Assembly (NCBI RefSeq): GCF_009729555.1
Contig: NZ_WODC01000001.1
Coordinates: forward strand, 744,001-808,000
Reading direction: 5' to 3'
From: Pseudodesulfovibrio alkaliphilus
Lineage (GTDB): Bacteria > Desulfobacterota > Desulfovibrionia > Desulfovibrionales > Desulfovibrionaceae
Length of the DNA stretch: 64,000 nt
The position numbers and the translations under genes were made by a program. Shown here in pieces: positions 1 to 64,000 of the stretch. Every line of letters begins with the position of its first letter. Position 1 is the first letter of the stretch. Under the pieces are notes generated by a model. It saw only the letters and a list, made by a program, of their open reading frames with translations. It was not told where the DNA came from and did no database searches.

Positions 1-625
1 GGAGCTGAAATACGACTATCTCATGGTCATGAAGGAGCAGCTGGGCGACCATCTGGCGGGGGTGATCCTCAACGACATCCCGCCCCACTTCGTGGACGAG
101 GTGGACCAGTTGCTCGGCCCGGCCCTGGAGGCCAAGGGCATCAAGATTCTCGGGGTCATCCCCCACGACCCGCTCATGGGGGCCATCAAGGTGGGCGACC
201 TGGCCGACCGGCTGGGCGGCAAGATCATCTCGGCCCACAACAAGGCCGAGCGCGTGGTCGAGACCTTCCTCATCGGCACCATGCAGGTGGAGAACTTCAT
301 GACCCACTTCCGCAAGAAGAAGAACTCCGCCATCATCGTGGGCGGCGACCGCTCGGATGTCCAGCTGGTGGCCCTGGAAGGCGACTGCCCCTGTCTGGTG
401 CTCACCGGCAACCTCTACCCCAACGACATCATCCTGACCCGATCCGAGGTGCTGGAAACCCCCATCATCATGGTCCGCGAGGACACCTTCACCGTGGCCA
501 AGAAAATGGACGACATCCTCTCCCGCCACAAGCTGCGCGACGCCATCAAGATCAAGCAGGGCGCCGAGCTGGTGGCCGACCACCTCGACTTCCAGCACAT
601 CAAGAAGGAGCTGGGGCTGAAATAG
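1..625 (+). CDS. DRTGG-domain protein (phosphotransacetylase-associated, BioD-like family), 3' part
   Basis: The reading frame is open from the first bases of the window, so the 5' end lies outside and only about 207 C-terminal residues are visible. The visible part starts with a BioD/P-loop-like segment (VIPHDPLMGAIKVGDL) and runs into a DRTGG-type domain (AERVVETFLIGTMQ, SAIIVGGDRSDVQL, CLVLTGNLYPND). Proteins of this family are about 350 residues long and often sit beside acetate/acetyl-CoA genes in sulfate reducers. They are thought to be regulatory or nucleotide-binding, not catalytic phosphotransacetylases. A clear terminator follows, so this is the end of its transcription unit. The family call is firm; the precise role is not known. 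Confidence 0.8.
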   Translation, partial: ELKYDYLMVMKEQLGDHLAGVILNDIPPHFVDEVDQLLGPALEAKGIKILGVIPHDPLMGAIKVGDLADRLGGKIISAHNKAERVVETFLIGTMQVENFMTHFRKKKNSAIIVGGDRSDVQLVALEGDCPCLVLTGNLYPNDIILTRSEVLETPIIMVREDTFTVAKKMDDILSRHKLRDAIKIKQGAELVADHLDFQHIKKELGLK

Positions 626-656
626 GCGAGAGCCCGGCGATTCCCATTCAACACCC

Positions 657-677
657 AAGGCCCCGAATCGGGGCCTT
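657..677 (+). terminator. Rho-independent terminator after the DRTGG gene
   Basis: A perfect 9-bp stem AAGGCCCCG / CGGGGCCTT with an AAT loop lies 32 bp after the stop codon and is followed by ATT. The T tract is short, but the stem is strong and well placed. Confidence 0.8.
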
Positions 678-750
678 ATTCGTGGATGATTCGAAGATCC
701 GAACACCTCCGCCTGTTGCCATCCCGGCGGACACGGGCTAGGACCAGACC

Positions 751-1056
751 ATGAAGAACACCTCAAGACGAAAGCCCCGCAAACGGGCCTGTCCGCCGCC
801 GCCGCTGCACTCGGCGCGGACCTATGTGCGGGTGGAGCCATCGAAGATCGGGCTGTTCCGCTTTCTGCTCGAAGCCCACGACAACCTCGGCGTGTTCACC
901 GTGACCAACCGCTTCACCGGCATCCTGCAACTGCGCTACAGCCCCCACATGCGCCGGGAGATGCGCTCCTTTCTCGACGCTGCAGCCACGGAGATGGCCC
1001 TTGAGGTCGTCCTGGACCCGGGCGGGGCCACTGCCCGGACCGGCCGAAAGGGCTGA
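751..1056 (+). CDS. DUF4911 domain-containing protein
   Basis: A 101-residue protein with a basic, proline-rich N-terminus (about residues 1-20) followed by a compact domain (YVRVEPSKIGLFRFLLEA, then GVFTVTNR and LQLRYSP). This matches my recollection of DUF4911, a small family typical of Desulfovibrio-like bacteria with no known function. The start is the ATG at 751. No signal peptide or membrane segment is seen. It stands alone behind the terminator of the preceding gene. The family call is moderately sure; no function can be given. Confidence 0.65.
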   Translation: MKNTSRRKPRKRACPPPPLHSARTYVRVEPSKIGLFRFLLEAHDNLGVFTVTNRFTGILQLRYSPHMRREMRSFLDAAATEMALEVVLDPGGATARTGRKG

Positions 1057-1239
1057 CGCGACCGAAAAAGCCGACACGGCCAACCCACCCCGGCGGCCAG
1101 CCGGGGGCGACACACCCATCATTTCGAGAATATCGGGATCGAATTCACGGGCAGGTCAGGCCCGGGGCGCGATGCCTGCGCCTGCGAACCGCTCGCATAA
1201 AGCGGCCTACGGTTCGATATATAAGTCGAAACACGCAGA

Positions 1240-1410
1240 CTGTTCAAATGGTGAGATGCGAGGCTCGAAAAAAGTTCAAGGCCGAAGCCCTTGAGCCGTT
1301 GGCGAGTCTTCGAGCCTTACGGATCATGAGAGCAGAGATGTACTCCACGTACGCGAGGGTTTGAACTTTTTGAAGCAACGACGCAGATCGCCATTTTTCA
1401 ACAGCCTGTT
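1240..1410. repeat. Dispersed intergenic repeat, copy 1 (long, with inner segment)
   Basis: The ends are imperfect inverted repeats. The left end starts CTGTTCAAATGGTGAGATGC, and the right end, read on the other strand, starts CTGTTGAAAAATGGCGATCT; both continue into an AAAGTTCAA stretch. Diverged copies lie at 5341-5449 and 20931-21027. The right end covers the stop codon of the flgM-like gene. The element fills most of the gap 1057-1408; in the remaining part, 1057-1239, I see no gene. Confidence 0.7.
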
Positions 1411-1645
1411 ACGGGGTGGGGTCCATGGCAGAGGTGAGCAGCCTGGCGATGTCCTTAATGTCCGGGCGATAGTCGCCGGAGCGCACCAGGGACTTGAGCC
1501 GGGCGATCTTTTCGGCCCGCTGCGCCTCCTCGCTGTGGCTGAGGCGACAGCGCTCCGGGCGCTCCCCCCTGGCTGCGTCGAACTCCCTGAGGACACGCTC
1601 GGTTTCGATTTCAACAGCGCAGCCGCCTGATTCCTGCCTCTTCAT
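1409..1645 (-). CDS. flgM: FlgM-like anti-sigma-28 factor
   Basis: A 78-residue protein whose C-terminal half (AEKIARLKSLVRSGDYRPD then IKDIARLL) has the pattern of FlgM, the anti-sigma factor that holds FliA until the flagellar hook is complete: a helix, a short turn of the type SGxYxxD, and a final helix ending in IAxxLL. The ATG at 1645 is chosen over an upstream TTG because AGGGAGGGG lies just ahead of it. FlgM proteins are usually 75-100 residues, so the length fits. It is not beside other flagellar genes, though glycosylation and Maf genes follow within a few kb. No sequence search was possible, so the call rests on the C-terminal pattern. Confidence 0.55.
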   Translation of the reverse strand: MKRQESGGCAVEIETERVLREFDAARGERPERCRLSHSEEAQRAEKIARLKSLVRSGDYRPDIKDIARLLTSAMDPTP

Positions 1646-1674
1646 CAACCCCTCCCTGGGTCTTTGAAGGTATG

Positions 1675-1702
1675 GGGGGACGGGCCTGACGGCCCATCCC
1701 CC
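1675..1702. other. GC-rich hairpin in the gap before the CgeB-like gene
   Basis: Arms GGGGGACGGGCC and GGCCCATCCCCC pair with one mismatch around a TGAC loop. There is no T tract, so this is not a classic terminator. The rest of the gap (1646-2012) holds a 12-bp palindrome TCAACATGTTGA at 1897-1908 in an AT-rich stretch that could be an operator or promoter region. I see no convincing gene in the gap. Confidence 0.4.
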
Positions 1703-2012
1703 AGTCTCCCCCCGTCCGTTTCGCGCCCTGGTCCGCGTCCGTGCGGACGGCTCCTTCCGGTTCAGGCGGCAGCTTCCGGCTTTTTCCCGGCCATGCGTCC
1801 GCTGTTCCCGGCCTGGTTGCCCCTCTTATCGGCAGGGAGTCAGGTTTGGCTTAGGTCTGGACCGCCCTTTTCCATTCACGACAAACTCTATTTATATCAA
1901 CATGTTGACCTGAGCGTCCCGAGCGTTCCCAAGAGACCGCAGACTGAAAAAAAGGAGCGTGGCAGAGGGGTTATCCCATGACAACCAGGGGGAAATCGGG
2001 TTATACCGGCCC

Positions 2013-3692
2013 ATGGGCGAAATCAAGAACGTGTGCCTGATCGACTGCCCCCAGTCGCTGATCAACGCCTTCGTGGAGCTGGGATGCGACGTGCTGCGCC
2101 TTACCGGAGTACGCGGCGGGACGCTGGACCTGGGCGAGGCCCTGGACCGGGCGCGTGACGAACGCGGATTTGCCCCCGACCTCGTTGTGCAGACCGAATT
2201 CCTGGGTCTGCGATGCCTGATCAAGGGACTGGACGCCCTTCCCTGCCCAACGGTGTTCTGGTGCATGGACCCGCACCTCAACGGCCATTGGCACGCCTTC
2301 TACGCCCGGCTCTTCGACCTGACCTGCTCCACCCAGCGGGCGTCCATCCCGACCATTGCCGGACGGGGCGCGACCGATGTGCGCTGGCTACCAATCTTCG
2401 GGCAGCGCTCGCCCTGTCCCGAGCACCATAAACGCACACGTGACGTGGCCTTTGTGGGCCGCCTGACTGCGGAGCGCCCGGGCAGAACGTGGATGGTACG
2501 GCTCATCGAGCAGTGTTGCGCCGGACATGTTCTGACCGTGACCGACGGGCTTTCCTTTTCCGCCATGATGGACCTCTACCGTGACGCACGGATCGTACCC
2601 AATGAATCGATCCTGGACGAGGTCAATTTCCGCCTGTTCGAAGCCGCGTCCTGCGGATGTCTGGTTCTGGGGCAGGACCTGGGGGAGGAGCAGGCGTCGC
2701 TGTTCGAGCCGGGGTGCGAGTTCGACACCTATGCCGACGGAATGGAGCTTGGGGAGAAGCTCGACCTGTACCTGAAGAACCCCAGGCTGACCCAGGCCAT
2801 GGGCCGTGCGGCCTGCCAGCGGGTGCTGGCCGAGCACACGCCCCGCCACCGGGCCATGACGCTGCTGGAATTCGGCGGCGAGGCCACGGAGCGACGGGCC
2901 AGGGGAAGCGAGGCGGACGCCTGGATGGCCCTGTCCATGGCCGCCATGTGGGAATCGGGAATGCTCGGCGGATCGGCCAAGGACATGCTGACGCGACTGT
3001 CAGGGGATACCGGGGCCCTTGATTTGGCCGCATCGCCCGAGCTGGTCTGCACGGCCCTGCGGGTCCAGGCCAAAGCCGGGATGACTGACCGCCTCTCGTC
3101 AGTGGTGGACGGCCTGCTGGTTGCCGGACTGTGGGAAGACTCGGCGGAGGTGAACCTGACCGGGTCCATGGCCGCCCTGCGGCTGGAACGCTTCGACGCG
3201 GCCAAGTCCTTCTGGTATCGCCACATCCGCAATGTCGGCATCAACAACCTCGGCCCGCCGTCATCGCCCGATGACCTGCGCATTCTCTGGGCCAAGGATG
3301 CCGCCCGCCGGGGTGCGGTGATCCGCCCGGGCTTCGGCTTTGACCCGGCCGTACACCTGCCCGCCACGGCCGCCGAGTGTCTGTTGGCCGTGCTGGCCCA
3401 CAGGGCCGAAGACCCCTCGGCCATGCGCCTGCTCGACAGTATGCTCAGACCCCTTCCCGGATACTCCCAACTGCGGGTGGGCCTGCTTTCCTCGCTGACC
3501 CTGCGCGAGCGGGAAGACTGGCGGCTGGCCCTGGAGCTGGCCCTGGCCGATCTGCGCTGCTGCCGGGTCGAATCCGGCCTGGAGGAATTGGCCCTGGCCA
3601 GGAAGCTGGCTGCATCCCAGGGGCAGGAGCGCATCTTCGCCCGCGCCCTGGCCGCAGCGGACCGCTCAGGACGGCTGACCGCCACGAAATAA
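2013..3692 (+). CDS. CgeB-like glycosyltransferase with a long C-terminal extension
   Basis: A 559-residue protein if begun at ATG 2013 (MGEIKNVCLIDCPQ). The frame is open to a GTG at 1959, but the AAAGGAG there sits too close to that GTG, so the start is uncertain. Residues 1-320 look like a GT-B glycosyltransferase of the CgeB / Glyco_trans_1_2 group: FWCMDPHLNGHWHAFYARLF, RDVAFVGRLT, and the donor-site region NFRLFEAASCGCLVLGQDLG. It probably transfers a sugar to a surface or flagellar acceptor in the cytoplasm. The last 240 residues form an all-helical, TPR-like region rich in Leu and Ala that I do not recognise. Donor and acceptor are unknown. Confidence 0.7.
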   Translation: MGEIKNVCLIDCPQSLINAFVELGCDVLRLTGVRGGTLDLGEALDRARDERGFAPDLVVQTEFLGLRCLIKGLDALPCPTVFWCMDPHLNGHWHAFYARLFDLTCSTQRASIPTIAGRGATDVRWLPIFGQRSPCPEHHKRTRDVAFVGRLTAERPGRTWMVRLIEQCCAGHVLTVTDGLSFSAMMDLYRDARIVPNESILDEVNFRLFEAASCGCLVLGQDLGEEQASLFEPGCEFDTYADGMELGEKLDLYLKNPRLTQAMGRAACQRVLAEHTPRHRAMTLLEFGGEATERRARGSEADAWMALSMAAMWESGMLGGSAKDMLTRLSGDTGALDLAASPELVCTALRVQAKAGMTDRLSSVVDGLLVAGLWEDSAEVNLTGSMAALRLERFDAAKSFWYRHIRNVGINNLGPPSSPDDLRILWAKDAARRGAVIRPGFGFDPAVHLPATAAECLLAVLAHRAEDPSAMRLLDSMLRPLPGYSQLRVGLLSSLTLREREDWRLALELALADLRCCRVESGLEELALARKLAASQGQERIFARALAAADRSGRLTATK

Positions 3693-4060
3693 GCCCCACC
3701 CCGCGCCAGGGTGACCCCCGCTGTCTGAAAGCACACCCCTTTCGACAATCTCAAGAAACGCGCTTCCCCTGATTCTTCGGCGGCCGCAAGGACTGTTCCG
3801 CACCCTTTTGGCAAAACGACCCACGGTCCACAAGGCCTGCTTCGCAAAATGTCACCCGCCCGTCATGCAGCCGCCCGTTGCATGGCGCATCTTGCATCTA
3901 GACATTTTCATGAAAACTGGTCACGGTAAGATCATGAATGCCGACAAGACCGAGGAGGTGACGATGAAGACGATTCGGTGACGCCAGGCCCGATGCGGCC
4001 ACTGGTCCATGAGGGGCGCGACGCCAGTTGATCCAACACCAAAGCACCGGACGGGGGATT
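3693..4060 (+). other. Intergenic region with a possible 15-codon leader ORF
   Basis: This 368-bp gap separates the CgeB-like gene from phoH. It holds no recognisable gene. A 15-codon frame runs from ATG 3934 to TGA 3981. Inside it, AGGAGGTGACG precedes an ATG at 3964 that would give the pentapeptide MKTIR. This could be a leader peptide for phoH or chance. Confidence 0.3.
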
Positions 4061-5251
4061 ATGGCCCAAAAGCACTTTGTCCTCGACACCAACGTCCTCA
4101 TTGAAAATCCCAAATGCATCACTGCCCTGCGAAACGGGCAGGAAAACCAGATATACATTCCCTACACCGTCCTCACCGAGCTGGACGGGCTGAAAAAAGA
4201 CCCGCGTATCGGGCACATCGTCTCCCAGGCCGTCCAGGCCATTCTCCGCGACGAACTGGTCACCATCTTTCCGCCGGACTTTGCCCTGACCCTCACCGAC
4301 GACGTGATGGACGACCGCATTCTCAAGGAAATCCTGCACATGGGGCCTATCGAGGCCACCCTGATCACCAACGACCGCATCCTCCAGCTCAAGGCCAAAT
4401 GCTTTGGCATCCCCAGCGAGGAGTATCGGGATTCGGACCCCTTCCGCTCCGAATCCCAGCGCTACACCGGGTTTGTCGAGGACGACGAGGACCTGGTGCC
4501 CAACTGCTTCCGCTGGGAGAGCGGCACTCCGGTGTTTCACGGCCCGGAAGGGCCAAAGGCCATCGCCTACACCCACGAGATATGGGGCGTGAGGCCGCGC
4601 AGCGTGTACCAGAATCTCGCTCTGGAGCTCATGCTGGCCGAAGGCATCGACCTGGTCTCCATCCAGTCCGAGGCAGGATACGGCAAGACCTTCCTCTCCC
4701 TGGCCGCTGCCCTGTACCTGACCCTTGAGCGCAAGGACAATCCCTTCCGCAAGATCTATCTGGTCAAACCCGTGGTGGAGATCGGGGCCAAGATGGGGTA
4801 TCTGCCCGGTGACATCGAAGAAAAGATGCTTCCGTATATCAAGTACATACAAGACCTTCTCGTCAAACTCCACGACATCCGCCCGGCCAACCGCATCTTC
4901 CTCAACCCGGAGGGGGACTCGTTTCGGCTCAACCCCAAGAAATTCGAGATCCAGCCCGTGGCCTTCATCCGGGGCATGAACATCGAAAACGCGGTGGTCA
5001 TTGTGGACGAAATGCAAAACCTCTCGCGAGGCGAGACACGCGCCCTGCTCACCCGCATGGGCGAGGGAGTCAAGTGCATCTGCCTTGGCGACACCCGGCA
5101 GGTGGACAACCCCTATCTCAACGAGTCCAACAACGGCCTCAACTGGACGGTGAAAAAGCTCAAAGGATTCAAGAACTACGCCCATATGGTCCTCAAGGGC
5201 GACCGCTCACGCGGCCCCATCACGGACATAGTGCTCAAGTCCAAGCTCTAG
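4061..5251 (+). CDS. PhoH family PIN-domain ATPase
   Basis: A 396-residue protein with an N-terminal PIN-like nuclease domain (residues 5-130; acidic positions such as D9 in VLDTNVLIENP and D105 in LITNDR) and a C-terminal PhoH P-loop ATPase domain. The Walker A motif is at about 203-210 (SEAGYGKT), Walker B is VVIVDEMQNLS at about 310, and the last part holds a sensor-like GDTRQVDNP. PIN-PhoH proteins of this type (PhoH2) act on RNA as ATP-dependent nuclease/helicases. The ATG at 4061 is preferred over TTG 4028 because the PIN strand starts directly after it. No operon partner is seen. Confidence 0.88.
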   Translation: MAQKHFVLDTNVLIENPKCITALRNGQENQIYIPYTVLTELDGLKKDPRIGHIVSQAVQAILRDELVTIFPPDFALTLTDDVMDDRILKEILHMGPIEATLITNDRILQLKAKCFGIPSEEYRDSDPFRSESQRYTGFVEDDEDLVPNCFRWESGTPVFHGPEGPKAIAYTHEIWGVRPRSVYQNLALELMLAEGIDLVSIQSEAGYGKTFLSLAAALYLTLERKDNPFRKIYLVKPVVEIGAKMGYLPGDIEEKMLPYIKYIQDLLVKLHDIRPANRIFLNPEGDSFRLNPKKFEIQPVAFIRGMNIENAVVIVDEMQNLSRGETRALLTRMGEGVKCICLGDTRQVDNPYLNESNNGLNWTVKKLKGFKNYAHMVLKGDRSRGPITDIVLKSKL

Positions 5252-5256
5252 CCGGG

Positions 5257-5301
5257 CCGGGGTGCGGACGGCGCACGGCGGCTGATCCGGCCGCACCCCG
5301 G
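5257..5301. terminator. Probable terminator after phoH
   Basis: An 11-bp perfect stem CCGGGGTGCGG / CCGCACCCCGG starts 6 bp after the phoH stop. The loop is 23 bases and no T tract follows, so termination is inferred from position and strength only. Confidence 0.45.
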
Positions 5302-5340
5302 AGCCGGTCGCCCGACGGCTGCCCGCCAAAGAACAAGGAA

Positions 5341-5449
5341 GCTGTTCAAAAACGGCGAGACTCACAAAAAAGATCAAGGCCAAAGCGCCCCCGACATGCG
5401 AGGGTGTGCCCTTTGTGAAGCTGCGCGGCGATCGGTCGTTTGCGACGCC
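5341..5449. repeat. Dispersed intergenic repeat, copy 3
   Basis: The left end (CTGTTCAAAAACGGCGAGA, then CAAAAAAGATCAAGGCC) and the right end (GAAGCTGCGCGGCGATCGG) match those of the copies at 1240-1410 and 20931-21027. The element fills the space between phoH and the convergent TagF-like gene and abuts that gene's stop codon. It is the most diverged of the three at its right end. Confidence 0.55.
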
Positions 5450-6622
5450 TCAGGCCGGGTCCGAACTGTCGCAGAGGTATGCGGCGATGCGCTCCGAGGC
5501 CCGGCCGTCCGTGTGCAAAAACGCCCTGTCGCGAAGGGCGCGGCGATCCTTGGCATAGTCGTCACGGCCAAGGGCGACCTGTGCCAGGGCCTCGTGGAGT
5601 TCGCCCTGTGTCCTGCACTTGGGTCCGGGGGTCATGGTCTCGTAAGGAAACTGCAACTCCCTGTTCCGCTTTATATACTCGTCATAGTCTGGACAGAAGA
5701 AGAGCACGGGCCGGTCAAGGAGCAGATAGTCCATGAAAATCGACGAATAGTCCGTGACCATCAAATCCACCAGAGGCATGAGCGGATACACGTCGGCGTT
5801 GTTGTCAAAGACGGTGATGTTGGGCAACGACGAGACCAGGCGTCCGCCGGTAAGGTGATGCCCTTTGATCACCAGGTGCATCCCGGCCTTGTCCAGGAAT
5901 CGGTCCAGCACGGCGTAATCCAGGGAGCCGGAACCGAAGGCGTCCCCCACCTTGTCCCTGAAGGTCGGGGCGAAGAGGATGATCCGCCGCTCTTTCTTCA
6001 AGCGCACCAGGGACACAAAGGCGTCATAGTCCGCATTGAGCAGATCGAGCTTGCCCGGTCTGCGGAAGAGGACATCCGTGCGGGGGTAGCCCAGGGGCGC
6101 CACGCACCTCGCCTGAAACGCCTTGGCAAAGACCTCGTTGGCATAAAAGGGCGAGGTCGTGATCACGGTGTCGTAACCCGAATAAAGGCGCTCCAGTTCA
6201 GCAGCCTCATAGTTGCCGGGCACCCGGGAGTCGCGCTCCATGAACCCGATCTTCTTAAAGCCCACGCCATGCCACAGTTGAATGAGTCTGGCGTCACGCA
6301 CGAGCGGTTCGTAGGGGGCGTGCCGGAAGTCAAAGGTATCCACGACAATGGTGCCTGCGGCCGCAAGGGTCTGGATAGCCTCGTCCGAGGGAAAGAAAAG
6401 GGCGGGAAGCCCGGCCTCGCCGAGCATCTTGCAGACATCCCTGCGGCGGCTCAGGAAGTGGACGGGCACTTCGGGGCGCTGTGTCGCGAAATGCAGAAAA
6501 AGATGCTTCGCGTTGCCCAGGAACTGCCCGTCCTTCTGGCCGATGAAAACATGCCGGTCCGGATCTCGGGGGGACGTTTTCGTCGTCCGGGCAATTGCTC
6601 CCCGCTCATTCACCTCACTCAC
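5450..6622 (-). CDS. CDP-glycerol/CDP-ribitol phosphotransferase family protein (TagF-like)
   Basis: A 390-residue protein of the CDP-glycerol glycerophosphotransferase family, which transfers polyol-phosphate units from CDP-polyols. Family signatures are clear: IQLWHGVGFKKIGFMERDSR (conserved WHG), ILFAPTFRD, and VTDYSSIFMDYLLLDRPVLF near the C-terminus. The GTG at 6622 is chosen: it is preceded by GGGAGG and overlaps the end of the upstream gene by 8 bp, showing translational coupling. A longer frame to 6652 exists. The upstream fusion enzyme has the layout of CDP-ribitol synthases, so ribitol-phosphate is the most likely donor unit. Acceptor unknown; it could be a flagellar or surface glycan. 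Confidence 0.8.
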   Translation of the reverse strand: MSEVNERGAIARTTKTSPRDPDRHVFIGQKDGQFLGNAKHLFLHFATQRPEVPVHFLSRRRDVCKMLGEAGLPALFFPSDEAIQTLAAAGTIVVDTFDFRHAPYEPLVRDARLIQLWHGVGFKKIGFMERDSRVPGNYEAAELERLYSGYDTVITTSPFYANEVFAKAFQARCVAPLGYPRTDVLFRRPGKLDLLNADYDAFVSLVRLKKERRIILFAPTFRDKVGDAFGSGSLDYAVLDRFLDKAGMHLVIKGHHLTGGRLVSSLPNITVFDNNADVYPLMPLVDLMVTDYSSIFMDYLLLDRPVLFFCPDYDEYIKRNRELQFPYETMTPGPKCRTQGELHEALAQVALGRDDYAKDRRALRDRAFLHTDGRASERIAAYLCDSSDPA

Positions 6623-7994
6623 CGCCGCCCCCTCCCTGGGGCCGCCGCACATCCACGGTCATGCCGGAAAAATCCGCCAGCAGGGTGGTCAGTGTCGCCT
6701 CTGCCACTCGCTCGGGGGCGAGCAGGCTGTGCTCGGGCTCGATGCCGAAGTTTCTCCTGCGCATGGGGGTGTTGGTGCGTTCCGGGTTGATGGCGTTGAT
6801 GCGGACGCCTTCGGCCCACAGCTCTTCGGCCAACCCTTGGACGAGGTTCACCACCGCGGCCTTGGTCGAAGAGTAGATGGAATAGAGCGCACGCCCCCTG
6901 GTGTAGGAGCTGGAGGTAAAGACCGCGATGGCCCCCCGCGTCAGCCTGAGGTGCGGAAGGGCCGCCTTGATCACGTTGATGGCCCCGAAATAATTGATGG
7001 CCACCTCCTCCTCGATGGAGTCGATCGTGCGCGAGGCCAGCGGGCCGGAGCGCAGCACGGCTGCGGTGTTGACCACAGCATCGATGCGCCCGAATTTGTC
7101 CAGCACACCCTCCAGGGCCCGCTCCACTGCCGGATATGAGCGGATATCCACACCGCCGGACCTGGAGAACCCGACCACGTTGGCCCCCCGATCCCTGGCC
7201 AGACGAACGATATGCTCGCCGATGCCGCTACTCGCCCCGAAAACCACCACCGTCTTCCCTGCCACGGATTCCGTGATCCGGGCATGGTCGACACTCACCG
7301 TGTTGATCTGAAAGATCTTGTCCGCCAGATAGAGGTCCTCGGGGTAGGTGATCTTGATGTTGCGTTCGTCGCCGGGCACCACAAAGACCTCGCCGAGGCC
7401 ATAGCGCAGCACCAGACCGCAGTCGTCCGTCACCTCCACATCCGGGTCGCTCATGGCCAGCCGGTGGGCCTCGCGCAGAACCCCGGCGCGGAAGCCCTGT
7501 GGCGTCTGGCCCCGGCGCAGGGAGGTTCGGCGAGGAATATGCGTGATGCGGTCGGCCGCATCGACCTCGATGATGGTATCCACCGCCGCGATGGCCACAT
7601 CCACCGCCGGATAACGCGACAGGGCGCTCAGGCACTCGGAAATGATCGTGTGGTTGAGGAAGGGCCGCACCGCATCGTGCAGCAGCACCAGGGCGTCGTC
7701 CTCGTCGACGGCGCTGATGCCCGAGGCCGAGCTTTCCCTTCTGGTGGAGCCGCCATTGAGGAGCTTGGTGACCTTGCCGTAGTTGTTGCGCAGCAAGATC
7801 TCCTCCACGGAAATCCGGTATTCGTTGCCGATGACGATGAATATCTCGTCAATGTCCGGGTGTGCGTCGATAACGTCAAGGGTGTGCTCAAGAACAGTCC
7901 GTCCCGCGATCTTGAGAAACTGCTTCGGGGTGGTGTAATTCATGCGGTTGCCGGAGCCGGCCGCGAGGAGGATGCAGTAGTGTTTGCTTCGCAT
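6615..7994 (-). CDS. Bifunctional IspD-like cytidylyltransferase / SDR reductase (CDP-ribitol synthase type)
   Basis: A 459-residue fusion. Residues 1-235 are an IspD/TarI-type cytidylyltransferase (LLAAGSGNRMNYTTPKQFL, LVLLHDAVRPF, TPQGFR, EVTDDCGLVL). Residues 245-450 are a short-chain dehydrogenase with a VFGASSGIGEH cofactor loop and a Tyr-x-x-x-Lys type active site in LYSIYSSTKAAV. The same domain order occurs in Haemophilus Acs1/Bcs1, which reduces ribulose 5-phosphate to ribitol 5-phosphate and makes CDP-ribitol for capsule. The start ATG lies 15 bp after the Maf stop, and the 3' end overlaps the TagF-like gene, so the three genes form one leftward operon. The product is inferred from the fusion and the neighbour. 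Confidence 0.82.
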   Translation of the reverse strand: MRSKHYCILLAAGSGNRMNYTTPKQFLKIAGRTVLEHTLDVIDAHPDIDEIFIVIGNEYRISVEEILLRNNYGKVTKLLNGGSTRRESSASGISAVDEDDALVLLHDAVRPFLNHTIISECLSALSRYPAVDVAIAAVDTIIEVDAADRITHIPRRTSLRRGQTPQGFRAGVLREAHRLAMSDPDVEVTDDCGLVLRYGLGEVFVVPGDERNIKITYPEDLYLADKIFQINTVSVDHARITESVAGKTVVVFGASSGIGEHIVRLARDRGANVVGFSRSGGVDIRSYPAVERALEGVLDKFGRIDAVVNTAAVLRSGPLASRTIDSIEEEVAINYFGAINVIKAALPHLRLTRGAIAVFTSSSYTRGRALYSIYSSTKAAVVNLVQGLAEELWAEGVRINAINPERTNTPMRRRNFGIEPEHSLLAPERVAEATLTTLLADFSGMTVDVRRPQGGGGGE

Positions 7995-8009
7995 GGCGTC
8001 GCTTCCCCG

Positions 8010-9737
8010 TTAAGGTTGATCGAAAAGCAGTCGCGAGTCGAACAGGTTTTCGTTGGGCGAGAGTTCGAGGATGTGGGAGAACCTTTCAAGCACCCTGGCG
8101 GAGGCAAATACCACCTGGCGGTTGTCCAGCCAGGCGAGCAGGCCCGAATGGGCCACGGTCTGCCGGCCCGCCGGGATGGGGGTTGCCCCGGTGGCGATGT
8201 GATACACTTCCCATTTCGCCTTTGGGATGAGACGGCCCAGAGTGGACGTTGCCGCCTCGATCTCTTTTGGAAAACAGAGCAGGGGCAAAGCCTTGCCCCG
8301 TTCGGCAAGAGTGATTCCCTGGACCAGCAGCCGGGCATTGTTCAGAGCCTTTCTCCACGCGACGTGCAGGCGGACAGCCACACCCCTGATGTCCGTTTCC
8401 GGGCCGGGGGGAGCGTCGCGCAGGGTCTTGACCATGCCGACGAAGGGGTCGTCCCCGGACAAAGGGCCGCCTTCGGCGAGTTGCCGCTCGGCCGCCCGGA
8501 CCTCCTCCAACTGACTGAGCAGATACAGCCGGGTTTTGGCGATGTCCACCTCCTCGCGCCGGGCAAGGACGTTGTCCATGTCGCGAAGGAAGGCAGCCCG
8601 GTCGATGGTGGGGAGCGAGAATATCTGGCGCGGCGGCGTATGGGGAAACCACTTCCGCGAGAGCAGCGTACCGTCGGTGGTGCTGAAAAAACGGGTGCCT
8701 GCGGTTCCTGCTATGGCCTCGGCAAACATATCCGCCTCCGTGGCCGTTGCGATGTACCAGTCCCGGCTTTCCACCAGTGCGCCGCACCGATCGCTGAGGA
8801 GGTAGGTGCGGCTGTCCTCGATGAGGCGGATTGGGCTCGTCGCGCAGCCCCAGACCCCCTGCGCATGGGGTGCCGGGGGAAACGAAAGGTTGGCCCCGGC
8901 AACGAACGCCTGCGGCGACCCCAACGCCTCGGCCAGCCCCAGGCAGGCGGTGAGGCTGCTCACATAGCTCTCCCGCAGCCTGGAGGGATTGGGCAGCAGC
9001 TCCAGGTTGAAGCTGTCCATCATGATCACTCCGCGGAACTTGCGGGCGTAGCCGTGAAACGGGGTCAGCGACAAGGCGACCAGCACGGTCTCGGGCAAGG
9101 CGGGAATGGCGTCGTAGAAATGGCGTTGCACCTGGAAGGTGTCGAGCTGCACGACGAAATCAGGATGAATCCCTGCCTCAAGGCAAATGTCCAAAGTGCG
9201 GGCGATGCAGGCGATGAGACAGTGTTTCCTGAGTTCCGGCAGCTGCGGGGCGATGTCATTGACCGACGGCCCGGGAAGCAACAGAAGCAAGGGAAGCCCC
9301 AACCGAGCCTCGGAAAGCTTGTCCGCCAGGGGAGAGGAAAGCGCCCAAGGCATGTTGCGAAGCAGGTTCAGGGTGCGAAATAGGTCAGGATGGGTCTTCT
9401 TTCGCACGCTGAAAGGATCGACCGTGATGTGAGAGCGGCTGGGAAAGGCAATGTATTTGTAATGGGCGTGAACGAAGCGCTTTTGAATGTCCAGGACTGC
9501 TTCAGGATTCACGGCGTCCTCCTTGTCGGGGAGAACGAAGATAACGCCGTCGCGCAGGTCGGCCGGGGTGATGGCCGGGGGTCTTGGCTCCGCGGACGGG
9601 GCAAGGGTATGTAGCCGGAAGACCTTGTTGCCGGGGACGCCTTCGTCCACAGGAGCCGAGTCGAAAACGACGACGGCCTCCCCGTTCCACTGGCTCCGAT
9701 CCAGCCCGCCGACAACGCTCCGGTACAGAAACGACAT
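8010..9737 (-). CDS. Maf-like DUF115 protein (motility accessory factor / 6-hydroxymethylpterin pyrophosphokinase-like)
   Basis: A 575-residue protein with a central DUF115/MptE-like domain (about residues 160-380): LPLLLLLPGPSVNDIAPQLP, CIARTLDICLEAGIHPDFVV, and AFVAGANLSF. Such proteins are the Maf factors that add nonulosonic acids or other glycans to flagellins in Campylobacter, Aeromonas and relatives. The start at ATG 9737 is chosen because AAGGAG lies 8 bases ahead (MSFLYRS); a longer frame to 9851 exists without a ribosome site. It heads the leftward operon with the CDP-ribitol-type fusion and the TagF-like transferase, which suggests a phosphate-containing decoration of flagellin or another surface protein. 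Confidence 0.75.
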   Translation of the reverse strand: MSFLYRSVVGGLDRSQWNGEAVVVFDSAPVDEGVPGNKVFRLHTLAPSAEPRPPAITPADLRDGVIFVLPDKEDAVNPEAVLDIQKRFVHAHYKYIAFPSRSHITVDPFSVRKKTHPDLFRTLNLLRNMPWALSSPLADKLSEARLGLPLLLLLPGPSVNDIAPQLPELRKHCLIACIARTLDICLEAGIHPDFVVQLDTFQVQRHFYDAIPALPETVLVALSLTPFHGYARKFRGVIMMDSFNLELLPNPSRLRESYVSSLTACLGLAEALGSPQAFVAGANLSFPPAPHAQGVWGCATSPIRLIEDSRTYLLSDRCGALVESRDWYIATATEADMFAEAIAGTAGTRFFSTTDGTLLSRKWFPHTPPRQIFSLPTIDRAAFLRDMDNVLARREEVDIAKTRLYLLSQLEEVRAAERQLAEGGPLSGDDPFVGMVKTLRDAPPGPETDIRGVAVRLHVAWRKALNNARLLVQGITLAERGKALPLLCFPKEIEAATSTLGRLIPKAKWEVYHIATGATPIPAGRQTVAHSGLLAWLDNRQVVFASARVLERFSHILELSPNENLFDSRLLFDQP

Positions 9738-10058
9738 CACATGCTCTCCTTGACTCCGAGGTTCCCCTGTGCCGACCAGCGCTGCCGCCCGCCCCAGCGG
9801 TCGGCACACGCGCCCCATTGGCGCCCAGAACCTAGCACAATCCCTTGACAAGCGCCAGCTTGAAGCCGCCAGGCGATGCTGCAGGCAAAAGACTCGTCGC
9901 CGAAAAAAACATTGTCACGACAAATAGGTATGGGATACCTTCCGCGAGAACAGTCTTGCCCCAAGGCAAGAATCAATGCCATGCAGGAAACGGGCACGAA
10001 ATCCTTTTCAACGTGCAGCCGCCACGCTCCTGGCAAGATAGGTGAATGGAGGACCAAC

Positions 10059-10985
10059 ATGGATGATGCCGCTATTCTTGAACGCATTCGCAAGGGGATG
10101 CAACGCAGCGATGTCTTCAACCTGATTCCGGCGTCGTCATCCCGGATTCTGGACATCGGGTACGGCGACGGAAATCTCCTGCTGCGGCTGAAGCATCAGA
10201 AAAACTGCACGGAACTGTACGGCATCGAAACCCACAAATCCCGGTTCAATAGCATGGAAGGGATGCTGGACGGCAACTGGAACATGTGCCTTGGCCCGGA
10301 AGACAACCATCTTGATGACAAGTTCATCGGATATTTCAACTACATCATCATGCACGATGTCCTGGAACACATCTACGACCCATGGATGTTCCTCTCATAC
10401 ATCCGCAGATACGCATCCCCTGAGTGCCGACTCCTGCTCGTATGCCCCAACGCCCAATACTGGCAGACGATCTTTTCTCTGCTGCAGGGAGACTTTCCTT
10501 ACGGGTTGGACGGGCATTACAATGAAGACCACATTCGATGGTTCACGCCGAAATCCATGATAGAAATGGCCCTGCTGGCCGGGCTCAAGATCGAGGAGTG
10601 CCACCTGCTGCTCTCCTCGAAAATCAACGGCGACCTGCTTGGTTTCATCAACAGCAACGCCAACAAGGGAAACATTCTCCCCATGCCGCCCCAGGGCTTC
10701 GACCATCGCCAATACATCAACTTCTTTCCCCCGATCCTTGATGACCTGAGCCATGACGCCGGAGTGGACGTTCTCTTCCGAAACGGAGGAACCAAGGGGT
10801 ATCTCGGGTTTTATGCGGTGAAGATTCTCCTGATCAGCACGGTGGCCCACATGGACGAGGAGCTCGACAGGATGACTACCGGGACCATGAAGGTCCGCAG
10901 ACGCCTCTTCATGGAGAAGCATGCGGCCTCCTATGCGAAACGGCTTCCCAGGGAGTGGAAGGCCTATATCTGGCAACCGGGCTAG
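10059..10985 (+). CDS. Class I SAM-dependent methyltransferase
   Basis: A 308-residue protein with the nucleotide-binding motif ILDIGYGDGNLLLRL (about 28-42), an acidic second strand (LYGIETH), and the motif IIMHDVLEHIYDPW typical of Methyltransf_11/23 proteins. The ATG at 10059 is preferred because TGGAGGACCAAC precedes it; the frame extends upstream without a good ribosome site. It stands divergent from the Maf operon, and methyltransferases of this kind are common in glycan clusters, so it may modify a sugar or lipid carrier. The C-terminal 120 residues are unassigned. Substrate unknown. Confidence 0.75.
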   Translation: MDDAAILERIRKGMQRSDVFNLIPASSSRILDIGYGDGNLLLRLKHQKNCTELYGIETHKSRFNSMEGMLDGNWNMCLGPEDNHLDDKFIGYFNYIIMHDVLEHIYDPWMFLSYIRRYASPECRLLLVCPNAQYWQTIFSLLQGDFPYGLDGHYNEDHIRWFTPKSMIEMALLAGLKIEECHLLLSSKINGDLLGFINSNANKGNILPMPPQGFDHRQYINFFPPILDDLSHDAGVDVLFRNGGTKGYLGFYAVKILLISTVAHMDEELDRMTTGTMKVRRRLFMEKHAASYAKRLPREWKAYIWQPG

Positions 10986-11077
10986 CCCCCGATCCAAAGG
11001 CCCGATCGGCCCAGGCCGGAAGCAGAACCCTGTCGACTCGTGTCCGGCAGGGTTTTCCCGTTCCGGTAGCCGGGCGG

Positions 11078-11896
11078 CTACAGGCCGAAGAAGCGCCGGG
11101 CGTTGTCCCCGGTGATCCGCCAGATGTCTTCCACGCTGCGGCCCTTGATCTCCGCCACCCGCTTGGCGGTGAAGGCCAGCAGCGCCGGGTGGTTGCGCTT
11201 GCCGCGCCACGGCTCGGGCGCCAGGAAGGGACAATCCGTTTCCAGCAGGAGCCGCTCGAAGGGGATGCGGGCCACGGCGGCCTGGAGGTCGTCGGTCCTC
11301 CTGTAGGTGACTGTGCCGGGGATGGAGACGTGCCAGCCGTTGTCCACCACGCTGCGGGCCAGGTCGAGCCCGGCGCCAAAGCAGTGCCAGAGCACCGGAT
11401 AGTCCCGGAATCCGTTTTCCGTGAGCAGGGCCAGGGTGTCGGCATCGGCGTCGCGGGAATGGATGACCACGGGCAGCCCCAGCTCCCGGGCCAGCTCAAG
11501 CTGACGGACAAAGGCCCGCTGCTGGATGTCGTGGGGAACGCGCTCCCAGTAGTAGTCGAGGCCGATCTCTCCCAGGCCGCGAAGCCTCGGGTCGGCGACA
11601 AAGTGGTCGCGCATGCGGGCAAGGGCCACGTCAGTGAGCCTGTCCGCATCGTTGGGATGCACCCCGAGCAGAAAGGAGACCTCGGGATGGTCGTCAAAGA
11701 GCGACCGGCCGCGCTCATAGGCGTCCGGGCCGAGAAAGACGTTGATCAGGTGCGACACCCCGGCGGCGCGGGCGCGTTCGAGAATCGCCTCCCGGTCCCC
11801 GTCGAAGTCGCCGAGGTCCAGATGGGCGTGGGATTCCATGCCCACCAGCGGCAGGTTTAGGGATTCGGGTTCCGGGCGGACTTTCTTCTTTGCCAT
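11078..11896 (-). CDS. TatD family metal-dependent hydrolase
   Basis: A 272-residue TIM-barrel hydrolase. Metal ligands are visible: HAH in MESHAHLDLGD (H23, H25), the glutamate in LGEIGLDYYW, histidines in VVIHSRDAD and LWHCFGAG, and aspartate in LLLETDCPFLAPEP. TatD proteins are Mg-dependent 3'-5' exonucleases/deoxyribonucleases in DNA repair and turnover. The ATG at 11896 (MAKKKVRPEP) is chosen, as the family domain begins about 20 residues later; a longer frame reaches 11941 and would overlap the upstream glycosyltransferase. It lies 29 bp downstream of that gene on the same strand, so they are probably co-transcribed. Confidence 0.85.
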   Translation of the reverse strand: MAKKKVRPEPESLNLPLVGMESHAHLDLGDFDGDREAILERARAAGVSHLINVFLGPDAYERGRSLFDDHPEVSFLLGVHPNDADRLTDVALARMRDHFVADPRLRGLGEIGLDYYWERVPHDIQQRAFVRQLELARELGLPVVIHSRDADADTLALLTENGFRDYPVLWHCFGAGLDLARSVVDNGWHVSIPGTVTYRRTDDLQAAVARIPFERLLLETDCPFLAPEPWRGKRNHPALLAFTAKRVAEIKGRSVEDIWRITGDNARRFFGL

Positions 11897-11925
11897 GTCG
11901 TGATCTTGTTGGCCCCTGCCTGGGC

Positions 11926-12924
11926 TCACCATGCGTCCCACAGGGCCAGGACCGATTTCCTCTGCCTTTCCGTGGAATACGCGCTGGCCGTTTCCTGCCC
12001 TGCCGCGAGCACGGCGTCAAGCTCCGGCCCGCCCTCTCGGATCAGGTCCGCGGCCTGCTCGAGGCACAGGGCCGCGTCCAGCACGTCGCCGTCGGCGCAC
12101 CACAGGCCGTTGCCGGACCAAGCCACCTCGCGAAGCGGCCACCAGGGCATGAAGCGGGGGTCGGCCTGGACCTGGCGCATGTAGTCCCACCCGCCAAGTC
12201 CCGTGAAGCCCACGGGCAGACAGCCGCAGGCCATGGCCTCCAGCGGCGGCAGGGGACACCCCTCGGGAAATCCGGTCATCAAAAAGATGTGCGCCGAGTT
12301 CAGGGCCTTGGCCACGCCAAAGGCATCCAGCCCTTCAATGGGCAGCCAGCGCACCGCGCCCGGCCCGTTGCGGTGTTCGAACACCGCCCTGATCTGAGCG
12401 GCCACTCCCTTGTTCTTGCGCGGCATGAAGGCCACGGTCACGGCCTTGTCCCTGGCAGCGGTCGGCCGGGAGTCCTGACGCCGGAAGATGGCGCGGTCGA
12501 TGCCTGGCCGCAGGACCGGGGCATCCTGACGGGTGGCCTGTCTGATGAAATGGGCCACGGGATCGGACACGGCCAGAAATGAAACAGGCAGGCCGCTCCA
12601 GGCCACGCCGGGCGGCAGGGCCGAGAAGAGGTAGGCCCAGTTCTGGACATAGACGACACAGCGGCTCCGGGCCTCCAGCCCGGGAGCCAGGGCGTTGGGC
12701 CACCCTTCGGGCACCAGCCAGAGGTCGTCCGGGGCCAGACGCAGGTCATTCCAGGCCAGGACCGGGGCCGCGTCGGCCAGCCCTTCGGGCCGCCAGCTTC
12801 CGCCCTCGCGCTCCACCAGACGGGCCTCGCGCCCTGCCTGATGCAGGATGTCCGCCATCTGGCGCAGGACAGTGACTCCGCCAGTGGGTTTGCTGACCGG
12901 GGGCAGAAAAATGTATGTTTTCAT
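11926..12924 (-). CDS. Glycosyltransferase (GT-B, group 1-like)
   Basis: A 332-residue protein beginning MKTYIFLPPVSKPTGGVTVL, the usual N-terminal strand-loop of GT-B enzymes. The donor-site region is IFLMTGFPEGCPLPPLEAMA followed by CGCLPVGFTGLGG, the E-x7-E-like pattern of group 1 transferases. No signal peptide or membrane anchor is seen, so it acts in the cytoplasm. The ATG at 12924 is chosen over 12945 because the fold starts directly there; neither has a strong ribosome site. It is followed closely by the tatD-family gene. Sugar and acceptor unknown. Confidence 0.72.
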   Translation of the reverse strand: MKTYIFLPPVSKPTGGVTVLRQMADILHQAGREARLVEREGGSWRPEGLADAAPVLAWNDLRLAPDDLWLVPEGWPNALAPGLEARSRCVVYVQNWAYLFSALPPGVAWSGLPVSFLAVSDPVAHFIRQATRQDAPVLRPGIDRAIFRRQDSRPTAARDKAVTVAFMPRKNKGVAAQIRAVFEHRNGPGAVRWLPIEGLDAFGVAKALNSAHIFLMTGFPEGCPLPPLEAMACGCLPVGFTGLGGWDYMRQVQADPRFMPWWPLREVAWSGNGLWCADGDVLDAALCLEQAADLIREGGPELDAVLAAGQETASAYSTERQRKSVLALWDAW

Positions 12925-12975
12925 AAGACCAGAGTGAAACCACACTCGAAGTGATTTGGCAAGGGATGACCGGGG

Positions 12976-13022
12976 CCGCGCCCACTGGGCGCGGGGTGGG
13001 GAAGAGAGGGGGGCCCCACCCC
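12976..13022. other. Two adjacent GC-rich hairpins between divergent genes
   Basis: The first has 9-bp arms CCGCGCCCA / TGGGCGCGG around a single C (12976-12994). The second has 9-bp arms GGGGTGGGG / CCCCACCCC (12993-13001 and 13014-13022). They lie between the leftward glycosyltransferase and the rightward transporter. No T tract follows either. They share two bases and could be alternative structures. Confidence 0.45.
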
Positions 13023-13176
13023 GCAGGACAGAGGGAAGGAGTGTGGTGTTCCGTATGCAGACCCATCCTAGGCTGACCGGACCGACGGTTCCTTGCGGCC
13101 TGATGGAGATCGGGTGACATATCTGTTGCAGGATTTCCGCTTGTCAGGTGTTGGGGACGGGCCTAGTGTGCGGCCC

Positions 13177-14070
13177 ATGCGCGCCATCCTCACCCCGGGC
13201 ATGCGGTACATGCTCATCGGCACTTTTTTCTTCTCCGTGGGATCGCTCCTGATCAAGCTCGCGGGAGAGCGGGTGCCCACCTTGGAAATGCTCTTCATCC
13301 GGGGTATGGTGGGTATCGGCTTTGTCTGGTTCATCCTGCGCCGCACCGGGGTGGGCATGCTCGGCACCCGCAGGGCGCTGCTGCTCCTGCGCGGGGTGAT
13401 CGGGTTCGCGGCGCTGTTCGCCGAGTTCTACGCCATCATCCATCTTCCCCTGGCCGATGCCACGGTCATCCTCTTCACCCACCCGGCCGTGGTGGCCCTG
13501 CTGGCCTGGATGGTGTTGGGCGAGCGCATCGGCCCGCGGGGGCTCATGGCCGTGGCCGTCAGCCTGACCGGCGTGGCCGTGGTCTGTCGTCCGGCCTTTC
13601 TCTTCGGCGGCGGCCCGTCAAGCCTCGACCCCCTGGCCGTGACCGTCGCCCTGTGCGGGGTGGTGGTCACTTCCCTGGCCATCCTGGCCGTACGCTCCCT
13701 GGCAAGGACCGAGCATCCGGCCGTGGTCATGCTCTACCCGCCCCTGGTCATCACCGTGCTTTCGCCCATCCTGGCATCGGGCTGGGTCTGGCCCACCGCA
13801 CTGGAATGGACCTATCTCCTCGGCATTGCGGCCTTCATGAACGCGGGCCAGTATTACATGACCCGAGGCTACGCCATCGAGTCCGCAGCCCGCATCAGCG
13901 CCGTGACCTGCCTTGAGATCGTGTTCGCCGCCTTTTGGGGCGCCTCGGTCCTGGGCGAGATACCCGACGGCTGGACCGTGGCCGGCGGAGCGCTCATCGT
14001 TGCCGGGACCATCGCCCTGGGCCGGGGCGATGAACCGCAACCCGCCCCGGATACGCCCACAGGCGCATGA
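13177..14070 (+). CDS. DMT family (EamA) transporter
   Basis: A 297-residue integral membrane protein with about ten hydrophobic segments in two repeats of five, the EamA layout of the drug/metabolite transporter superfamily (YMLIGTFFFSVGSLLIK; AVTVALCGVVVTSLAILAV; AGGALIVAGTIALG). Such proteins export metabolites or drugs, or import nucleotide sugars, through the inner membrane. The start is uncertain: ATG 13177 gives the usual short N-terminus, while GTG/TTG codons extend the frame to 13093. The substrate cannot be read from the sequence. It is followed at 125 bp by the flavoprotein gene. Confidence 0.82.
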   Translation: MRAILTPGMRYMLIGTFFFSVGSLLIKLAGERVPTLEMLFIRGMVGIGFVWFILRRTGVGMLGTRRALLLLRGVIGFAALFAEFYAIIHLPLADATVILFTHPAVVALLAWMVLGERIGPRGLMAVAVSLTGVAVVCRPAFLFGGGPSSLDPLAVTVALCGVVVTSLAILAVRSLARTEHPAVVMLYPPLVITVLSPILASGWVWPTALEWTYLLGIAAFMNAGQYYMTRGYAIESAARISAVTCLEIVFAAFWGASVLGEIPDGWTVAGGALIVAGTIALGRGDEPQPAPDTPTGA

Positions 14071-14194
14071 TCCTCGCACCCCGCCCCATTTTCTCGCCCC
14101 CGCCCGGTCAAGCCGATCTCCTTTGGCACCAAACTTGATATCCTTCGCGGAACTTGGAAATATATTCCGCATGGAAACAGCGCAGGGAGCATCC

Positions 14195-15556
14195 GTGAAA
14201 AAAAAATACCTGATCATCGGCGCAGGCCCCACCGGGCTCGGCGCGGCCCATCGGCTGCGCGAACTGGGCGCAGACGACCTCCTCGTACTCGAGCGGCACG
14301 GCCACGCGGGCGGACTCTCGGCCAGCTTCAAGGATGACAAGGGCTTTACCTGGGACATCGGCGGCCATGTGGTCTTTTCGCACTACGAGTATTTCGACGC
14401 CCTGCTCGACTCCCTCCTCGGCGACGAGCGGCTGGAGCACCAGCGCGAGTCCTGGGTCCGATCCTGCTCGACCTGGCTGCCATACCCCTTTCAGAACAAT
14501 ATCCGCCACCTGCCCCCCCAGGCCCGCTGGGAATGCGTGGAGGGACTTCTGCCCGGCAATCGGCCCGAGGCCGCCCCGGCCGACTTCGGCCAGTGGATCG
14601 AAGGCGTTTTCGGCACGGGCATCGCCAAATATTTCATGAACCCCTACAATTTCAAGGTCTGGGCCACCCCTCTCGAGCTGATGCAGTTCGGCTGGATCGG
14701 CGAACGGGTCAGCGTGGTGGACCTGCGCCGCGTGCTCAGGAACATCATCCTTGAGCGCGACGATGTCTCCTGGGGGCCGAACAACACCTTCAAGTTCCCG
14801 CTGCACGGCGGCACCGGAGAAATCTTCCGACGGCTGGCCGCCCGCCTCGACGGGTTCATCGAATACGGACAGGAAGTGGCCGCCATCGACGCCTCGGCCA
14901 GGACCGTGACCACCAAGGCCGGGTTGACCGTGGAATACGAGACCCTGCTCAACACTGCGCCGCTTGACATCCTGGCCTCGCGCTGGCTGGCGGACAGGGA
15001 CCAGACCATGGTCGAGGCCGCGGACCGTCTGACCCACAACTCGGTTTATGTGGCCGGAGTGGGCCTCGACATCCAGCGCGAGGCCGAGCGCAACCCACGC
15101 TGCTGGATGTATTTCCCTGAGCAGGACTCCCCCTTCTACCGGGTTACCAATTTCCACAACTACTCGCCAAACAACGTGGCCCGGCCCGGCCGACAACTGG
15201 CCTTCATGTGCGAGACCTCCTATTCGGCCCACAAGCCGGAAAAGCTCGACGAACTGATGGACCAGACCATCGCGGGTCTGGTAAACACCTCCCTGCTGGA
15301 CGCGGCCAGAGCGGCCGATGTCCTGACCCGATGGGAGACCGCCGTGGACTACGGCTATCCCGTGCCCTGCCTTGAGCGCGACGGCGCACTCAAGGCCATT
15401 CAGCCCCGGCTCGAAGCCCTCGGCATCTTCTCCCGAGGCCGCTTCGGCGGCTGGAAATACGAGGTGGGCAATATGGACCACTCGGTCATGCAGGGCGTGG
15501 AATGGGCGGACAGGATGATCTCCGGCACTCCCGAAACCACCTACCGCTGGGAATAG
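14195..15556 (+). CDS. FAD-dependent oxidoreductase (protoporphyrinogen oxidase / UDP-galactopyranose mutase-like)
   Basis: A 453-residue flavoprotein with an N-terminal Rossmann motif (KYLIIGAGPTGLGAAHRLRE) and the second FAD segment LLVLERHGHAGGLSAS. DIGGHVVFSHYEYF and NPYNFKVWATPLELMQFGWI are typical of amine-oxidase-type or mutase-like proteins that occur in polysaccharide loci. GTG 14195 has GGGAGC just ahead and starts right at the fold; ATG 14171 would add eight residues. The M24 peptidase gene follows 8 bp after the stop, so they are co-transcribed. The annotation as a porphyrinogen oxidase is common for the family but unproven; a sugar substrate is equally possible. Confidence 0.75.
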   Translation: MKKKYLIIGAGPTGLGAAHRLRELGADDLLVLERHGHAGGLSASFKDDKGFTWDIGGHVVFSHYEYFDALLDSLLGDERLEHQRESWVRSCSTWLPYPFQNNIRHLPPQARWECVEGLLPGNRPEAAPADFGQWIEGVFGTGIAKYFMNPYNFKVWATPLELMQFGWIGERVSVVDLRRVLRNIILERDDVSWGPNNTFKFPLHGGTGEIFRRLAARLDGFIEYGQEVAAIDASARTVTTKAGLTVEYETLLNTAPLDILASRWLADRDQTMVEAADRLTHNSVYVAGVGLDIQREAERNPRCWMYFPEQDSPFYRVTNFHNYSPNNVARPGRQLAFMCETSYSAHKPEKLDELMDQTIAGLVNTSLLDAARAADVLTRWETAVDYGYPVPCLERDGALKAIQPRLEALGIFSRGRFGGWKYEVGNMDHSVMQGVEWADRMISGTPETTYRWE

Positions 15557-15564
15557 AACACCGC

Positions 15565-16635
15565 ATGAACACAGACATCTTCACCGCCCGGCGCGAGAGG
15601 CTCCGCCGGACCCTGCACGGACGGGGACTGGACGCGCTCCTGGTCTCCCACGCCGCCAACCGCTTCTACCTGAGCGGCTTCGAACTGCACGACGCCCAGT
15701 GCAATGAATCCTCGGGCTGGCTCCTGGTCACCGCCTCGGGAGAAGACCATCTCTTCACCGATCCCCGGTACGTGGACGCCGCCCGCCGCGTCTGGGACGA
15801 CTCGGCCCTGCACATCTACAGCCGCGACAAGCACGATCTGGTCCTGGCCACAGCTCAGAGCCTGAAGGTGCGGACCCTGGGCTTCGAGCCCAAGGCGCTG
15901 CACCTCTTCGATTACGACAAGCTCAGGGAAAAAACTGACCTGACCGGGGCGGACAACCTCGTCGAAGCCCTGCGCATCATCAAGGACCAGGACGAGCTTG
16001 AGCGCATGGACGCTGCCATCGAGCTGAACCACCGCCTCTTTGAGCATATCGAGACCCGGCTTGAGCCGGGCCGCACCGAGGCCGAGATATCCTGGGAAGT
16101 GGAAAAGTTCTTCCGCGAGAACGGAGCCGAGGAAATGGCCTTTTCCACCATCGTCGGGGTCGGACCCAACGCGGCCCTGCCCCACGCCATCCCCGGCCAG
16201 ACCGAGTTGCGAGACAACGAGCTGGTGCTCATCGACACCGGCTGCCGCTGCCTGGGCTACAACTCGGACCAGACCCGGACCTTCTGGGTGGGCGACACCC
16301 CTTCGGACCGCTTCAAGCGGACCATGGACCTGGTTCGCGCCTCCCAGCAGACGGCCATCGACATCATTCGGCCAGGTCTGCCCTGCGTCGAGGCGTATGA
16401 AGCGGCCTGGGCCGTGTTCGACAGGGCCGGGGTGGCCCACCAGTTCACCCACGGCCTGGGCCACGGCATCGGCCTTGAGACCCACGAGCCGCCGAGCCTG
16501 AGCAGGGCCGCCAGCTGCATCCTTGAACCGGGCATGGTGGTCACTGTGGAGCCTGGCCTGTACGATCCGGCCTGGGGCGGCATACGCTGGGAATACCAGG
16601 TGGTGGTCACCGAGGACGGCTGCCGGGTCATGTAG
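15565..16635 (+). CDS. M24 family Xaa-Pro aminopeptidase
   Basis: A 356-residue protein with an N-terminal creatinase-like domain (DALLVSHAANRFYLSGF) and a C-terminal pita-bread metallopeptidase domain. The five dinuclear-metal ligands can be placed: D in LVLIDTGCRC, D in GYNSDQTRTFWVG, H in HGLGHGIGLETHE, E in VTVEPGLYDP and E in GIRWEYQVVV. Such enzymes remove an N-terminal residue ahead of proline in the cytoplasm. The start at ATG 15565 leaves 8 bp after the flavoprotein gene; there is no strong ribosome site, suggesting coupled translation. PepQ/YpdF-type; exact specificity open. Confidence 0.87.
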   Translation: MNTDIFTARRERLRRTLHGRGLDALLVSHAANRFYLSGFELHDAQCNESSGWLLVTASGEDHLFTDPRYVDAARRVWDDSALHIYSRDKHDLVLATAQSLKVRTLGFEPKALHLFDYDKLREKTDLTGADNLVEALRIIKDQDELERMDAAIELNHRLFEHIETRLEPGRTEAEISWEVEKFFRENGAEEMAFSTIVGVGPNAALPHAIPGQTELRDNELVLIDTGCRCLGYNSDQTRTFWVGDTPSDRFKRTMDLVRASQQTAIDIIRPGLPCVEAYEAAWAVFDRAGVAHQFTHGLGHGIGLETHEPPSLSRAASCILEPGMVVTVEPGLYDPAWGGIRWEYQVVVTEDGCRVM

Positions 16636-16662
16636 CCCGCCGATCGGTTCATGAATCAAAAA

Positions 16663-16695
16663 GGGCCGCTCCCCTCCCGCGAGGTGGAGCGGCCC
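16663..16695. terminator. Bidirectional terminator between convergent M24 and uvrA genes
   Basis: A 10-bp perfect stem GGGCCGCTCC / GGAGCGGCCC with a 13-base loop. On the minus strand it is followed by CTTTTTGATT, so it best serves uvrA; on the plus strand GATTGTTT follows. Confidence 0.8.
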
Positions 16696-16715
16696 GATTG
16701 TTTCGGCTTTCGGAA

Positions 16716-19502
16716 TTACAGCAGGAAACCGCCCGTGACGGAATCCGGGTTGGCGATGATCTCCTCGGGGGTGCCCGAGGCCACGATGCGGCCGCCATGC
16801 TCGCCCCCGCCGGGGCCGAGGTCGATGACGTGGTCCGAGGCCATGATCACGTCGGTGTTGTGCTCGATGACGATGACTGTGGCCCCTTTTTCCACCAGGG
16901 CGTGAAGCACTCGGATGAGCTTGCCCACCTCGTGCATGTGCAGGCCGGTGGTAGGCTCGTCAAGGATGTAGAGGGCGCCGGGCAGGTTGCGCTTGCCCAG
17001 CTCGCGGGAGATCTTGATGCGCTGGGCCTCGCCGCCGGACAGGGTGGTGGCGGGCTGGCCCAGGCGCAGATATTCCAGACCCACCTCGGCCAGCACGTCG
17101 AGCCGTCGGACCAGGGCCGGATGGTTGGCGAAAAACTCGCGGGCCTGACGCACGGTCATGTCCAGCACATCGGCGATGCTCTTGCCCCGGTACTCCACCT
17201 CCAGCGTCTGGGCCGTGTAGCGCTTGCCCTTGCACGCCTCGCAGGTGACGTAAACATCGGGCAGAAAGTGCATCTCGACCCTGATCTGGCCGTCGCCCCT
17301 GCATGCCTCGCACCGGCCGCCCTTGACGTTGAAGGAGAAGCGGCCCGGCTGGTAGCCCCGGGTCCGGGCCTCTTTGGAACCGGCGAAGATCTTGCGTATC
17401 TCGTCGAATATCTTGGTGTAGGTGGCCGGGTTGGAGCGAGGGGTGCGGCCGATGGGGGTCTGGTCGATGGAAATGACCTTTTCCACCAGATCAAGGCCGT
17501 CTATGCCCCGGATGGTTCCGGGACTGTTGGCCTTCTGCCCCATGTGCAGCAGCAGATGCCGATAGAGGGAATCCATGACCAGTGAGCTTTTGCCGGAGCC
17601 GGACACGCCGGTCACGCAGGTCATGACCCCCAGGGGGACGCTCACATCCAGATCCTTGAGATTGTTGGTGCTCACCCCGCGCAGGGTGATGGCTCTCCTG
17701 GCCTTGCGCCGCGTCTCGGGCGGGGCGATGAAGAGGTCGCCGCGCAGATATTTTCCGGTCAGGGTCTCGGCCTTGAGCAGCTCCTCCACCGACCCCTGAA
17801 AGACGACCTCCCCGCCGAGCCAGCCCGAGCTTGGACCGATCTCGATGATGTGGTCGGCGTGGCGGATGGTGGGCTCGTCGTGCTCCACCACCAGCACGGT
17901 ATTTCCCCGGCTCTGGAGCGAGCGCAGCGTTCCGAGCAGCCGCTCGTTGTCGCGGGGGTGCAGACCGATGGACGGTTCGTCGAGCACATAGGTGACGCCC
18001 ACCAGCCCGGAGCCGAGTTGGGAGGCGAGCCGGATGCGCTGGGCCTCGCCGCCCGAGAGGGTGGACATGTTACGCCCCAGGGAAAGATATTCGAGGCCCA
18101 CGTTGACCATGAACCCGAGACGGTGGGTCAGCTCCTTGAGCAGGGGCTCGGAGATGCGCGTCTCGTGGCCGGTGAACTCGAGGTTCTGAAGCCACTCCAG
18201 GGCGCGCTGGATGGACATGGAGGTGAACTCGTCCATGTTACTGTCGGCCACGCGCACGGCCAGGGCCTCGGGCCGCAGCCGCGCCCCCCGGCAGGCCGGA
18301 CAGGGTCGGCTCTGGCGGAAACGGGCCGTCCAGTGGTCCCATACCCCGGCCTGTTGCTGGCTCAGGTCGAGCAGGGGCACCACCCCGGGCCAGCCAGTGG
18401 CCGGGTCGCCATGAAAAAGGGCGTGCCACGCCTCGGGCGGGAACTCGGCCAGAGGGGTGTCCAGGGTAAAGCCGTGGGACTTGCCGAGCTTCTTGAGCTG
18501 CGGGCCGTACTGACTCTGGCGATAGGCGGATTTCCAGGGGATGACGCCGCCCTGGTTGAGGGAGAGCCCCCGGTTGGGCGCGATGAGGTCCGGCTCGAAA
18601 TAGTCCACGCTGCCGATGCCGTTGCAGGCCGGGCACGCGCCCTGGGGGGAGTTGAAGGAAAAGAGCTGGGGGCTGAGACGCGGCATGGAAATCCTGCACG
18701 AAGGGCAGGTGGACAGGGTGGACATGGCGATGTCGCGGCCCGGTCCGTCGCCCTCCAGCACTGTGACGATCATGCGCTCGTCGCCACGGGCCAGGGCCAG
18801 CTCCACCGAATCGGTCAGCCGCTTGGCCATGCCCTCGCGGATGACCAGACGGTCCACCACCAGATCAATGGTGTGCTTCTTGTTCTTCTCCAGCTCGGGC
18901 GCATCGTCCAGGGTATGGAGCACGCCGTTGACACGCACCCGGGCAAACCCCTCCTTGCGCAGTTTGGCGAAAAGGTCCTTGTGGGTTCCCTTCTGATGCT
19001 CCACCAGCGGGGCCAGAACCATGAACTTGGTGCCCTCGGGCATGGCCAGCACGGTGTTGACAATGGCGTCCGTGGTCTGGGCAGCGATGGGCCTGCCACA
19101 CTCGGGGCAGTAGAACTTGCCCAGTCTGGCGAAAAACACCCGAAGGAAGTCATAGACCTCGGTGACGGTCCCCACGGTGGAGCGCGGGTTGCGGGTGGCG
19201 GTCTGCTGCTCCAGGCTGATGGCCGGGGAGAGGCCCTCCACCTTGTCCACGTCCGGCTTGTCCATCTGGGGCAGGAACTGCCGGGCGTAGGCCGAGAGCG
19301 ACTCCACGTAGCGGCGCTGGCCCTCGGCATAGACGATGTCAAAGGCCAGGGTGGACTTGCCCGAGCCCGAGGGGCCGCAGACCACCACCAGCTGGTCGCG
19401 GGGGATGTCGAGGGTCAGGTTCTTGAGGTTGTGGTGCCGGGCACCTTCTATGCGAATGACGTTTCGCGGGCGGATGTCGTTTTTGGGGTCGGTGTTGTGC
19501 AT
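16716..19502 (-). CDS. uvrA: Excinuclease ABC subunit A
   Basis: A 928-residue UvrA, close to the usual 940. It recognises DNA damage with UvrB and loads it for nucleotide excision repair. Two ABC ATPase domains are seen: Walker [18 protein letters not shown] near residue 45 and [18 protein letters not shown] near 630, with ABC signatures [18 protein letters not shown] and [19 protein letters not shown]. Zinc-finger cysteine pairs are visible ([21 protein letters not shown] and CEACKGKRY). The typical N-terminal [14 protein letters not shown] follows a 15-residue leader; the start is ATG 19502. It ends the transcription unit at the terminator. No LexA-type operator was recognised upstream. 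Confidence 0.97.
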
Positions 19503-19700
19503 CGGGGGATGATAAACATTCCCAGGTGGAAGGCAAGGGGCGCCAACCAGTCGGCAAACAAAAGCATCTGCACTCCATCCAGCCGGAATATATGCCTATC
19601 TATTATCCGGATCGCACGGATGCCTATCAAAGCGTGCGGGGCGGGAAAACATCGGTCGAGGTTTACAGCCCGGACCGGGGCGCGTATGGTCAACACTGAA

Positions 19701-19825
19701 GACAAGCCAAACCCGTCGCGAGGCGGGGACGGAAAGCCACGGGTCTTCGCCCTTTGCGGGCGGCGGAAGGCGATTGTGCCGCAAGCCGGACACCGGAGGG
19801 AGGCGAAGACAGCCGGGTTGCCAGA
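19701..19825 (+). ncRNA. c-di-GMP-I (GEMM) riboswitch upstream of the HD-GYP gene
   Basis: The sequence has the order of class I c-di-GMP aptamers. First comes GCCAAA, then a hairpin CCCGTC-GCGA-GGCGGG whose GCGA is a GNRA tetraloop, then GGACGGAAAGCCACGGG (consensus GGGACGCAAAGCC). A long second arm follows with the perfect stem GTCTTCGCC / GGCGAAGAC (19743-19751, 19802-19810), and the closing AGCCGGGTTGCC at 19811-19822. The insert in the second arm holds a further GC-rich hairpin. It lies in the 396-bp gap between divergent uvrA and the HD-GYP gene, 75 bp before the latter's start. No clear terminator follows, so control may be at translation. Confidence 0.85.
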
Positions 19826-19898
19826 ACATCCCAAGCCCGGGCCGTGCGGTCCCGGCGTCCAGGAGCGTCCCGGCGGCCCGACCATGCAGGAGGGAGCC

Positions 19899-20906
19899 AT
19901 GGGAACCACAGCAGCGGCCGAAAACGGCGACCACACCCCCACACAGCCAACCGGAACCTTGTTCAAGGTCTCGCCCTACATGGTTATCCCCTCCCGGGTG
20001 GGCGGCTTCTCCCTGTTTCTCAAACAGGATCACGGCTATGTCCTGTATGCCGAAAAGGGGGAACTCTTCACGGACGAGCACAAGGAGCGGCTGTCCCGCC
20101 TGGGCGTGGAGCATCTGTACGTCCGCGCCGAGGACTACCGGCGCTACGCCGCCTACCTGCACGACAATCTGCTCGAACTGCTGAACGACGAAAGCATCCC
20201 GGTACGCGAGCGGGCCAGAGCCTGGAACGACGCCACAGTCTCCCTGGCCCGAAAGGCCTTTGAGACGAGTCTGCCCAAGAACATGGACCGGCGCAGCTTC
20301 GCCCGCATCCGGGCACTGATAGCCAACAGCCTGAAATTTCTGGCCCGCGACGACGCCCTCAGGGAACTCTCTCGCTTCATCGCCGAGGGCAACGAACTGT
20401 ACCGCCACGGCATCGGGGTCATGGTCCTGACCGTGAGCGTACTCGCCACCTATGTGAAGGATGACGCGGATCTGCTGGTGGCTGTGGGCATGGGGGCCAT
20501 GCTCCACGACATCGGCAAGCTGGAACTGCCTGCCGAACTTTTCTCACGGCGGCGCGACACCCTGAGCCAGGCCGAGTTGGACATGGTCCGTTCCCATCCG
20601 GCCCTGGGGGTGGGCGTATGCTCTTCCCTGCCCCTGCCCCAGGAGACGTTGCAATGTATTCTCTTCCACCACGAGCGCGAGAACGGCGCCGGGTATCCCT
20701 CCGGCGCCTCCGGGGCCATGCTGCCTTCCTATGTCAAGGTCGTGGCCCTGTGCAACGAGTACGACGGGCTGGTGCGCGGCGGCCCGGGCCGCAAGCCCCT
20801 GACCCCCTTCGAGGCCCTGACCCGGATCAAGTCCCAGCGCGGAGCCTATGACGTGGATCTGCTCAAGCGCCTCATCGCCACCCTGTCCCGCGCCGAACTG
20901 GCTTAA
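19899..20906 (+). CDS. HD-GYP domain protein (probable c-di-GMP phosphodiesterase)
   Basis: A 335-residue protein with an N-terminal DUF3391-like region (20-100: FKVSPYMVIPSRVGGFSLFL) and a C-terminal HD-GYP domain. The metal and signature residues are present: H170, H203-D204 in MLHDIGKLELP, H233, H257-H258, and GYP at 265-267 in FHHERENGAGYPSG. HD-GYP enzymes hydrolyse c-di-GMP to GMP. The ATG at 19899 follows AGGAGGGAGCC, a very strong ribosome site. A c-di-GMP riboswitch lies directly upstream, so the ligand probably controls its own degradation. A dispersed repeat lies just after the stop. Confidence 0.88.
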   Translation: MGTTAAAENGDHTPTQPTGTLFKVSPYMVIPSRVGGFSLFLKQDHGYVLYAEKGELFTDEHKERLSRLGVEHLYVRAEDYRRYAAYLHDNLLELLNDESIPVRERARAWNDATVSLARKAFETSLPKNMDRRSFARIRALIANSLKFLARDDALRELSRFIAEGNELYRHGIGVMVLTVSVLATYVKDDADLLVAVGMGAMLHDIGKLELPAELFSRRRDTLSQAELDMVRSHPALGVGVCSSLPLPQETLQCILFHHERENGAGYPSGASGAMLPSYVKVVALCNEYDGLVRGGPGRKPLTPFEALTRIKSQRGAYDVDLLKRLIATLSRAELA

Positions 20907-20930
20907 GGCCGTTGATACAGTCGGAACGTG

Positions 20931-21027
20931 CAGACGGTTCAAAGGTGGCGAGATGCAAGACGCGAAAAAAGGTCAAGGATTTGGCCTTCCAGAAGCAACG
21001 CCGCAGATCGCCTTATACAGACTGTTA
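20931..21027. repeat. Dispersed intergenic repeat, copy 2 (short form)
   Basis: The left end CAGACGGTTCAAAGGTGGCG continues as AGATGCAAGACGCGAAAAAA and GGTCAAGG. The right end is GAAGCAACGCCGCAGATCGC followed by ATACAGACTGTTA. Both ends match the copy at 1240-1410, but the inner segment of that copy is absent, leaving about 97 bp. It lies between the convergent HD-GYP and methyltransferase genes. Confidence 0.7.
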
Positions 21028-21058
21028 AGACCGTTGCGCGACAAAGCCGGGCGCCGGG

Positions 21059-22282
21059 TCAGCCCCTCAGCCGCGCCCACACGGCATAGACCGGATCGCT
21101 GACAGACGGCTTGTCGCCAGCCGGGCCTGCTCCCTCCGCCGGAAGCGGCCAACCGCGCTCGCTGATGGTGCGTACGTCGCCAAAACCCTCGGTGTGGGCA
21201 AAATACTGGCTGACCAGCCCCATCCTCTCGAATTCGAGCAGCTCGGTCCATATGCGCAAAGCCCCTGACCCGTGCCAACGGTTGGAGAAGGTCAGGACAA
21301 ACACTCCGCCAGGCCGCAGCACGCGGGCCGCCTCGGCAAAGACCGCAAAGGGGCGGGCCAGATATTCCACGGACGCGGAACAGACAACGGCGTCGAAACC
21401 GGCCTCGTCAAAGGGCAGCTCCGGGTTCTGATTGGGGTTGTGGATCACCGAGGCGGTCAGGGCCGGATTGGCAGCCATCTCCTTGGCGCTCAGGCCCAGC
21501 CCCGTGACCGAGGCCGGGGCCAGCCCCTCCGGCAACAGCGAATCCCGTCCGGCCATGAGGTCCAGGATGTCCATGCCCTCGCGCAGCAAACCGGCATGAA
21601 TGCCTGTCATCCCTGCCCTGGCCCTGTTGTCGAGCCAGGCATCCTGCCCGGACAGGGCACTGCCCTGAACCTCGTGGGACTCGTCATCCCGGGAAAAAGG
21701 ATCGTCGCTGAAAAAGTCCGTGGCCGCGCCCGGCAGCTGGGCCTGCATACCTGGGCCGTTGAAGAGAATGTCGGGCCAGCGGCGCAGCGTGCCCCCCGCA
21801 CCGGAAGCGGGGCGGATGCCGAGAACCCTGGCCCGGATACGCACGTCGCGACCGGCCATGGGGTGATTGAGGTCGGCCTTGAAGCCTATCTTGTCCGTCT
21901 CCACCACGCGAAACGGGGCATCCGAGTCGGGGCGGGTGCCGGGCACGTTTTCAATGAGGTGCTGAGGATAGAACCGGCCAAGACGCGGCCTGACGCCCTG
22001 GGGCCCTCTGAACCGGGCCATGGGCATGTCCAGCACTTTTCCGGGCTTGAATTCGGGGATCTCGGAGGGATCAATGGCCATCTCCACCGAATCGCCCACG
22101 CCAAGGCCGCGCATCCGGCTTTTCAGGCCAAGGGGCAGGATGTCGCGCACAAAGCTGACCTCTTCGGCGCGGTAGCGTTCGACATGCGCCGCATGGGCGC
22201 TCTCCCACGTCAGCTCAAAAACCGTAGCGACTACTGAATCGCTTGTTATATATGACAATATGCCTCCTTGCAGCTGCGTCAT
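21059..22282 (-). CDS. FKBP/SlyD-like domain fused to a SAM methyltransferase
   Basis: A 407-residue two-domain protein. The first 170 residues look like a peptidyl-prolyl isomerase-like fold: GLGVGDSVEMAIDP and, most telling, DLNHPMAGRDVRIRARVLGI, which matches the NHPLAG segment of SlyD-type FKBPs. Residues 225-380 form a class I methyltransferase (MDILDLMAGRDSLLP, FDAVVCSASVEYLARPF, RVLRPGGVFVLTFSN). The start is uncertain: ATG 22282 is given; GTG 22318 and a TTG at 22258 directly behind AAGGAGG are alternatives. Role unknown; the fusion suggests methylation of a protein or folding substrate, but the methyltransferase half resembles small-molecule enzymes. Confidence 0.68.
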   Translation of the reverse strand: MTQLQGGILSYITSDSVVATVFELTWESAHAAHVERYRAEEVSFVRDILPLGLKSRMRGLGVGDSVEMAIDPSEIPEFKPGKVLDMPMARFRGPQGVRPRLGRFYPQHLIENVPGTRPDSDAPFRVVETDKIGFKADLNHPMAGRDVRIRARVLGIRPASGAGGTLRRWPDILFNGPGMQAQLPGAATDFFSDDPFSRDDESHEVQGSALSGQDAWLDNRARAGMTGIHAGLLREGMDILDLMAGRDSLLPEGLAPASVTGLGLSAKEMAANPALTASVIHNPNQNPELPFDEAGFDAVVCSASVEYLARPFAVFAEAARVLRPGGVFVLTFSNRWHGSGALRIWTELLEFERMGLVSQYFAHTEGFGDVRTISERGWPLPAEGAGPAGDKPSVSDPVYAVWARLRG

Positions 22283-22426
22283 CACTGTTTCGGGAGCCCC
22301 TTTCGTCAGGGGGGGCACTTCCGAGAGTGGAAGAGTATTGTAGCCGAAGAAAGGGAAAAGGCAACCGCAACACCCCGGTTCCGTCCAGGCTGGCCGGCGG
22401 GGAGAAAAGATCGGCCAGGGGCGCGG

Positions 22427-23137
22427 TCAGCGAAACCAGGGCGGCACCAGGGTCACAGCTCGGGTCAGTTCCCGCTCGAGGCGCTCGAAATCGGGCTGGT
22501 GGCTGGCCACTAGCGCCCAGTAAGCTTGGGAATGATTGAGATGCCGGGTATGGCACAACTCATGGAGCAGCAGATGGTCCACCAACTCGGGAGGCAGAAA
22601 AAGGAGCTTGGCGTTGAGGCTGATGACACCCCGCCCCGAGCAGCTGCCCCAGCGTGTGCGCTGACGCCGTACGCGCATGGCCGAATAGGGCAGTCCAAAC
22701 CGGCGGCTGGCAGCATCCAGACGCGGCAGCAGGAACTCGCGTGCCTTGTGCACCGTGAGCCGGACCAGCGCATCGACGAGAAGGGCCGGATCGTCAACAG
22801 GGCCGCGAACCAGCAGGCGGGGACCGTTTTCCACCGCTTCGGCCTTGCCCGGCCGGTGCAGGGCGTCCACCCGGCAGCAACGGCCCAGGGCGCGAAATTC
22901 CACGGTCCCGGGCAGGGCTGGCGGATGCCCGTCCAGATTTGCGCCCCTGGCCTCCATGGCCTCGCGGGTGCGCTCGATCCAGGTACGCCGGGCGTCGAGG
23001 ATGTCTCCCACCAGGGTCTGGTCGAAGCCGCGGGGCACCACCACCTCCAGCCCCCGGCCCGGCACCAGCTTGAGCAGCACCCGCCGGGCGCGGGGATGGG
23101 CGCGGACGGTCAGGGGCAGGCCCAGATAGTGCGTCAT
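22427..23137 (-). CDS. YgjP-like metallopeptidase (M48-related, DUF45)
   Basis: A 236-residue protein with the zinc motif HELCHTRHLNHS (H192, E193, H196, third ligand H202), and the family's preceding RTRWGSCSGRG and INAKL-type strand (SLNAKLLFLPPELVDHLLL). YgjP-type proteins are small, soluble, putative zinc peptidases of unknown substrate. The start ATG at 23137 overlaps the stop of the DUF523 gene by four bases (ATGA), so the two are translationally coupled. No signal peptide is seen. Confidence 0.83.
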   Translation of the reverse strand: MTHYLGLPLTVRAHPRARRVLLKLVPGRGLEVVVPRGFDQTLVGDILDARRTWIERTREAMEARGANLDGHPPALPGTVEFRALGRCCRVDALHRPGKAEAVENGPRLLVRGPVDDPALLVDALVRLTVHKAREFLLPRLDAASRRFGLPYSAMRVRRQRTRWGSCSGRGVISLNAKLLFLPPELVDHLLLHELCHTRHLNHSQAYWALVASHQPDFERLERELTRAVTLVPPWFR

Positions 23138-23580
23138 CCGCCCTCCTGCCCTTCCTCTGTGACCACCTCGACGCCCGCGTCAAGAAGCATGGCTGCAAAG
23201 AGTCCGTGACCCGGCACCAGAGTGCCGGAGAAAGAGCCGTCATAGACCCGGCCCAGTCCGCAGGAAGGAGAGCGGGCCTTGAGCACGGCCCGTGCGCAGC
23301 GGGCCAGCCGGACCAGCTCCAGCCCCTGCTCGGCTCCGCGCAGGAAGGCTCCGGTACGGTCAACGCCATCCCGGTCAACCACGCGGCCATGGCGCAGTTC
23401 GCAGGCCGGACGCGGGGTGGGCAGCCCGCCCGCAATCTCGGGACAAAAAGGAATGGCCCGCCCCTGGGCCACCAGGTCCATGACACGGGCGTCGGGCGAG
23501 GCCGTGCCGTCGTAGCGGCAGCGCTGTCCGGCCAGACAGGCGCTGACCAGGACCGGAGTGATATCGATGGGAGGGTTCAC
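23134..23580 (-). CDS. DUF523 domain-containing protein
   Basis: A 148-residue protein of the DUF523 family, as shown by PVLVSACLAGQRCRYDGTAS at the N-terminus, FCPEIAGGLPTPRPACEL, and LKARSPSCGLGRVYDG. The conserved cysteines (in SACL, RCRYDG, FCPE and SPSCG) suggest metal or cluster binding. GTG 23580 is chosen, as it gives the usual family length; the frame stays open upstream without a domain. It is the first gene of a two-gene unit with the YgjP-like peptidase and is divergent from the MFS gene. Function unknown. Confidence 0.8.
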   Translation of the reverse strand: MNPPIDITPVLVSACLAGQRCRYDGTASPDARVMDLVAQGRAIPFCPEIAGGLPTPRPACELRHGRVVDRDGVDRTGAFLRGAEQGLELVRLARCARAVLKARSPSCGLGRVYDGSFSGTLVPGHGLFAAMLLDAGVEVVTEEGQEGG

Positions 23581-23701
23581 GAACGGCTGTCTCCAGGGGT
23601 TTGATGAATCCGGGTCGGCCCGATCAAGGCAACGGGGCGATTCTATCCTTGATCTTTGGCATGTCAAAGCCCTATTGTGCTCGCCTCGCAGCGAGGTGGC
23701 C

Positions 23702-24859
23702 GTGGACGAATCCTCCCAGCGCCGCCGCATGTATCTCTTCCTGCTCGTGCTCGTTGTGGGCGCACAGGCGGGGTTCCAGGGGTGGCGGACGCTCTTCAAC
23801 AATTTCGCCGTGGAAGTGGGCGGGCTGTCCGGGCTGGACGTGGGCTTGGTCCAGTCCGTGCGCGAAGTGCCGGGTTTTCTAGCCCTTACCGCCCTGTACC
23901 TGCTCCTCATCCTCCGCGAGCACCGGCTGGCCGCGCTCTCGGTCTGCATCCTCGGCCTGGGCGTGGCCCTGGCCGGGCTGCTGCCCTCCACGGCCGGGCT
24001 GGTCTTTACCACCCTGCTCATGAGTTTCGGCTTCCACTACTTCGAAACCATGAACCAATCGCTGACGCTCCAGCATTTCAGCCGCACCGAGGCTCCGCTG
24101 GTCATGGGCCGCCTGCGCGGCGCGGCGGCCCTGACCAACATCGCCGTGGGAACGGCCATCTACTTCCTGGCCAGGACGATGAGTTACGCCGAAATGTTCG
24201 CCCTGCTCGGCGGACTGGCCGTGGCCGCCGGATTGTGGGGCATGACCCGCGACCCGGGAAGCGTGGGCATCACCCCCCAAAACAAGCGCATGGTCCTCAA
24301 GGCCCGTTACTGGCTCTACTACGTCCTGACCTTCCTCGGCGGAGCCCGGCGGCAGATATTCGTGGCCTTTGCGGTCTTCTTGCTGGTTGAGCGGTTCGGC
24401 TACTCCATCGGGCAGGTGACCGCGCTCTTCGTGCTCAATAACGTGATCAACTTCTTCGCGGCGCCGCTGGCGGGCCGGGCCGTGAACCGCTTCGGCGAAC
24501 GAACGGTCCTCAGTGTGGAGTACGCGGGTCTGACCCTCGTCTTTGTCGGCTACGCCATGACCGACAGCGGCCTTGTGGCGGGAGTCCTCTACGTGGTCAA
24601 CAACATCCTCTACAACGCGGCCATGGCCATCAGGACCTTCTACCACAAGATCGCGGACCCCGCCGACATCGCATCGGGCATGGCCGTCGGCTTCACCATC
24701 AACCACATCGCGGCCGTGGTCATCCCCCTGCTGGGCGGACTGCTCTGGCTGACCGACCACCGGATCGTCTTCCTCGGCGCAGCCGCATTGAGCATCCTTT
24801 CGCTGCTCTTTTGCCAGCGCATACCGGCCCGGCAGACCAAAGAGGACGGCAGGGGTTGA
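23702..24859 (+). CDS. MFS transporter
   Basis: A 385-residue membrane protein with about 11-12 hydrophobic segments, e.g. MYLFLLVLVVGAQAGF at the N-terminus and VAVCILGLGVALAG-like stretches further in. A charged loop in the middle (GITPQNKRMVLKARYW) separates the two halves as usual for the major facilitator superfamily. GTG 23702 is chosen, with GAGG five bases ahead; another GTG at 23696 and a long upstream frame exist. There are no substrate signatures. It is divergent from DUF523 and lies 69 bp before cheD. Confidence 0.8.
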   Translation: MDESSQRRRMYLFLLVLVVGAQAGFQGWRTLFNNFAVEVGGLSGLDVGLVQSVREVPGFLALTALYLLLILREHRLAALSVCILGLGVALAGLLPSTAGLVFTTLLMSFGFHYFETMNQSLTLQHFSRTEAPLVMGRLRGAAALTNIAVGTAIYFLARTMSYAEMFALLGGLAVAAGLWGMTRDPGSVGITPQNKRMVLKARYWLYYVLTFLGGARRQIFVAFAVFLLVERFGYSIGQVTALFVLNNVINFFAAPLAGRAVNRFGERTVLSVEYAGLTLVFVGYAMTDSGLVAGVLYVVNNILYNAAMAIRTFYHKIADPADIASGMAVGFTINHIAAVVIPLLGGLLWLTDHRIVFLGAAALSILSLLFCQRIPARQTKEDGRG

Positions 24860-24928
24860 CTTGGATCGCCGTGCAGTCCAAATTAACTCTGGTTCTTCCC
24901 CGATAACGATCAAAACGGACAACAGCCT

Positions 24929-25474
24929 ATGAACAAGCACGGGCAGGATCTGCCCCGGGTATTCCTGCAGACGGGAGACTGTTTTTTCGGCGTTGCCCCC
25001 ACACTGGTCTCCACTGTGCTGGGTTCGTGCGTGGCCGTGACCATGCATGTGCCCAAGATGGGCATCGGCGCCATCTGTCACGCCTTTCTGCCGGACAGCT
25101 CGGCAGGCAAGCGAGGCGCCCATGAACCGCAGATATGTCGGTTCGTGGATACCGCGCTGCAAAACATGCTCGAATCCATGGACAAGGTCGGGGTGCCCAG
25201 ACGCGACCTGGTGCTCAAACTTTTTGGCGGGTCGTCCGGCCTCGCCGTGCGCGGCATGGAGTATTCTTCCTACGACATCGGCCGGCGCAACATCGAGATG
25301 GCCCGCAAGCTGCTGCGCTTTGCCCGGCTTGAGCTGACCGTGCAGGACGTGGGGGGCAACCAGGGCCGCAAGCTCCTGTTCAACACCCGCACCGGAGAAG
25401 TCTGGATCAAACGGCTACGACAAGCTGCCTTCGAAAAACAGGACAACGACGCCGGACGGGGAACCAAATTCTAG
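24929..25474 (+). CDS. cheD: Chemoreceptor glutamine deamidase CheD
   Basis: A 181-residue CheD. The catalytic triad region is visible: C34 in STVLGSCVAV, H51 in GAICHAFLP, and the downstream threonine/serine-bearing strand, followed by the C-terminal DVGGNQGRKLLFNTRTGEVW typical of the family. CheD deamidates glutamines on methyl-accepting chemotaxis receptors and binds CheC or CheY-P in some bacteria. It is orphaned from other che genes here but is followed 38 bp later by a secreted acetolactate decarboxylase and then an HPt gene on the same strand. Confidence 0.92.
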   Translation: MNKHGQDLPRVFLQTGDCFFGVAPTLVSTVLGSCVAVTMHVPKMGIGAICHAFLPDSSAGKRGAHEPQICRFVDTALQNMLESMDKVGVPRRDLVLKLFGGSSGLAVRGMEYSSYDIGRRNIEMARKLLRFARLELTVQDVGGNQGRKLLFNTRTGEVWIKRLRQAAFEKQDNDAGRGTKF

Positions 25475-25512
25475 ACGCGACCCCGTCCGGAAACCAGCAA
25501 CAAGGGAAATCC

Positions 25513-26292
25513 ATGCGTACCAACGCCCTGTGCCTGCTGTTACTGCTTCTGCTGCCGGCCCGTCTGGCCCTGGCTGGCGAGACCCTCTTCCAGTACTCCA
25601 CCATAGACGCCCTGCTGGCCGGGCTCTACGACGGCCAGATGACCATCAGGGATCTCAAGGATCAGGGAGACTTCGGCCTGGGCACTCTCAACGGCCTCGA
25701 CGGCGAGCTGGTGGTTCTCGACGGCGAGGCGTACCACGTCGTGGCCGGAGGAAAGGCTCAGATTCCGGCCGATTCCGCCCGGATACCCTTTGCCACCGTC
25801 TCTTTCTTCGAAGAGGACACCATTCTCAAGCTCGGGCGCATCGGCTCCCTTGACGAGTTGAACAGGGCCGTGACCGAGGGGCTGCCCTCGCGCAACGCCT
25901 TCTTCGCCATCCGGGTTGATGCGCGTTTCCCCTTTGTCAAGGCCCGGGCCATCCCCAGGCAGAACCCGCCCTACGTCCCCCTGGCCGAAGCGGTCAAGGA
26001 ACAGGTGGTGGTCCAATTCTCCGGCGAAGGCACCCTGGTGGGCTACTACTCGCCGCCCTTCGTCAAGGGGGTCAACGTGCCGGGATTCCACTGGCACTTC
26101 CTGACCCGCGACCGCAGTGGCGGCGGCCATGTGCTCGACTGCTCCATGGAACCGGCCACGGCCCGCGTCGATACCCTGCGCCAATTCACAATGCACCTGC
26201 CCGCAAGCAGGGAGTTCGACGCCCTGGACCTCTCGGGCGACAAAAGCGAAGAACTGCATACGGTGGAAACAGGGGCGCCCAGGCACCAGTAA
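25513..26292 (+). CDS. budA: Alpha-acetolactate decarboxylase with signal peptide
   Basis: A 259-residue AlsD/BudA-family enzyme that converts 2-acetolactate to acetoin and CO2. Zinc ligands are H192, H194 and H205 in GFHWHFLTRDRSGGGHVLD, and the family core FGLGTLNGLDGELVVLDG is present near residue 55. Residues 1-20 (MRTNALCLLLLLLLPARLA) form a clear Sec signal peptide ending in ALAG, so the enzyme is exported to the periplasm or beyond. Cytosolic forms are the rule for butanediol fermenters, so export is unusual. ATG 25513 is preceded by AACAAGGGAAATCC. It is in line with cheD and the HPt gene. Confidence 0.9.
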   Translation: MRTNALCLLLLLLLPARLALAGETLFQYSTIDALLAGLYDGQMTIRDLKDQGDFGLGTLNGLDGELVVLDGEAYHVVAGGKAQIPADSARIPFATVSFFEEDTILKLGRIGSLDELNRAVTEGLPSRNAFFAIRVDARFPFVKARAIPRQNPPYVPLAEAVKEQVVVQFSGEGTLVGYYSPPFVKGVNVPGFHWHFLTRDRSGGGHVLDCSMEPATARVDTLRQFTMHLPASREFDALDLSGDKSEELHTVETGAPRHQ

Positions 26293-26309
26293 TCCGCCCC
26301 TGGAGGAAC

Positions 26310-26654
26310 ATGAAGCCCTTCACCGTGACCGTGGACGCCGACCTGGCCGCCATCATGCCCCGCTATTTCGAACTGCAACGGGCCGATCTGGCGGCCGTGG
26401 CCCGGGCTGCGGCCGCTGGCCGGGCCGAGCCGGTGCGTCTCTTCGGCCACCGGCTCAAGGGAACGGGCGCATCCTATGGCTTCCCCCGGCTCACGGAGCT
26501 GGGCGCAGGCATTGAGGAGGCGGCCCTGGCGGATGATCTGGGCCGGGCGGCCGAGCTGGCCGCCGAGGTGGGTCGGTTTCTCGACGCCGTCCGAGTGGTC
26601 TACGCCAGTCATGGCCCCGATTCCGGCCATGACCCGTCAGGAGGCGGCCGATGA
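26310..26654 (+). CDS. HPt domain protein
   Basis: A 114-residue single-domain histidine phosphotransfer protein. The phosphorylatable histidine lies in LFGHRLKGTGASYGFPRL (about residue 47), with the conserved K-G-x-G following it. HPt proteins pass phosphoryl groups between response-regulator domains. The gene overlaps the next glycosyltransferase by four bases (ATGA), so they are coupled. It begins 17 bp after the acetolactate decarboxylase stop. The partner kinase is not in the window. Confidence 0.82.
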   Translation: MKPFTVTVDADLAAIMPRYFELQRADLAAVARAAAAGRAEPVRLFGHRLKGTGASYGFPRLTELGAGIEEAALADDLGRAAELAAEVGRFLDAVRVVYASHGPDSGHDPSGGGR

Positions 26655-27610
26655 TCATTCTCATGCTTGCCATCAACGACCCGGCCGGAACCGCCATCCA
26701 GTTCTGCCGCGCCCTCAACCGCCACACCCGGCACACGGCCCGGCTGGCCACTCTGGAGACGCGCTACACCCACGCCTGGGAAAAGGATCTGCACCTGCCC
26801 GACCTGGGCCCGGACGGCGTGGAGGAGCTGGGCATGCTCCTGCGCGAGGCGGATGTCCTCCACTTCCACATGACCTGCGACGAACACCAGCCCTTTGGCC
26901 CGCATCTGCCAGCCGACCATCTGCTCGGCAAGGCCGTGGTCCATCACCACCACGGACATCACGACTTCCGCTCCAACCCCGGCGCCTTTCGCGACAAGTA
27001 CAAACGATTGGGCCGCGCCAACCTGCTGGTGAGCACCCCGGACCTGATGCGTCTGCTGCCCGAGGCCAGCTGGCAGCCCAACCTCGTGCCCGTGGATGAC
27101 CCGCTGTTCACGCCCCTGCCGGGACGTTTCGCCCACCCCGGCCCGCTGCGGGTCTGCCACTCGCCCACCCGCAAGGATCTGAAGAACACCGACGACTTTC
27201 TGGCCGTGGTCAAAGCCATGGAAAACGGCCCGCACAAACTGGCCGTGGACCTCATCGACGACGTGCCCAACGCCGAGTGCCTGGCCCGCAAGCGGCGCTG
27301 CCATGTGCTCTTTGACCACATGCAGGGCTATTACGGAGTGAGCAGCCTGGAAGGTCTCTCCCAGGGACTTGCGGTCATCGCCGGGCTCGATGCCTGGAAT
27401 CGCGCCCAGGTGGCCCGGTTCGCCAAGACCGAGGACCTGCCCTGGGTATCGGCCTCTGACAGGGCCGGCCTTAAGGCCCGGCTGCACGAGCTGGCAGAGG
27501 ACCGCGACCGCTGCCGCGCCGTGGGCGAGGCGTCGCGCCGGTTCATGGTCGAGAGGTGGTCGGACCGCGCTGTGGTGGAGCGGCTGGCCCGGTTCTACGA
27601 GGCGATGTGA
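26651..27610 (+). CDS. Glycosyltransferase-like protein (GT-B)
   Basis: A 319-residue protein of GT-B type. The N-terminus MIILMLAINDPAGTAIQF replaces the usual glycine-rich loop; DVLHFHMTCDE and KAVVHHHHGHHDFRSN mark the acceptor half. The donor half has RVCHSPTRKDLKNTDDFL and YYGVSSLEGLSQGLAVIAGL, with the glutamate of SSLEGLSQG in the place of the E-x7-E motif. It is translationally coupled to the HPt gene. Sugar and acceptor are unknown. The run of histidines at about residue 97 is notable but may be fold-related. Confidence 0.68.
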   Translation: MIILMLAINDPAGTAIQFCRALNRHTRHTARLATLETRYTHAWEKDLHLPDLGPDGVEELGMLLREADVLHFHMTCDEHQPFGPHLPADHLLGKAVVHHHHGHHDFRSNPGAFRDKYKRLGRANLLVSTPDLMRLLPEASWQPNLVPVDDPLFTPLPGRFAHPGPLRVCHSPTRKDLKNTDDFLAVVKAMENGPHKLAVDLIDDVPNAECLARKRRCHVLFDHMQGYYGVSSLEGLSQGLAVIAGLDAWNRAQVARFAKTEDLPWVSASDRAGLKARLHELAEDRDRCRAVGEASRRFMVERWSDRAVVERLARFYEAM

Positions 27611-27719
27611 AGGTCCGCCTTTGCCTTTCGGCCCGGATTCCAGTATAGACTGCAGGCACAGACACAATGCCGACAAGCCGCCACCGCACGAGCGGCAAGA
27701 AGACCGACAGGACAGAACA

Positions 27720-28424
27720 ATGAAGAGAATCAAGGGTCACAGCATGCTGCTGGCCGCCGCCATCGTGGCGGCCGGGCTCGCGGCCTTTGCCCTGCACGGA
27801 GGAATGGGCCGGACCTCGGACCGCAAGGCGGAGTCGGCTCAGGTGCGTATGGCCGTGGACCCCACCGTGATCCCTTCGGACATGCCCTTTGAGACTTCTC
27901 CGGGACCGGCTACCGAACAGGCGACCGGACAGTCCGCGGAACCGGCAGAAAGCCAAGCCGAAATCCCGGTCGAAGCCCCGGTTGCAGCCCCTCGGCCCCC
28001 TGCCGCACAACCCCGCGCCTCGGACACTCCTCCCCCGGCAGCGCCCTCGCCTGCCCCGTCACCCGCCCCCGAAGCCCTGCCCGCCGGAGGCACAATCACC
28101 GCCGCCAGCCTTGAATCGACTTCCGGGGGATTTGTCCTGACCGTTGTCGGCGACAGGCCCATCGGCCCCGTGACCCATCTGACCCTGGCCTCGCCTCCCC
28201 GGCTGGTGCTCGACCTGGCCGGGGCCTGGACGCTCAAGGCGCCCAATGTCCTGCGCGAGGAGGACGGGCCAGTCCGCCATGTGGTCATCGGCGTCCACCC
28301 CGACAAGCTGCGCCTGGTGGTCCATCTGCGCGAGGAATCCCTCCTTGGCCGCCTCGGCGACCCGGTCAGCACCCGCGAGGGCGACACCCTGCGCGTGACC
28401 GCGACCATCGCCCCCGGGCAGTGA
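27720..28424 (+). CDS. AMIN-domain protein with N-terminal membrane anchor
   Basis: A 234-residue protein. Residues 9-24 ([16 protein letters not shown]) form a signal anchor or signal peptide. A 75-residue Pro/Ala-rich linker follows, and the last 110 residues are an AMIN domain ([40 protein letters not shown]). AMIN domains target periplasmic proteins to peptidoglycan or septa, as in AmiC and PilQ. There is no amidase or secretin domain, so this is a stand-alone cell-wall binding protein. The ATG is at 27720. It lies ahead of pstB, but a Pho box lies between them. Confidence 0.75.
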
Positions 28425-28465
28425 TCCAGTACCGCCCCGCCAGGGGAACCTGCCTCGTTTCCCAA

Positions 28466-28494
28466 TTGTAACAATCAGGTCATGCGCCCGTAAC
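28466..28494 (+). promoter_or_regulatory. Probable Pho box (PhoB site) ahead of pstB
   Basis: Three 7-mers, TTGTAAC, AGGTCAT and CCGTAAC, are each separated by exactly four bases (11-bp period), the layout of PhoB boxes built on CTGTCAT/CTGTAAC. A possible -10 (TAGACA at 28505) lies 10 bp further on. The site is 75 bp before the pstB start. Confidence 0.6.
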
Positions 28495-28569
28495 CGCGCC
28501 CGGCTAGACAGCAGTGATCCCCTTACCGCAAACGGGATCAATTCTTCGACACCGGGAGTTTTACGCGGC

Positions 28570-29331
28570 ATGAACAACGCCAACAAGGTGGCCTCCACCA
28601 ATCTTGATTTCCATTACGGGGACTTCAAGGCTCTGGAGAACATCACCCTTGAATTCCAGCGCAACCGTGTCACGGCCCTTATCGGCCCGTCCGGCTGCGG
28701 CAAATCCACCTATCTGCGGTGCATCAACCGCATGAACGACCTGATCCCAGGCACCCGCGTCACCGGGCAGATGGTGCTTGACGGCGAGGACATCTACGCG
28801 CCGGGCATTGACGTGGTCTCCCTGAGGCGCCGCATCGGCATGGTCTTCCAGAAACCCAACCCCTTCCCCAAGACCGTCTTCGAGAACGTGGCCTACGGCC
28901 TGCGGGTCAACGGCATCAAGGACAAGGCGTTCCTTGAGCAGGCCGTGGAGGAAAGCCTCAAGGGCGCGGCCCTGTGGGACGAGGTCAAGGACCGGCTGCA
29001 CACCTCGGCACTGGGGCTTTCGGGTGGCCAGCAGCAGCGGCTGTGCATCGCGCGCGCTTTGGCCGTCCAGCCCGAGGTGCTGCTCATGGACGAGCCCGCC
29101 TCGGCGCTCGACCCCATCGCCACCCAGAAGATCGAAGACCTCATCCATGAACTGAAGAGGAATTTCACCATCATCATCGTCACCCATTCCATGCAGCAGG
29201 CGGCCCGCGTCTCTGACCGCACTGCCTTCTTCTACATGGGCAGACTCATTGAAGTGGACAACACCAAGTCAATGTTCACCAAGCCGAGCAACAAGCAGAC
29301 CGAAGACTACATCACCGGCCGCTTCGGCTAG
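28570..29331 (+). CDS. pstB: Phosphate ABC transporter ATP-binding protein PstB
   Basis: A 253-residue PstB, the ATPase of the high-affinity phosphate importer. Motifs in order: Walker [22 protein letters not shown]-loop [19 protein letters not shown], signature [15 protein letters not shown], Walker [13 protein letters not shown], switch THSMQQ. The [11 protein letters not shown] segment is diagnostic of PstB. One departure: the usual DEPTSALDP is DEPASALDP. pstS, pstC and pstA are not next to it in this window; only phoU follows. A probable Pho box lies upstream, so it is likely induced by phosphate starvation. Confidence 0.95.
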
Positions 29332-29427
29332 AGCTGCCGCCCGTTGACAGCCTGCAAAGGGTGTGCGATCGGCTGCAATTGAGGAATAACGACAGGCTGG
29401 CGTCCACAGACCGCGCCGGAGGAATAG

Positions 29428-30093
29428 ATGGAACAACGTGCTCATTTTTCCAAGAAACTCGAAGACCTGAAGGTCGAAGTGCTGCGCATGGCCGCCTTGT
29501 CCGAGGCCGCTGTCCACAAGGCTGCCAAGGCTTTTCTCGAAAACGACGCAGATCTGGCCGAGGAGGTCATCCTGGGCGATGCGGCCATCAACAAGCTCGA
29601 AGACCATCTGGACAACTACACCCTCGAACTGCTGGCCCTGGACCAGCCCATGGCCATCGACCTGCGTAACATCGTGGGGAGTCAACGCATAACGGTCAAC
29701 CTTGAGCGCCTGGGCGACGAGGCGGTCAACCTGGCCCACCGCGCCATGTTCCTGAGCACCCGCCCCCCCCTGCCGCATAATCCCAAGATGGAAAGCCTGG
29801 CGGCCACGGCCAAGCACATGCTCTCGGACGCGCTCAAGGCGTATGTGGACTCGGACGTTTCCCTTGCCGGACTGGTCTGCCGCACCGACGACAAGGCAGA
29901 CGACCTGAACATCGCCATCCTGCGCCAGTTCGTCAGCGAAATGGTCTCGGAGTCGCGCATCGTGGAACGCGGCGTTCACGCCATCATCGGCGCACGCCAC
30001 CTGGAACGCATTGCCGATCTGGCCACCAATGTGGCCGAGTCCGTGGTCTTCATCGTCGAAGGCACGAGCATGAAGCACAGCTGCAAGGAATAG
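29428..30093 (+). CDS. phoU: Phosphate signalling protein PhoU
   Basis: A 221-residue PhoU made of two three-helix repeats. The metal-binding signature is seen in each: NLERLGDEAVNLAHRA and HLERIADLATNVAESVVF, with DQPMAIDLRNIVGSQRIT in the first. PhoU restrains PhoR/PhoB signalling and limits Pst uptake at high phosphate. It lies 96 bp after pstB, and a strong terminator follows, so pstB-phoU is the full unit. Confidence 0.93.
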   Translation: MEQRAHFSKKLEDLKVEVLRMAALSEAAVHKAAKAFLENDADLAEEVILGDAAINKLEDHLDNYTLELLALDQPMAIDLRNIVGSQRITVNLERLGDEAVNLAHRAMFLSTRPPLPHNPKMESLAATAKHMLSDALKAYVDSDVSLAGLVCRTDDKADDLNIAILRQFVSEMVSESRIVERGVHAIIGARHLERIADLATNVAESVVFIVEGTSMKHSCKE

Positions 30094-30116
30094 CCGACCG
30101 GAGCACATGGATTTAC

Positions 30117-30151
30117 GGACCGGCAGGCGCATGTCTGCCGGTCCATTTTTT
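30117..30151 (+). terminator. Rho-independent terminator after phoU
   Basis: A 10-bp perfect stem GGACCGGCAG / CTGCCGGTCC with an eight-base loop is directly followed by ATTTTTTC. Confidence 0.92.
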
Positions 30152-30223
30152 CTGCTGGTTTTTTCGTGGGTTCAGCCCCGGCGAACCACGCCCGAGCCCC
30201 AGGAATCCGCCAGGGAAAAGGAG

Positions 30224-30251
30224 TTTACACTGTGTCGTTTTTCCGATAAAA
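30224..30251 (+). promoter_or_regulatory. Possible sigma-70 promoter of rpsA
   Basis: TTTACA and ATAAAA are separated by 16 bases in the 347-bp gap between phoU and rpsA. If used, the rpsA leader would be about 180 bases; S1 is autoregulated through its leader in other bacteria. Apart from the phoU terminator I see no other feature in this gap. Confidence 0.35.
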
Positions 30252-30440
30252 GCATGGTTCTTCTTTGACCAGGGGCCCAGACGGCCCCGTGAGCGTCAAG
30301 AGGACGGAAGCGGCCACAGGCCGACCGCGCACCCCAAGGCTCGACTGCCTCGGAACGATCTCCCTTGGGAGGCGCTGGTACCGTCTTCTTCAACATAAGC
30401 GCTAAAATACATTGTCCGAGGTCCGTTGTGGAGGTAACTC

Positions 30441-32252
30441 ATGGAAAACACAAAAGAAACTATTGAATCGACCGAGATGGAGCTGAACTTCGCCGATGCG
30501 CTCGACGAATATCTGAATTCCGATTTCGGGGATCTTGACGAAGGCACCATCGTCCCCGGCGAGGTGGTCAAGATCGACAAGGACTACGTGCTCGTGGACG
30601 TGAACTTCAAGTCCGAAGGACAGATTCCCGCCAGCGAGTTTCTCGACGCGGACGGCAATGTGACCGTCAAGATCGGCGAGAAGGTCGACGTGTTCGTGGC
30701 CCGCAAGAACGAAGCCGAGGGCACCATCTACTTGTCCCGTGACAAGGCCAAGCGGATGCAGCTTTTTGATAAACTGGAAGAGCTGATGGAGAAGGACGGC
30801 GAAGTCATCGGCCGCATTCTCCGCCGCATCAAGGGCGGCTACACCGTCGATCTCGGCGGCGTGGAGGCCTTCCTGCCCGGTTCTCATGTCGACCTGCGGC
30901 CCGTCCCGGACATGGACGCCCTGGTCAACAAAAAGTTCGACTTCAAGATTCTCAAGATCAACCGCCGCCGCAGCAACGTCATCGTCTCCCGCCGCGTGCT
31001 TCTCGAAGAGATGCGCAGCGAGCAGCGCGACAAGCTCCTCGACACCCTCGAGGACGGACAGGTGGTCACCGGCAAGGTCAAGAACATCACCGAATACGGC
31101 GTGTTCATCGACCTGGGCGGCCTCGACGGTCTGCTGCACATCACCGACATGTCCTGGAAGCGCATCAAGCATCCCAAGGAGATGGTCCAGCTGGGCGACG
31201 ACCTGGAGCTGAAGATCTTGAGCTTCGACCGCGAAGCGCAGAAGGTCTCCCTGGGCCTCAAGCAGCTGGTCCCCGATCCGTGGGAGAACATTGCCGAAAA
31301 GTACCCCGAGGGCTCCCGCTTCACCGGCATGATCACCAATCTGGCCGACTACGGCGCCTTTGTGGAGCTTGAGAACGGCGTGGAGGGACTGGTCCACATC
31401 TCCGAGATGTCCTGGACCCGCAAGCTGCGCCACCCCTCTCAGATGGTCAAGGTGGGCGAAGAGGTCGAGGTCATCGTCCTTGGCGTCGATCAGGACAAGA
31501 AGCGCATCAGCCTCGGCATGAAACAGATCAGCCCCAACCCCTGGGATGTGGTGGCCGAGAAATACCCCGAGGGCACCGTACTTGAAGGGGCCATCAAGAA
31601 CATCACCGAGTTTGGCGTGTTCATCGGCATTGAGGAGGGCATCGACGGCCTCATCCATGTCTCGGACATCTCCTGGACCAAGAAGATCCGCCACCCCTCC
31701 GAGGTCTACAAGACGGGTGATGCCGTCCAGGCCAAGGTGCTGACCGTGGACAAGGAGAACGAGAAGTTCACCCTGGGCGTGAAGCAGCTGGCCGAAGACC
31801 CGTGGACCCAGGTTCCCTCCAAGTATCCCGTGGGCCAGATGATCACCGGCACCGTGACCAACATCACCGACTTCGGCCTCTTCGTCGAGGTGGAGGAAGG
31901 CATCGAGGGTCTGGTGCATGTCTCCGAGATCAGCCGCAAGAAGATCAAGTCTCCTTCCGAAATATACAAGGAAGGCGACTCCATAGAGGCAAAGGTGATC
32001 CACGTCTCCGCAGACGAACGCCGCCTCGGCCTGTCCATCAAGCAGACCAAGGAAGAGCCTGCCGCCGTTTCCGGCGGTGCGCGCAAGTCCAAGAGCTTCG
32101 GCGGCGGCGTTGATGCCGGCTCCACTCTGGGCGACCTGCTCCGCGAAAAACTCGAGGAAGCCGCGAGCGACATCCTTGAAGAGATCGCCGAGGAAGAGGC
32201 CAAGGCCGAACCCGCCGAGACGACCGAGGTCGCCGAGGACGAGAGCAAGTAG
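30441..32252 (+). CDS. rpsA: 30S ribosomal protein S1
   Basis: A 603-residue S1 with six S1 RNA-binding domains. The first two are degenerate (GTIVPGEVVKIDKDYVLVDV; GRILRRIKGGYTVDLGGVEA) and four are canonical, each with the pattern GxVxNIxxFGxFVxLxxGxxG and a following HxSxxSW. It binds mRNA on the 30S subunit and helps initiation. The C-terminal tail is acidic and Glu/Ala-rich (about 545-603). ATG 30441 is preceded by GGAGGTAACTC, a strong ribosome site. sppA follows after 9 bp and is probably co-transcribed. Confidence 0.96.
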   Translation: MENTKETIESTEMELNFADALDEYLNSDFGDLDEGTIVPGEVVKIDKDYVLVDVNFKSEGQIPASEFLDADGNVTVKIGEKVDVFVARKNEAEGTIYLSRDKAKRMQLFDKLEELMEKDGEVIGRILRRIKGGYTVDLGGVEAFLPGSHVDLRPVPDMDALVNKKFDFKILKINRRRSNVIVSRRVLLEEMRSEQRDKLLDTLEDGQVVTGKVKNITEYGVFIDLGGLDGLLHITDMSWKRIKHPKEMVQLGDDLELKILSFDREAQKVSLGLKQLVPDPWENIAEKYPEGSRFTGMITNLADYGAFVELENGVEGLVHISEMSWTRKLRHPSQMVKVGEEVEVIVLGVDQDKKRISLGMKQISPNPWDVVAEKYPEGTVLEGAIKNITEFGVFIGIEEGIDGLIHVSDISWTKKIRHPSEVYKTGDAVQAKVLTVDKENEKFTLGVKQLAEDPWTQVPSKYPVGQMITGTVTNITDFGLFVEVEEGIEGLVHVSEISRKKIKSPSEIYKEGDSIEAKVIHVSADERRLGLSIKQTKEEPAAVSGGARKSKSFGGGVDAGSTLGDLLREKLEEAASDILEEIAEEEAKAEPAETTEVAEDESK

Positions 32253-32261
32253 AGCAACGCC

Positions 32262-33161
32262 ATGCGTTTGGAAGGAACCCGGCTGCGTTTCTCCCAGCGC
32301 CACCCCTTTCTCTTCGGGGTGATGATGATACTGTTGGCCGTGGTCCTCGTCATGGGGGCCACGGCCTTTCTTCGCTCGGTGGGGCTTGCTCCTGGCGGCG
32401 GATTCCGCTCGGACAAGCTCGGAGTGGTGGAACTTGAGGGCATGATCCTCGACTCCGCCGAGGTGGTCGGATGGATACGCACCCTCGGGGACGACAAGGC
32501 AGTCAAAGGCGTACTGCTGCGCGTCAATTCCCCAGGCGGAGCCATCGCGCCTTCCCAGGAAATCTATCAGGCCGTGGCCGACCTGGCCGGGCTCAAGCCC
32601 GTGGTCGCCTCCTACGCCACCGTGGCCGCCAGCGGCGGCTACTATGCCTCGGCCCCGGCCCATGTCATTGTGGCCAATCCCGGCTCCATCACCGCCTCCA
32701 TCGGGGTCATGGCCGAGTTCATCACTGTGGCCGAGGCTCTGGACAAACTCGGCATCAAGCCCGAGGTGCTGACCACGGGCCGCTACAAGGCCGCTGGAAC
32801 TCCCATGCGCGACCTGACCCAGGACCAGCGCGATCAGCTCCTTGGCCTGATGCGCGATCTGCACGAACAGTTCGTGGACGACGTGGCCGCAGCCCGCAAA
32901 ATGGAACGCGCCCGGGTGGCCGCCGTGGCCGACGGCAGGGCCGTTACCGGCCGTCAGGCCCTGGAGCTGGGGCTGGTGGACATGCTCGGCAGCGAGTCCC
33001 AGGCATTTGACCGGCTCAAGTCCATGTGCGGCATCGAGGGCCGTGCCGTGCTCGTGCGCGGACCTGTCAAGGAGCGCACGCTCCTGGAACGCATCGTGGG
33101 CTCCCTGAAGATCGACCTCTCCTCCCAGGCAGTCCAGGGCTGGACCTTTTCCTACAAGTAA
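32262..33161 (+). CDS. sppA: Signal peptide peptidase SppA (short form)
   Basis: A 299-residue SppA of the short, Bacillus-like type. Residues 16-38 form a membrane anchor. The serine nucleophile is S124 in TVAASGGYYASA, and the general base is K176 in TTGRYKAAGTP. LRVNSPGGAIAPSQEIY gives the clp-like fold. It digests cleaved signal peptides in the inner membrane from the periplasmic side. It lies 9 bp after rpsA, an arrangement that ties its expression to translation capacity. Confidence 0.92.
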   Translation: MRLEGTRLRFSQRHPFLFGVMMILLAVVLVMGATAFLRSVGLAPGGGFRSDKLGVVELEGMILDSAEVVGWIRTLGDDKAVKGVLLRVNSPGGAIAPSQEIYQAVADLAGLKPVVASYATVAASGGYYASAPAHVIVANPGSITASIGVMAEFITVAEALDKLGIKPEVLTTGRYKAAGTPMRDLTQDQRDQLLGLMRDLHEQFVDDVAAARKMERARVAAVADGRAVTGRQALELGLVDMLGSESQAFDRLKSMCGIEGRAVLVRGPVKERTLLERIVGSLKIDLSSQAVQGWTFSYK

Positions 33162-33264
33162 TCGACCCCTCCCTGCGTTTTCCGGGACTTGATCTGGCGC
33201 AACCGCCGACAGCGGCGGGAAGCCGGATTTCAGCCGCCCGCCGCCTCTTGTGCCAGGATGCGCT

Positions 33265-33828
33265 TCAGTGCCGATGCCGTGGGGCCTGGAGCTGGTCCCG
33301 CTGTCGCAGATGGTCGAGCAGAGCCGCGGCCTGTGTCGGCAAAGCGCCCTCGCGGCGGGAGTATCTCCGGCCGTCCGGGGTGCGGGCGAGCAGGCCGTGG
33401 TCCACCAGTTCGCGACGCAGCAGCGCATGGTCGCCGAAAAGGTGGGCGGCCTCGATCAGGGCGTTGATCTCCTTCTCGGTCATGACCACACGAGAAGGAA
33501 CGCGCGACCAGACCACCCAGAGGCAGAGCTTGCGCTGGGTGAATTTTCTGGGCCAGCGCACGAGCCGCCGCCTGTCGTCGAAAAGCCGCAACAGCCGTTT
33601 GATCAGGACAGGGTCAACCTGGCTAGACGACGGAGACAAGGCCAGCGCCTCCCGTGGCGTCTGCTGGGCTCGCAGGTGTTGGATGTTGCGGAATCCGCCC
33701 GCCCTGGCGAGCAGGTTGAGCATCTCCACATGGCCGGGGATTCGTTCAAGATCCTTGAGTTGACGACGCAGGGTGCGGGCGAAGTCGGATACATCGCCCA
33801 CGCACATGGGCATGGGTGTTCTGGGCAT
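33265..33828 (-). CDS. DUF2087 domain-containing protein
   Basis: A 187-residue protein whose C-terminal half carries a DUF2087-like segment: RVVMTEKEINALIEAAHLFG then DHALLRRELVDHGLLARTPD and GRRYSR. This is a winged-helix-like domain often found with regulators. The N-terminal half (FARTLRRQLKDLERIPGHVE) is helical and unassigned. ATG 33828 has AAGGAC seven bases ahead. It converges with sppA; a small hairpin CCGCCG / CGGCGG at 33203-33218 lies between. A regulatory role is possible but unproven. Confidence 0.7.
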   Translation of the reverse strand: MPRTPMPMCVGDVSDFARTLRRQLKDLERIPGHVEMLNLLARAGGFRNIQHLRAQQTPREALALSPSSSQVDPVLIKRLLRLFDDRRRLVRWPRKFTQRKLCLWVVWSRVPSRVVMTEKEINALIEAAHLFGDHALLRRELVDHGLLARTPDGRRYSRREGALPTQAAALLDHLRQRDQLQAPRHRH

Positions 33829-34030
33829 GACATGTCCTTGTTATCGCGCCTGTCGCGGGGGTGGACTGCCGGTGGCCGCCGACTTCCGACTCGGCACGAA
33901 ACAAGGTGTCGGGTGGAATGGATCAAAAGGCAGGTTTAGCTCCCCGTGCGGGGCGGCGACGCCTGGGTGAACTGCCGACCGTTTCAACCCTTAGCCTATA
34001 CTCCGCCCGGACGCAACCGGCCCTGCCCCG

Positions 34031-34753
34031 TCAGCCGAGGCAATACTCAGCGAAACGGCGCAACAGGCCTGTCGATTCAGGGGTTTCGCGCACCGAGGCG
34101 AGCACGGTGTCGTGGTCGGCGCCGTGAGCTGCAAGTTTGGCAGCCTGGGCCGTGACGTAGTGGCGGGTGGCCTCGGCATCGAATTCAGGATGGAACTGTA
34201 CTCCCCAGGCATTGGGGCCAAGGCGAAAAGCCTGATGCGGATCATGACCGCTGGCGGCCAGGACCACGCTTCCAGACGGCAGGGCAATGGCAGTCTGGGA
34301 ATGGGTCACATGGGCCGCGAACACGGACGGCAGAGCCGAGAACAAGGGATCATCCGCCGCTTGCGCGGTCAGGGTCACATCCACAGTTCCTATTTCCGGG
34401 CCGCCGGGATGATAGGCTGCGCGGCCGCCCAGAGCGTGGGCCATGAGTTGATGGCCAAAGCAGATGCCAAGCAGCGGCAGCCCGGCCTCCATGGCTCGGG
34501 AGAGCCAGCTTCCGGCGGCCAGCATCCAGTCCGCATCGTCCGTGACCATGTCATGGGAGCCGGTAATCACGCATCCCGCAACAGCGGTCGGGTCCGGCGG
34601 CGACATGCCGTTTCGGACATCGGCGCAGAGCCATTGTCCGGAAGTCAGGCCCATGGCCTGAGCCGTCCAATGCTCGAAGTCCCCTCTGGCGGCAGCCAGA
34701 TCGTCAAAGGTGGACCCGGTCTTGAGAATGAGAACGGAGCGGGGAGCGGCCAT
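34031..34753 (-). CDS. Class I glutamine amidotransferase-like protein
   Basis: A 240-residue stand-alone GATase1 protein. The triad is C98 in LLGICFGHQLMAHALGG, H188 and E190 in WGVQFHPEF. VITGSHDMVTDDADWM gives the oxyanion strand. Such YfeJ/GuaA-N-like proteins may hydrolyse glutamine or act as gamma-glutamyl hydrolases; the synthase partner is not in view. ATG 34753 is the start. It is divergent from the M48 lipoprotein gene across a 343-bp gap. Confidence 0.85.
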   Translation of the reverse strand: MAAPRSVLILKTGSTFDDLAAARGDFEHWTAQAMGLTSGQWLCADVRNGMSPPDPTAVAGCVITGSHDMVTDDADWMLAAGSWLSRAMEAGLPLLGICFGHQLMAHALGGRAAYHPGGPEIGTVDVTLTAQAADDPLFSALPSVFAAHVTHSQTAIALPSGSVVLAASGHDPHQAFRLGPNAWGVQFHPEFDAEATRHYVTAQAAKLAAHGADHDTVLASVRETPESTGLLRRFAEYCLG

Positions 34754-35096
34754 GGCGACACCTCGGGCGCTTGCTGGTTGACGAAGGCGTGATGGTGTCC
34801 CAGGCCATTGGCCAAGTCAAGACCGGAAACCCGGAGAGTCCTCACCGAGGCGCTTCTGTGCGAAAGGGCAGTGAAGCGAACATTGACCCCAGCCACCATC
34901 GCCTCCCGAGCACCGAGTCCGGCCCGGTCCTGACCGTCGGCATGACCCATGGCTTGGCCTTGAGGGCGCAGGACTGGCGGCAGAAGGCAGCGGCGTACCT
35001 GGCCCATCTCCAGAGAGGCCACAGCCTGGAAAGAGCCGAGGCGGCTTGAATATTAAGAATGAGTACGGTATCAAAAGAAAAAAAAACAATGAGGCG
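34754..35096. other. Intergenic region between divergent GATase and M48 genes
   Basis: No convincing gene, RNA or operator is seen in these 343 bases. The last 60 bases are AT-rich (TATTAAGAATGAG, AAAAGAAAAAAAAAC) and probably hold the promoter region of the M48 gene. Confidence 0.4.
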
Positions 35097-36470
35097 ATGA
35101 TGATGCGTACCTATTCCAAACCCTGGACCCGGCGCAGGTTCATCAAGGCCGGAGCCATGGCCGCAGCGCTCATGGCCCTTGGCGGCTGCGCCAAGAATCC
35201 CGTCACCGGCCGAAGCCAGCTCATGCTCGTCAGCGAGACCGAAGAGATCTCCATGGACACACAGGCTTCCCCGCACCAGATCTCCGCTGACTACGGACGG
35301 GCACAGGACGAGGCTCTCAACGCCTATGTGTCCGAGGTGGGCCACCGTCTCGCCGATCTTAGCCACCGGCCGGAGATGCCTTACAACTTCCAGGTGGTCA
35401 ACGCCACCTATGTCAATGCCTACGCCTTTCCCGGCGGGACAATAGCCTGCACACGCGGCATCATGCTGGACATGGAAAACGAGGCCGAGATGGCAGCCCT
35501 GCTCGGCCACGAGATCGGCCACGTCAACGCCCGGCACACGGCCTCGCGCATGAGCAATTCCATCCTTGTCTCTCTGGCGGCCGGTGTGGGCGGAGCCCTG
35601 GTGGGTGCCAAGTACGGGGGAGAGTGGGGCGCCCTGGCAGGCGGCCTGGGCGGATTCGGCGCGGGTATGCTTCTGGCCGCCTACAGCCGCCAGGACGAAC
35701 GCCAGGCCGACAGTCTGGGCATGGAATACATGACGCGGGCTGAATACAATCCCGATGGCATGGCCGGGCTCATGGACATGCTCAACGCCAAGCATGACCG
35801 CGAACCCAATGCCCTGGAAGTGATGTTCGCCACCCACCCCATGAGCAGCGAGCGGCTGGCCACGGCCCGCACGGCGGCCAACACCCGATACCCTTCGGCC
35901 AGAGAATACTCCTTCTACAGGGAGCGGTACATGGACAACACCGCCTCCCTGCGCTCCATCGAACCGGCCGTACGGGATTTGCAGACCGCGGAAAAATTCA
36001 TCGTCAAAAAAGAATACCCCAAGGCCGACGAGCATATCGCCTCGGCCCTGAGCAAAGCGCCCAATGACTATGTCGGGCTTCTGCTCATGGCCAAAAGCAA
36101 GGCGGCACAGGGTCGGTACAGCGAGGGAATCCCCTATGCAGAGCGTGCCCGCGAGGCCCACCCGGGCGAACCCCAGGCCCTGCAGTTGAACGGCCTGCTC
36201 CAGGTCCGGGCAGGCAACTTCTCGCAGGCCCTGTCCAATTTCACGGCCTATGAGGCCGCCTTGCCGGGCAACCCCTACTCCGCCTTCTACAAGGGCTACA
36301 GCAAGGAAGGCATGGGCGACCGGCGCGGGGCAGCCGAAGAATATGTGCGCTTTCTCGGGCAGGTCAATCAGGGAGATCAGGCCAAACACGCCTACTACAG
36401 GCTGGTGGAATGGGGCTATGTCAAGGGACGGGCCGAGCCGGTGCCCGATCCATTCAAGGGACTGGCCTGA
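35097..36470 (+). CDS. M48 family metalloprotease, Tat/lipoprotein, with TPR-like C-terminus
   Basis: A 457-residue secreted protease. The N-terminus has a twin-arginine-like motif TRRRFIKAG and a lipobox ALGGC (C31), so it is an outer-membrane or periplasmic lipoprotein. The zinc motif is HEIGH at 138-142 in LLGHEIGHVNARHTASRMS; the third ligand is a glutamate or aspartate in SRQDERQADSLGMEYM. Residues 320-450 form helical repeats like TPRs. The family (BepA/YfgC-like) takes part in outer-membrane protein quality control. Three ATG codons in a row (35097, 35100, 35103) could each start it. Confidence 0.87.
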   Translation: MMMRTYSKPWTRRRFIKAGAMAAALMALGGCAKNPVTGRSQLMLVSETEEISMDTQASPHQISADYGRAQDEALNAYVSEVGHRLADLSHRPEMPYNFQVVNATYVNAYAFPGGTIACTRGIMLDMENEAEMAALLGHEIGHVNARHTASRMSNSILVSLAAGVGGALVGAKYGGEWGALAGGLGGFGAGMLLAAYSRQDERQADSLGMEYMTRAEYNPDGMAGLMDMLNAKHDREPNALEVMFATHPMSSERLATARTAANTRYPSAREYSFYRERYMDNTASLRSIEPAVRDLQTAEKFIVKKEYPKADEHIASALSKAPNDYVGLLLMAKSKAAQGRYSEGIPYAERAREAHPGEPQALQLNGLLQVRAGNFSQALSNFTAYEAALPGNPYSAFYKGYSKEGMGDRRGAAEEYVRFLGQVNQGDQAKHAYYRLVEWGYVKGRAEPVPDPFKGLA

Positions 36471-36521
36471 TAGACGGCCCATGATCCTGCCCCGGCAGGG
36501 TCGGTGTCGTGCAAAAAAGGA

Positions 36522-36552
36522 CCGGGGGAGAACGCGATGCGTTCTCCCCCGG
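36522..36552. terminator. Strong bidirectional terminator between M48 and mltD genes
   Basis: A 14-bp perfect stem CCGGGGGAGAACGC / GCGTTCTCCCCCGG with a GAT loop. On the minus strand TCCTTTTTTGC follows, so it fits mltD best; on the plus strand CTTCATTTCG follows. Confidence 0.9.
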
Positions 36553-36578
36553 CTTCATTTCGTTGGGCTGCGGGCGGT

Positions 36579-38192
36579 CTAATGGACGTACACCTTGAGA
36601 TCCTGCCCGGCATAGATGGTGCCCCGGGAGTTGAGGGAATTCCACTTGCGCAGATCGGCCACAGTGACGCCAAACTTGCGGGCAATGGCCGTCAAGTTGT
36701 CGCCACGGCGCACCTTGTAACGCACCAGCTGGGCCTTGGTCTGCTCCGCGTCACGAACGGCCTGCCGGGTGGCCTGGCCGGAATTGTCCGGGATGTAAAG
36801 GCGCTGGCCCGCCTTGAGGGCGTTTGAGCGAAGACCGTTGGACTGCTTGATGGTGTCCACGGTGGTCCCGAACTTGCGCGAGATGGACCACAGGGTGTCG
36901 CCGCTACGCACCACGTAGTTGCCGCGACGCGAGGCGATGGCACGGGTGGACGAGGCAGTGCCCTCGGACGGGGAACTGGCCACCACGCGGCCCGACTCGT
37001 TGCCAGGCACCATGACCAGCTGGCCAGGGCGCAGGATGTCGGAATTGGTATTGTTGACCTTCTTGAGCACGGCCACGGGCACCCGGAAGCGGTTGGAGAT
37101 GCGCCACCAGGAGTCGCCGCTGCGCACGGCGTACTGAGTGTAGCCTGCGTAGGGACGGGAACCGGGGTCCTTGAGATAGGCGATCATGCTGTCCGCCTTG
37201 GCTGCGGGCAGATAGGCGGTGGTCTCCATGTGCGGCGGGCTGACCTGTCGGCGATAGGCCGGGTTGTACTCGTGGAATTCCTTCCAGGTCAGGCCGCCCG
37301 CACGGGCCAGGGCGAGCAGGTCGGTACCGCCGGGCACCTGCACGGGCACCACCTCGGGCTCCATGTCCCAGGAGACCGGGTTGTACCCCAGGGTGTCAAG
37401 ATTCTGGAATATCTTGGAAATGGCAATGAATTTGGGCACATAGTGCTTGGTTTCCGGCTTGAGCTTGGCACGGCCGGTGAGCTTGTGGTTGTTGGCCGTC
37501 AGCTCGAAGAAGTCGTCGCAGTCGGTCAGCTTGAGGGCCCGGGAGATTTTCCCTTCGCCGGCATTGTAGGCGGCCAGGGCCAGATACCAGTCGCCGAAGC
37601 GGTCATACAGGTCGCGCAGATGCCGGGCGGCGGCGTCGGTGGACTTGTAGGGGTCGCGGCGCTCGTCGATCCACCAGTCGGATCGCAGACCGTAGAGTCG
37701 TCCGGTGCCCTTCATGAACTGCCACATGCCACCTGCCCCGGCCCATGAATAGGCGCGGACATTGTACCCCGACTCGGTGAAGGGCAGAAGCACAAGGTCC
37801 TGGGGCAGACCGTACTGGGTGAAGACGCGGCGCACATATGGCAGATGCGGCTGCGAGCGCTCCAGCCAGCGCTCCATGGTTGCGCGAGCTTTGTGGTTGA
37901 AATAGTTGAAATAACGCTCAACATCGGCATTATTGTGGTCTTCGAGATCAAAGAGAAGGCCAAAGCGTGCGTTGAGTACCGCCTTCTCGGCCTGGGTCAG
38001 TTCCCCTTCCTCCACCGGGGCGGCAATGACCTCCGGGTCCAGAGCCTCGGCGTCATCGGGAACACCGCCTTGTTCCCGCTCGGCGACAGGCTCGCTGACA
38101 GGAGACTTGGCGGCACAACCGGCCATGAAGGTCGCCAATCCGACGATGCAGAGCGCCGCGAAAAGCGGGCGCAGAGATTTGAATGCGTCCAA
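36579..38192 (-). CDS. mltD: Membrane-bound lytic murein transglycosylase with three LysM domains
   Basis: A 537-residue lipoprotein of the MltD type. The lipobox is FMAGC (C26). The transglycosylase domain has catalytic E140 in VLLPFTESGYNVRAY, followed by SWAGAGGMWQFMKGTGRLYG and ALAAYNAGEGKISRA. Three LysM domains (about 355-400, 427-472, 492-537) bind peptidoglycan. The enzyme cleaves glycan strands with formation of anhydro-muramic ends in the periplasm. Two LysMs are common for MltD; three is on the long side. A strong terminator follows. Confidence 0.92.
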   Translation of the reverse strand: MDAFKSLRPLFAALCIVGLATFMAGCAAKSPVSEPVAEREQGGVPDDAEALDPEVIAAPVEEGELTQAEKAVLNARFGLLFDLEDHNNADVERYFNYFNHKARATMERWLERSQPHLPYVRRVFTQYGLPQDLVLLPFTESGYNVRAYSWAGAGGMWQFMKGTGRLYGLRSDWWIDERRDPYKSTDAAARHLRDLYDRFGDWYLALAAYNAGEGKISRALKLTDCDDFFELTANNHKLTGRAKLKPETKHYVPKFIAISKIFQNLDTLGYNPVSWDMEPEVVPVQVPGGTDLLALARAGGLTWKEFHEYNPAYRRQVSPPHMETTAYLPAAKADSMIAYLKDPGSRPYAGYTQYAVRSGDSWWRISNRFRVPVAVLKKVNNTNSDILRPGQLVMVPGNESGRVVASSPSEGTASSTRAIASRRGNYVVRSGDTLWSISRKFGTTVDTIKQSNGLRSNALKAGQRLYIPDNSGQATRQAVRDAEQTKAQLVRYKVRRGDNLTAIARKFGVTVADLRKWNSLNSRGTIYAGQDLKVYVH

Positions 38193-38396
38193 TTTTTCCT
38201 CCGGCTTCCCGCCCCAGTACCAGAAAACCAGGGACTTGGGAAGTCTAGAAAAAGTCTTATACGTGATGAACCGATGAACAATGTGCTACCCCACCTGGCT
38301 CGGGATTGCAATAGCTTGGCAAAAGCCCTACATAGTCGCGGGGCGGCACGCAACCATGTGCAACTCTTTGCCGCACCCAGACAAGGCGGGGATGAA

Positions 38397-39146
38397 ATGC
38401 AGGACAAGAAGGACGGTAAACTTTACGTAGTCGGCAACAAGCCGGTGAAAGAGCTGCTGCTCGACGAACCGTGCCGGGTCGATTTCGTGGCCTTCCGCAA
38501 GGGCCGCCACGATGCGGCGCTTGAGGAAATCCTCGCCCTGTGCCGCACGGCCGGGGTGCCGTTCCGCTCCGTCTCGGCCAAGGATCTGGATTTCATGTAC
38601 CGGGGCAACCATCAGGGCGTGGCCGCCCGCTGCGCGGCCCTGTCCTACGTCTCGCTTGAAACCCTGCTCGAATCCGCGCCCGAGGCGCCCCTGCCGCTCA
38701 TCGTGGCCCTGGATCAGGTCCAGGACACAGGCAACGTGGGCGTGCTGGCCCGCACGGTCTATGCTCTGGGCGGGGCCGGGCTCATCGTCTGCCAGCACCA
38801 CGGCGCCTATCTCGGGGCCGGGGCGGTCCGCTCCAGCGCGGGAGCGCTGAACAAGCTGCCCGTGGCCAAGGCGGGCAATATGGCCGCGGCCCTCAAGGAC
38901 TGCGCCAACCACGATTTCACCCTGTACTGCGCCCGCTCGGGCGCGGATGCCCTCAATGCCTACGAGACCGAGCTGTCCGGCCCGGCCGTGCTGGTGCTCG
39001 GCAACGAGGAAAAGGGAGTGCGGCCCGGCGTGGCCAAGCTCTGTCACCACGATCTCTCCATCCCCCTGCGCCGCGAGTTCGACTCCCTCAACGTGGCCCA
39101 GGCCGGTGCCGTGCTCGTCTCCGAGTTCGCCCGCCGCCTGGGCTGA
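38397..39146 (+). CDS. rlmB: SpoU family RNA 2'-O-ribose methyltransferase (RlmB-like)
   Basis: A 249-residue SPOUT methyltransferase. The N-terminal substrate-binding domain (LYVVGNKPVKELLLDEP, and FMYRGNHQGVAARC) is followed by the knotted domain with the three SpoU motifs: VALDQVQDTGNVGVLARTVY, LVLGNEEKGVRPG and SIPLRREFDSLNVAQAGAVL. The layout matches RlmB/TrmH-type enzymes, which methylate ribose 2'-O in 23S rRNA. The frame is open further upstream, but ATG 38397 fits the family N-terminus. The specific target nucleotide is not provable here. Confidence 0.85.
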   Translation: MQDKKDGKLYVVGNKPVKELLLDEPCRVDFVAFRKGRHDAALEEILALCRTAGVPFRSVSAKDLDFMYRGNHQGVAARCAALSYVSLETLLESAPEAPLPLIVALDQVQDTGNVGVLARTVYALGGAGLIVCQHHGAYLGAGAVRSSAGALNKLPVAKAGNMAAALKDCANHDFTLYCARSGADALNAYETELSGPAVLVLGNEEKGVRPGVAKLCHHDLSIPLRREFDSLNVAQAGAVLVSEFARRLG

Positions 39147-39191
39147 TCGGCCCGACTTCCCGTTGGCCCGGCTTTGGGGTATCGTCGGGAC

Positions 39192-40574
39192 ATGCACATC
39201 GGACGGTACGAGATTCGCGGCCTGCTGGGCCGGGGCGGCATGGGCGCGGTCTACAAGGCGGCCATGCCCGTGACCGGACGCATGGTGGCCCTCAAGGTGC
39301 TCAAGCCCGCCGACATCCTCATCGACATCATGGGCAGCGATGCCCTGACCTCCCTGTTTCTGGGCGAGGCTGCCACCATGGCCCGCATCAGCCACGCCAA
39401 CGTGGCCTCGGTCCTGGACGTGGACGAAGGCGGCGCGGCCACCCCGCCCCATTTCACCATGGAATACTATTGCGGCAACCTCGGCGCCCTCATGGGCGAG
39501 ACCTACGATGCGGAGCGCCCTTCGCGCAGGCTGGGCGCACAGGCAGCCCTGGCCCTGGCCCGCCAGATGCTCCACGGGCTCGACCGACTCCATTACGAGG
39601 GCATCGTCCACCGCGACATCAAGCCCTTCAACGTCATGCTGGCCGAGGACGAGGGCGGTCTCGGCACGGTCAGGCTCATCGATTTCGGCCTGAGCCGGCT
39701 GCGCGGCGAGCGGCCTGCACGCCACCCGGGCATGGTGGTGGGCTCTCCCTGGTACACCGCCCCCGAACAGGAGGCCGACCCGGACAAGGCCGACAGCCGC
39801 GCCGATATCTTTTCCGTGGGCGTGACCCTTTACCGGATGCTTACCGGAAAGCTGCCGGAACCAGGGCGCGATTCGATCGGGCTGGTCCTGGACGATCCCG
39901 AACTCGCCGGCCCGGACTGGGACGGCCTCTTCAGCCGTGCCCTGGCCGCAGTCCCGGACAATCGCTTTGCCGACGCAGCCGCCATGCTCGATGCCTTGGA
40001 CCGGGCCGAAACCGACTGGCTGGCGGCCCGCGACGCCGCCTGCTCCCTTGCGGACCCGCCTGATCCGTGGCCGTCCCGGTTGCGCCGCCCTCCGGCGCGG
40101 GCAACGCCAATCAAAACAGGAGCGCGGCAGGCGCGGAGCCTCTTTGGCCTCGACGAGTTGTGGCGGCCCAATAGCGCTGCCCCGGCCCTGTTCTCGGACC
40201 AGGGCGACGGCACCGTGCTCCAGCCCGGACCGGACGGTTCCCTTGCGGGGCTGCTCTGGGAGCGGGACGGCTCGCGCTATCCGCTGACCTGGGAACGCGC
40301 AAAGGCCCACGCGGCGCGACTGGGGGAACGCGCCTTTGCAGGGCGCACCGGCTGGCGGCTGCCCACCATCGACGAGCTGGCCGCGCTCATGGGCCGGGCC
40401 GCGCATCCGGGTCTCTCCTGTCAGGCCCCGGCGTTCGATCCGCGCAAGTCGCGGCTCTGGAGCGCCGACACCAAGGCATTCACCGCCGCGTGGTACGCCG
40501 ACGCCCACCTGGGCTACATCGGCTGGCAGGATCGCTCCTGCCGCTTTTTCGCACGGGCCGTGTGCCCGGCCTGA
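39192..40574 (+). CDS. Ser/Thr protein kinase fused to a DUF1566 domain
   Basis: A 460-residue Hanks-type kinase. The P-loop is LLGRGGMGAVYKA, the ATP lysine K35 (MVALKVLK), the catalytic loop HRDIKPFNVML with D142, and the metal DFG at 164-166 (LIDFGLSRL). GSPWYTAPEQEAD marks the activation segment. After residue 330 a DUF1566 (Lcl-type) domain follows: LTWERAKAHAARLGERAF, GWRLPTIDELAALMGRA, LWSADTKAF. No membrane segment is seen, so the whole protein is cytosolic, although DUF1566 is often extracellular. ATG 39192 is favoured over TTG 39174. Targets unknown. Confidence 0.85.
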   Translation: MHIGRYEIRGLLGRGGMGAVYKAAMPVTGRMVALKVLKPADILIDIMGSDALTSLFLGEAATMARISHANVASVLDVDEGGAATPPHFTMEYYCGNLGALMGETYDAERPSRRLGAQAALALARQMLHGLDRLHYEGIVHRDIKPFNVMLAEDEGGLGTVRLIDFGLSRLRGERPARHPGMVVGSPWYTAPEQEADPDKADSRADIFSVGVTLYRMLTGKLPEPGRDSIGLVLDDPELAGPDWDGLFSRALAAVPDNRFADAAAMLDALDRAETDWLAARDAACSLADPPDPWPSRLRRPPARATPIKTGARQARSLFGLDELWRPNSAAPALFSDQGDGTVLQPGPDGSLAGLLWERDGSRYPLTWERAKAHAARLGERAFAGRTGWRLPTIDELAALMGRAAHPGLSCQAPAFDPRKSRLWSADTKAFTAAWYADAHLGYIGWQDRSCRFFARAVCPA

Positions 40575-40736
40575 GGAAGGCCGGGATGCCCATTCCACCC
40601 ATGGCGGCCTTCCCCATCCACCTCCTCTGATCCTGCAGGCCCGCTCCCCCTTCCAAGGCGGGCGCACCCTGTCTGCCATTGCGAAAGCGCAAAAACCATC
40701 AAGCGACACAAGCGGCATCGTGGCACAAGGAGTCCC

Positions 40737-41594
40737 ATGCGCACCACGAAAGAGGAAACCAAACAGGATTACGCGAAGCGGATGGACCGGGTTCTGGAGC
40801 ACATCCAGACCCACCTGGACGAGCCCCTGGCGCTGAAGGAACTGGCCGCCATAGCCTGTTTCTCGCCATATCATTTTCACCGCATTTTCAGCGGCATGAT
40901 CGGCGAGTCGGTGAAATCCCACATCAGGCGTCTTCGCCTGGAACGGGCGGCCATCACCCTGAAGCACGGCGATGCTTGCGTGACGGACATCGCCCTAAGC
41001 GCCGGATTCGAAACCCACGAATCATTCACGCGGGCATTCACCTCCATGTTCGGCCTCTCCCCCAGGCAGTTTCGCGATGCGCACCACGGCGGCATTGAAC
41101 GTAAACACTCAAACTACTGGAAGGAGATCGTCATGGAAGCAAGTGTCAACACCCTTGAGGCCATGGATGTCGTTTTCGTCCGTCACGTCGGACCGTACAA
41201 GGATTGCCACCAAGCATGGTCGACCCTCTGCGGCTTTGCAGACGGCAAGGGACTCTTCACGCCATCGGCGCGGGTGCTCGCCGTTTGCCACGACGACCCC
41301 GACGTTACGCCCGAAGACAAGATCCGCTACGATGCGTGCATCACCGTCGCAGGGCCGGTCGAGGTCCAGGCTCCTGTGGGGATGAAGACCATCGCCGGGG
41401 GCCGGTACGCCAAAACCCTCCACAAGGGACCGCACTCCGAACTCCACAGGACCTACGCCTGGCTGTGCGGTCAATGGGCGCCGCAGAACGGGCACGAGGC
41501 GGATGCCGGGGCAAGCATCGAGATATATCTCAACACCCCGGACAGGACCGCACCTGAGGCCCTGCTGACCGAGGTGTACGTCCCCTTGAAATAG
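40737..41594 (+). CDS. AraC family regulator with GyrI-like ligand domain
   Basis: A 285-residue protein. Residues 15-115 hold two AraC-type helix-turn-helix motifs ([20 protein letters not shown] and [20 protein letters not shown]). Residues 140-285 are a GyrI/SOUL-like small-molecule binding domain ([38 protein letters not shown]). The layout matches Rob/SbmC-type regulators that sense amphipathic compounds and switch on efflux or stress genes. ATG 40737 follows AAGGAGTCCC. It stands alone and converges with metE. Confidence 0.9.
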
Positions 41595-41645
41595 CCCGCC
41601 CAATCACGAATCGGATGGCGGCCGACCGCCCTGCTGCCGGGTGGT

Positions 41646-41676
41646 CGGCGTCCTCCGCCCCGGGCAGAGGACGCCG
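41646..41676. terminator. Hairpin between convergent AraC-GyrI and metE genes
   Basis: A 10-bp perfect stem CGGCGTCCTC / GAGGACGCCG with an 11-base loop. There is no clear T tract on either side, so termination is inferred from the position between convergent genes. Confidence 0.45.
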
Positions 41677-41685
41677 GGTCAAAGG

Positions 41686-43959
41686 CTACTCCGTTGCCTG
41701 TTCGCCCTGCTCCTGCCGCAAGCGTCTGGCGGCGGCAACCATGTTTTCCAGGGCAGCCAGGGTCTCCGGCCAGGCGCGGGTCTTCAGGCCGCAATCCGGG
41801 TTGACCCAGAGCCGCTCCGCCGGGACCACGCGCAACGCCCTGCGCAGCAGATCGAGAATCTCGTCCTCGCCGGGCACCCTCGGGCTGTGGATGTCATACA
41901 CACCGGGCCCGATAGCCGCGGGGAACTCACGGGCGTCAAAGGCGTCGAGTAGGCGCATACCGCTTCGGCTCGCCTCGATGCTGACCACGTCGGCGTCCAT
42001 GGCCCCGATCCACTGCACGATGGAATTGAAGTCGCTGTAGCACATGTGCGAGTGGATCTGGGTTTCGTCTGCCACCCCGCCCGTGACCAGCCGGAAGCTG
42101 TCCACGGCCCAGCGCAGGTATGCCTCGCGCTCGTCCTGCCGAAGCGGCATCCCCTCGCGCAGGGCCGCTTCGTCCACCTGAATGATGCCGACGCCCGCAG
42201 CCTCCAGATCAGTCACTTCGTCTCGCACGGCCAGGGCAAGCTGGCGGCAGATCTCGCCACGCGGGATGTCGTCGCGCACGAAGCTCCAGCACAGGATGGT
42301 CACCGGGCCCGTGAGCATGCCCTTCATCGGCCGATCGGTCAGGGACTGGGCGTAGGTGATCCAGTCAACAGTCATGGGGCCGGGCCTGGACACGTCGCCA
42401 TAAATGACCGGCGGCTTGACGCAACGGCTGCCGTAACTCTGGACCCAGCCGTTTTCCGTAAAGCAGAATCCGTTGAGCATCTGGCCGAAGTACTCCACCA
42501 TGTCGTTTCGCTCCGGCTCACCATGCACCAGCACGTCAATATCCAGGGCCTCCTGTTGGGCCACCGCCTCGGCGATCCGCCCGCGTATCCAGTCGGCGTA
42601 ATCGGTCTCTGAGATTTCCCCCCGCCTGTGGGCGAGGCGCGTCTTCCGTATCTCCGGGGTCTGGGGAAAGGAGCCGATGGTCGTTGTGGGGAAAAGGGGC
42701 AGCCCGAACCGCTCCCGCTGCACAACGGCCCGGTGCGCTACCGGCGACTTGCGCGTGAGCATGGTTTCGTCCACCGAAAGAAGCCGCCCGGCCACAGCCG
42801 GATCATGAACCCGCACACTTCCGCGCCGCTCCGCCAGAGCCTCGCGGTTCTCGGCAAACAGCGCCGGGCTTTCGCCTCGGGCGAACCCCTTGAGGGCCAC
42901 CACCTCGGCGCACTTCTGGACGGCAAAGGCCATCCAGCGTCTGATCTCCGGGTCAAGGGAGGTCTCTTGCTCCACATCCATGGGCGAGTGGAGCAACGAG
43001 CAGCTTGTGGCAACCATCACCCTGTCCTCGCCCAGAGCGTTCCGGGCCTCGTCCACGGCCCTGGCCGCGGCATCCAGGTCGGTCCGCCAGACATTGCGGC
43101 CATCGACCAGCCCGAGGGAGACGCCCATTCCCTCGGGTACCGCCCGAAGGGCCTCGTCGAGCTGACCGCTTCCGCGCACCAGATCCAGATGCAACGCGGC
43201 CACGGGCAGCGAAGCGGCCAGGTCGAGATTCTCGCGCAACTGACCGAAATAGGTGGCCAGCAGGATATCTACGCCATCGCAGGACCGGGCCAGTTCGCCA
43301 TAGACGTATTGCGCGGCCTCTGCCGCCTGGGGCGGCAGGTCGAGGCACAAGGCGGGCTCGTCCAGTTGGACCCAGGAGGCCACACCGGACAGCTCGCCCA
43401 GAATCCGGCAATAGGCCTCGGCCAGCCCGGCCACATGGTCCCATCGGCTGGCACCGCCCGTTTCCCTTGCCAGCATCAGGAACGTCAACGGTCCTACCAG
43501 AACCGGCTTGGGACGAAACCCGAGGGCGGCAGCCCTGGCCGCGTCCCGGCGCAGGGCCTCGGCCCGGCCGGTGAAGATTGTGGCAGATTCCAGCTCGGGA
43601 ACGATATAATGGTAGTTGGAATCAAACCATTTGGTCATGGTCATGGCCGGCGTGTCGGCATCGCCGCGGGCCATGCGGAAATAAGCGGCAAGCCCGCCGC
43701 ACTCCCTGTTCCGAAACCGCTGCGGCACGGCGCCGACCATAACAGCCGCGTCCAGCACATGGTCATAGAGGGAATGATCCCCCACGCAGACGAAGTCCAG
43801 TCCGGCCCCGGCCTGCACCGCCCAGTGCCGCTCCTTGAGCTCCGACGAGACCGCCATCAGGCCGCCCTCGTCAAGCTCTCCCCGCCAGTGTCGCTCAAGG
43901 GCCCATTTCAACTCGCGGGCCGCCCCCATTCTCGGAAAACCAATCACGTGCGCGTTCAT
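41686..43959 (-). CDS. metE: Cobalamin-independent methionine synthase
   Basis: A 757-residue MetE, which transfers a methyl group from methyltetrahydropteroyl-triglutamate to homocysteine to give methionine. The zinc ligands fit: H638 and C640 in [11 protein letters not shown]662 in [10 protein letters not shown] and C723 in [10 protein letters not shown]. The N-terminal half has [20 protein letters not shown] and the catalytic half [18 protein letters not shown] 43959 has GGAGTGG just ahead and begins with the typical [11 protein letters not shown] cobalamin riboswitch lies in its leader, so it is probably shut off when B12 is available for MetH. Confidence 0.97.
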
Positions 43960-44019
43960 GTCCACTCCGTTTTTCAAGGTGTCAGACAAGGAGCCCCAAT
44001 GGCCGCGCGGCCCGGCGCT

Positions 44020-44160
44020 CCCCGGCAGGACGTCTTCTGGCTTCCGGCCCCGTGATGCCCGCATCCTTCCCCTGCCGGGTGAATGCGGGCGGGTATGTGC
44101 CGGTTACAGCGGCGCGTCCGCAACGGATTTTCACCGTTTTCCGTTTCCTGCCGTATCCAT
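44020..44160 (-). ncRNA. Cobalamin riboswitch in the metE leader
   Basis: Read on the minus strand, the segment has AACGGTGAAAATCCG, then GCGGACGCGCCGCTGTAACCG (cut here to GCCGCTGTAACCGG at 44113-44100), and the diagnostic box AAGCCAGAAGACG at 44042-44030, then CCTGCCGGGG. This is the order of AdoCbl-type riboswitches. A GC-rich stretch with GGAGC / GCTCC arms lies between it and the start codon and may be the expression platform. Confidence 0.88.
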
Positions 44161-44374
44161 AAATCAAGATTAATTGATATATCATGCCCGCCGATCATGC
44201 AAATCAAATTGTGCTGCGCCCTGTTGCAGGGGAACACTTAACTTGAGAAAGGAGGAAATTCCGGGGGGATCTGAGGCGAACGTGGAATTTTTGCAGGACT
44301 GACGCTCATTTCAGGGACAGGATATTCGTCATCGGGTTCGGCTTACTGCACCTTGGCAGTCAGTTTGACACGCC

Positions 44375-44845
44375 GGGATCAAGGCCGACGCCACCGCCAA
44401 GCGTTCGAATTCATCCGTGCCTGAACGGTTCGCGGGAGTAATGTGGTCACAGAGCAGAAATCTGTCCCGACCGTAGGTGTCGCATGGAGCTTGTAGCCGC
44501 AATAGGCCCGGTTTCTCTTGCGGAGCCAGGCCGCCTCCTCGGAGCGGTCCTCTGGCATCACGTCGATGACCTTGCGTGGCCACCGCTGCGATTCGACTAC
44601 CGAGGCGGCCACCACGGCTCCCTCACGGACAAGGAACCCTTGTCCTTCAAGCTAACGGTTGAACATGTCGAGCAAGGTGTCCAGCTCCTTCATGCGGATC
44701 AAACCGTTACAGAAACGACAAATGGCGGTCTCGCCCGGCATGTCGTCCTCAATGGAATAACCGGTGAACCGGGCGAAGGAGGCCAATCGAGCAGCGCCTG
44801 CTCCGCGCCCGGATCGCTCAGGTTGTACCAATGAAGCAATAATAG
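44375..44845 (-). pseudogene. Decayed IS5-type transposase
   Basis: The minus strand reads YNLSDPGAEQALLD, then in another frame RLASFARFTGYSIEDDMPGE and TAICRF, an in-frame TAG at 44652-44654 where Gln is expected (MFNR-stop-LEGQG), then REGAVVAASVVESQRWPRKV and AAWLRKRNRAYCGYKLHA. A further frameshift leads to FLLCDHITPANRSGTDEFER, and the C-terminal third is missing. This matches IS5-family transposases with at least two frameshifts, one nonsense codon, an apparent internal deletion and a 3' truncation. No terminal inverted repeats were found. Confidence 0.75.
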
Positions 44846-45569
44846 CACAATAAATCAGACTGTTAAAGATCAAGAGGCCAACATCTTATGTACCTTCTTC
44901 GAGCTGCGTTGACTTTGAAAATCAATTTCTCTAACCTTAAAGCTTTGTCGCTTCCTTTATTCTTGGTTCTTCGTGATGGAGTTCCAGATCAGTAGGCTTT
45001 GAAGGACGCTTGGTGTTGCCCCCTCAGAAAAATTGCGCGAAATGGGTGGAGCTTTCATTGAGCCATTGACAGCTCTATTACTGCGAATTCTTAGGGTCAG
45101 AACAAGGCGACAGGTCTGGTGACGTTTATAATGCTCTCCTAGCTTGCAAAAACCACGATCTTTTTGGGCACTCTTTGCATCAGATTGAACAGCAATGCAA
45201 GCAACGCATCCGGCTTCAGCCTCCTCAACCCTTAGAGGCAAAAGGTAGTGTCTCAACACTTGCTAAAAAAACACGATTTAACACGTTGCAGCTATTGACG
45301 AAGATCCCTCGAACCGCAACTTCCACCCTTGAATTCCATAGCCTCGGCGCAGGAAAAAGCCGCTCCGTTGCAACCGACAACTTGACCGTGACAGTATGCC
45401 GGGAGGTTGGCTGTAGTTATTCTACGGTATCGTATGCAGCGAGATCGGGCATGCCGAGCGAGGGATTTCTCTGGCCGATATACATATGGAAACATGAGGG
45501 ACGGATCGACTAAGGCACATAAATATATAATAATTTAAGCACTATGCCAAGCAACGCACGAGATACTTT
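44846..45569. other. AT-rich gap between the IS remnant and the sigma-54 activator
   Basis: Short open frames exist (for example 45175-45513 on the plus strand) but show no family features, codon bias or ribosome site. The stretch is much lower in GC than the DNA to its left. Near its end TATAAT at 45526-45531 could be a -10 for the activator gene, though no good -35 is seen. Confidence 0.4.
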
Positions 45570-46988
45570 ATGAAAAGATGTTCCCTGAACGATACGCCCT
45601 TGGAAAAAGCTTTGCTCCCCGAAGGAAGAGAGTCCTGGGATGGCCTCGCTTCGCTGCTTGATGTCCTGCCGGGCATGGCATACCGACGCGTCAATGATGG
45701 CAAGTGGTCTCTCGCCTATGTCAGTGGAGGTTGCCGTGAGCTGCTTGGGGTCGAGCCAGAGGAAATGACAGCCCCTGGCGCAGGGGGATTCACCAATTAC
45801 ATCCACCCTTCCTATCACGTCAGATTTGACGACGCTTCAAAGGCTCTTGCGTATGGAAGTGGCTCCTTTCGGCTGGCTTATGTCACCTCGCATAAACGCG
45901 GATGGGATAGGTGGGTTTTCGATACCGGGGTCGGCGTCTTCGATAGCCGGGGCAAGCTCCAGTACGTTGACGGCTTTGTGTCCGACCATTCGGGCTACAA
46001 GGAAATCCAAAGCGGGATGAGTCGGCAGCTCGGCGAATTCCAGGACTATTTCAGGTCGAGCCGCCTGGGCGATATTGTCGGCAAGTCACCGGCCATGCAA
46101 AACGTCTTCAGCGCCATCATTCAAGTCGCACAGTCCGACGAAAACGTCATCGTCTATGGAGAATCCGGTACTGGGAAGGAGTTGGTAGCCCGCGAAATAC
46201 ACAGGGTCAGCAGGCGGGCGGCCAAGCCGTTCATCCCGGTAAACTGCGGGGCCATTCCTGAAAACCTCATGGAAAGCGAACTGTTCGGCTATCGCAAAGG
46301 GGCTTTCTCCGGTGCAGACAAGGACAAGCAAGGGCTGTTTGAAGCGGCCCATGGCGGGACACTATTTCTGGATGAAGTGGGCGAGATTCCTCTGACCATG
46401 CAGGTAAAACTGCTCCGCGCCCTGGAAGGCGACGGGTTCACGCCGATGGGTGGCTGCGAGGTGGTGAAACCTGACCTGCGTGTCGTTGCTGCCACAAACA
46501 GGAACCTCGCCGACATGGTGGCTAAAGGGCAGATGCGGGCTGATTTCTACTACCGGATCAATATAATCCCCATTCTCATTCCGCCGCTACGCGAGCGCAA
46601 GGAGGACATCCCCCTTCTTGTCGGCCATTTCCTGGGGCAAAGCGATGAGAACAAGTTCATTCCCGGGAGTTCCCTCAAGGCCATCATGGCCTACGACTGG
46701 CCAGGAAATGTAAGGGAATTGAAAAACCAACTTCGTCAATACAGGACATTGGGATTCATGGATATGCTCCACTCCAACGCCGACGACGAACCTGCCCACA
46801 ATTCTCTGGCCTCGCCAACGGCAAAGAGCCTTCGGGAACACCTGGCGCAATGCGAGGTCGAGGCCATCTCGGCCGCCTTATTTCAGAACCAATGGAATCG
46901 AACCAAGACCGCCAACGCCTTGGGCATTGACAGACGAACCCTCTTTGACAAGATCAAAAAAATGGGACTTGATAGCGCATCCGGCTAG
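45570..46988 (+). CDS. PAS-containing sigma-54-dependent activator
   Basis: A 472-residue enhancer-binding protein. Residues 25-150 form a PAS-like sensor ([20 protein letters not shown], and [20 protein letters not shown]). The AAA+ domain spans about 165-390, with Walker A GESGTGKE, Walker [14 protein letters not shown], and the sigma-54 loop as GAFSGA in place of GAFTGA. A Fis-type helix-turn-helix closes the protein ([20 protein letters not shown]). It has no response-regulator receiver domain, so it senses its signal through the PAS domain. A sigma-54 promoter 170 bp downstream makes the import genes its likely targets. Confidence 0.9.
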
Positions 46989-47095
46989 GTGGGGTGCTGG
47001 CCTCCCAAACCGGGGCATTGGGCGATATCCCAGCATTTAGCTCGAATAATTATGTTTTTTCCCTACGCATAGCACGGTGGGGTGGAAACACCCCA
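46988..47095. promoter_or_regulatory. Candidate upstream activator sites for the sigma-54 promoter
   Basis: The 9-mer GGTGGGGTG occurs at 46988-46996 and 47076-47084, 88 bp apart. The second lies in a hairpin TGGGGTG-GAAA-CACCCCA (47078-47095). The pair sits 65-170 bp ahead of the -24/-12 promoter, the range for enhancer sites. The hairpin could instead be a terminator of the activator gene. Confidence 0.4.
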
Positions 47096-47159
47096 ATGGC
47101 CGCCTTTGCGTGTTCCGACATAACAATCTAATATGGCTTACTTTTCAAGAAAAACATCG

Positions 47160-47175
47160 TGGCATGTTTTTCGCT
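47160..47175 (+). promoter_or_regulatory. Sigma-54 (-24/-12) promoter
   Basis: TGGCATGTTTTTCGCT matches the consensus TGGCACG-N4-TTGC with GG and GC in the exact spacing; differences are C to T at position 6 and T to C at position 13. It lies 80 bp before the next gene and downstream of a sigma-54 activator. Confidence 0.75.
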
Positions 47176-47254
47176 AGTAGCGTCCTCATGCGGAGTCCTT
47201 CCTGCGTATTGAGAATGAATGTAACAATCATGTTCAACTAGCGGAGAAAACTGG

Positions 47255-48103
47255 ATGAAAAACATGCCAATCATGGTCAACTCGATATTCATCGGGGACA
47301 AGGTGGTGGATGTGTGCAGTGCCATTGGCATTTATTGCAAAGCCATGTCCACCGGTGCCGTGCCCATGATCGAAACCCGGTATCCCTTCAGCAAGCAGAT
47401 GGAATGCACACTGTGCATTATGGGGCAAAAACGCAAACTGCTCTACAGCACTGCCAAACGGCTTGAAACAAAACATATTGTTTTGGAAAAAAGCGGAGAC
47501 TCGAACAGTCCCTCCCAAATGAGCCAAGAGCTGCGTGAGCTCGGCTACACCGTGGACATTCTCGACTTCACCCAATCCGTATCTGCCGCAATCCTGCAGG
47601 CAGGTGAGATCTTTGGCCGAAAGAAGATCGCACTGGAACGGGCCGACACCTACGAAAAGGAAATGACCAAAGCGCAAGACGCGATGCCCAAAAGTCTTGG
47701 CAAAAAGGTTCTGGTACTTATGGGCCTTTCGCATCGCAAGGCATCAGACACCTATCTCCTTGTGGAAAACTCGGAAGGCGACATCGACAACCTGATCCTC
47801 CGCCCCGCCGGCTGCATTAGTTCAGGCGACGATCTGGCCAAAGGGGATATCCGGGGGATGGGGTTCACGGTCATCAACACCCTTGAAGGCCTTGAATCAG
47901 TCGCTCCTGATGTCATCGCCCTGCTCGGAGACACCTTTGTACCGCAAATGGCAATCCGAAGGCTCCTGGTATCAAATCCCGCAGCCTCACACATTCCGGC
48001 CATCGCGAACCAGGCGGTTTTCTCACTCCCTCACTGTAGCCCAGGCGCTCCGGTATCGATACCGGAATCCATGCAAAGATGGGCCGAGGCGCTGGGATCA
48101 TGA
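47255..48103 (+). CDS. Periplasmic-binding-fold protein without signal peptide (BtuF/FecB-like)
   Basis: A 282-residue protein that looks like a class III substrate-binding protein of iron-chelate/B12 importers. The first lobe has VVDVCSAIGIYCKAM and ETKHIVLEKSG, a long linking helix follows (ILQAGEIFGRKKIALERADT), and the second lobe has KKVLVLMGLSH, GDDLAKGDIRGMGFTVI and the closing HIPAIANQAVFSLPHC. It has no signal peptide (MKNMPIMVNSIFIG), so it should be cytosolic. It is the first gene behind the sigma-54 promoter and ends 34 bp before the TonB receptor. It may bind the imported ligand or its metal inside the cell. The fold call is by pattern only. Confidence 0.6.
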   Translation: MKNMPIMVNSIFIGDKVVDVCSAIGIYCKAMSTGAVPMIETRYPFSKQMECTLCIMGQKRKLLYSTAKRLETKHIVLEKSGDSNSPSQMSQELRELGYTVDILDFTQSVSAAILQAGEIFGRKKIALERADTYEKEMTKAQDAMPKSLGKKVLVLMGLSHRKASDTYLLVENSEGDIDNLILRPAGCISSGDDLAKGDIRGMGFTVINTLEGLESVAPDVIALLGDTFVPQMAIRRLLVSNPAASHIPAIANQAVFSLPHCSPGAPVSIPESMQRWAEALGS

Positions 48104-48137
48104 TTGATTTCATTGGAGAAAAGGAGTGAGAGGAAAA

Positions 48138-50159
48138 ATGTGCAAGAAAAGCAGCTTGAAACTGGCACACAGAGCGGTCGCCTTTGCGTTGGTCGCACTG
48201 CTGACGTTGCCCGGAGTCGCGGCAGGGAAGAATCCCGAGAAAAAGGCCGCGCAACAAGAAAAGGGGAAAACCGGCATCATACTGGACACCGTGGTGGTCT
48301 CCGCAACCCGCACAGAAGTTTCGGCATTCGAGGCTCCGGCGTCCGTGTCCGTGGTCGGAGAAGAGGAAATCAACCGGGAGCAACCCACCACTATCAGGGA
48401 TCTCCTCGAAAACATTCCCAACGTGGATTTCTCCAGCGGAACCTCCACCTACTTCCAGGTGCCGAGCATTCGCGGGCTGGAGGACGAACAGACCATCATC
48501 AAGATAGACGGCGCCCGCCAGCTCTATAACGACAATGCGGGCAACGCCAGAACACCGATCGTCATCGAACCAACCTTACTCAAACAGGTCGAGGTGGTCC
48601 GAGGCCCCTCCTCCACCCTGCATGGCTCAGGCGGGATCGGCGGCGTCATCTCCATGCAAACCAAGGACGCCTCCGACATGCTCAGGCCCGGCGAAAAATT
48701 CGGGGCTCAGATCAGGGGTGGGCATCAGTCGGTTGATTCCCAGGAGTGGCTTTCCTCCACGGCCTATGCCGGGGATGACTTCTTCGGTTTGGTAGCCAAC
48801 TTGACCACCCGCGACTTCGGACACATGCGCACCAGTGATCCGGACAGCAGCAATTCCGTGATCTATCGCACCGGCAGCAGCACCACCAACTACCTCAAAG
48901 GCTCCATCACTCCGTCCGAGGGACAGTACGCCTCGCTGGCCTACAACAGGTTCGAAGATGTCTTCCACACCGCTGGCGGCAGCGTATACCGCACCAACCA
49001 AACCCAGGTCACCGGCAACTACAACCTGAGCCCCGCAGACAACGACTGGCTCGATCTGCGCGCCGTAGGCCAATACACATACCGAGCCAACAGCTCCCAA
49101 GTCGCCATAGAATCCAGCGACAACATGGTCGGTTGGGGGGGCGACATTCAAAACACCTTCCGCTTCGGCACGGAAGAGGTCTTCCACCACACCCTGACAG
49201 CGGGCACAGACTATTACATCGACCACCAGAAAGGATCGGACGCCACCAGGCCCAAAGCCACAGGGTGGGATTACGGGATGTTCATTCAGGACAACATATC
49301 CCTGCCCTACGGATTCTCCCTCATCCCGGCCGCCCGGTACACTCAATACAGCCGCAAGGAATCAAGCGGCCAATGGGCGAGCCAGAAGGAGTCCGAAATC
49401 ACTCCCAAGGTCACCGCCAACTGGAAGGCCCGCAAGTGGCTCAACCTCTTCGTCACCTATGCAGAATCTTTCCGGCCGCCGTCCCTGAACGAGATTTACT
49501 TCTTCATGGATTGGCCCGGCTTCGGCCAAGTGGTTCCCAATCCCGACCTCAAACCGGAAAAGGGAAAAACCTGGGAGTACGGCACGGGGCTGACCTTTGA
49601 CGGCGTGTTCACCGACAATGATCCGTTGCGCATCAAGGCCGTGTATTTCCGGGAGATCATAAAGGACTTCCAGAGTGCCGTGTTCATCGGCGGTGTTCTC
49701 CCGAACATGCGCTGGACCACAGTCAACACCGGCAGCGTCCGCCGCTTCGGCTACGAAGCCGAGATGCACTATGCCTATGAGCGCTACGCCATGAGCCTGA
49801 CTTACGGCAAGGTCATGGGCATGGACGAGGAAACCGGAGCCCGTGTGGGCCAGACCCCGGAACAGGTCGGGCTGCGGGTACACTGCGACATCCCGGAATA
49901 CGATCTTGGCCTAACCTGGAAATCCGACTACACCGCCGAGTCCAAGGGGTACCAGCCGTGGAACGGCAGCACCGACACCGTGCCTGACTACCATATCCAT
50001 GGCTTTGCCGTGGCCTGGACCCCTAAGAGTCTTCTGGGCTACGAGGGCCTGCGCGCAGACCTTGGCGTAGACAACCTTTTTGACAAGAAATACATCACCT
50101 ACCGCGGTGCCTGGGACCGGGGCAGGAATGTCAAGCTGGGGCTGTCCCTCACATTCTAA
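48138..50159 (+). CDS. TonB-dependent receptor, heme-receptor type
   Basis: A 673-residue outer-membrane receptor. Signal peptide: MCKKSSLKLAHRAVAFAL onward to GVAAG. The TonB box region is LDTVVVSATRTE, followed by the plug (VSVVGEEEINREQPTTIRDL, GSGGIGGVISMQTKD) and a beta-barrel ending VKLGLSLTF with the usual terminal phenylalanine. FRPPSLNEIYF and VVPNPDLKPEKG match the FRAP/NPNL boxes of heme receptors, but no histidine lies between them. ATG 48138 is preferred over GTG 48126. It is in the sigma-54 unit and followed by a Yej-type ABC importer. Confidence 0.85.
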   Translation: MCKKSSLKLAHRAVAFALVALLTLPGVAAGKNPEKKAAQQEKGKTGIILDTVVVSATRTEVSAFEAPASVSVVGEEEINREQPTTIRDLLENIPNVDFSSGTSTYFQVPSIRGLEDEQTIIKIDGARQLYNDNAGNARTPIVIEPTLLKQVEVVRGPSSTLHGSGGIGGVISMQTKDASDMLRPGEKFGAQIRGGHQSVDSQEWLSSTAYAGDDFFGLVANLTTRDFGHMRTSDPDSSNSVIYRTGSSTTNYLKGSITPSEGQYASLAYNRFEDVFHTAGGSVYRTNQTQVTGNYNLSPADNDWLDLRAVGQYTYRANSSQVAIESSDNMVGWGGDIQNTFRFGTEEVFHHTLTAGTDYYIDHQKGSDATRPKATGWDYGMFIQDNISLPYGFSLIPAARYTQYSRKESSGQWASQKESEITPKVTANWKARKWLNLFVTYAESFRPPSLNEIYFFMDWPGFGQVVPNPDLKPEKGKTWEYGTGLTFDGVFTDNDPLRIKAVYFREIIKDFQSAVFIGGVLPNMRWTTVNTGSVRRFGYEAEMHYAYERYAMSLTYGKVMGMDEETGARVGQTPEQVGLRVHCDIPEYDLGLTWKSDYTAESKGYQPWNGSTDTVPDYHIHGFAVAWTPKSLLGYEGLRADLGVDNLFDKKYITYRGAWDRGRNVKLGLSLTF

Positions 50160-50167
50160 CGACAATC

Positions 50168-50193
50168 GGGCGCCCCCCGGAAGGGAGGCGCCC
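50168..50193 (+). other. Intra-operon hairpin between receptor and binding protein genes
   Basis: Arms GGGCGCCCCCC and GGGAGGCGCCC with a GGAA loop pair with one mismatch. There is no T tract, so it more likely stabilises the upstream mRNA or reduces read-through than ends transcription. Confidence 0.45.
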
Positions 50194-50211
50194 GCCAACG
50201 GATTGCTTACA

Positions 50212-52035
50212 ATGTCCCGATTCAGTAGCGTGTGCGCTTTATTGCTGCTAGTCTGCCATGCCTACGCGGCGGCGGCGTATGCCGCGCCGCCTGCCCATGC
50301 GGTGTCGTCAGCGGGCCAGCCCAAGTACGGGCCGGGATTCAGCCATTTCGCATACGCCGATCCTGATGCCCCCAAGGGAGGAGAACTGCGCCAGAGCGCC
50401 ACGGGCAGGTTCAACAACCTCAACCCCTTTTCCACCAAGGGAATCCCCCCGGCAGGTTGGCATTATCTCGCCGATAGCCTGACCGTGGCCGCCGAGGACG
50501 ATCCCTTTACCCAATATGGCCTTGTGGCCGTAGGGATAGAGATGGCCGATGATCGGTCGTGGATCGCATTTCATCTCGACCCGCGAGCCCGCTTCCACGA
50601 CAAAACCCCCATCACCGCCCATGACGTGGCCTTCACCTATCAAGCCATGAGCAGAGGGTTTGGCAACGCTTTTCGCCGGTTCTTTCATCACGTCGAGTCC
50701 GTAGAAACACTCGGGGAGCGCACGATTCGATTCAATTTCAAACCCAATGCTCCCCGATCGCTCCCGTTCATTCTCGGCCAGCTTCCGATCTACCCGGCCC
50801 ATTTCTGGGACGGAGATGACCTGGAGCATACCACACTGACTCCGCCCTTGGGCAGCGGACCGTACCGGGTGAAGTCCCTCAAGCCCGGCCGCGAGATCAT
50901 CTATGAAAGGGTCACGGACTATTGGGCCAAGGACCATCCCGTCCGCCGGGGTCAGTTCAACTTCGACATCGTCAGGTTCGACTACTACCGTGACGCCACA
51001 GTGGCCCTCGAAGCGTTCAAGGCCGGGTTGTATGACATCCGACAGGAGCATTCCGCCAAGGTCTGGGCCACGCTCTACAGCGGCCCGTCCCTCGAATCCG
51101 GAGAAATTGTCCGGGAGGAAATCAAACATGAGCAGCCCCTCGGCATCCAGGGGTTCTTTTTCAATATCCGACGGCCGGTGTTTCGCGACTGGCGCGTCCG
51201 GCGCGCACTCCTGCTCGCCTTTGACTACGAATGGGTCAATCGCAAGCTCTTGTTCGGGCAATACCCGCGTAACAGCAGTTTTTTCACCAATTCGGAGTTG
51301 GCGGCACGCGGCCCTGCCCAGGGCCGCGAACTGGCGCTCCTGGAGCCCTTCAGATCAACCCTGCCCCCCGAACTGTTCAAAACAATTCGCTCCATCCCAT
51401 CCACTCCCGGAGACGGCTTCAACCGCGAAAACCTGCTTGAGGCCGCCCGACTCTTGGAGGAGGCCGGATATGACCTGCAAGGCGGACGGCGCATTCACCG
51501 GGATACCGGTCAGCCGCTCGAATTCCGTCTGGTCACGGACTCCACCTCCATGCGCCGTATCGCCATGATCTTCGGCCGACAGTTGCAGCGCCTTGGCGTT
51601 GATATGCAACTTCTGCTGGTGGACTCACCCCAATTCATCCGGCGGTTGCGCGATCACGACTACGACATGGTGGCCTCGTCCTATGGCCAAATGCTGATCC
51701 CTGGGCAGGAGCAGATGCTCTATTGGCACTCCTCTGCGGCTCAAATGGAAGGCGGTCGCAACCTTATCGGCCTGACCCGGCCCGATGTGGACGCCCTGAC
51801 CGAGGCTCTGGCCCTGGCCGACTCCTGGGAAGAAACCGTGGCTGCAGGCCGTGCACTGGACCGGGTGCTCATGTGGGGCGACTATGTCATCCCATTGGGC
51901 GGATCGACGTTCTACAGGGTCGCGTGGTGGGACAGGTTCGGCTTTGTGGACAAACGCCCCGGATATGGCCTGGCCCTGGACTGCTGGTGGGAAAAGAAAC
52001 CGCTGAACAGGCCGACAACACGAGGGGACGGCTAG
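50212..52035 (+). CDS. ABC transporter substrate-binding protein, family 5 (YejA-like)
   Basis: A 607-residue periplasmic binding protein of the oligopeptide/dipeptide family. Signal peptide: VCALLLLVCHAYAAAAYA up to about residue 25. The YejA-like start is GFSHFAYADPDAPKGGELRQ, followed by FNNLNPFSTKGIPPAGW; the family 5 core is present in ITAHDVAFTYQAM and GSGPYRVKSLKPGREIIYER. It delivers a peptide-like ligand to the permease pair encoded next. ATG 50212 has no clear ribosome site; the frame is open upstream into the receptor gene. Yej systems take up peptides and peptide-like antibiotics such as microcin C. Confidence 0.9.
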   Translation: MSRFSSVCALLLLVCHAYAAAAYAAPPAHAVSSAGQPKYGPGFSHFAYADPDAPKGGELRQSATGRFNNLNPFSTKGIPPAGWHYLADSLTVAAEDDPFTQYGLVAVGIEMADDRSWIAFHLDPRARFHDKTPITAHDVAFTYQAMSRGFGNAFRRFFHHVESVETLGERTIRFNFKPNAPRSLPFILGQLPIYPAHFWDGDDLEHTTLTPPLGSGPYRVKSLKPGREIIYERVTDYWAKDHPVRRGQFNFDIVRFDYYRDATVALEAFKAGLYDIRQEHSAKVWATLYSGPSLESGEIVREEIKHEQPLGIQGFFFNIRRPVFRDWRVRRALLLAFDYEWVNRKLLFGQYPRNSSFFTNSELAARGPAQGRELALLEPFRSTLPPELFKTIRSIPSTPGDGFNRENLLEAARLLEEAGYDLQGGRRIHRDTGQPLEFRLVTDSTSMRRIAMIFGRQLQRLGVDMQLLLVDSPQFIRRLRDHDYDMVASSYGQMLIPGQEQMLYWHSSAAQMEGGRNLIGLTRPDVDALTEALALADSWEETVAAGRALDRVLMWGDYVIPLGGSTFYRVAWWDRFGFVDKRPGYGLALDCWWEKKPLNRPTTRGDG

Positions 52036-52036
52036 C

Positions 52037-53131
52037 ATGCTGACATATCTTGCCAAAAGATTCCTGTTTCTGGTCCCGACGCTCTTGGGCATCCTGGCGG
52101 TTAATTTCTTCGTCGTCCAGTTTGCCCCTGGTGGTCCAGTGGAACAAACCATCGCCCAGATGACTGGCGCGAACCGCTCCGTGCTGGAGCGGGTGAGTGG
52201 GGCGGCTCCGGACGAAATGCGCTCCGCCGACACCTCTGTCTCCCAGTCCATCTACAAGGGGGCCGACGGCCTGGACCCGGCCCTAATCCGGCAAATCGAA
52301 GAATACTACGGATTTGACAGACCTGCGGGCGAACGTTTCCTGCTCATGCTGAAGAATTACGCCACCATGAACCTAGGCGAGAGCTTTTTCCGCGACTCCA
52401 CCGTGACGGACCTCATTCTTGAGAAAATGCCGGTTTCGATTTCCCTTGGGCTGTGGAGTACCCTCATCATCTACCTGGTCTCCATTCCCCTTGGCATTGC
52501 CAAGGCGGTGCGCAGTGGCAGCCGTTTCGATGTCTGGACGACCACAGCCGTGATCACGGGCAACGCCATCCCCACGTTCCTCTTTGCAGTCGTTCTCATC
52601 ATCTTCACAGCGGGCGGACGCTATCTCCAGTGGTTTCCATTGCGAGGCCTGACTTCGCCGAATTTCGACGACTTAAGCCTTGCCGGTCAGATTCTCGACT
52701 ATTTCTGGCACATGATCCTGCCGGTAACCTCCATGCTGCTCGGCGGATTCGCGGGGCTGACGCTACTCACCAAAAACTGCTTTCTGGACGAAATAGGCAA
52801 GCTTTATGTCATGACCGCCAGGGCCAAGGGGCTGACCGAAAAGCGCGTACTCTACGGCCACGTCTTTCGCAACGCCATGCTTCTGGTCATTTCCGGCCTG
52901 CCGGCAGCCTTTATCGGAATTTTCTTCACCGGGTCGCTGCTGGTGGAGGTCATCTTCTCTCTGGACGGCCTTGGCCTCATGGGTTTCGAGGCCGCCATGG
53001 AGCGTGACTACCCGGTTATGTTCGCCACCCTCTACATCAGCTCGCTGATCGGACTTGTCATGAAGGTGGTCTGCGACATCACCTATATGTTCGTTGACCC
53101 GCGCATCAACTTCAACTCCTTCGACTCGTGA
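52037..53131 (+). CDS. ABC transporter permease (YejB-like)
   Basis: A 364-residue inner-membrane permease of the BPD family. It begins MLTYLAKRFLFLVPTLLGIL, with a long periplasmic loop and five further membrane segments. The EAA-like motif for ATPase contact is YVMTARAKGLTEKRVLYGHV. QFAPGGPVEQ near residue 32 is typical of DppB/YejB proteins. It begins one base after the stop of the binding protein, so coupling is likely. It pairs with the next permease. Confidence 0.9.
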   Translation: MLTYLAKRFLFLVPTLLGILAVNFFVVQFAPGGPVEQTIAQMTGANRSVLERVSGAAPDEMRSADTSVSQSIYKGADGLDPALIRQIEEYYGFDRPAGERFLLMLKNYATMNLGESFFRDSTVTDLILEKMPVSISLGLWSTLIIYLVSIPLGIAKAVRSGSRFDVWTTTAVITGNAIPTFLFAVVLIIFTAGGRYLQWFPLRGLTSPNFDDLSLAGQILDYFWHMILPVTSMLLGGFAGLTLLTKNCFLDEIGKLYVMTARAKGLTEKRVLYGHVFRNAMLLVISGLPAAFIGIFFTGSLLVEVIFSLDGLGLMGFEAAMERDYPVMFATLYISSLIGLVMKVVCDITYMFVDPRINFNSFDS

Positions 53132-53133
53132 CC

Positions 53134-54177
53134 ATGCGCATATTCACGCTCTCGGGCATCAACCGCCGCCGATGGCACACCTTCAAGGCCAACCGCAAGG
53201 GATATTGGTCCCTGATGCTGTTGCTGACACTGTTCGGCCTCAGCCTGTGCGCCGAACTGGTGGCCAACGACAAACCATATGTGGTCAAACATGGTTCGCA
53301 CTACTATTTTCCCATGATGCGGGATATTCCAGAAACACAATACGGTGGCGATTTCCAGACCCCGGCCGACTACCGGGACCCGGCGGTCCAGTCGATGATC
53401 CACGAAAACGGCTGGATGCTCTGGCCCCCGGTTCGATTCAGCTATGACACGGTCAACTACGCCTGCGCCGAACCTTTTCCCGCGCCGCCGAGCTTTGACA
53501 ACCCCCTGGGAACGGATGAATCCGGTCGTGACGTGTTCGCCCGCGTGCTCTACGGATTTCGGCTCTCCATGGCGTTCGGCCTGGCCCTGGCCGCCATAGG
53601 CTCCGCAGGTGGCATCCTGGCTGGTGCCTATCTCGGCTACAAGGGAGGGTGGACAGACATCCTGGGACAGCGGTTCATGGAAATATGGGGCGGATTGCCG
53701 GTCACCTATCTGCTCATAATTCTGGCCAGCTTCACCGAGCCAACCTTCTTCATGCTCCTTGGCATCATGCTGCTTTTCAGCTGGATGGGGCTTGTGGATG
53801 TGGTCCGCGTAGAATTCCTACGCTGCCGGAATCTCGAATATGTGAAGGCCGCACGGGCTCTGGGCATGAGTGAGGGAGCCGTCATGCTCCGCCATATCCT
53901 GCCCAACGCCCTCGTGGCCACCTTGACCTTCATGCCATTCATTCTCAGCGGATCGATCACCACCCTGACCTCGCTGGATTTTCTCGGCTTCGGCCTCCCG
54001 CCGGATTCTCCGGCCCTGGGGGAGCTGCTGGCCCAGGGCAAGGCCAATCTCCATGCCCCGTGGATTGGTGTTTCCGCCTTTGGTGTTCTGGGCATGCTGC
54101 TGATCCTGCTGATTTTCCTTGGCGAAGCGGTTCGTGACGCCATGGCTCCGCTTTCCAACAACCGGGGGACAAAATGA
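53134..54177 (+). CDS. ABC transporter permease (YejE-like)
   Basis: A 347-residue permease of the DppC/YejE type. RWHTFKANRKGYWSLMLLLT is the usual N-terminal amphipathic part and first membrane helix. NPLGTDESGRDVFARVLYGF is a family signature, and YVKAARALGMSEGAVMLRHI is the EAA-like loop. GTG 53128 overlaps the preceding stop and is an alternative start. The stop overlaps the start of the ATPase gene (ATGA). Confidence 0.9.
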   Translation: MRIFTLSGINRRRWHTFKANRKGYWSLMLLLTLFGLSLCAELVANDKPYVVKHGSHYYFPMMRDIPETQYGGDFQTPADYRDPAVQSMIHENGWMLWPPVRFSYDTVNYACAEPFPAPPSFDNPLGTDESGRDVFARVLYGFRLSMAFGLALAAIGSAGGILAGAYLGYKGGWTDILGQRFMEIWGGLPVTYLLIILASFTEPTFFMLLGIMLLFSWMGLVDVVRVEFLRCRNLEYVKAARALGMSEGAVMLRHILPNALVATLTFMPFILSGSITTLTSLDFLGFGLPPDSPALGELLAQGKANLHAPWIGVSAFGVLGMLLILLIFLGEAVRDAMAPLSNNRGTK

Positions 54178-55772
54178 TGGACTCCCTGCTCGAAATCCGG
54201 GGGTTGTGCGTCTCCTTCACAGGTCAGCCGCAGAAATCTCCTGCCGTGCGTGGCCTTGATCTCAGCCTTGAAAAAGGTCAATGCCTCGCCCTTGTTGGCG
54301 AAAGCGGCTCTGGAAAGTCCGTCACCGCCCAAGCCGTCATGGGTCTACTACCCTCTGGCTCAACCCGGGTGACAGGCTCTGTCCACCTCGCCGGAACAGA
54401 CATGATCTCAGCACCGCCTGAGATGGTCAGAGCTATGCGAGGCAACCGGGTGGGCATGATCTTCCAGGAGCCTCAATCTGCCCTCAATCCTCTCCATTGC
54501 GTGGAGAAACAGATCGGCGAAACCCTGAAGGCGCATGGACGCGTGTCCGCAGCACAGGCCCGACGCAGGACGCAGGAACTGCTGGAGTTGGTCCGCATCG
54601 ATCCTTCAGAATCACGGCTTAAGGCGTATCCGCATCAACTCTCCGGCGGACAACGCCAGCGGGTCATGATCGCAATGGCCCTGGCCAACAATCCGGATTT
54701 GCTCATCGCCGACGAGCCGACCACTTCCTTGGACATGACCGTGCAGGCGCGTATTCTTGACCTGATATCCTCGTTACGCTGTGAGCTGGGCATGGCAGTA
54801 CTGCTCATTACCCACGATCTGCGCACAGTTCGCGACCACGCTGACCGTGTGGCGGTCATGCACCAGGGTGCGCTGGTGGAAGAGGGCAGCACCTCCGGGA
54901 TATTTTCCGGAGGCAAACACGAATACACGCGAATGCTTCTGGATACGACCCTGCCCACGGAGCCGCCGCCAGCCGCAACCGGTCCATGCCTGCTAGCCAC
55001 ACGAAAGCTCACAGTGGACTTCGGACTGCCGGGGAAAATGGACCTGCGCAACGGCAAGCTCTGGACGAAGCGCCGGTTTCGGGCCGTGAACGAAGTTGAC
55101 CTGACTGTCTTTGAAGGGCGCAATCACGCCATTGTTGGAGAATCGGGGTCGGGCAAGACCACATTTGCCGAGGCTGTCCTGGGATTCGTGCGGTTTTCAG
55201 GAAAGGTCGAATTCTCTGGCCGAGACCTCGCAGTCCTGAATCGAAAGGAAGTGTTGTCGGTGCGGCGGTGCCTGCAACCCGTGTTCCAGGACCCGTTCGC
55301 CAGCTTGAATCCGCGCATGACCATAGGCCAGATCGTCTCCGAGGGGCTCAGGGTTCACGGGAGCCCATCCCGAGATGGGCTTGACGCCGCAAAGGCCATG
55401 CTGAAAGAAGTGGGAATCCACGCGGACGCCGTGGACCGCTATCCCCATGAGTTCTCCGGCGGACAGCGTCAGCGGATTGCCATCGCCAGGGCTCTTGTGA
55501 TGCGCCCAAGGCTTATGATCCTTGATGAGCCGACCTCCGCTCTGGACAAACCCGTACAGACGATGATGGTGGATCTCCTGGCGCAGCTTGGCGCAAGGCA
55601 TGGCGTCACCTACGTCTTCATTACCCACGATTTGGGTCTGGTGCGGTCCCTGTGCCATGAGATGACCGTCCTCCGCGACGGCAGCGTCGTCGAGCAGGGG
55701 TTGGTCTCCGACATCTTTTACGCTCCGGAAAATGCCTACACCAAGCGACTCCTTGCTTCGGCCCACCTCTAG
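54174..55772 (+). CDS. Dual ATP-binding ABC protein (YejF-like)
   Basis: A 532-residue protein with two fused ATPase domains, as in YejF and some oligopeptide importers. First domain: LVGESGSGKSVTAQAVMGL, signature LSGGQRQRVMIAMALANN, Walker B LLIADEPTTSLDM. Second domain: IVGESGSGKTTFAEAVLG, FSGGQRQRIAIARALVMRP, LMILDEPTSALDKPVQ. It powers import by the two permeases just upstream. The start overlaps the permease stop. The operon from 47255 to here comprises six genes in the same direction. Confidence 0.93.
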   Translation: MMDSLLEIRGLCVSFTGQPQKSPAVRGLDLSLEKGQCLALVGESGSGKSVTAQAVMGLLPSGSTRVTGSVHLAGTDMISAPPEMVRAMRGNRVGMIFQEPQSALNPLHCVEKQIGETLKAHGRVSAAQARRRTQELLELVRIDPSESRLKAYPHQLSGGQRQRVMIAMALANNPDLLIADEPTTSLDMTVQARILDLISSLRCELGMAVLLITHDLRTVRDHADRVAVMHQGALVEEGSTSGIFSGGKHEYTRMLLDTTLPTEPPPAATGPCLLATRKLTVDFGLPGKMDLRNGKLWTKRRFRAVNEVDLTVFEGRNHAIVGESGSGKTTFAEAVLGFVRFSGKVEFSGRDLAVLNRKEVLSVRRCLQPVFQDPFASLNPRMTIGQIVSEGLRVHGSPSRDGLDAAKAMLKEVGIHADAVDRYPHEFSGGQRQRIAIARALVMRPRLMILDEPTSALDKPVQTMMVDLLAQLGARHGVTYVFITHDLGLVRSLCHEMTVLRDGSVVEQGLVSDIFYAPENAYTKRLLASAHL

Positions 55773-55917
55773 TGTCTCGGTCATTCCCACCTGGCGCATT
55801 CGACACCGAGAACACGGAAAACATCTTTGTCACACCTGAAGACGCCAGAAAGCTGACCTATCCGCCCCGGAGTCGCAACCCTGCCCGACCATGACTGGGG
55901 TGCGGGATTCACCTCTG

Positions 55918-56487
55918 TCAGAAGGTGAGCGAGCCGTGCTCCCAGAGAATGCCTACGCCGATGCCGACAAGCACAGTACCCCCGAGGATTTCGGCGTACT
56001 TGCCGAGACACTTGGCCCTGACTGCGGTCTTGCCTGCCTGAAGACCAACCATGGTGAAAAGCAGGGCGACGATCCCGATGACCGCCGAAGGCCACCAGAT
56101 GGAAACTCCCAGCACCGAGAGACTGAGCCCCACGGCCAGGGCGTCGATGCTCGTTGCCACGGACAGGGCGATCAGGCTCATGCCTCGCGTCGGGTCGCCT
56201 TTGGAAGCCTCTTCTTCGTCAAAGGCCTCGCGGATCATCTTGTATCCGATGTAGCCCAGCAGAACGAAGGCTACCCAATGGTCATACGCCTCGATGGACT
56301 CCCGGACAGTGATACCGAGATGCCAGCCGATGACGGGCATGAGGGCCTGAAACAGCCCGAAGTGCCAGGAGAGCCGGAAGGTCTGGCGAAGGGAGACGGC
56401 CTTGAGGGCCACCCCGGTGGCAATAGCCACGGCAAAGGCATCCATGGCCAGGACGATGGCTATGGTGACAAGTTCTGCGGTTCCCAT
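55918..56487 (-). CDS. mntP: Manganese efflux pump MntP
   Basis: A 189-residue six-helix membrane protein; E. coli MntP has 188. The two conserved metal motifs are present: D16 in IVLAMDAFAVAIATG and the repeat VATSIDALAVGLSLS. A charged loop EEEASKGDPTRG lies between the halves. It exports Mn2+. The ATG at 56487 gives the family N-terminus; a longer frame reaches 56568. It is on the opposite strand from the Yej operon and lies between two metal-uptake modules. No yybP-ykoY riboswitch was recognised upstream. Confidence 0.92.
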   Translation of the reverse strand: MGTAELVTIAIVLAMDAFAVAIATGVALKAVSLRQTFRLSWHFGLFQALMPVIGWHLGITVRESIEAYDHWVAFVLLGYIGYKMIREAFDEEEASKGDPTRGMSLIALSVATSIDALAVGLSLSVLGVSIWWPSAVIGIVALLFTMVGLQAGKTAVRAKCLGKYAEILGGTVLVGIGVGILWEHGSLTF

Positions 56488-56732
56488 GTCTTGATCCGTT
56501 GTCTGGAGTGAAGGAAGAGCCTGTCTGTCGATGGGATATTGGGCAATGCGGTTTCCGGGCAAGATCATTTCCGGGCATCCAGTGAGCGACGGATCGGGCT
56601 CGCCTCGTCAACTCTCTGTAACTTGCCGCAAGATTGAATGGGAGTCATCAGCACCTGCCGCTGCACCCTCTGATCCCTATTCGGTGTTCGAATACGCCAA
56701 AACCGCTTCGCCTCATCCAAAGATCAACAGAA

Positions 56733-56760
56733 AAGCGCAGGCCATTGTTGGCCTGCGCTT
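56733..56760 (-). terminator. Rho-independent terminator after the FyuA-like receptor gene
   Basis: On the minus strand an 11-bp stem (AAGCGCAGGCC / GGCCTGCGCTT) with a six-base loop is followed by TTCTGTTG. It lies 30 bp past the receptor stop. The rest of the 302-bp gap up to mntP (56488-56789) holds no recognisable gene. Confidence 0.8.
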
Positions 56761-56789
56761 CAGGGTTGAGGTCGGAATCCGGATGGATG

Positions 56790-58883
56790 TTACCAGCGGT
56801 AGGCCAACTGTAGCCCCACTTCACGAGGCGGAGCTGTCAGGGAATAATCCATGGTGGACTCATACAGCGTCGAATATCGCTTATCGAAAAGATTATTGGC
56901 ATACAGGTAGATATCAAAGGACTCCTGCTCATAGCCGACTTTGGCGTTTACCGTGGCCATCGATCCTCGGGATGCGGTATTGCCGGCGTCCCAGTAAATC
57001 TTGCTGGAATACAATACGCCAGCCTGCCCCATAAAACCGCTTTGATGGCGATACACCAGAGAGAGATTGCCCGTGTAGTCAGGGGTATACTGAACTTTTT
57101 TCCCGGAATAATCCACATCGACGCCAAGCATGTTCGTGGCCTTGTACTCATCAAACTTTGCATGCGTATATCCAAACGAGGCAGTACCACGCAGCCCGGG
57201 AAGAATCTGCGCATCAAGCTCAGCCTCCGCGCCATACGCGGTTACCTTGCCCGCGTTTGTAGCAACAGGACCGCCGATGATCATATTCATCGACGTGACA
57301 TGCATGTCAGTATATTTGGAATAAAAAAGCGTGAGGTTGGCGTTGAGCCTGTTTTCAAGCCACGAGGTTTTTGCCCCCATTTCATAGTTCCAGGCATACT
57401 GAGGCTTGTAGGTGGTTTCGGTTATCCCTGGAACCACCTGGCGGCTAAATCCGCCGGGCAGAAAGCTTCGATTCACTCCGGCATAGACCATGTGCTCATC
57501 GGTGATCTCGTAGCTCAGGACCGCCTTGGGCAAGAACTCGCTCCAGGACTCGCTCGGATTTTCGTTAACCAGAGAGACGGCTCCCATGGTCGTCTTAATA
57601 TTGGCCCGGCGGTCGACATACTGCCACCGCAACCCAGTGGTGAGCTTCAGTTCGTCCACGAACAGCGGCACCTCGGCCTGACCGAAGGGGGCGAACTCCA
57701 ACATCTTGTCCTCATACGGGAAGTTGATCGTGGTTGAAGGAGTATACCATTTCTTGCGGTCCAGCTCGCGGTATCCGCCATACAGTCCTGCGAGCCAGTT
57801 GACCCCACCCGCCGAGCTGTCGGCGTTTTGGATGCGCAACTCCTGCGTCACCTCCCAGCTTGACTCCTTGTATTCGTTATAAGTTCCAGCCATGTATGTG
57901 CTGTTGTCGTGGGAGGCTTTCATGTCATCGCTGCGAAATGTGGTGACGCTTTTCAGCTCCACGGCAGAGAGGTCAACTGCACCGTGAAGCGCGGCGCTGA
58001 AAGTATCCTTGTTTCGATGATCCGTTTCGCTGGCGTCGCCATGCAATGAAGGTCCGCTTCCCCGCACAACGGGTAAGGCACCTTCCTTGTACTTCGTGTA
58101 AGTCAGGTGCAGATTGAGTTCGGAATCATCGGTGGGCAGCAGGCGAAGTTGGCCTTTCAGGCGGGTATTGCGTTCGTCGTTGCTGTCCGAGCCAGTCATG
58201 TATCCATCACGGTAGTCATGCGAACCAGACAAGGAGAAAAAAAGCTTGTCTTCGATGATCGGACCACTGGTTGTGGCACCTGCCTCCATGCTGAACTCGG
58301 AGCCTCCGTCAATGTACACCTTGCCCGTTGGAGTGTTGTCAGGTTTTTTGGAGATAATGTTGACAACACCGGAAAAGGCGTTTTTCCCATACAGGGTCGC
58401 TTGCGCCCCGCGCAGAACCTCAATGCGCTCAATATTCAGAAGAGAGGCATCCATGGAACTGTAGGAATCGACGGGAACACCGTCGATATAAATCACAAGC
58501 GGGGTTGTCTCCGTCCCCATGGAGGTGATTGAACCGCGAAAGGATGCCATGGTATTGCTGCCAATAGTGTCAACCTGCATCAGGTTGGGCACCTGGGCGA
58601 GGACATCATGGACGGTCTTCAGGTTCTTGTCTTCCAGGTCCTGTGCCGTGAACACCGTCACAGCCACGGGTGTCTTTTGCACTTCGGTCTGTCTTTTCTC
58701 TGCGGTGATCACCACGGGAACCAACGTATGGTAAGATTCTTCCTTTTCCGAACCAGCCCCGGCGTTCTCGCCCTCCAAGCTCTCTGCCATCGCCTTGGGC
58801 GAAGCCAACAAGGCCACTGCGGCCACAAGAAATACGATCATAAACCCGTTACGGATTCTTTGCCGAACCTTACTGAACTGCAT
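56790..58883 (-). CDS. TonB-dependent receptor, FyuA (pesticin/yersiniabactin)-like
   Basis: A 697-residue outer-membrane siderophore-type receptor. The signal peptide is NGFMIVFLVAAVALLASPKA ending AMA. The TonB box region is LVPVVITAEKRQTEV, the plug has SLLNIERIEVLRGAQATLYG and KNAFSGVVNIISKKPDNTP, and the barrel ends GLQLAYRW with the terminal aromatic residue. YVNNLFD-type (LYANNLFDKRYSTLYES) and NAGKVTAYGAEAELDAQ resemble FyuA. A Fur box lies 26 bp ahead of the start. It is divergent from an AraC regulator and YbtPQ-like transporter genes, the same set as the Yersinia uptake module. Confidence 0.85.
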   Translation of the reverse strand: MQFSKVRQRIRNGFMIVFLVAAVALLASPKAMAESLEGENAGAGSEKEESYHTLVPVVITAEKRQTEVQKTPVAVTVFTAQDLEDKNLKTVHDVLAQVPNLMQVDTIGSNTMASFRGSITSMGTETTPLVIYIDGVPVDSYSSMDASLLNIERIEVLRGAQATLYGKNAFSGVVNIISKKPDNTPTGKVYIDGGSEFSMEAGATTSGPIIEDKLFFSLSGSHDYRDGYMTGSDSNDERNTRLKGQLRLLPTDDSELNLHLTYTKYKEGALPVVRGSGPSLHGDASETDHRNKDTFSAALHGAVDLSAVELKSVTTFRSDDMKASHDNSTYMAGTYNEYKESSWEVTQELRIQNADSSAGGVNWLAGLYGGYRELDRKKWYTPSTTINFPYEDKMLEFAPFGQAEVPLFVDELKLTTGLRWQYVDRRANIKTTMGAVSLVNENPSESWSEFLPKAVLSYEITDEHMVYAGVNRSFLPGGFSRQVVPGITETTYKPQYAWNYEMGAKTSWLENRLNANLTLFYSKYTDMHVTSMNMIIGGPVATNAGKVTAYGAEAELDAQILPGLRGTASFGYTHAKFDEYKATNMLGVDVDYSGKKVQYTPDYTGNLSLVYRHQSGFMGQAGVLYSSKIYWDAGNTASRGSMATVNAKVGYEQESFDIYLYANNLFDKRYSTLYESTMDYSLTAPPREVGLQLAYRW

Positions 58884-58908
58884 CGCGCCATCTCCTCTTG
58901 ACCATGAT

Positions 58909-58927
58909 GATTGTGAAACTCATTATC
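58909..58927. promoter_or_regulatory. Fur box at the FyuA-like receptor gene
   Basis: GATTGTGAAACTCATTATC matches the 19-bp Fur consensus at 15 positions. It lies 26 bp upstream of the receptor start, where it would cover the transcription start. Confidence 0.75.
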
Positions 58928-59107
58928 GGCAAAAGAGTATTATATTCCGAACTCTTCATTGAACATATGACACCCTTCTGTCAGATACGATTCTTTAAAT
59001 TAATCGTGATGCGTTGTCTTGACGTGTTTATTTGAATTCTACCCAATTCCGACAAATCAGAGAGTTGCGGACGCTTCCCCGGCCTCGTGGCAAGTCGTTG
59101 ACTTGGG

Positions 59108-59134
59108 CCAAATTTGGATATAACTGTCAAATTT
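59108..59134. promoter_or_regulatory. Inverted repeats in the receptor/regulator intergenic region
   Basis: CCAAATTTGG (59108-59117) is a perfect palindrome and CAAATTT recurs at 59128-59134, giving arms AAATTTG / CAAATTT. TTGACT and TATAAC flank part of it with 15-bp spacing. In the 409-bp gap between divergent genes this may be the AraC-type activator site or a promoter. Confidence 0.35.
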
Positions 59135-59232
59135 ATCGTAGTGACCGACCAGAGGGCAGTTCACCCGAGTGGCGCTGTGCCTGAGAAATCAGCTCCATCA
59201 GAGGATGGTAAATACTTTTTTGCCATTTTGAC

Positions 59233-59251
59233 GATAATGATTTTCATTTTC
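59233..59251. promoter_or_regulatory. Fur box ahead of the AraC regulator gene
   Basis: GATAATGATTTTCATTTTC matches the 19-bp Fur consensus at 16 positions. It lies 41 bp before the regulator start. Confidence 0.8.
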
Positions 59252-59292
59252 GATTCCGGGAGATTGTGCCGGAAAGTGTGAAGGAAGAAGCT

Positions 59293-60300
59293 ATGAATTT
59301 TGACGCTATTCTAAAAGAACGACAGGTTTTTTCCAGAATGTCCAAGCTGGACATCCCGGCGACGCTGCATGCTCAGCCAGAGGATTTTACCTTTGAACAC
59401 GGCATGGTGACGGGAAACGGATTCCTGTTTGATCCGTTGCCGGGGTTCCATTTTGGTGCATGCGGACCAGTTTACATCAACGCGCCAATTGACGGTGACT
59501 TTCTTTACGACACGCAGCTCACCATCGCGCTACTTGTCCTGGAAGGCTCATGCACAATCGAGCTGGATCAATCAACCTCACACCATCTTCAGAACAGCAT
59601 GTTTTTGATAGGCAGATGGAACAATCAAGCAGGCAAGGTTTCTGTCAAATCAAATCAAACCTACTGCCATGCCGCCTTCATGCTTGAGGAAAAGGCCCTT
59701 GAGGCCGTCTTCGGATTACGGAGTGCGAAAGACATAGTGAAAACCCTGGAAAAAGCGGCCGGGCAAAGAAGAGGGGGTGCCCATTCTGTATCAGGCATTG
59801 CCGGACCAGACACCATACTCGCGGCGAGAAACGTGCTTGCCATGCAGCGCATTGACGGGCTTGACATTCTCAGGCTCAGAGGGGCTTGCATCGGGCTTTT
59901 TTCTAAACTTATTAAGACCATTTCCGCATCAAGCACTGCGTACTACCCAATACCAAATGACGACAAGATACTGCTGGAAAAACTCAAGAAGCGCATTGAA
60001 AATGACTTCCTAAACATTGGACCAGCATCGGTTATATGCGCTGAATACCACATGAGCTTTTCAAAAGCCAATAATGCCTTTAAGCATCTCTATTCAACAA
60101 CTATTGCGAAGTATATTCAGCAATGCAAATTAAAGCACGCCTATACATTGCTTCATTCTCGAAAAATGAACGTCAGCGAATGCGCCTTCGAGATTGGCTA
60201 CTCAAATGTCAGCCACTTCATCCTTGCCTTCAAGAAACAATATGGGATTACCCCTAAAAAGCTTACACATCTGCAGGACGAGGCTGGAATAACCATCTGA
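59293..60300 (+). CDS. AraC family regulator (YbtA/PchR-like)
   Basis: A 335-residue regulator. The C-terminal 100 residues hold two AraC helix-turn-helix motifs; the second is MNVSECAFEIGYSNVSHFIL followed by AFKKQYGITPKKL. The N-terminal 220 residues are a ligand-sensing domain (LPGFHFGACGPVYINAPIDG). YbtA and PchR of this group sense a ferric siderophore and turn on its receptor. ATG 59293 is chosen with AAGGAAG ahead. It is divergent from the receptor and in line with the ABC genes; a Fur box precedes it, so iron controls it too. Confidence 0.9.
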   Translation: MNFDAILKERQVFSRMSKLDIPATLHAQPEDFTFEHGMVTGNGFLFDPLPGFHFGACGPVYINAPIDGDFLYDTQLTIALLVLEGSCTIELDQSTSHHLQNSMFLIGRWNNQAGKVSVKSNQTYCHAAFMLEEKALEAVFGLRSAKDIVKTLEKAAGQRRGGAHSVSGIAGPDTILAARNVLAMQRIDGLDILRLRGACIGLFSKLIKTISASSTAYYPIPNDDKILLEKLKKRIENDFLNIGPASVICAEYHMSFSKANNAFKHLYSTTIAKYIQQCKLKHAYTLLHSRKMNVSECAFEIGYSNVSHFILAFKKQYGITPKKLTHLQDEAGITI

Positions 60301-60537
60301 CGATCCTCGACGGTACTTTACTCTATCCACCGCCCTCCCCCCGTTTAAAACCAAAGCTAAGCCTCCGCCTCAGGCGGAAGCCTGGTTTTGGTCGCATACG
60401 CCCATCGGAACGCCCCTCCATTAGCTCCTGATTGATCTTTTTTTGCCCATTGTTTGCAGGCGCCGCAACCTATGGTTTTTTGGTGGCATGATGTCTTCCT
60501 TTGGAAAAACCTGCTGCTTCCAGCCAAGGAGACGCTG

Positions 60538-62337
60538 ATGAAACTTCCATATGCCGCCACATGGCTGTCTGAGTTGCATCCAGATGGCATGCGCCAGCTC
60601 TGCGTGGGCACCATACTTGCCGTTCTGGGGGCTGTGCTTCTCCCTGTTCCAATTTTCATGGGATGGCTCGTGCTCAAACACTTCCTTGCCGAAGGGACGG
60701 CAACCGGGTTGCCAGCCATACCCTGCCTGATAGCGTTAGCTGCCGTGATAGCCTCGTCCGTTTGTCGCATAGCCTCCGCCGTGCTGTCTCACAAAGCGGC
60801 ATTCTCGCTCTCCAGCGCAATAAGCGCAGCGGTCCTTGACCATGTGGGCAAACTCCCTCTGCATTGGTTTTCCGGAAGAAGTACGGGGGAGCTAAAAAAG
60901 ATGCTCACACATGATGTAAGCCAGATGGAAGATTTCATCGCTCACAATATCACCGATTTTGTCGCCTCGCTCGTGCTGCCTGTTATTTGCATCATTGCCC
61001 TGTTTTTTGTCAGCTGGCCCATGGCTCTTTTGCTTCTGGCCATTGTTGCCACGGCCATCGGCATACATGCGAGCTCCATTCGTAATGCACAGAAAACTGA
61101 TCTCTATGATCGCTATGCACGGTCTATGAGCCTTTTACATGCGGATGCCGTCGAATTCGTTCAGGGAATGCCTGATATCAAGATATTTAACCGCTCTGCG
61201 GAATCGTTTTCGCGAATGCAATCCGCCATTGACCAATTCAGGACGATGCAGGTGGAGATGCGCGATGCCTTCAAATACCGCTGGACGGCCTTCCTGACAG
61301 TCACCACCTTTCCCTTTGTTCTGCTTGCGCTTTCCGGGGCGGCTCTACATCTGGCTAACGCCATTCCCCTTGAGAAAATCATGCTGTTTCTGATGCTGGG
61401 GATCATCATCTTTGCACCGCTGAATAGACTGGTAAGATTCACGTCCTCCCTGTTCAAGGCAATCTCGGGCTATATGGCGTTGCGACAGCTGATGAATGTG
61501 CCCGCGCAACAGGCGGGATTGCGCAAACATTCAGAAATTGAATCTGCAGACCTTGAGGTCAACGGTCTTCGCGTTTCTTACGAAGGGAAAACAATACTCA
61601 ACGACGTGAGTTTTCGGATCGAGCCCGGCACGGTCACGGCCATCGTCGGGCCTAGCGGTTCCGGGAAAAGCACGCTTGCCGCCGTCATCGCCGGAATGGA
61701 GGAAGCAGAGTCGGGACGCATAAGTATCGGCGGGATCGCATTGGAGGATTTCTCATACCCCGAACTCTCGAAAAGCATGGCGGTGGTATTCCAGCAGCCC
61801 TTCATCTTTTCGGGAACTGTAGCGGAGAACATCCGACTGGGCTCTGATCAGGCAGGGGACAAAGCCGTCAGGGATGCAGCCCGCATGGCCCACTGCGACC
61901 ACTTCATAGAAACCCTGCCCCGCGGCTATGACACGCTTATCGGCGCAGGCCAGGAGGTACACCTCTCCGCTGGGCAGCGTCAGCGGATCGCGCTGGCCCG
62001 TATGGCGCTAAAAAACGCCCCAGTAGTGCTACTGGATGAGGCCACGGCATTTGCCGATCCGGAAAGCGAAGCGGAAATACAGCAAGGGCTCTCGGCGCTT
62101 CTTTCCGACAAAACAGTGCTCGTCATTGCACACCGCCTGCCTTCCATCGCACGGTCGAATTGTATTTTGGTCATGGAAAACGGTCGCATTTGTGAAAGAG
62201 GCAGGCATGAGGAGTTGCTCGCCGCAAAAGGGACCTATGCGCGAATGTGGGAGGCCTATGCCAGTGCCCGCAGCTGGCGGATTGCCACCCTGCCGACTGG
62301 CCCCAATCACGGAAAGGAGGGGGCAGCCGTATGCTAG
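60538..62337 (+). CDS. ABC half-transporter (membrane + ATPase), YbtP-like
   Basis: A 599-residue protein; YbtP has 600. Six membrane helices lie in residues 15-310 and the ATPase domain in 345-580: Walker [18 protein letters not shown], signature LSAGQRQRIALARMAL (Ala in place of the usual second Gly), Walker B VVLLDEATAFADPESEAE. These export-fold half-transporters import ferric yersiniabactin in Yersinia without a binding protein. ATG 60538 follows AAGGAGACGCTG. The stop overlaps the next gene by seven bases, so the two form a heterodimer. Confidence 0.87.
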   Translation: MKLPYAATWLSELHPDGMRQLCVGTILAVLGAVLLPVPIFMGWLVLKHFLAEGTATGLPAIPCLIALAAVIASSVCRIASAVLSHKAAFSLSSAISAAVLDHVGKLPLHWFSGRSTGELKKMLTHDVSQMEDFIAHNITDFVASLVLPVICIIALFFVSWPMALLLLAIVATAIGIHASSIRNAQKTDLYDRYARSMSLLHADAVEFVQGMPDIKIFNRSAESFSRMQSAIDQFRTMQVEMRDAFKYRWTAFLTVTTFPFVLLALSGAALHLANAIPLEKIMLFLMLGIIIFAPLNRLVRFTSSLFKAISGYMALRQLMNVPAQQAGLRKHSEIESADLEVNGLRVSYEGKTILNDVSFRIEPGTVTAIVGPSGSGKSTLAAVIAGMEEAESGRISIGGIALEDFSYPELSKSMAVVFQQPFIFSGTVAENIRLGSDQAGDKAVRDAARMAHCDHFIETLPRGYDTLIGAGQEVHLSAGQRQRIALARMALKNAPVVLLDEATAFADPESEAEIQQGLSALLSDKTVLVIAHRLPSIARSNCILVMENGRICERGRHEELLAAKGTYARMWEAYASARSWRIATLPTGPNHGKEGAAVC

Positions 62338-64000
62338 ATTCCATCCTGTTCACCCCGGAAGACCGTGCCAGCCTGCGCAAAAACGTTCTCATTACCTTTG
62401 CAACCCAGGTCATGCTCATTATTTCCTATATCATCGTCTTTTTTCTCATCAAGGATATCTCCGAAACATCATTATCCCACGCATCACTCCTTGGCTACAC
62501 GGCAGTCCTTTTGTCATGTTGCGCCATATTTTATTATCTGCGTCTCCAGTCGTATTCCCAGGCGCTTGAGGACGGCTATCTGACTGTGTCCAGGCTGCGC
62601 ACGCGACTTAGCTCGCGGCTTCGCAAACTGCCCATGGCCTTTTTCCGCCAGAATGAGACTGCGGATATCAGCAACCGCCTTTTGCAGGATATGACAGACG
62701 CCGAACTGGTCTTTTGCATCCACATCCACGAGATTCTGGCCGGGCTGATGGTGATCGCACTGATCACTGCCACGCTCCTTTTCATGGACACCTCCCTGGC
62801 TCTGGCCATGTTGCTGGCTGCCGCCCCGATCATTCCCATAGGCATCTATCTGTCCCGATTCATGAAAAAAAACAGCCCTGCGATTATCCGACTGCGAGAG
62901 CGCGTCAACAAAACACTTATGGAATACTTCGGCGGCATCGCGGAAATCAAGGCTGCCGACCTGTGCGGAAAACGATTCACTCCCTGGCACCGGGCCGACG
63001 CGGCATTACGCGCAGAATCCCTTGCCCTGGAAACCCGTTTCGGCATCTGGGCGCAATCAGCCCAGGTGGTTCTCGATTTTTCCTACATCGCAATGCTGCT
63101 TCTCGGAAGCTGGCTGATTTCATCGGGAAGCATCCCGGTCATGACCTTCATCTTTTTCCTGCTTCTGGCCGGGCAGCTTTACGCTCCCTTGTTCAGCCAG
63201 ATCATGCTGTATTCGGAACTCCGCCACTGCTCCATTTCATTGAAGCGCACCTCGGCCACGCTCAATGAAAAACCCCTGCAAACCCTCCCTGGGCATACCC
63301 CTCCCAAGGGCATGGATATCGCGTTCAACAACGTGTGCTTTTCTTACAACAAAACGCCTGTCCTCAAGGATGTCTCCTTCACCGTGCCACAACATACTGT
63401 CACGGCCTTGGTTGGGGCGTCGGGAGGAGGAAAAAGCACCGCTGTCAACCTGTTACTGCGCTTCTGGGATGTCTCGGAGGGCTCCATAACCATCGGCGGC
63501 ACTGATATCAGAACCTTTCGGCAATCAGATCTCTATGAATTATTCAGTGTGGTTTTCCAGGACGTTTACCTATTCAACGACAGCATCATGAACAATATCC
63601 TGCTGGCCCGCCCGGGCGCCACGGAGCAGGAGGCGGTGGAGGCCGCCACAAAAGCTTGCTGCCATGACTTCATCATGGAACTCGAAGAGGGTTACCAGAC
63701 CCTTGCCGGGGAAAGGGGAGCCCGCCTTTCCGGCGGAGAAAGGCAGCGCATCGCCATCGCCAGGGCCATCCTCAAAAACGCACCCATCCTGGTCCTGGAC
63801 GAGGCCACCGCCTCCATCGACCCGGAAAACGAGCTGCTCATACAACAGGGGCTCACCAACCTGATGCAGGGCAAAACCCTGCTTGTCATCGCTCACAGGC
63901 TCTCGACCATCAGCTCCGCCGACCAGATTCTCTTGCTTCACGATGGACGCATCGCCGAACAAGGGACACACAACGAACTCATGGCCAGCAAAGGAATGTA
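62331..64000 (+). CDS. ABC half-transporter, YbtQ-like, 3' end outside window
   Basis: The frame runs from ATG 62331, behind GGAAAGGAGGGGGCAGCC, to the window edge: 556 codons, with the C-terminus missing. It begins MLDSILFTPEDRASLRKNVL, has six membrane helices, and an ATPase domain with Walker A LVGASGGGKSTAVNLLLRF, signature RLSGGERQRIAIARAIL and Walker B ILVLDEATASIDPENELLIQ. It overlaps the YbtP-like gene and is its likely partner. Further siderophore genes may follow outside the window. Confidence 0.87.
   Translation, partial: MLDSILFTPEDRASLRKNVLITFATQVMLIISYIIVFFLIKDISETSLSHASLLGYTAVLLSCCAIFYYLRLQSYSQALEDGYLTVSRLRTRLSSRLRKLPMAFFRQNETADISNRLLQDMTDAELVFCIHIHEILAGLMVIALITATLLFMDTSLALAMLLAAAPIIPIGIYLSRFMKKNSPAIIRLRERVNKTLMEYFGGIAEIKAADLCGKRFTPWHRADAALRAESLALETRFGIWAQSAQVVLDFSYIAMLLLGSWLISSGSIPVMTFIFFLLLAGQLYAPLFSQIMLYSELRHCSISLKRTSATLNEKPLQTLPGHTPPKGMDIAFNNVCFSYNKTPVLKDVSFTVPQHTVTALVGASGGGKSTAVNLLLRFWDVSEGSITIGGTDIRTFRQSDLYELFSVVFQDVYLFNDSIMNNILLARPGATEQEAVEAATKACCHDFIMELEEGYQTLAGERGARLSGGERQRIAIARAILKNAPILVLDEATASIDPENELLIQQGLTNLMQGKTLLVIAHRLSTISSADQILLLHDGRIAEQGTHNELMASKGM

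Follow-up and report, generated by a model that had tools for sequence, protein, structure and literature searches.

A candidate iron-ligand import operon in a sulfate reducer, with Fur and sigma-54 sites joined on one promoter

Judged from its sequence, an operon of Pseudodesulfovibrio alkaliphilus looks like machinery for pulling an iron-bearing compound across both membranes of a sulfate reducer. It lies within the 64,000 nucleotides of contiguous DNA that were analysed (the window) and comprises, after a sigma-54 activator gene, six colinear genes for a signal-less binding-fold protein (the binder), a TonB-dependent receptor, and YejA-, YejB-, YejE- and YejF-like proteins. The gene set, its order and the promoter and operator sequences recur in relatives. 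On balance, this is probably an iron-acquisition operon under an AND gate of Fur derepression and sigma-54 activation, which imports an iron-bearing ligand with the aid of a cytosolic binder. The original prediction, of a single import operon spanning outer to inner membrane with the activator followed by six genes in line, is borne out by the open reading frames, which lie where they were noted, and by Pfam and NCBIfam profiles; its promoter, repeated 9-mers and gene list stand, and what it overlooked is the Fur operator. Import of iron ligands by an outer-membrane system paired with an inner-membrane one is already known, and the locus is a testable candidate for such a pair in sulfate reducers; in Rodionov et al. 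(2004, PMC545781) the deltaproteobacteria then studied are said to lack siderophore ABC transporters.

The activator gene (45570..46988, forward strand, as are all the genes below; 472 aa) encodes a PAS_3 domain, an AAA+ domain and a Fis-type HTH, and the matches to the PAS_3, Sigma54_activat and HTH_8 profiles uphold its earlier description as a PAS-type sigma-54 activator. Orthologues are present at two related loci, L022 and L043, all three activators carry the sigma-54 contact motif GAFSGA, a variant of GAFTGA, and rpoN was found in each of the four genomes that have the binder. The predicted -24/-12 promoter, TGGCATGTTTTTCGCT (47160..47175, forward strand), agrees with the consensus at 11 of 12 positions, its GG and GC being 12 bp apart, and transcription would be expected to start near 47185. 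As had been claimed it is the best site in the window, where no other on either strand reaches 11/12 and where sites of at least 10/12 number eight, this one included. At the corresponding position the element scores 10/12 in L022 and 12/12 in L043, and it is missing from the fourth locus, L044, which also has no adjacent activator; a predicted sigma-54 site thus occurs at all three loci with an adjacent activator and is absent from the one locus without. Sigma-70-like sites between 45300 and 55900 are about as frequent as chance would give (3 against 3.3 expected).

The repeated 9-mers proposed as enhancers were also recovered, as two copies of GGTGGGGTG, each of which begins a palindrome resembling GTGGGG-N8-CCCCAC (at 46989 and 47077). 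The resulting candidate activator sites, both predictions, are GTGGGGTGCTGGCCTCCCAA (46989..47008, forward strand; 10/12 to the palindrome) and GTGGGGTGGAAACACCCCAA (47077..47096, forward strand; 11/12), the second of which may alternatively be a hairpin. By pattern count the palindrome is no rarer than chance in the window, where there are five matches with at most two mismatches, these two among them, against 9.06 expected; genome-wide, 15 places match with at most one mismatch, compared with 4 when the pattern is reversed as a control. What backs the candidate sites is their position and their recurrence in relatives, not the rarity of the pattern.

The original prediction contrasted the locus with a neighbouring module under Fur control. 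That contrast is wrong, because a triple overlapping Fur box lies at 47209..47237 (forward strand), at roughly +25 to +53 if transcription starts where expected, and each of the four loci has in its leader a triple box of the Desulfovibrio type, in which successive WTGAAAATNATTTTCAW boxes are offset by 6 bp. The initial Fur mask had been composed after the sequences were seen, and the test was for that reason repeated with a matrix of 42 published Desulfovibrio sites (site table of PMC545781) and 200 shuffles per leader, of which none reached the observed score in any of the four. The summed score of the window (42.6) is the weakest of the four (others 57.5-63.8), and its best single box (15.3) is equalled by 6 of 200 shuffles. 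Tandem boxes also lie upstream of the activator gene, within 400 bp in L022 and L043 and within 800 bp in the window, with 0/200 shuffles in each case; the 400 bp nearest to the window's activator contain no Fur box (best score 3.6, reached by 126/200 shuffles). The distant tandem box, TTGACTTTGAAAATCAATTTCTC (44909..44931, unstranded), is 660 bp upstream of the activator gene (0/200 shuffles in 800 bp) and by eye shares 20 of 23 bases with the box before the L022 activator; that it belongs to the import module is a guess. The genome has six Fur-family genes.

From these parts we infer the direction of regulation, the functions and what the cytosolic binder does, as follows. When iron is ample, Fur-Fe(II) on the triple box would block transcription just downstream of the sigma-54 start, which in L043 the Fur box overlies; under iron shortage the activator, whose gene likewise has a Fur box upstream, would bind the GTGGGG palindromes and fire the promoter. 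The receptor would then bring an organic ligand that bears iron into the periplasm, where YejA would bind it, YejB-E-F would pump it into the cytosol, and the signal-less protein would take over the ligand or its iron. Candidates for the ligand are a peptide-type xenosiderophore or a tetrapyrrole. General peptide scavenging under sigma-54, with the Fur box there by chance, would be in keeping with the frequent part of sigma-54 in nutrient uptake and with YejABEF, known in enterobacteria chiefly as a peptide importer. This reading is highly improbable, for the Fur box recurs at the corresponding place in 4/4 loci and beats all shuffles, and small peptides are not known to need a TonB receptor. 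With the YejABEF importer of peptides and microcin C the locus shares an SBP_bac_5 protein, two permeases and a fused ATPase, to which it adds a TonB receptor, a cytosolic protein of substrate-binding-protein (SBP) fold, and Fur and sigma-54 sites.

The receptor (48126..50159, or from an ATG at 48138) has a signal peptide by eye, Plug and TonB barrel profiles and a TIGR01785 score of 388.1 (cut-off 316.85) that places it in the ShuA/heme subfamily; the scan covered the window, L043 and L044, with scores of 441.5 and 370.9 for the latter two. The YejA-like protein (50212..52035; open reading frame from TTG 50080, likely start ATG 50212) has the SBP_bac_5 profile, and its own profile matches PDB entries named YejA best, with MbnE a strong match as well (507 bits). 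The YejB-like permease (52037..53131) and the YejE-like permease (53128..54177) exceed their NCBIfam cut-offs, PRK15133 and PRK15021 respectively, and for the YejF-like double ABC ATPase (54174..55772) PRK15134 is the best match, though the score of 572 falls short of the cut-off of 834. The operon contains no siderophore-synthesis gene, TonB or ExbBD.

The binder (47255..48103; 282 aa) is a probable class III SBP homologue with the motif ECxxC...GxKRKLL. It scores just under the cut-off for Peripla_BP_2 (PF01497; 25.2 against 27.5 bits), and its structure is modelled with confidence (pLDDT 92.5). A signal peptide hidden upstream was considered and rejected because the frame ahead of Met1 stays open for just 10 codons, and the original description of a protein without signal peptide and with a probable binding fold is supported. 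In an alignment of 29 sequences, which leaves aside L019 (partial, 192 residues) and L012 (the same protein stretch as L011), the signal-less binders form one clade of four, with support of 100/100, split from an exported IsdE-like family; none of the four has an export signal, whereas the N-terminus is hydrophobic in 24 of the 25 relatives, the remaining one lying at a contig end. This monophyletic cytosolic offshoot of an exported family may show the conversion of a transport protein into an intracellular carrier. Among the exported relatives, a Pfam-confirmed FeoB lies within 10 kb in 5 of 19 fetched neighbourhoods (the test for FeoB being confined to neighbourhoods with a likely gene), and a tandem Fur score of at least 40, taken without shuffles, occurs in 5 of 8 neighbourhoods scanned. 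One exported relative is near znuABC-like genes, by eye. A plasmid search with the binder returned three Rhodovulum records at 26%; in the one that was opened, a binding-protein gene sits between hutX and a SufD-family gene.

Once the ligand has been imported, the cytosolic binder probably receives it or its iron. A bolder version, offered tentatively, is that it is an SBP relocated to the cytosol as a new kind of intracellular acceptor, which takes the iron ligand from YejBEF by means of ECxxC...KRKLL and a third cysteine (261/262) and then removes the iron or passes it on; it may also hand the ligand to the PAS activator, thereby coupling import and sigma-54 activation. That the binder serves merely as the partner of the activator is less likely, since L044 keeps it without an adjacent activator or sigma-54 site.

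Heme or another tetrapyrrole as the ligand, with Yej in a Dpp-like role (Dpp transports heme in E. coli) and the binder standing in for HutX/HemS as an IsdE/HutB-like acceptor of heme in the cytosol, has perhaps one chance in a few. The receptor scores point that way, as does ShuA, the nearest solved relative of the receptor; so do the matches of the 29-row binder profile to IsdE (the best, E 4e-10) and to Lmo2184, presumably a heme binder, the cysteine C51 invariant in 29/29 sequences, and HutW and HutX above cut-off in genomes G000 and G339. The heme histidines of ShuA, however, H86 in the plug and H420 in the barrel, have no counterpart at either place in the receptors of the window and L022; in L043 the barrel position is occupied by a His, and in L044 there is one close by. 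Neither HutW nor HutX exceeds its cut-off in G162 (100% complete) or G029 (82% complete), and the HutW gene of G339 adjoins another TonB receptor. The tetrapyrrole-like ligand first proposed is to that extent weakened: by score the receptor belongs to the heme subfamily, yet the expected histidines are missing from the window and L022. HutX and HemS are cytosolic heme carriers, and the binder, if the acceptor reading is right, would be like them in receiving an imported iron compound in the cytosol; it differs in being a class III SBP-type protein, a contrast drawn from family assignment and not from direct comparison of the families.

Nor is a peptide-like metallophore for another metal (copper, nickel or zinc) likely. 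Methanobactin, the copper case, is a peptide metallophore imported by MbnT/MbnE, in which a TonB receptor is paired with a YejA-type binding protein, and the likeness extends to the strong match to MbnE (structure 5icq is among the profile matches), with the cysteine-rich binder and the znuABC-like neighbourhood mentioned above pointing the same way. Against this, the operator is of the Fur type, an MbnB-family gene is above cut-off in 0/4 genomes, and the NikR and ZUR patterns given for Desulfovibrio in the site data of PMC545781 agree with the four leaders at only 7-10 and 8-10 of 14 positions, the best ZUR match, in L044, coinciding with the Fur palindrome itself.

The case for an iron-ligand importer also draws on the recurrence of the locus. 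The original prediction hung on co-occurrence of the same genes in related genomes, and all four signal-less-binder loci do adjoin the receptor and yejA, B and E. The full set is found again in another Pseudodesulfovibrio, a further genus retains it without an adjacent yejF (yejF is absent beside the set in G162), and L044, from the fourth genome, keeps binder, receptor and YejABE with yejF inverted. The signal-less-binder set rests on four genomes of one family; a class-wide search of 348 genomes gave the same 22 positive genomes as the order-wide search. Among genome contigs, two N-terminal binder peptide patterns found only the locus of G029 (Pseudodesulfovibrio sp. MC-09), and other loci may escape such patterns. 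Twenty other Yej neighbourhoods of the order contain neither the binder, nor this receptor, nor this activator (presence or absence by tblastn).

No system with the exact set, thought from the start to be undescribed, was met in the literature searched (one collection, at listing level). The closest relative there is a Fur-controlled pqqL cluster of Desulfovibrio that also has exbB/exbD/tonB and genes for an ABC transporter; PMC545781 puts it forward as a candidate siderophore importer, and it shares Fur boxes, an ABC importer and TonB-type uptake. Four congeners have YejABEF in a similar arrangement, and L101, the one scanned with Pfam, has an M16 peptidase, a plug-domain receptor, DUF3450 and ExbB beside it. 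The pqqL cluster differs in its AraC-type FoxR, its receptor, and its M16 peptidase, DUF3450 and ExbB, and a cytosolic binder appears in 0/20 of the contexts opened. The same account names FoxR, PchR, AlcR and YbtA as activators. With PchR/FoxR-type two-key control the locus has in common Fur and a dedicated activator for one uptake module, but the activator here is a sigma-54 enhancer-binding protein, standing where an AraC-type activator stands elsewhere, so that sigma-54 and Fur sites are joined on one promoter. The neighbouring module (56790-63998), with an AraC gene, a receptor and ABC proteins, is itself built like PchR/FoxR-type control.

The locus recurs with its distinctive parts in few genomes. 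In contig C1 of a 3.22-Mb genome, the sigma-54 activator gene (45570-46988; PAS_3 domain and Fis-type HTH by Pfam) is followed by a single run encoding a 282-aa binding-fold protein (the binder), a TonB receptor, YejA, YejB, YejE and YejF, with intergenic distances from binder to yejF of -4 to 52 bp; an MntP gene lies downstream on the opposite strand. The binder was searched in 148 relatives, 348 genomes of the order and 395 of the phylum, samples that overlap, and by profile in 348 genomes of the class, which overlap with these. A binder lacking a signal peptide was found in four genomes: the window's own, G029 (60% identity), G162 (45%) and G339 (34%). The remaining matches have at most 33% identity and are of the exported form wherever tested, as are the phylum sample's six matches besides the genome's own (all at most 33%, exported where tested).

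The nearest relative of the locus, L022, is in G029, of the same genus, where the order activator-binder-receptor-yejA-B-E-F is identical (69, 60, 75, 71, 84, 81 and 68%, respectively). G162 (locus L043) keeps activator through yejE, followed by a CRISPR-like repeat array (15380-16290) that starts about 100 bp past yejE, the expected place of yejF; no yejF occurs within L043 (20 kb), and L053, the piece next to it, gave ABC matches of only 33-36%. G339 (L044) has binder-receptor-yejA-B-E and an inverted yejF-like gene (41%), with no activator adjacent. YejA is commoner than the binder (33 of 118 relatives), and tblastn detected neither the binder nor a window-type receptor or activator in any of 20 Yej neighbourhoods, drawn from the 31 YejA-bearing genomes besides the window's own and G029. 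A single in-frame stop was counted within YejA of six relatives (L067-L069, L073, L078, L081; five TAG, one TGA); these are probably matches running past the gene end, since in G116, the one checked, the match extends 6 bases beyond the ORF's own stop.

The original prediction placed the operon under sigma-54 control. When both strands of the 64-kb window were scored at 12 consensus positions, GG and GC being obligatory, the -24/-12 site at 47160 reached 11/12, the sole site at 11 or more and one of eight at 10 or more. The corresponding place scores 10/12 in L022 and 12/12 in L043. L044 has no such site there; by eye, its Fur box ends in TTGACA and TATATC follows 15 bp further, so this locus may use sigma-70. 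Sigma-70-like sites across 45300-55900 are at chance level (3 observed, 3.3 expected), and one (9/12) lies directly upstream of the activator. The contact loop of this activator is GAFSGA; of 37 D. vulgaris activators examined by Kazakov et al. 2015 (PMC4641369), 25 have the exact GAFTGA, and "TonB" is absent from the main text of that paper. Literature searches in PMC, where subscription papers are mostly missing, turned up no paper whose title or abstract describes this gene set.

Candidate activator sites are GTGGGG-N8-CCCCAC-like palindromes, a pattern not rare by itself. In the window and L022 one lies directly past the activator stop codon and a second 88-90 bp on (scores out of 12: 10 and 11, 9 and 12), the latter beginning 83 and 85 bp, respectively, ahead of the -24 element. 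The L043 copies score 10 (good) and 8 (poor), and no match in L044 exceeds 7. T-runs trail the L022 copy, so the palindrome could possibly be a terminator instead.

A second palindrome, TGAnnnTGA...TCAnnnTCA, is present in the leaders of the four operons. According to PMC545781, Desulfovibrio Fur sites consist of overlapping boxes offset by 6 bp; the 42 Desulfovibrio sites taken from it supplied a Fur matrix, with 200 dinucleotide shuffles as controls. For three overlapping boxes the scores are 42.6 at 47209-47237 of the window, 57.5 for L022, 63.8 for L043 and 62.9 for L044, each reached by 0/200 shuffles. Among triples of the window, the one at 47209-47237 ranks third, behind 59231, which precedes the AraC gene, and 44909; it ranks below third when scored as a tandem or single box. 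Relative to the expected start, the box spans about +25 to +53 in the window, +28 to +56 in L022 and -10 to +18 in L043; in all three the start codon follows 16-25 bp after its end. NikR and ZUR patterns gave poor matches only.

Tandem Fur boxes also occur at the activator genes, at the ORF 5' end in L022, about 40 bp upstream in L043 and 660 bp upstream in the window (0/200 shuffles reach each). Within 400 bp upstream of the window activator there is no Fur box (best 3.6, equalled by 126/200 shuffles). Since the window's distant box shares 20 of 23 bases, by eye, with that of L022, it may be an L022-type site displaced by worn inserted DNA. The 1.3 kb at 44200-45500 has no convincing gene and resembles worn transposon remains by eye; 44909, within it, is the window's second-strongest tandem box.

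Under the proposed mechanism, Fur would leave both the operon and the activator gene when iron runs short, and the activator would then drive the sigma-54 promoter. An iron-bearing ligand would be brought in by the receptor together with the Yej proteins, and the cytosolic binder would take it over. The receptor groups with ShuA by profile and exceeds the heme subfamily cut-off. Counterparts of the ShuA heme histidines are missing from the window and L022 receptors; in L043 the barrel position is occupied by a His, and in L044 a His lies near it. YejA is closest to PDB entries named YejA (8fsr, the E. coli protein), and MbnE was also matched. Two of the four genomes have HutW and HutX above their cut-offs, away from the locus. 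In G339, one cluster (L132, 208-8650) holds HutW and a TonB receptor with, by eye, an ECF-type transporter and ExbB/ExbD-like genes, and is likely a separate heme system.

The binder probably works mainly with the cargo and not with the activator, because L044 retains it with neither an activator nor a sigma-54 site alongside. A 29-row profile matched IsdE (4e-10), Lmo2184, an iron-uptake binding protein and further iron-ligand binders in the PDB, and AlphaFold2 modelled the binder with confidence (pLDDT 92.5, pTM 0.88). In a midpoint-rooted tree, whose long L036 branch the program marked unsure, the four signal-less proteins fall into a single clade (support 100/100). Their 12-residue hydrophobicity mean is at most 1.26, against at least 2.19 at the N-terminus of 24 of 25 relatives, the remaining one being at a contig end. 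C51 is invariant (29/29 rows); C187 occurs in 3/4 signal-less and 24/25 exported proteins, C54 in 4/4 and 7/25, and K61 in 4/4 and 3/25. A cysteine at 261 or 262, and G34, Y43, P44, F45, E50, G57 and R60, are found in 4/4 and 0/25.

Exported relatives recur by FeoB, znuABC-like genes or a DUF4198 protein (L029, L031, L033, L048, L051, L052) and are possibly an iron-uptake component, perhaps an undescribed one. FeoB lies within 10 kb in five of 19 fetched neighbourhoods (L031, L033, L048, L051, L052; Pfam), znuABC-like genes are near in L029 (by eye), and ExbB and ExbD in L026. The window's genome has an exported relative too (L023, 7945-11140 in C1), next to genes for a Fur-family regulator and a Phenol_MetA_deg-type protein; two tandem Fur boxes there score 42.0.

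In four congeners (L101, L103-L105), YejABEF adjoins large genes. By Pfam those of L101 encode an M16 peptidase and a plug-domain receptor, and DUF3450 and ExbB are also present; in L103-L105 the assignment is by position and size. This arrangement resembles the Fur-controlled pqqL cluster described by Rodionov et al. 2004 (PMC545781). Adjoining the window locus, 56790-63998 is a PchR-type iron module. It comprises a TonB receptor (minus strand), an AraC-type regulator whose gene has a strong Fur box (59231), and two ABC proteins, each combining membrane and ATPase parts in one chain; by eye these resemble YbtP/YbtQ, and the first was also scanned with Pfam.
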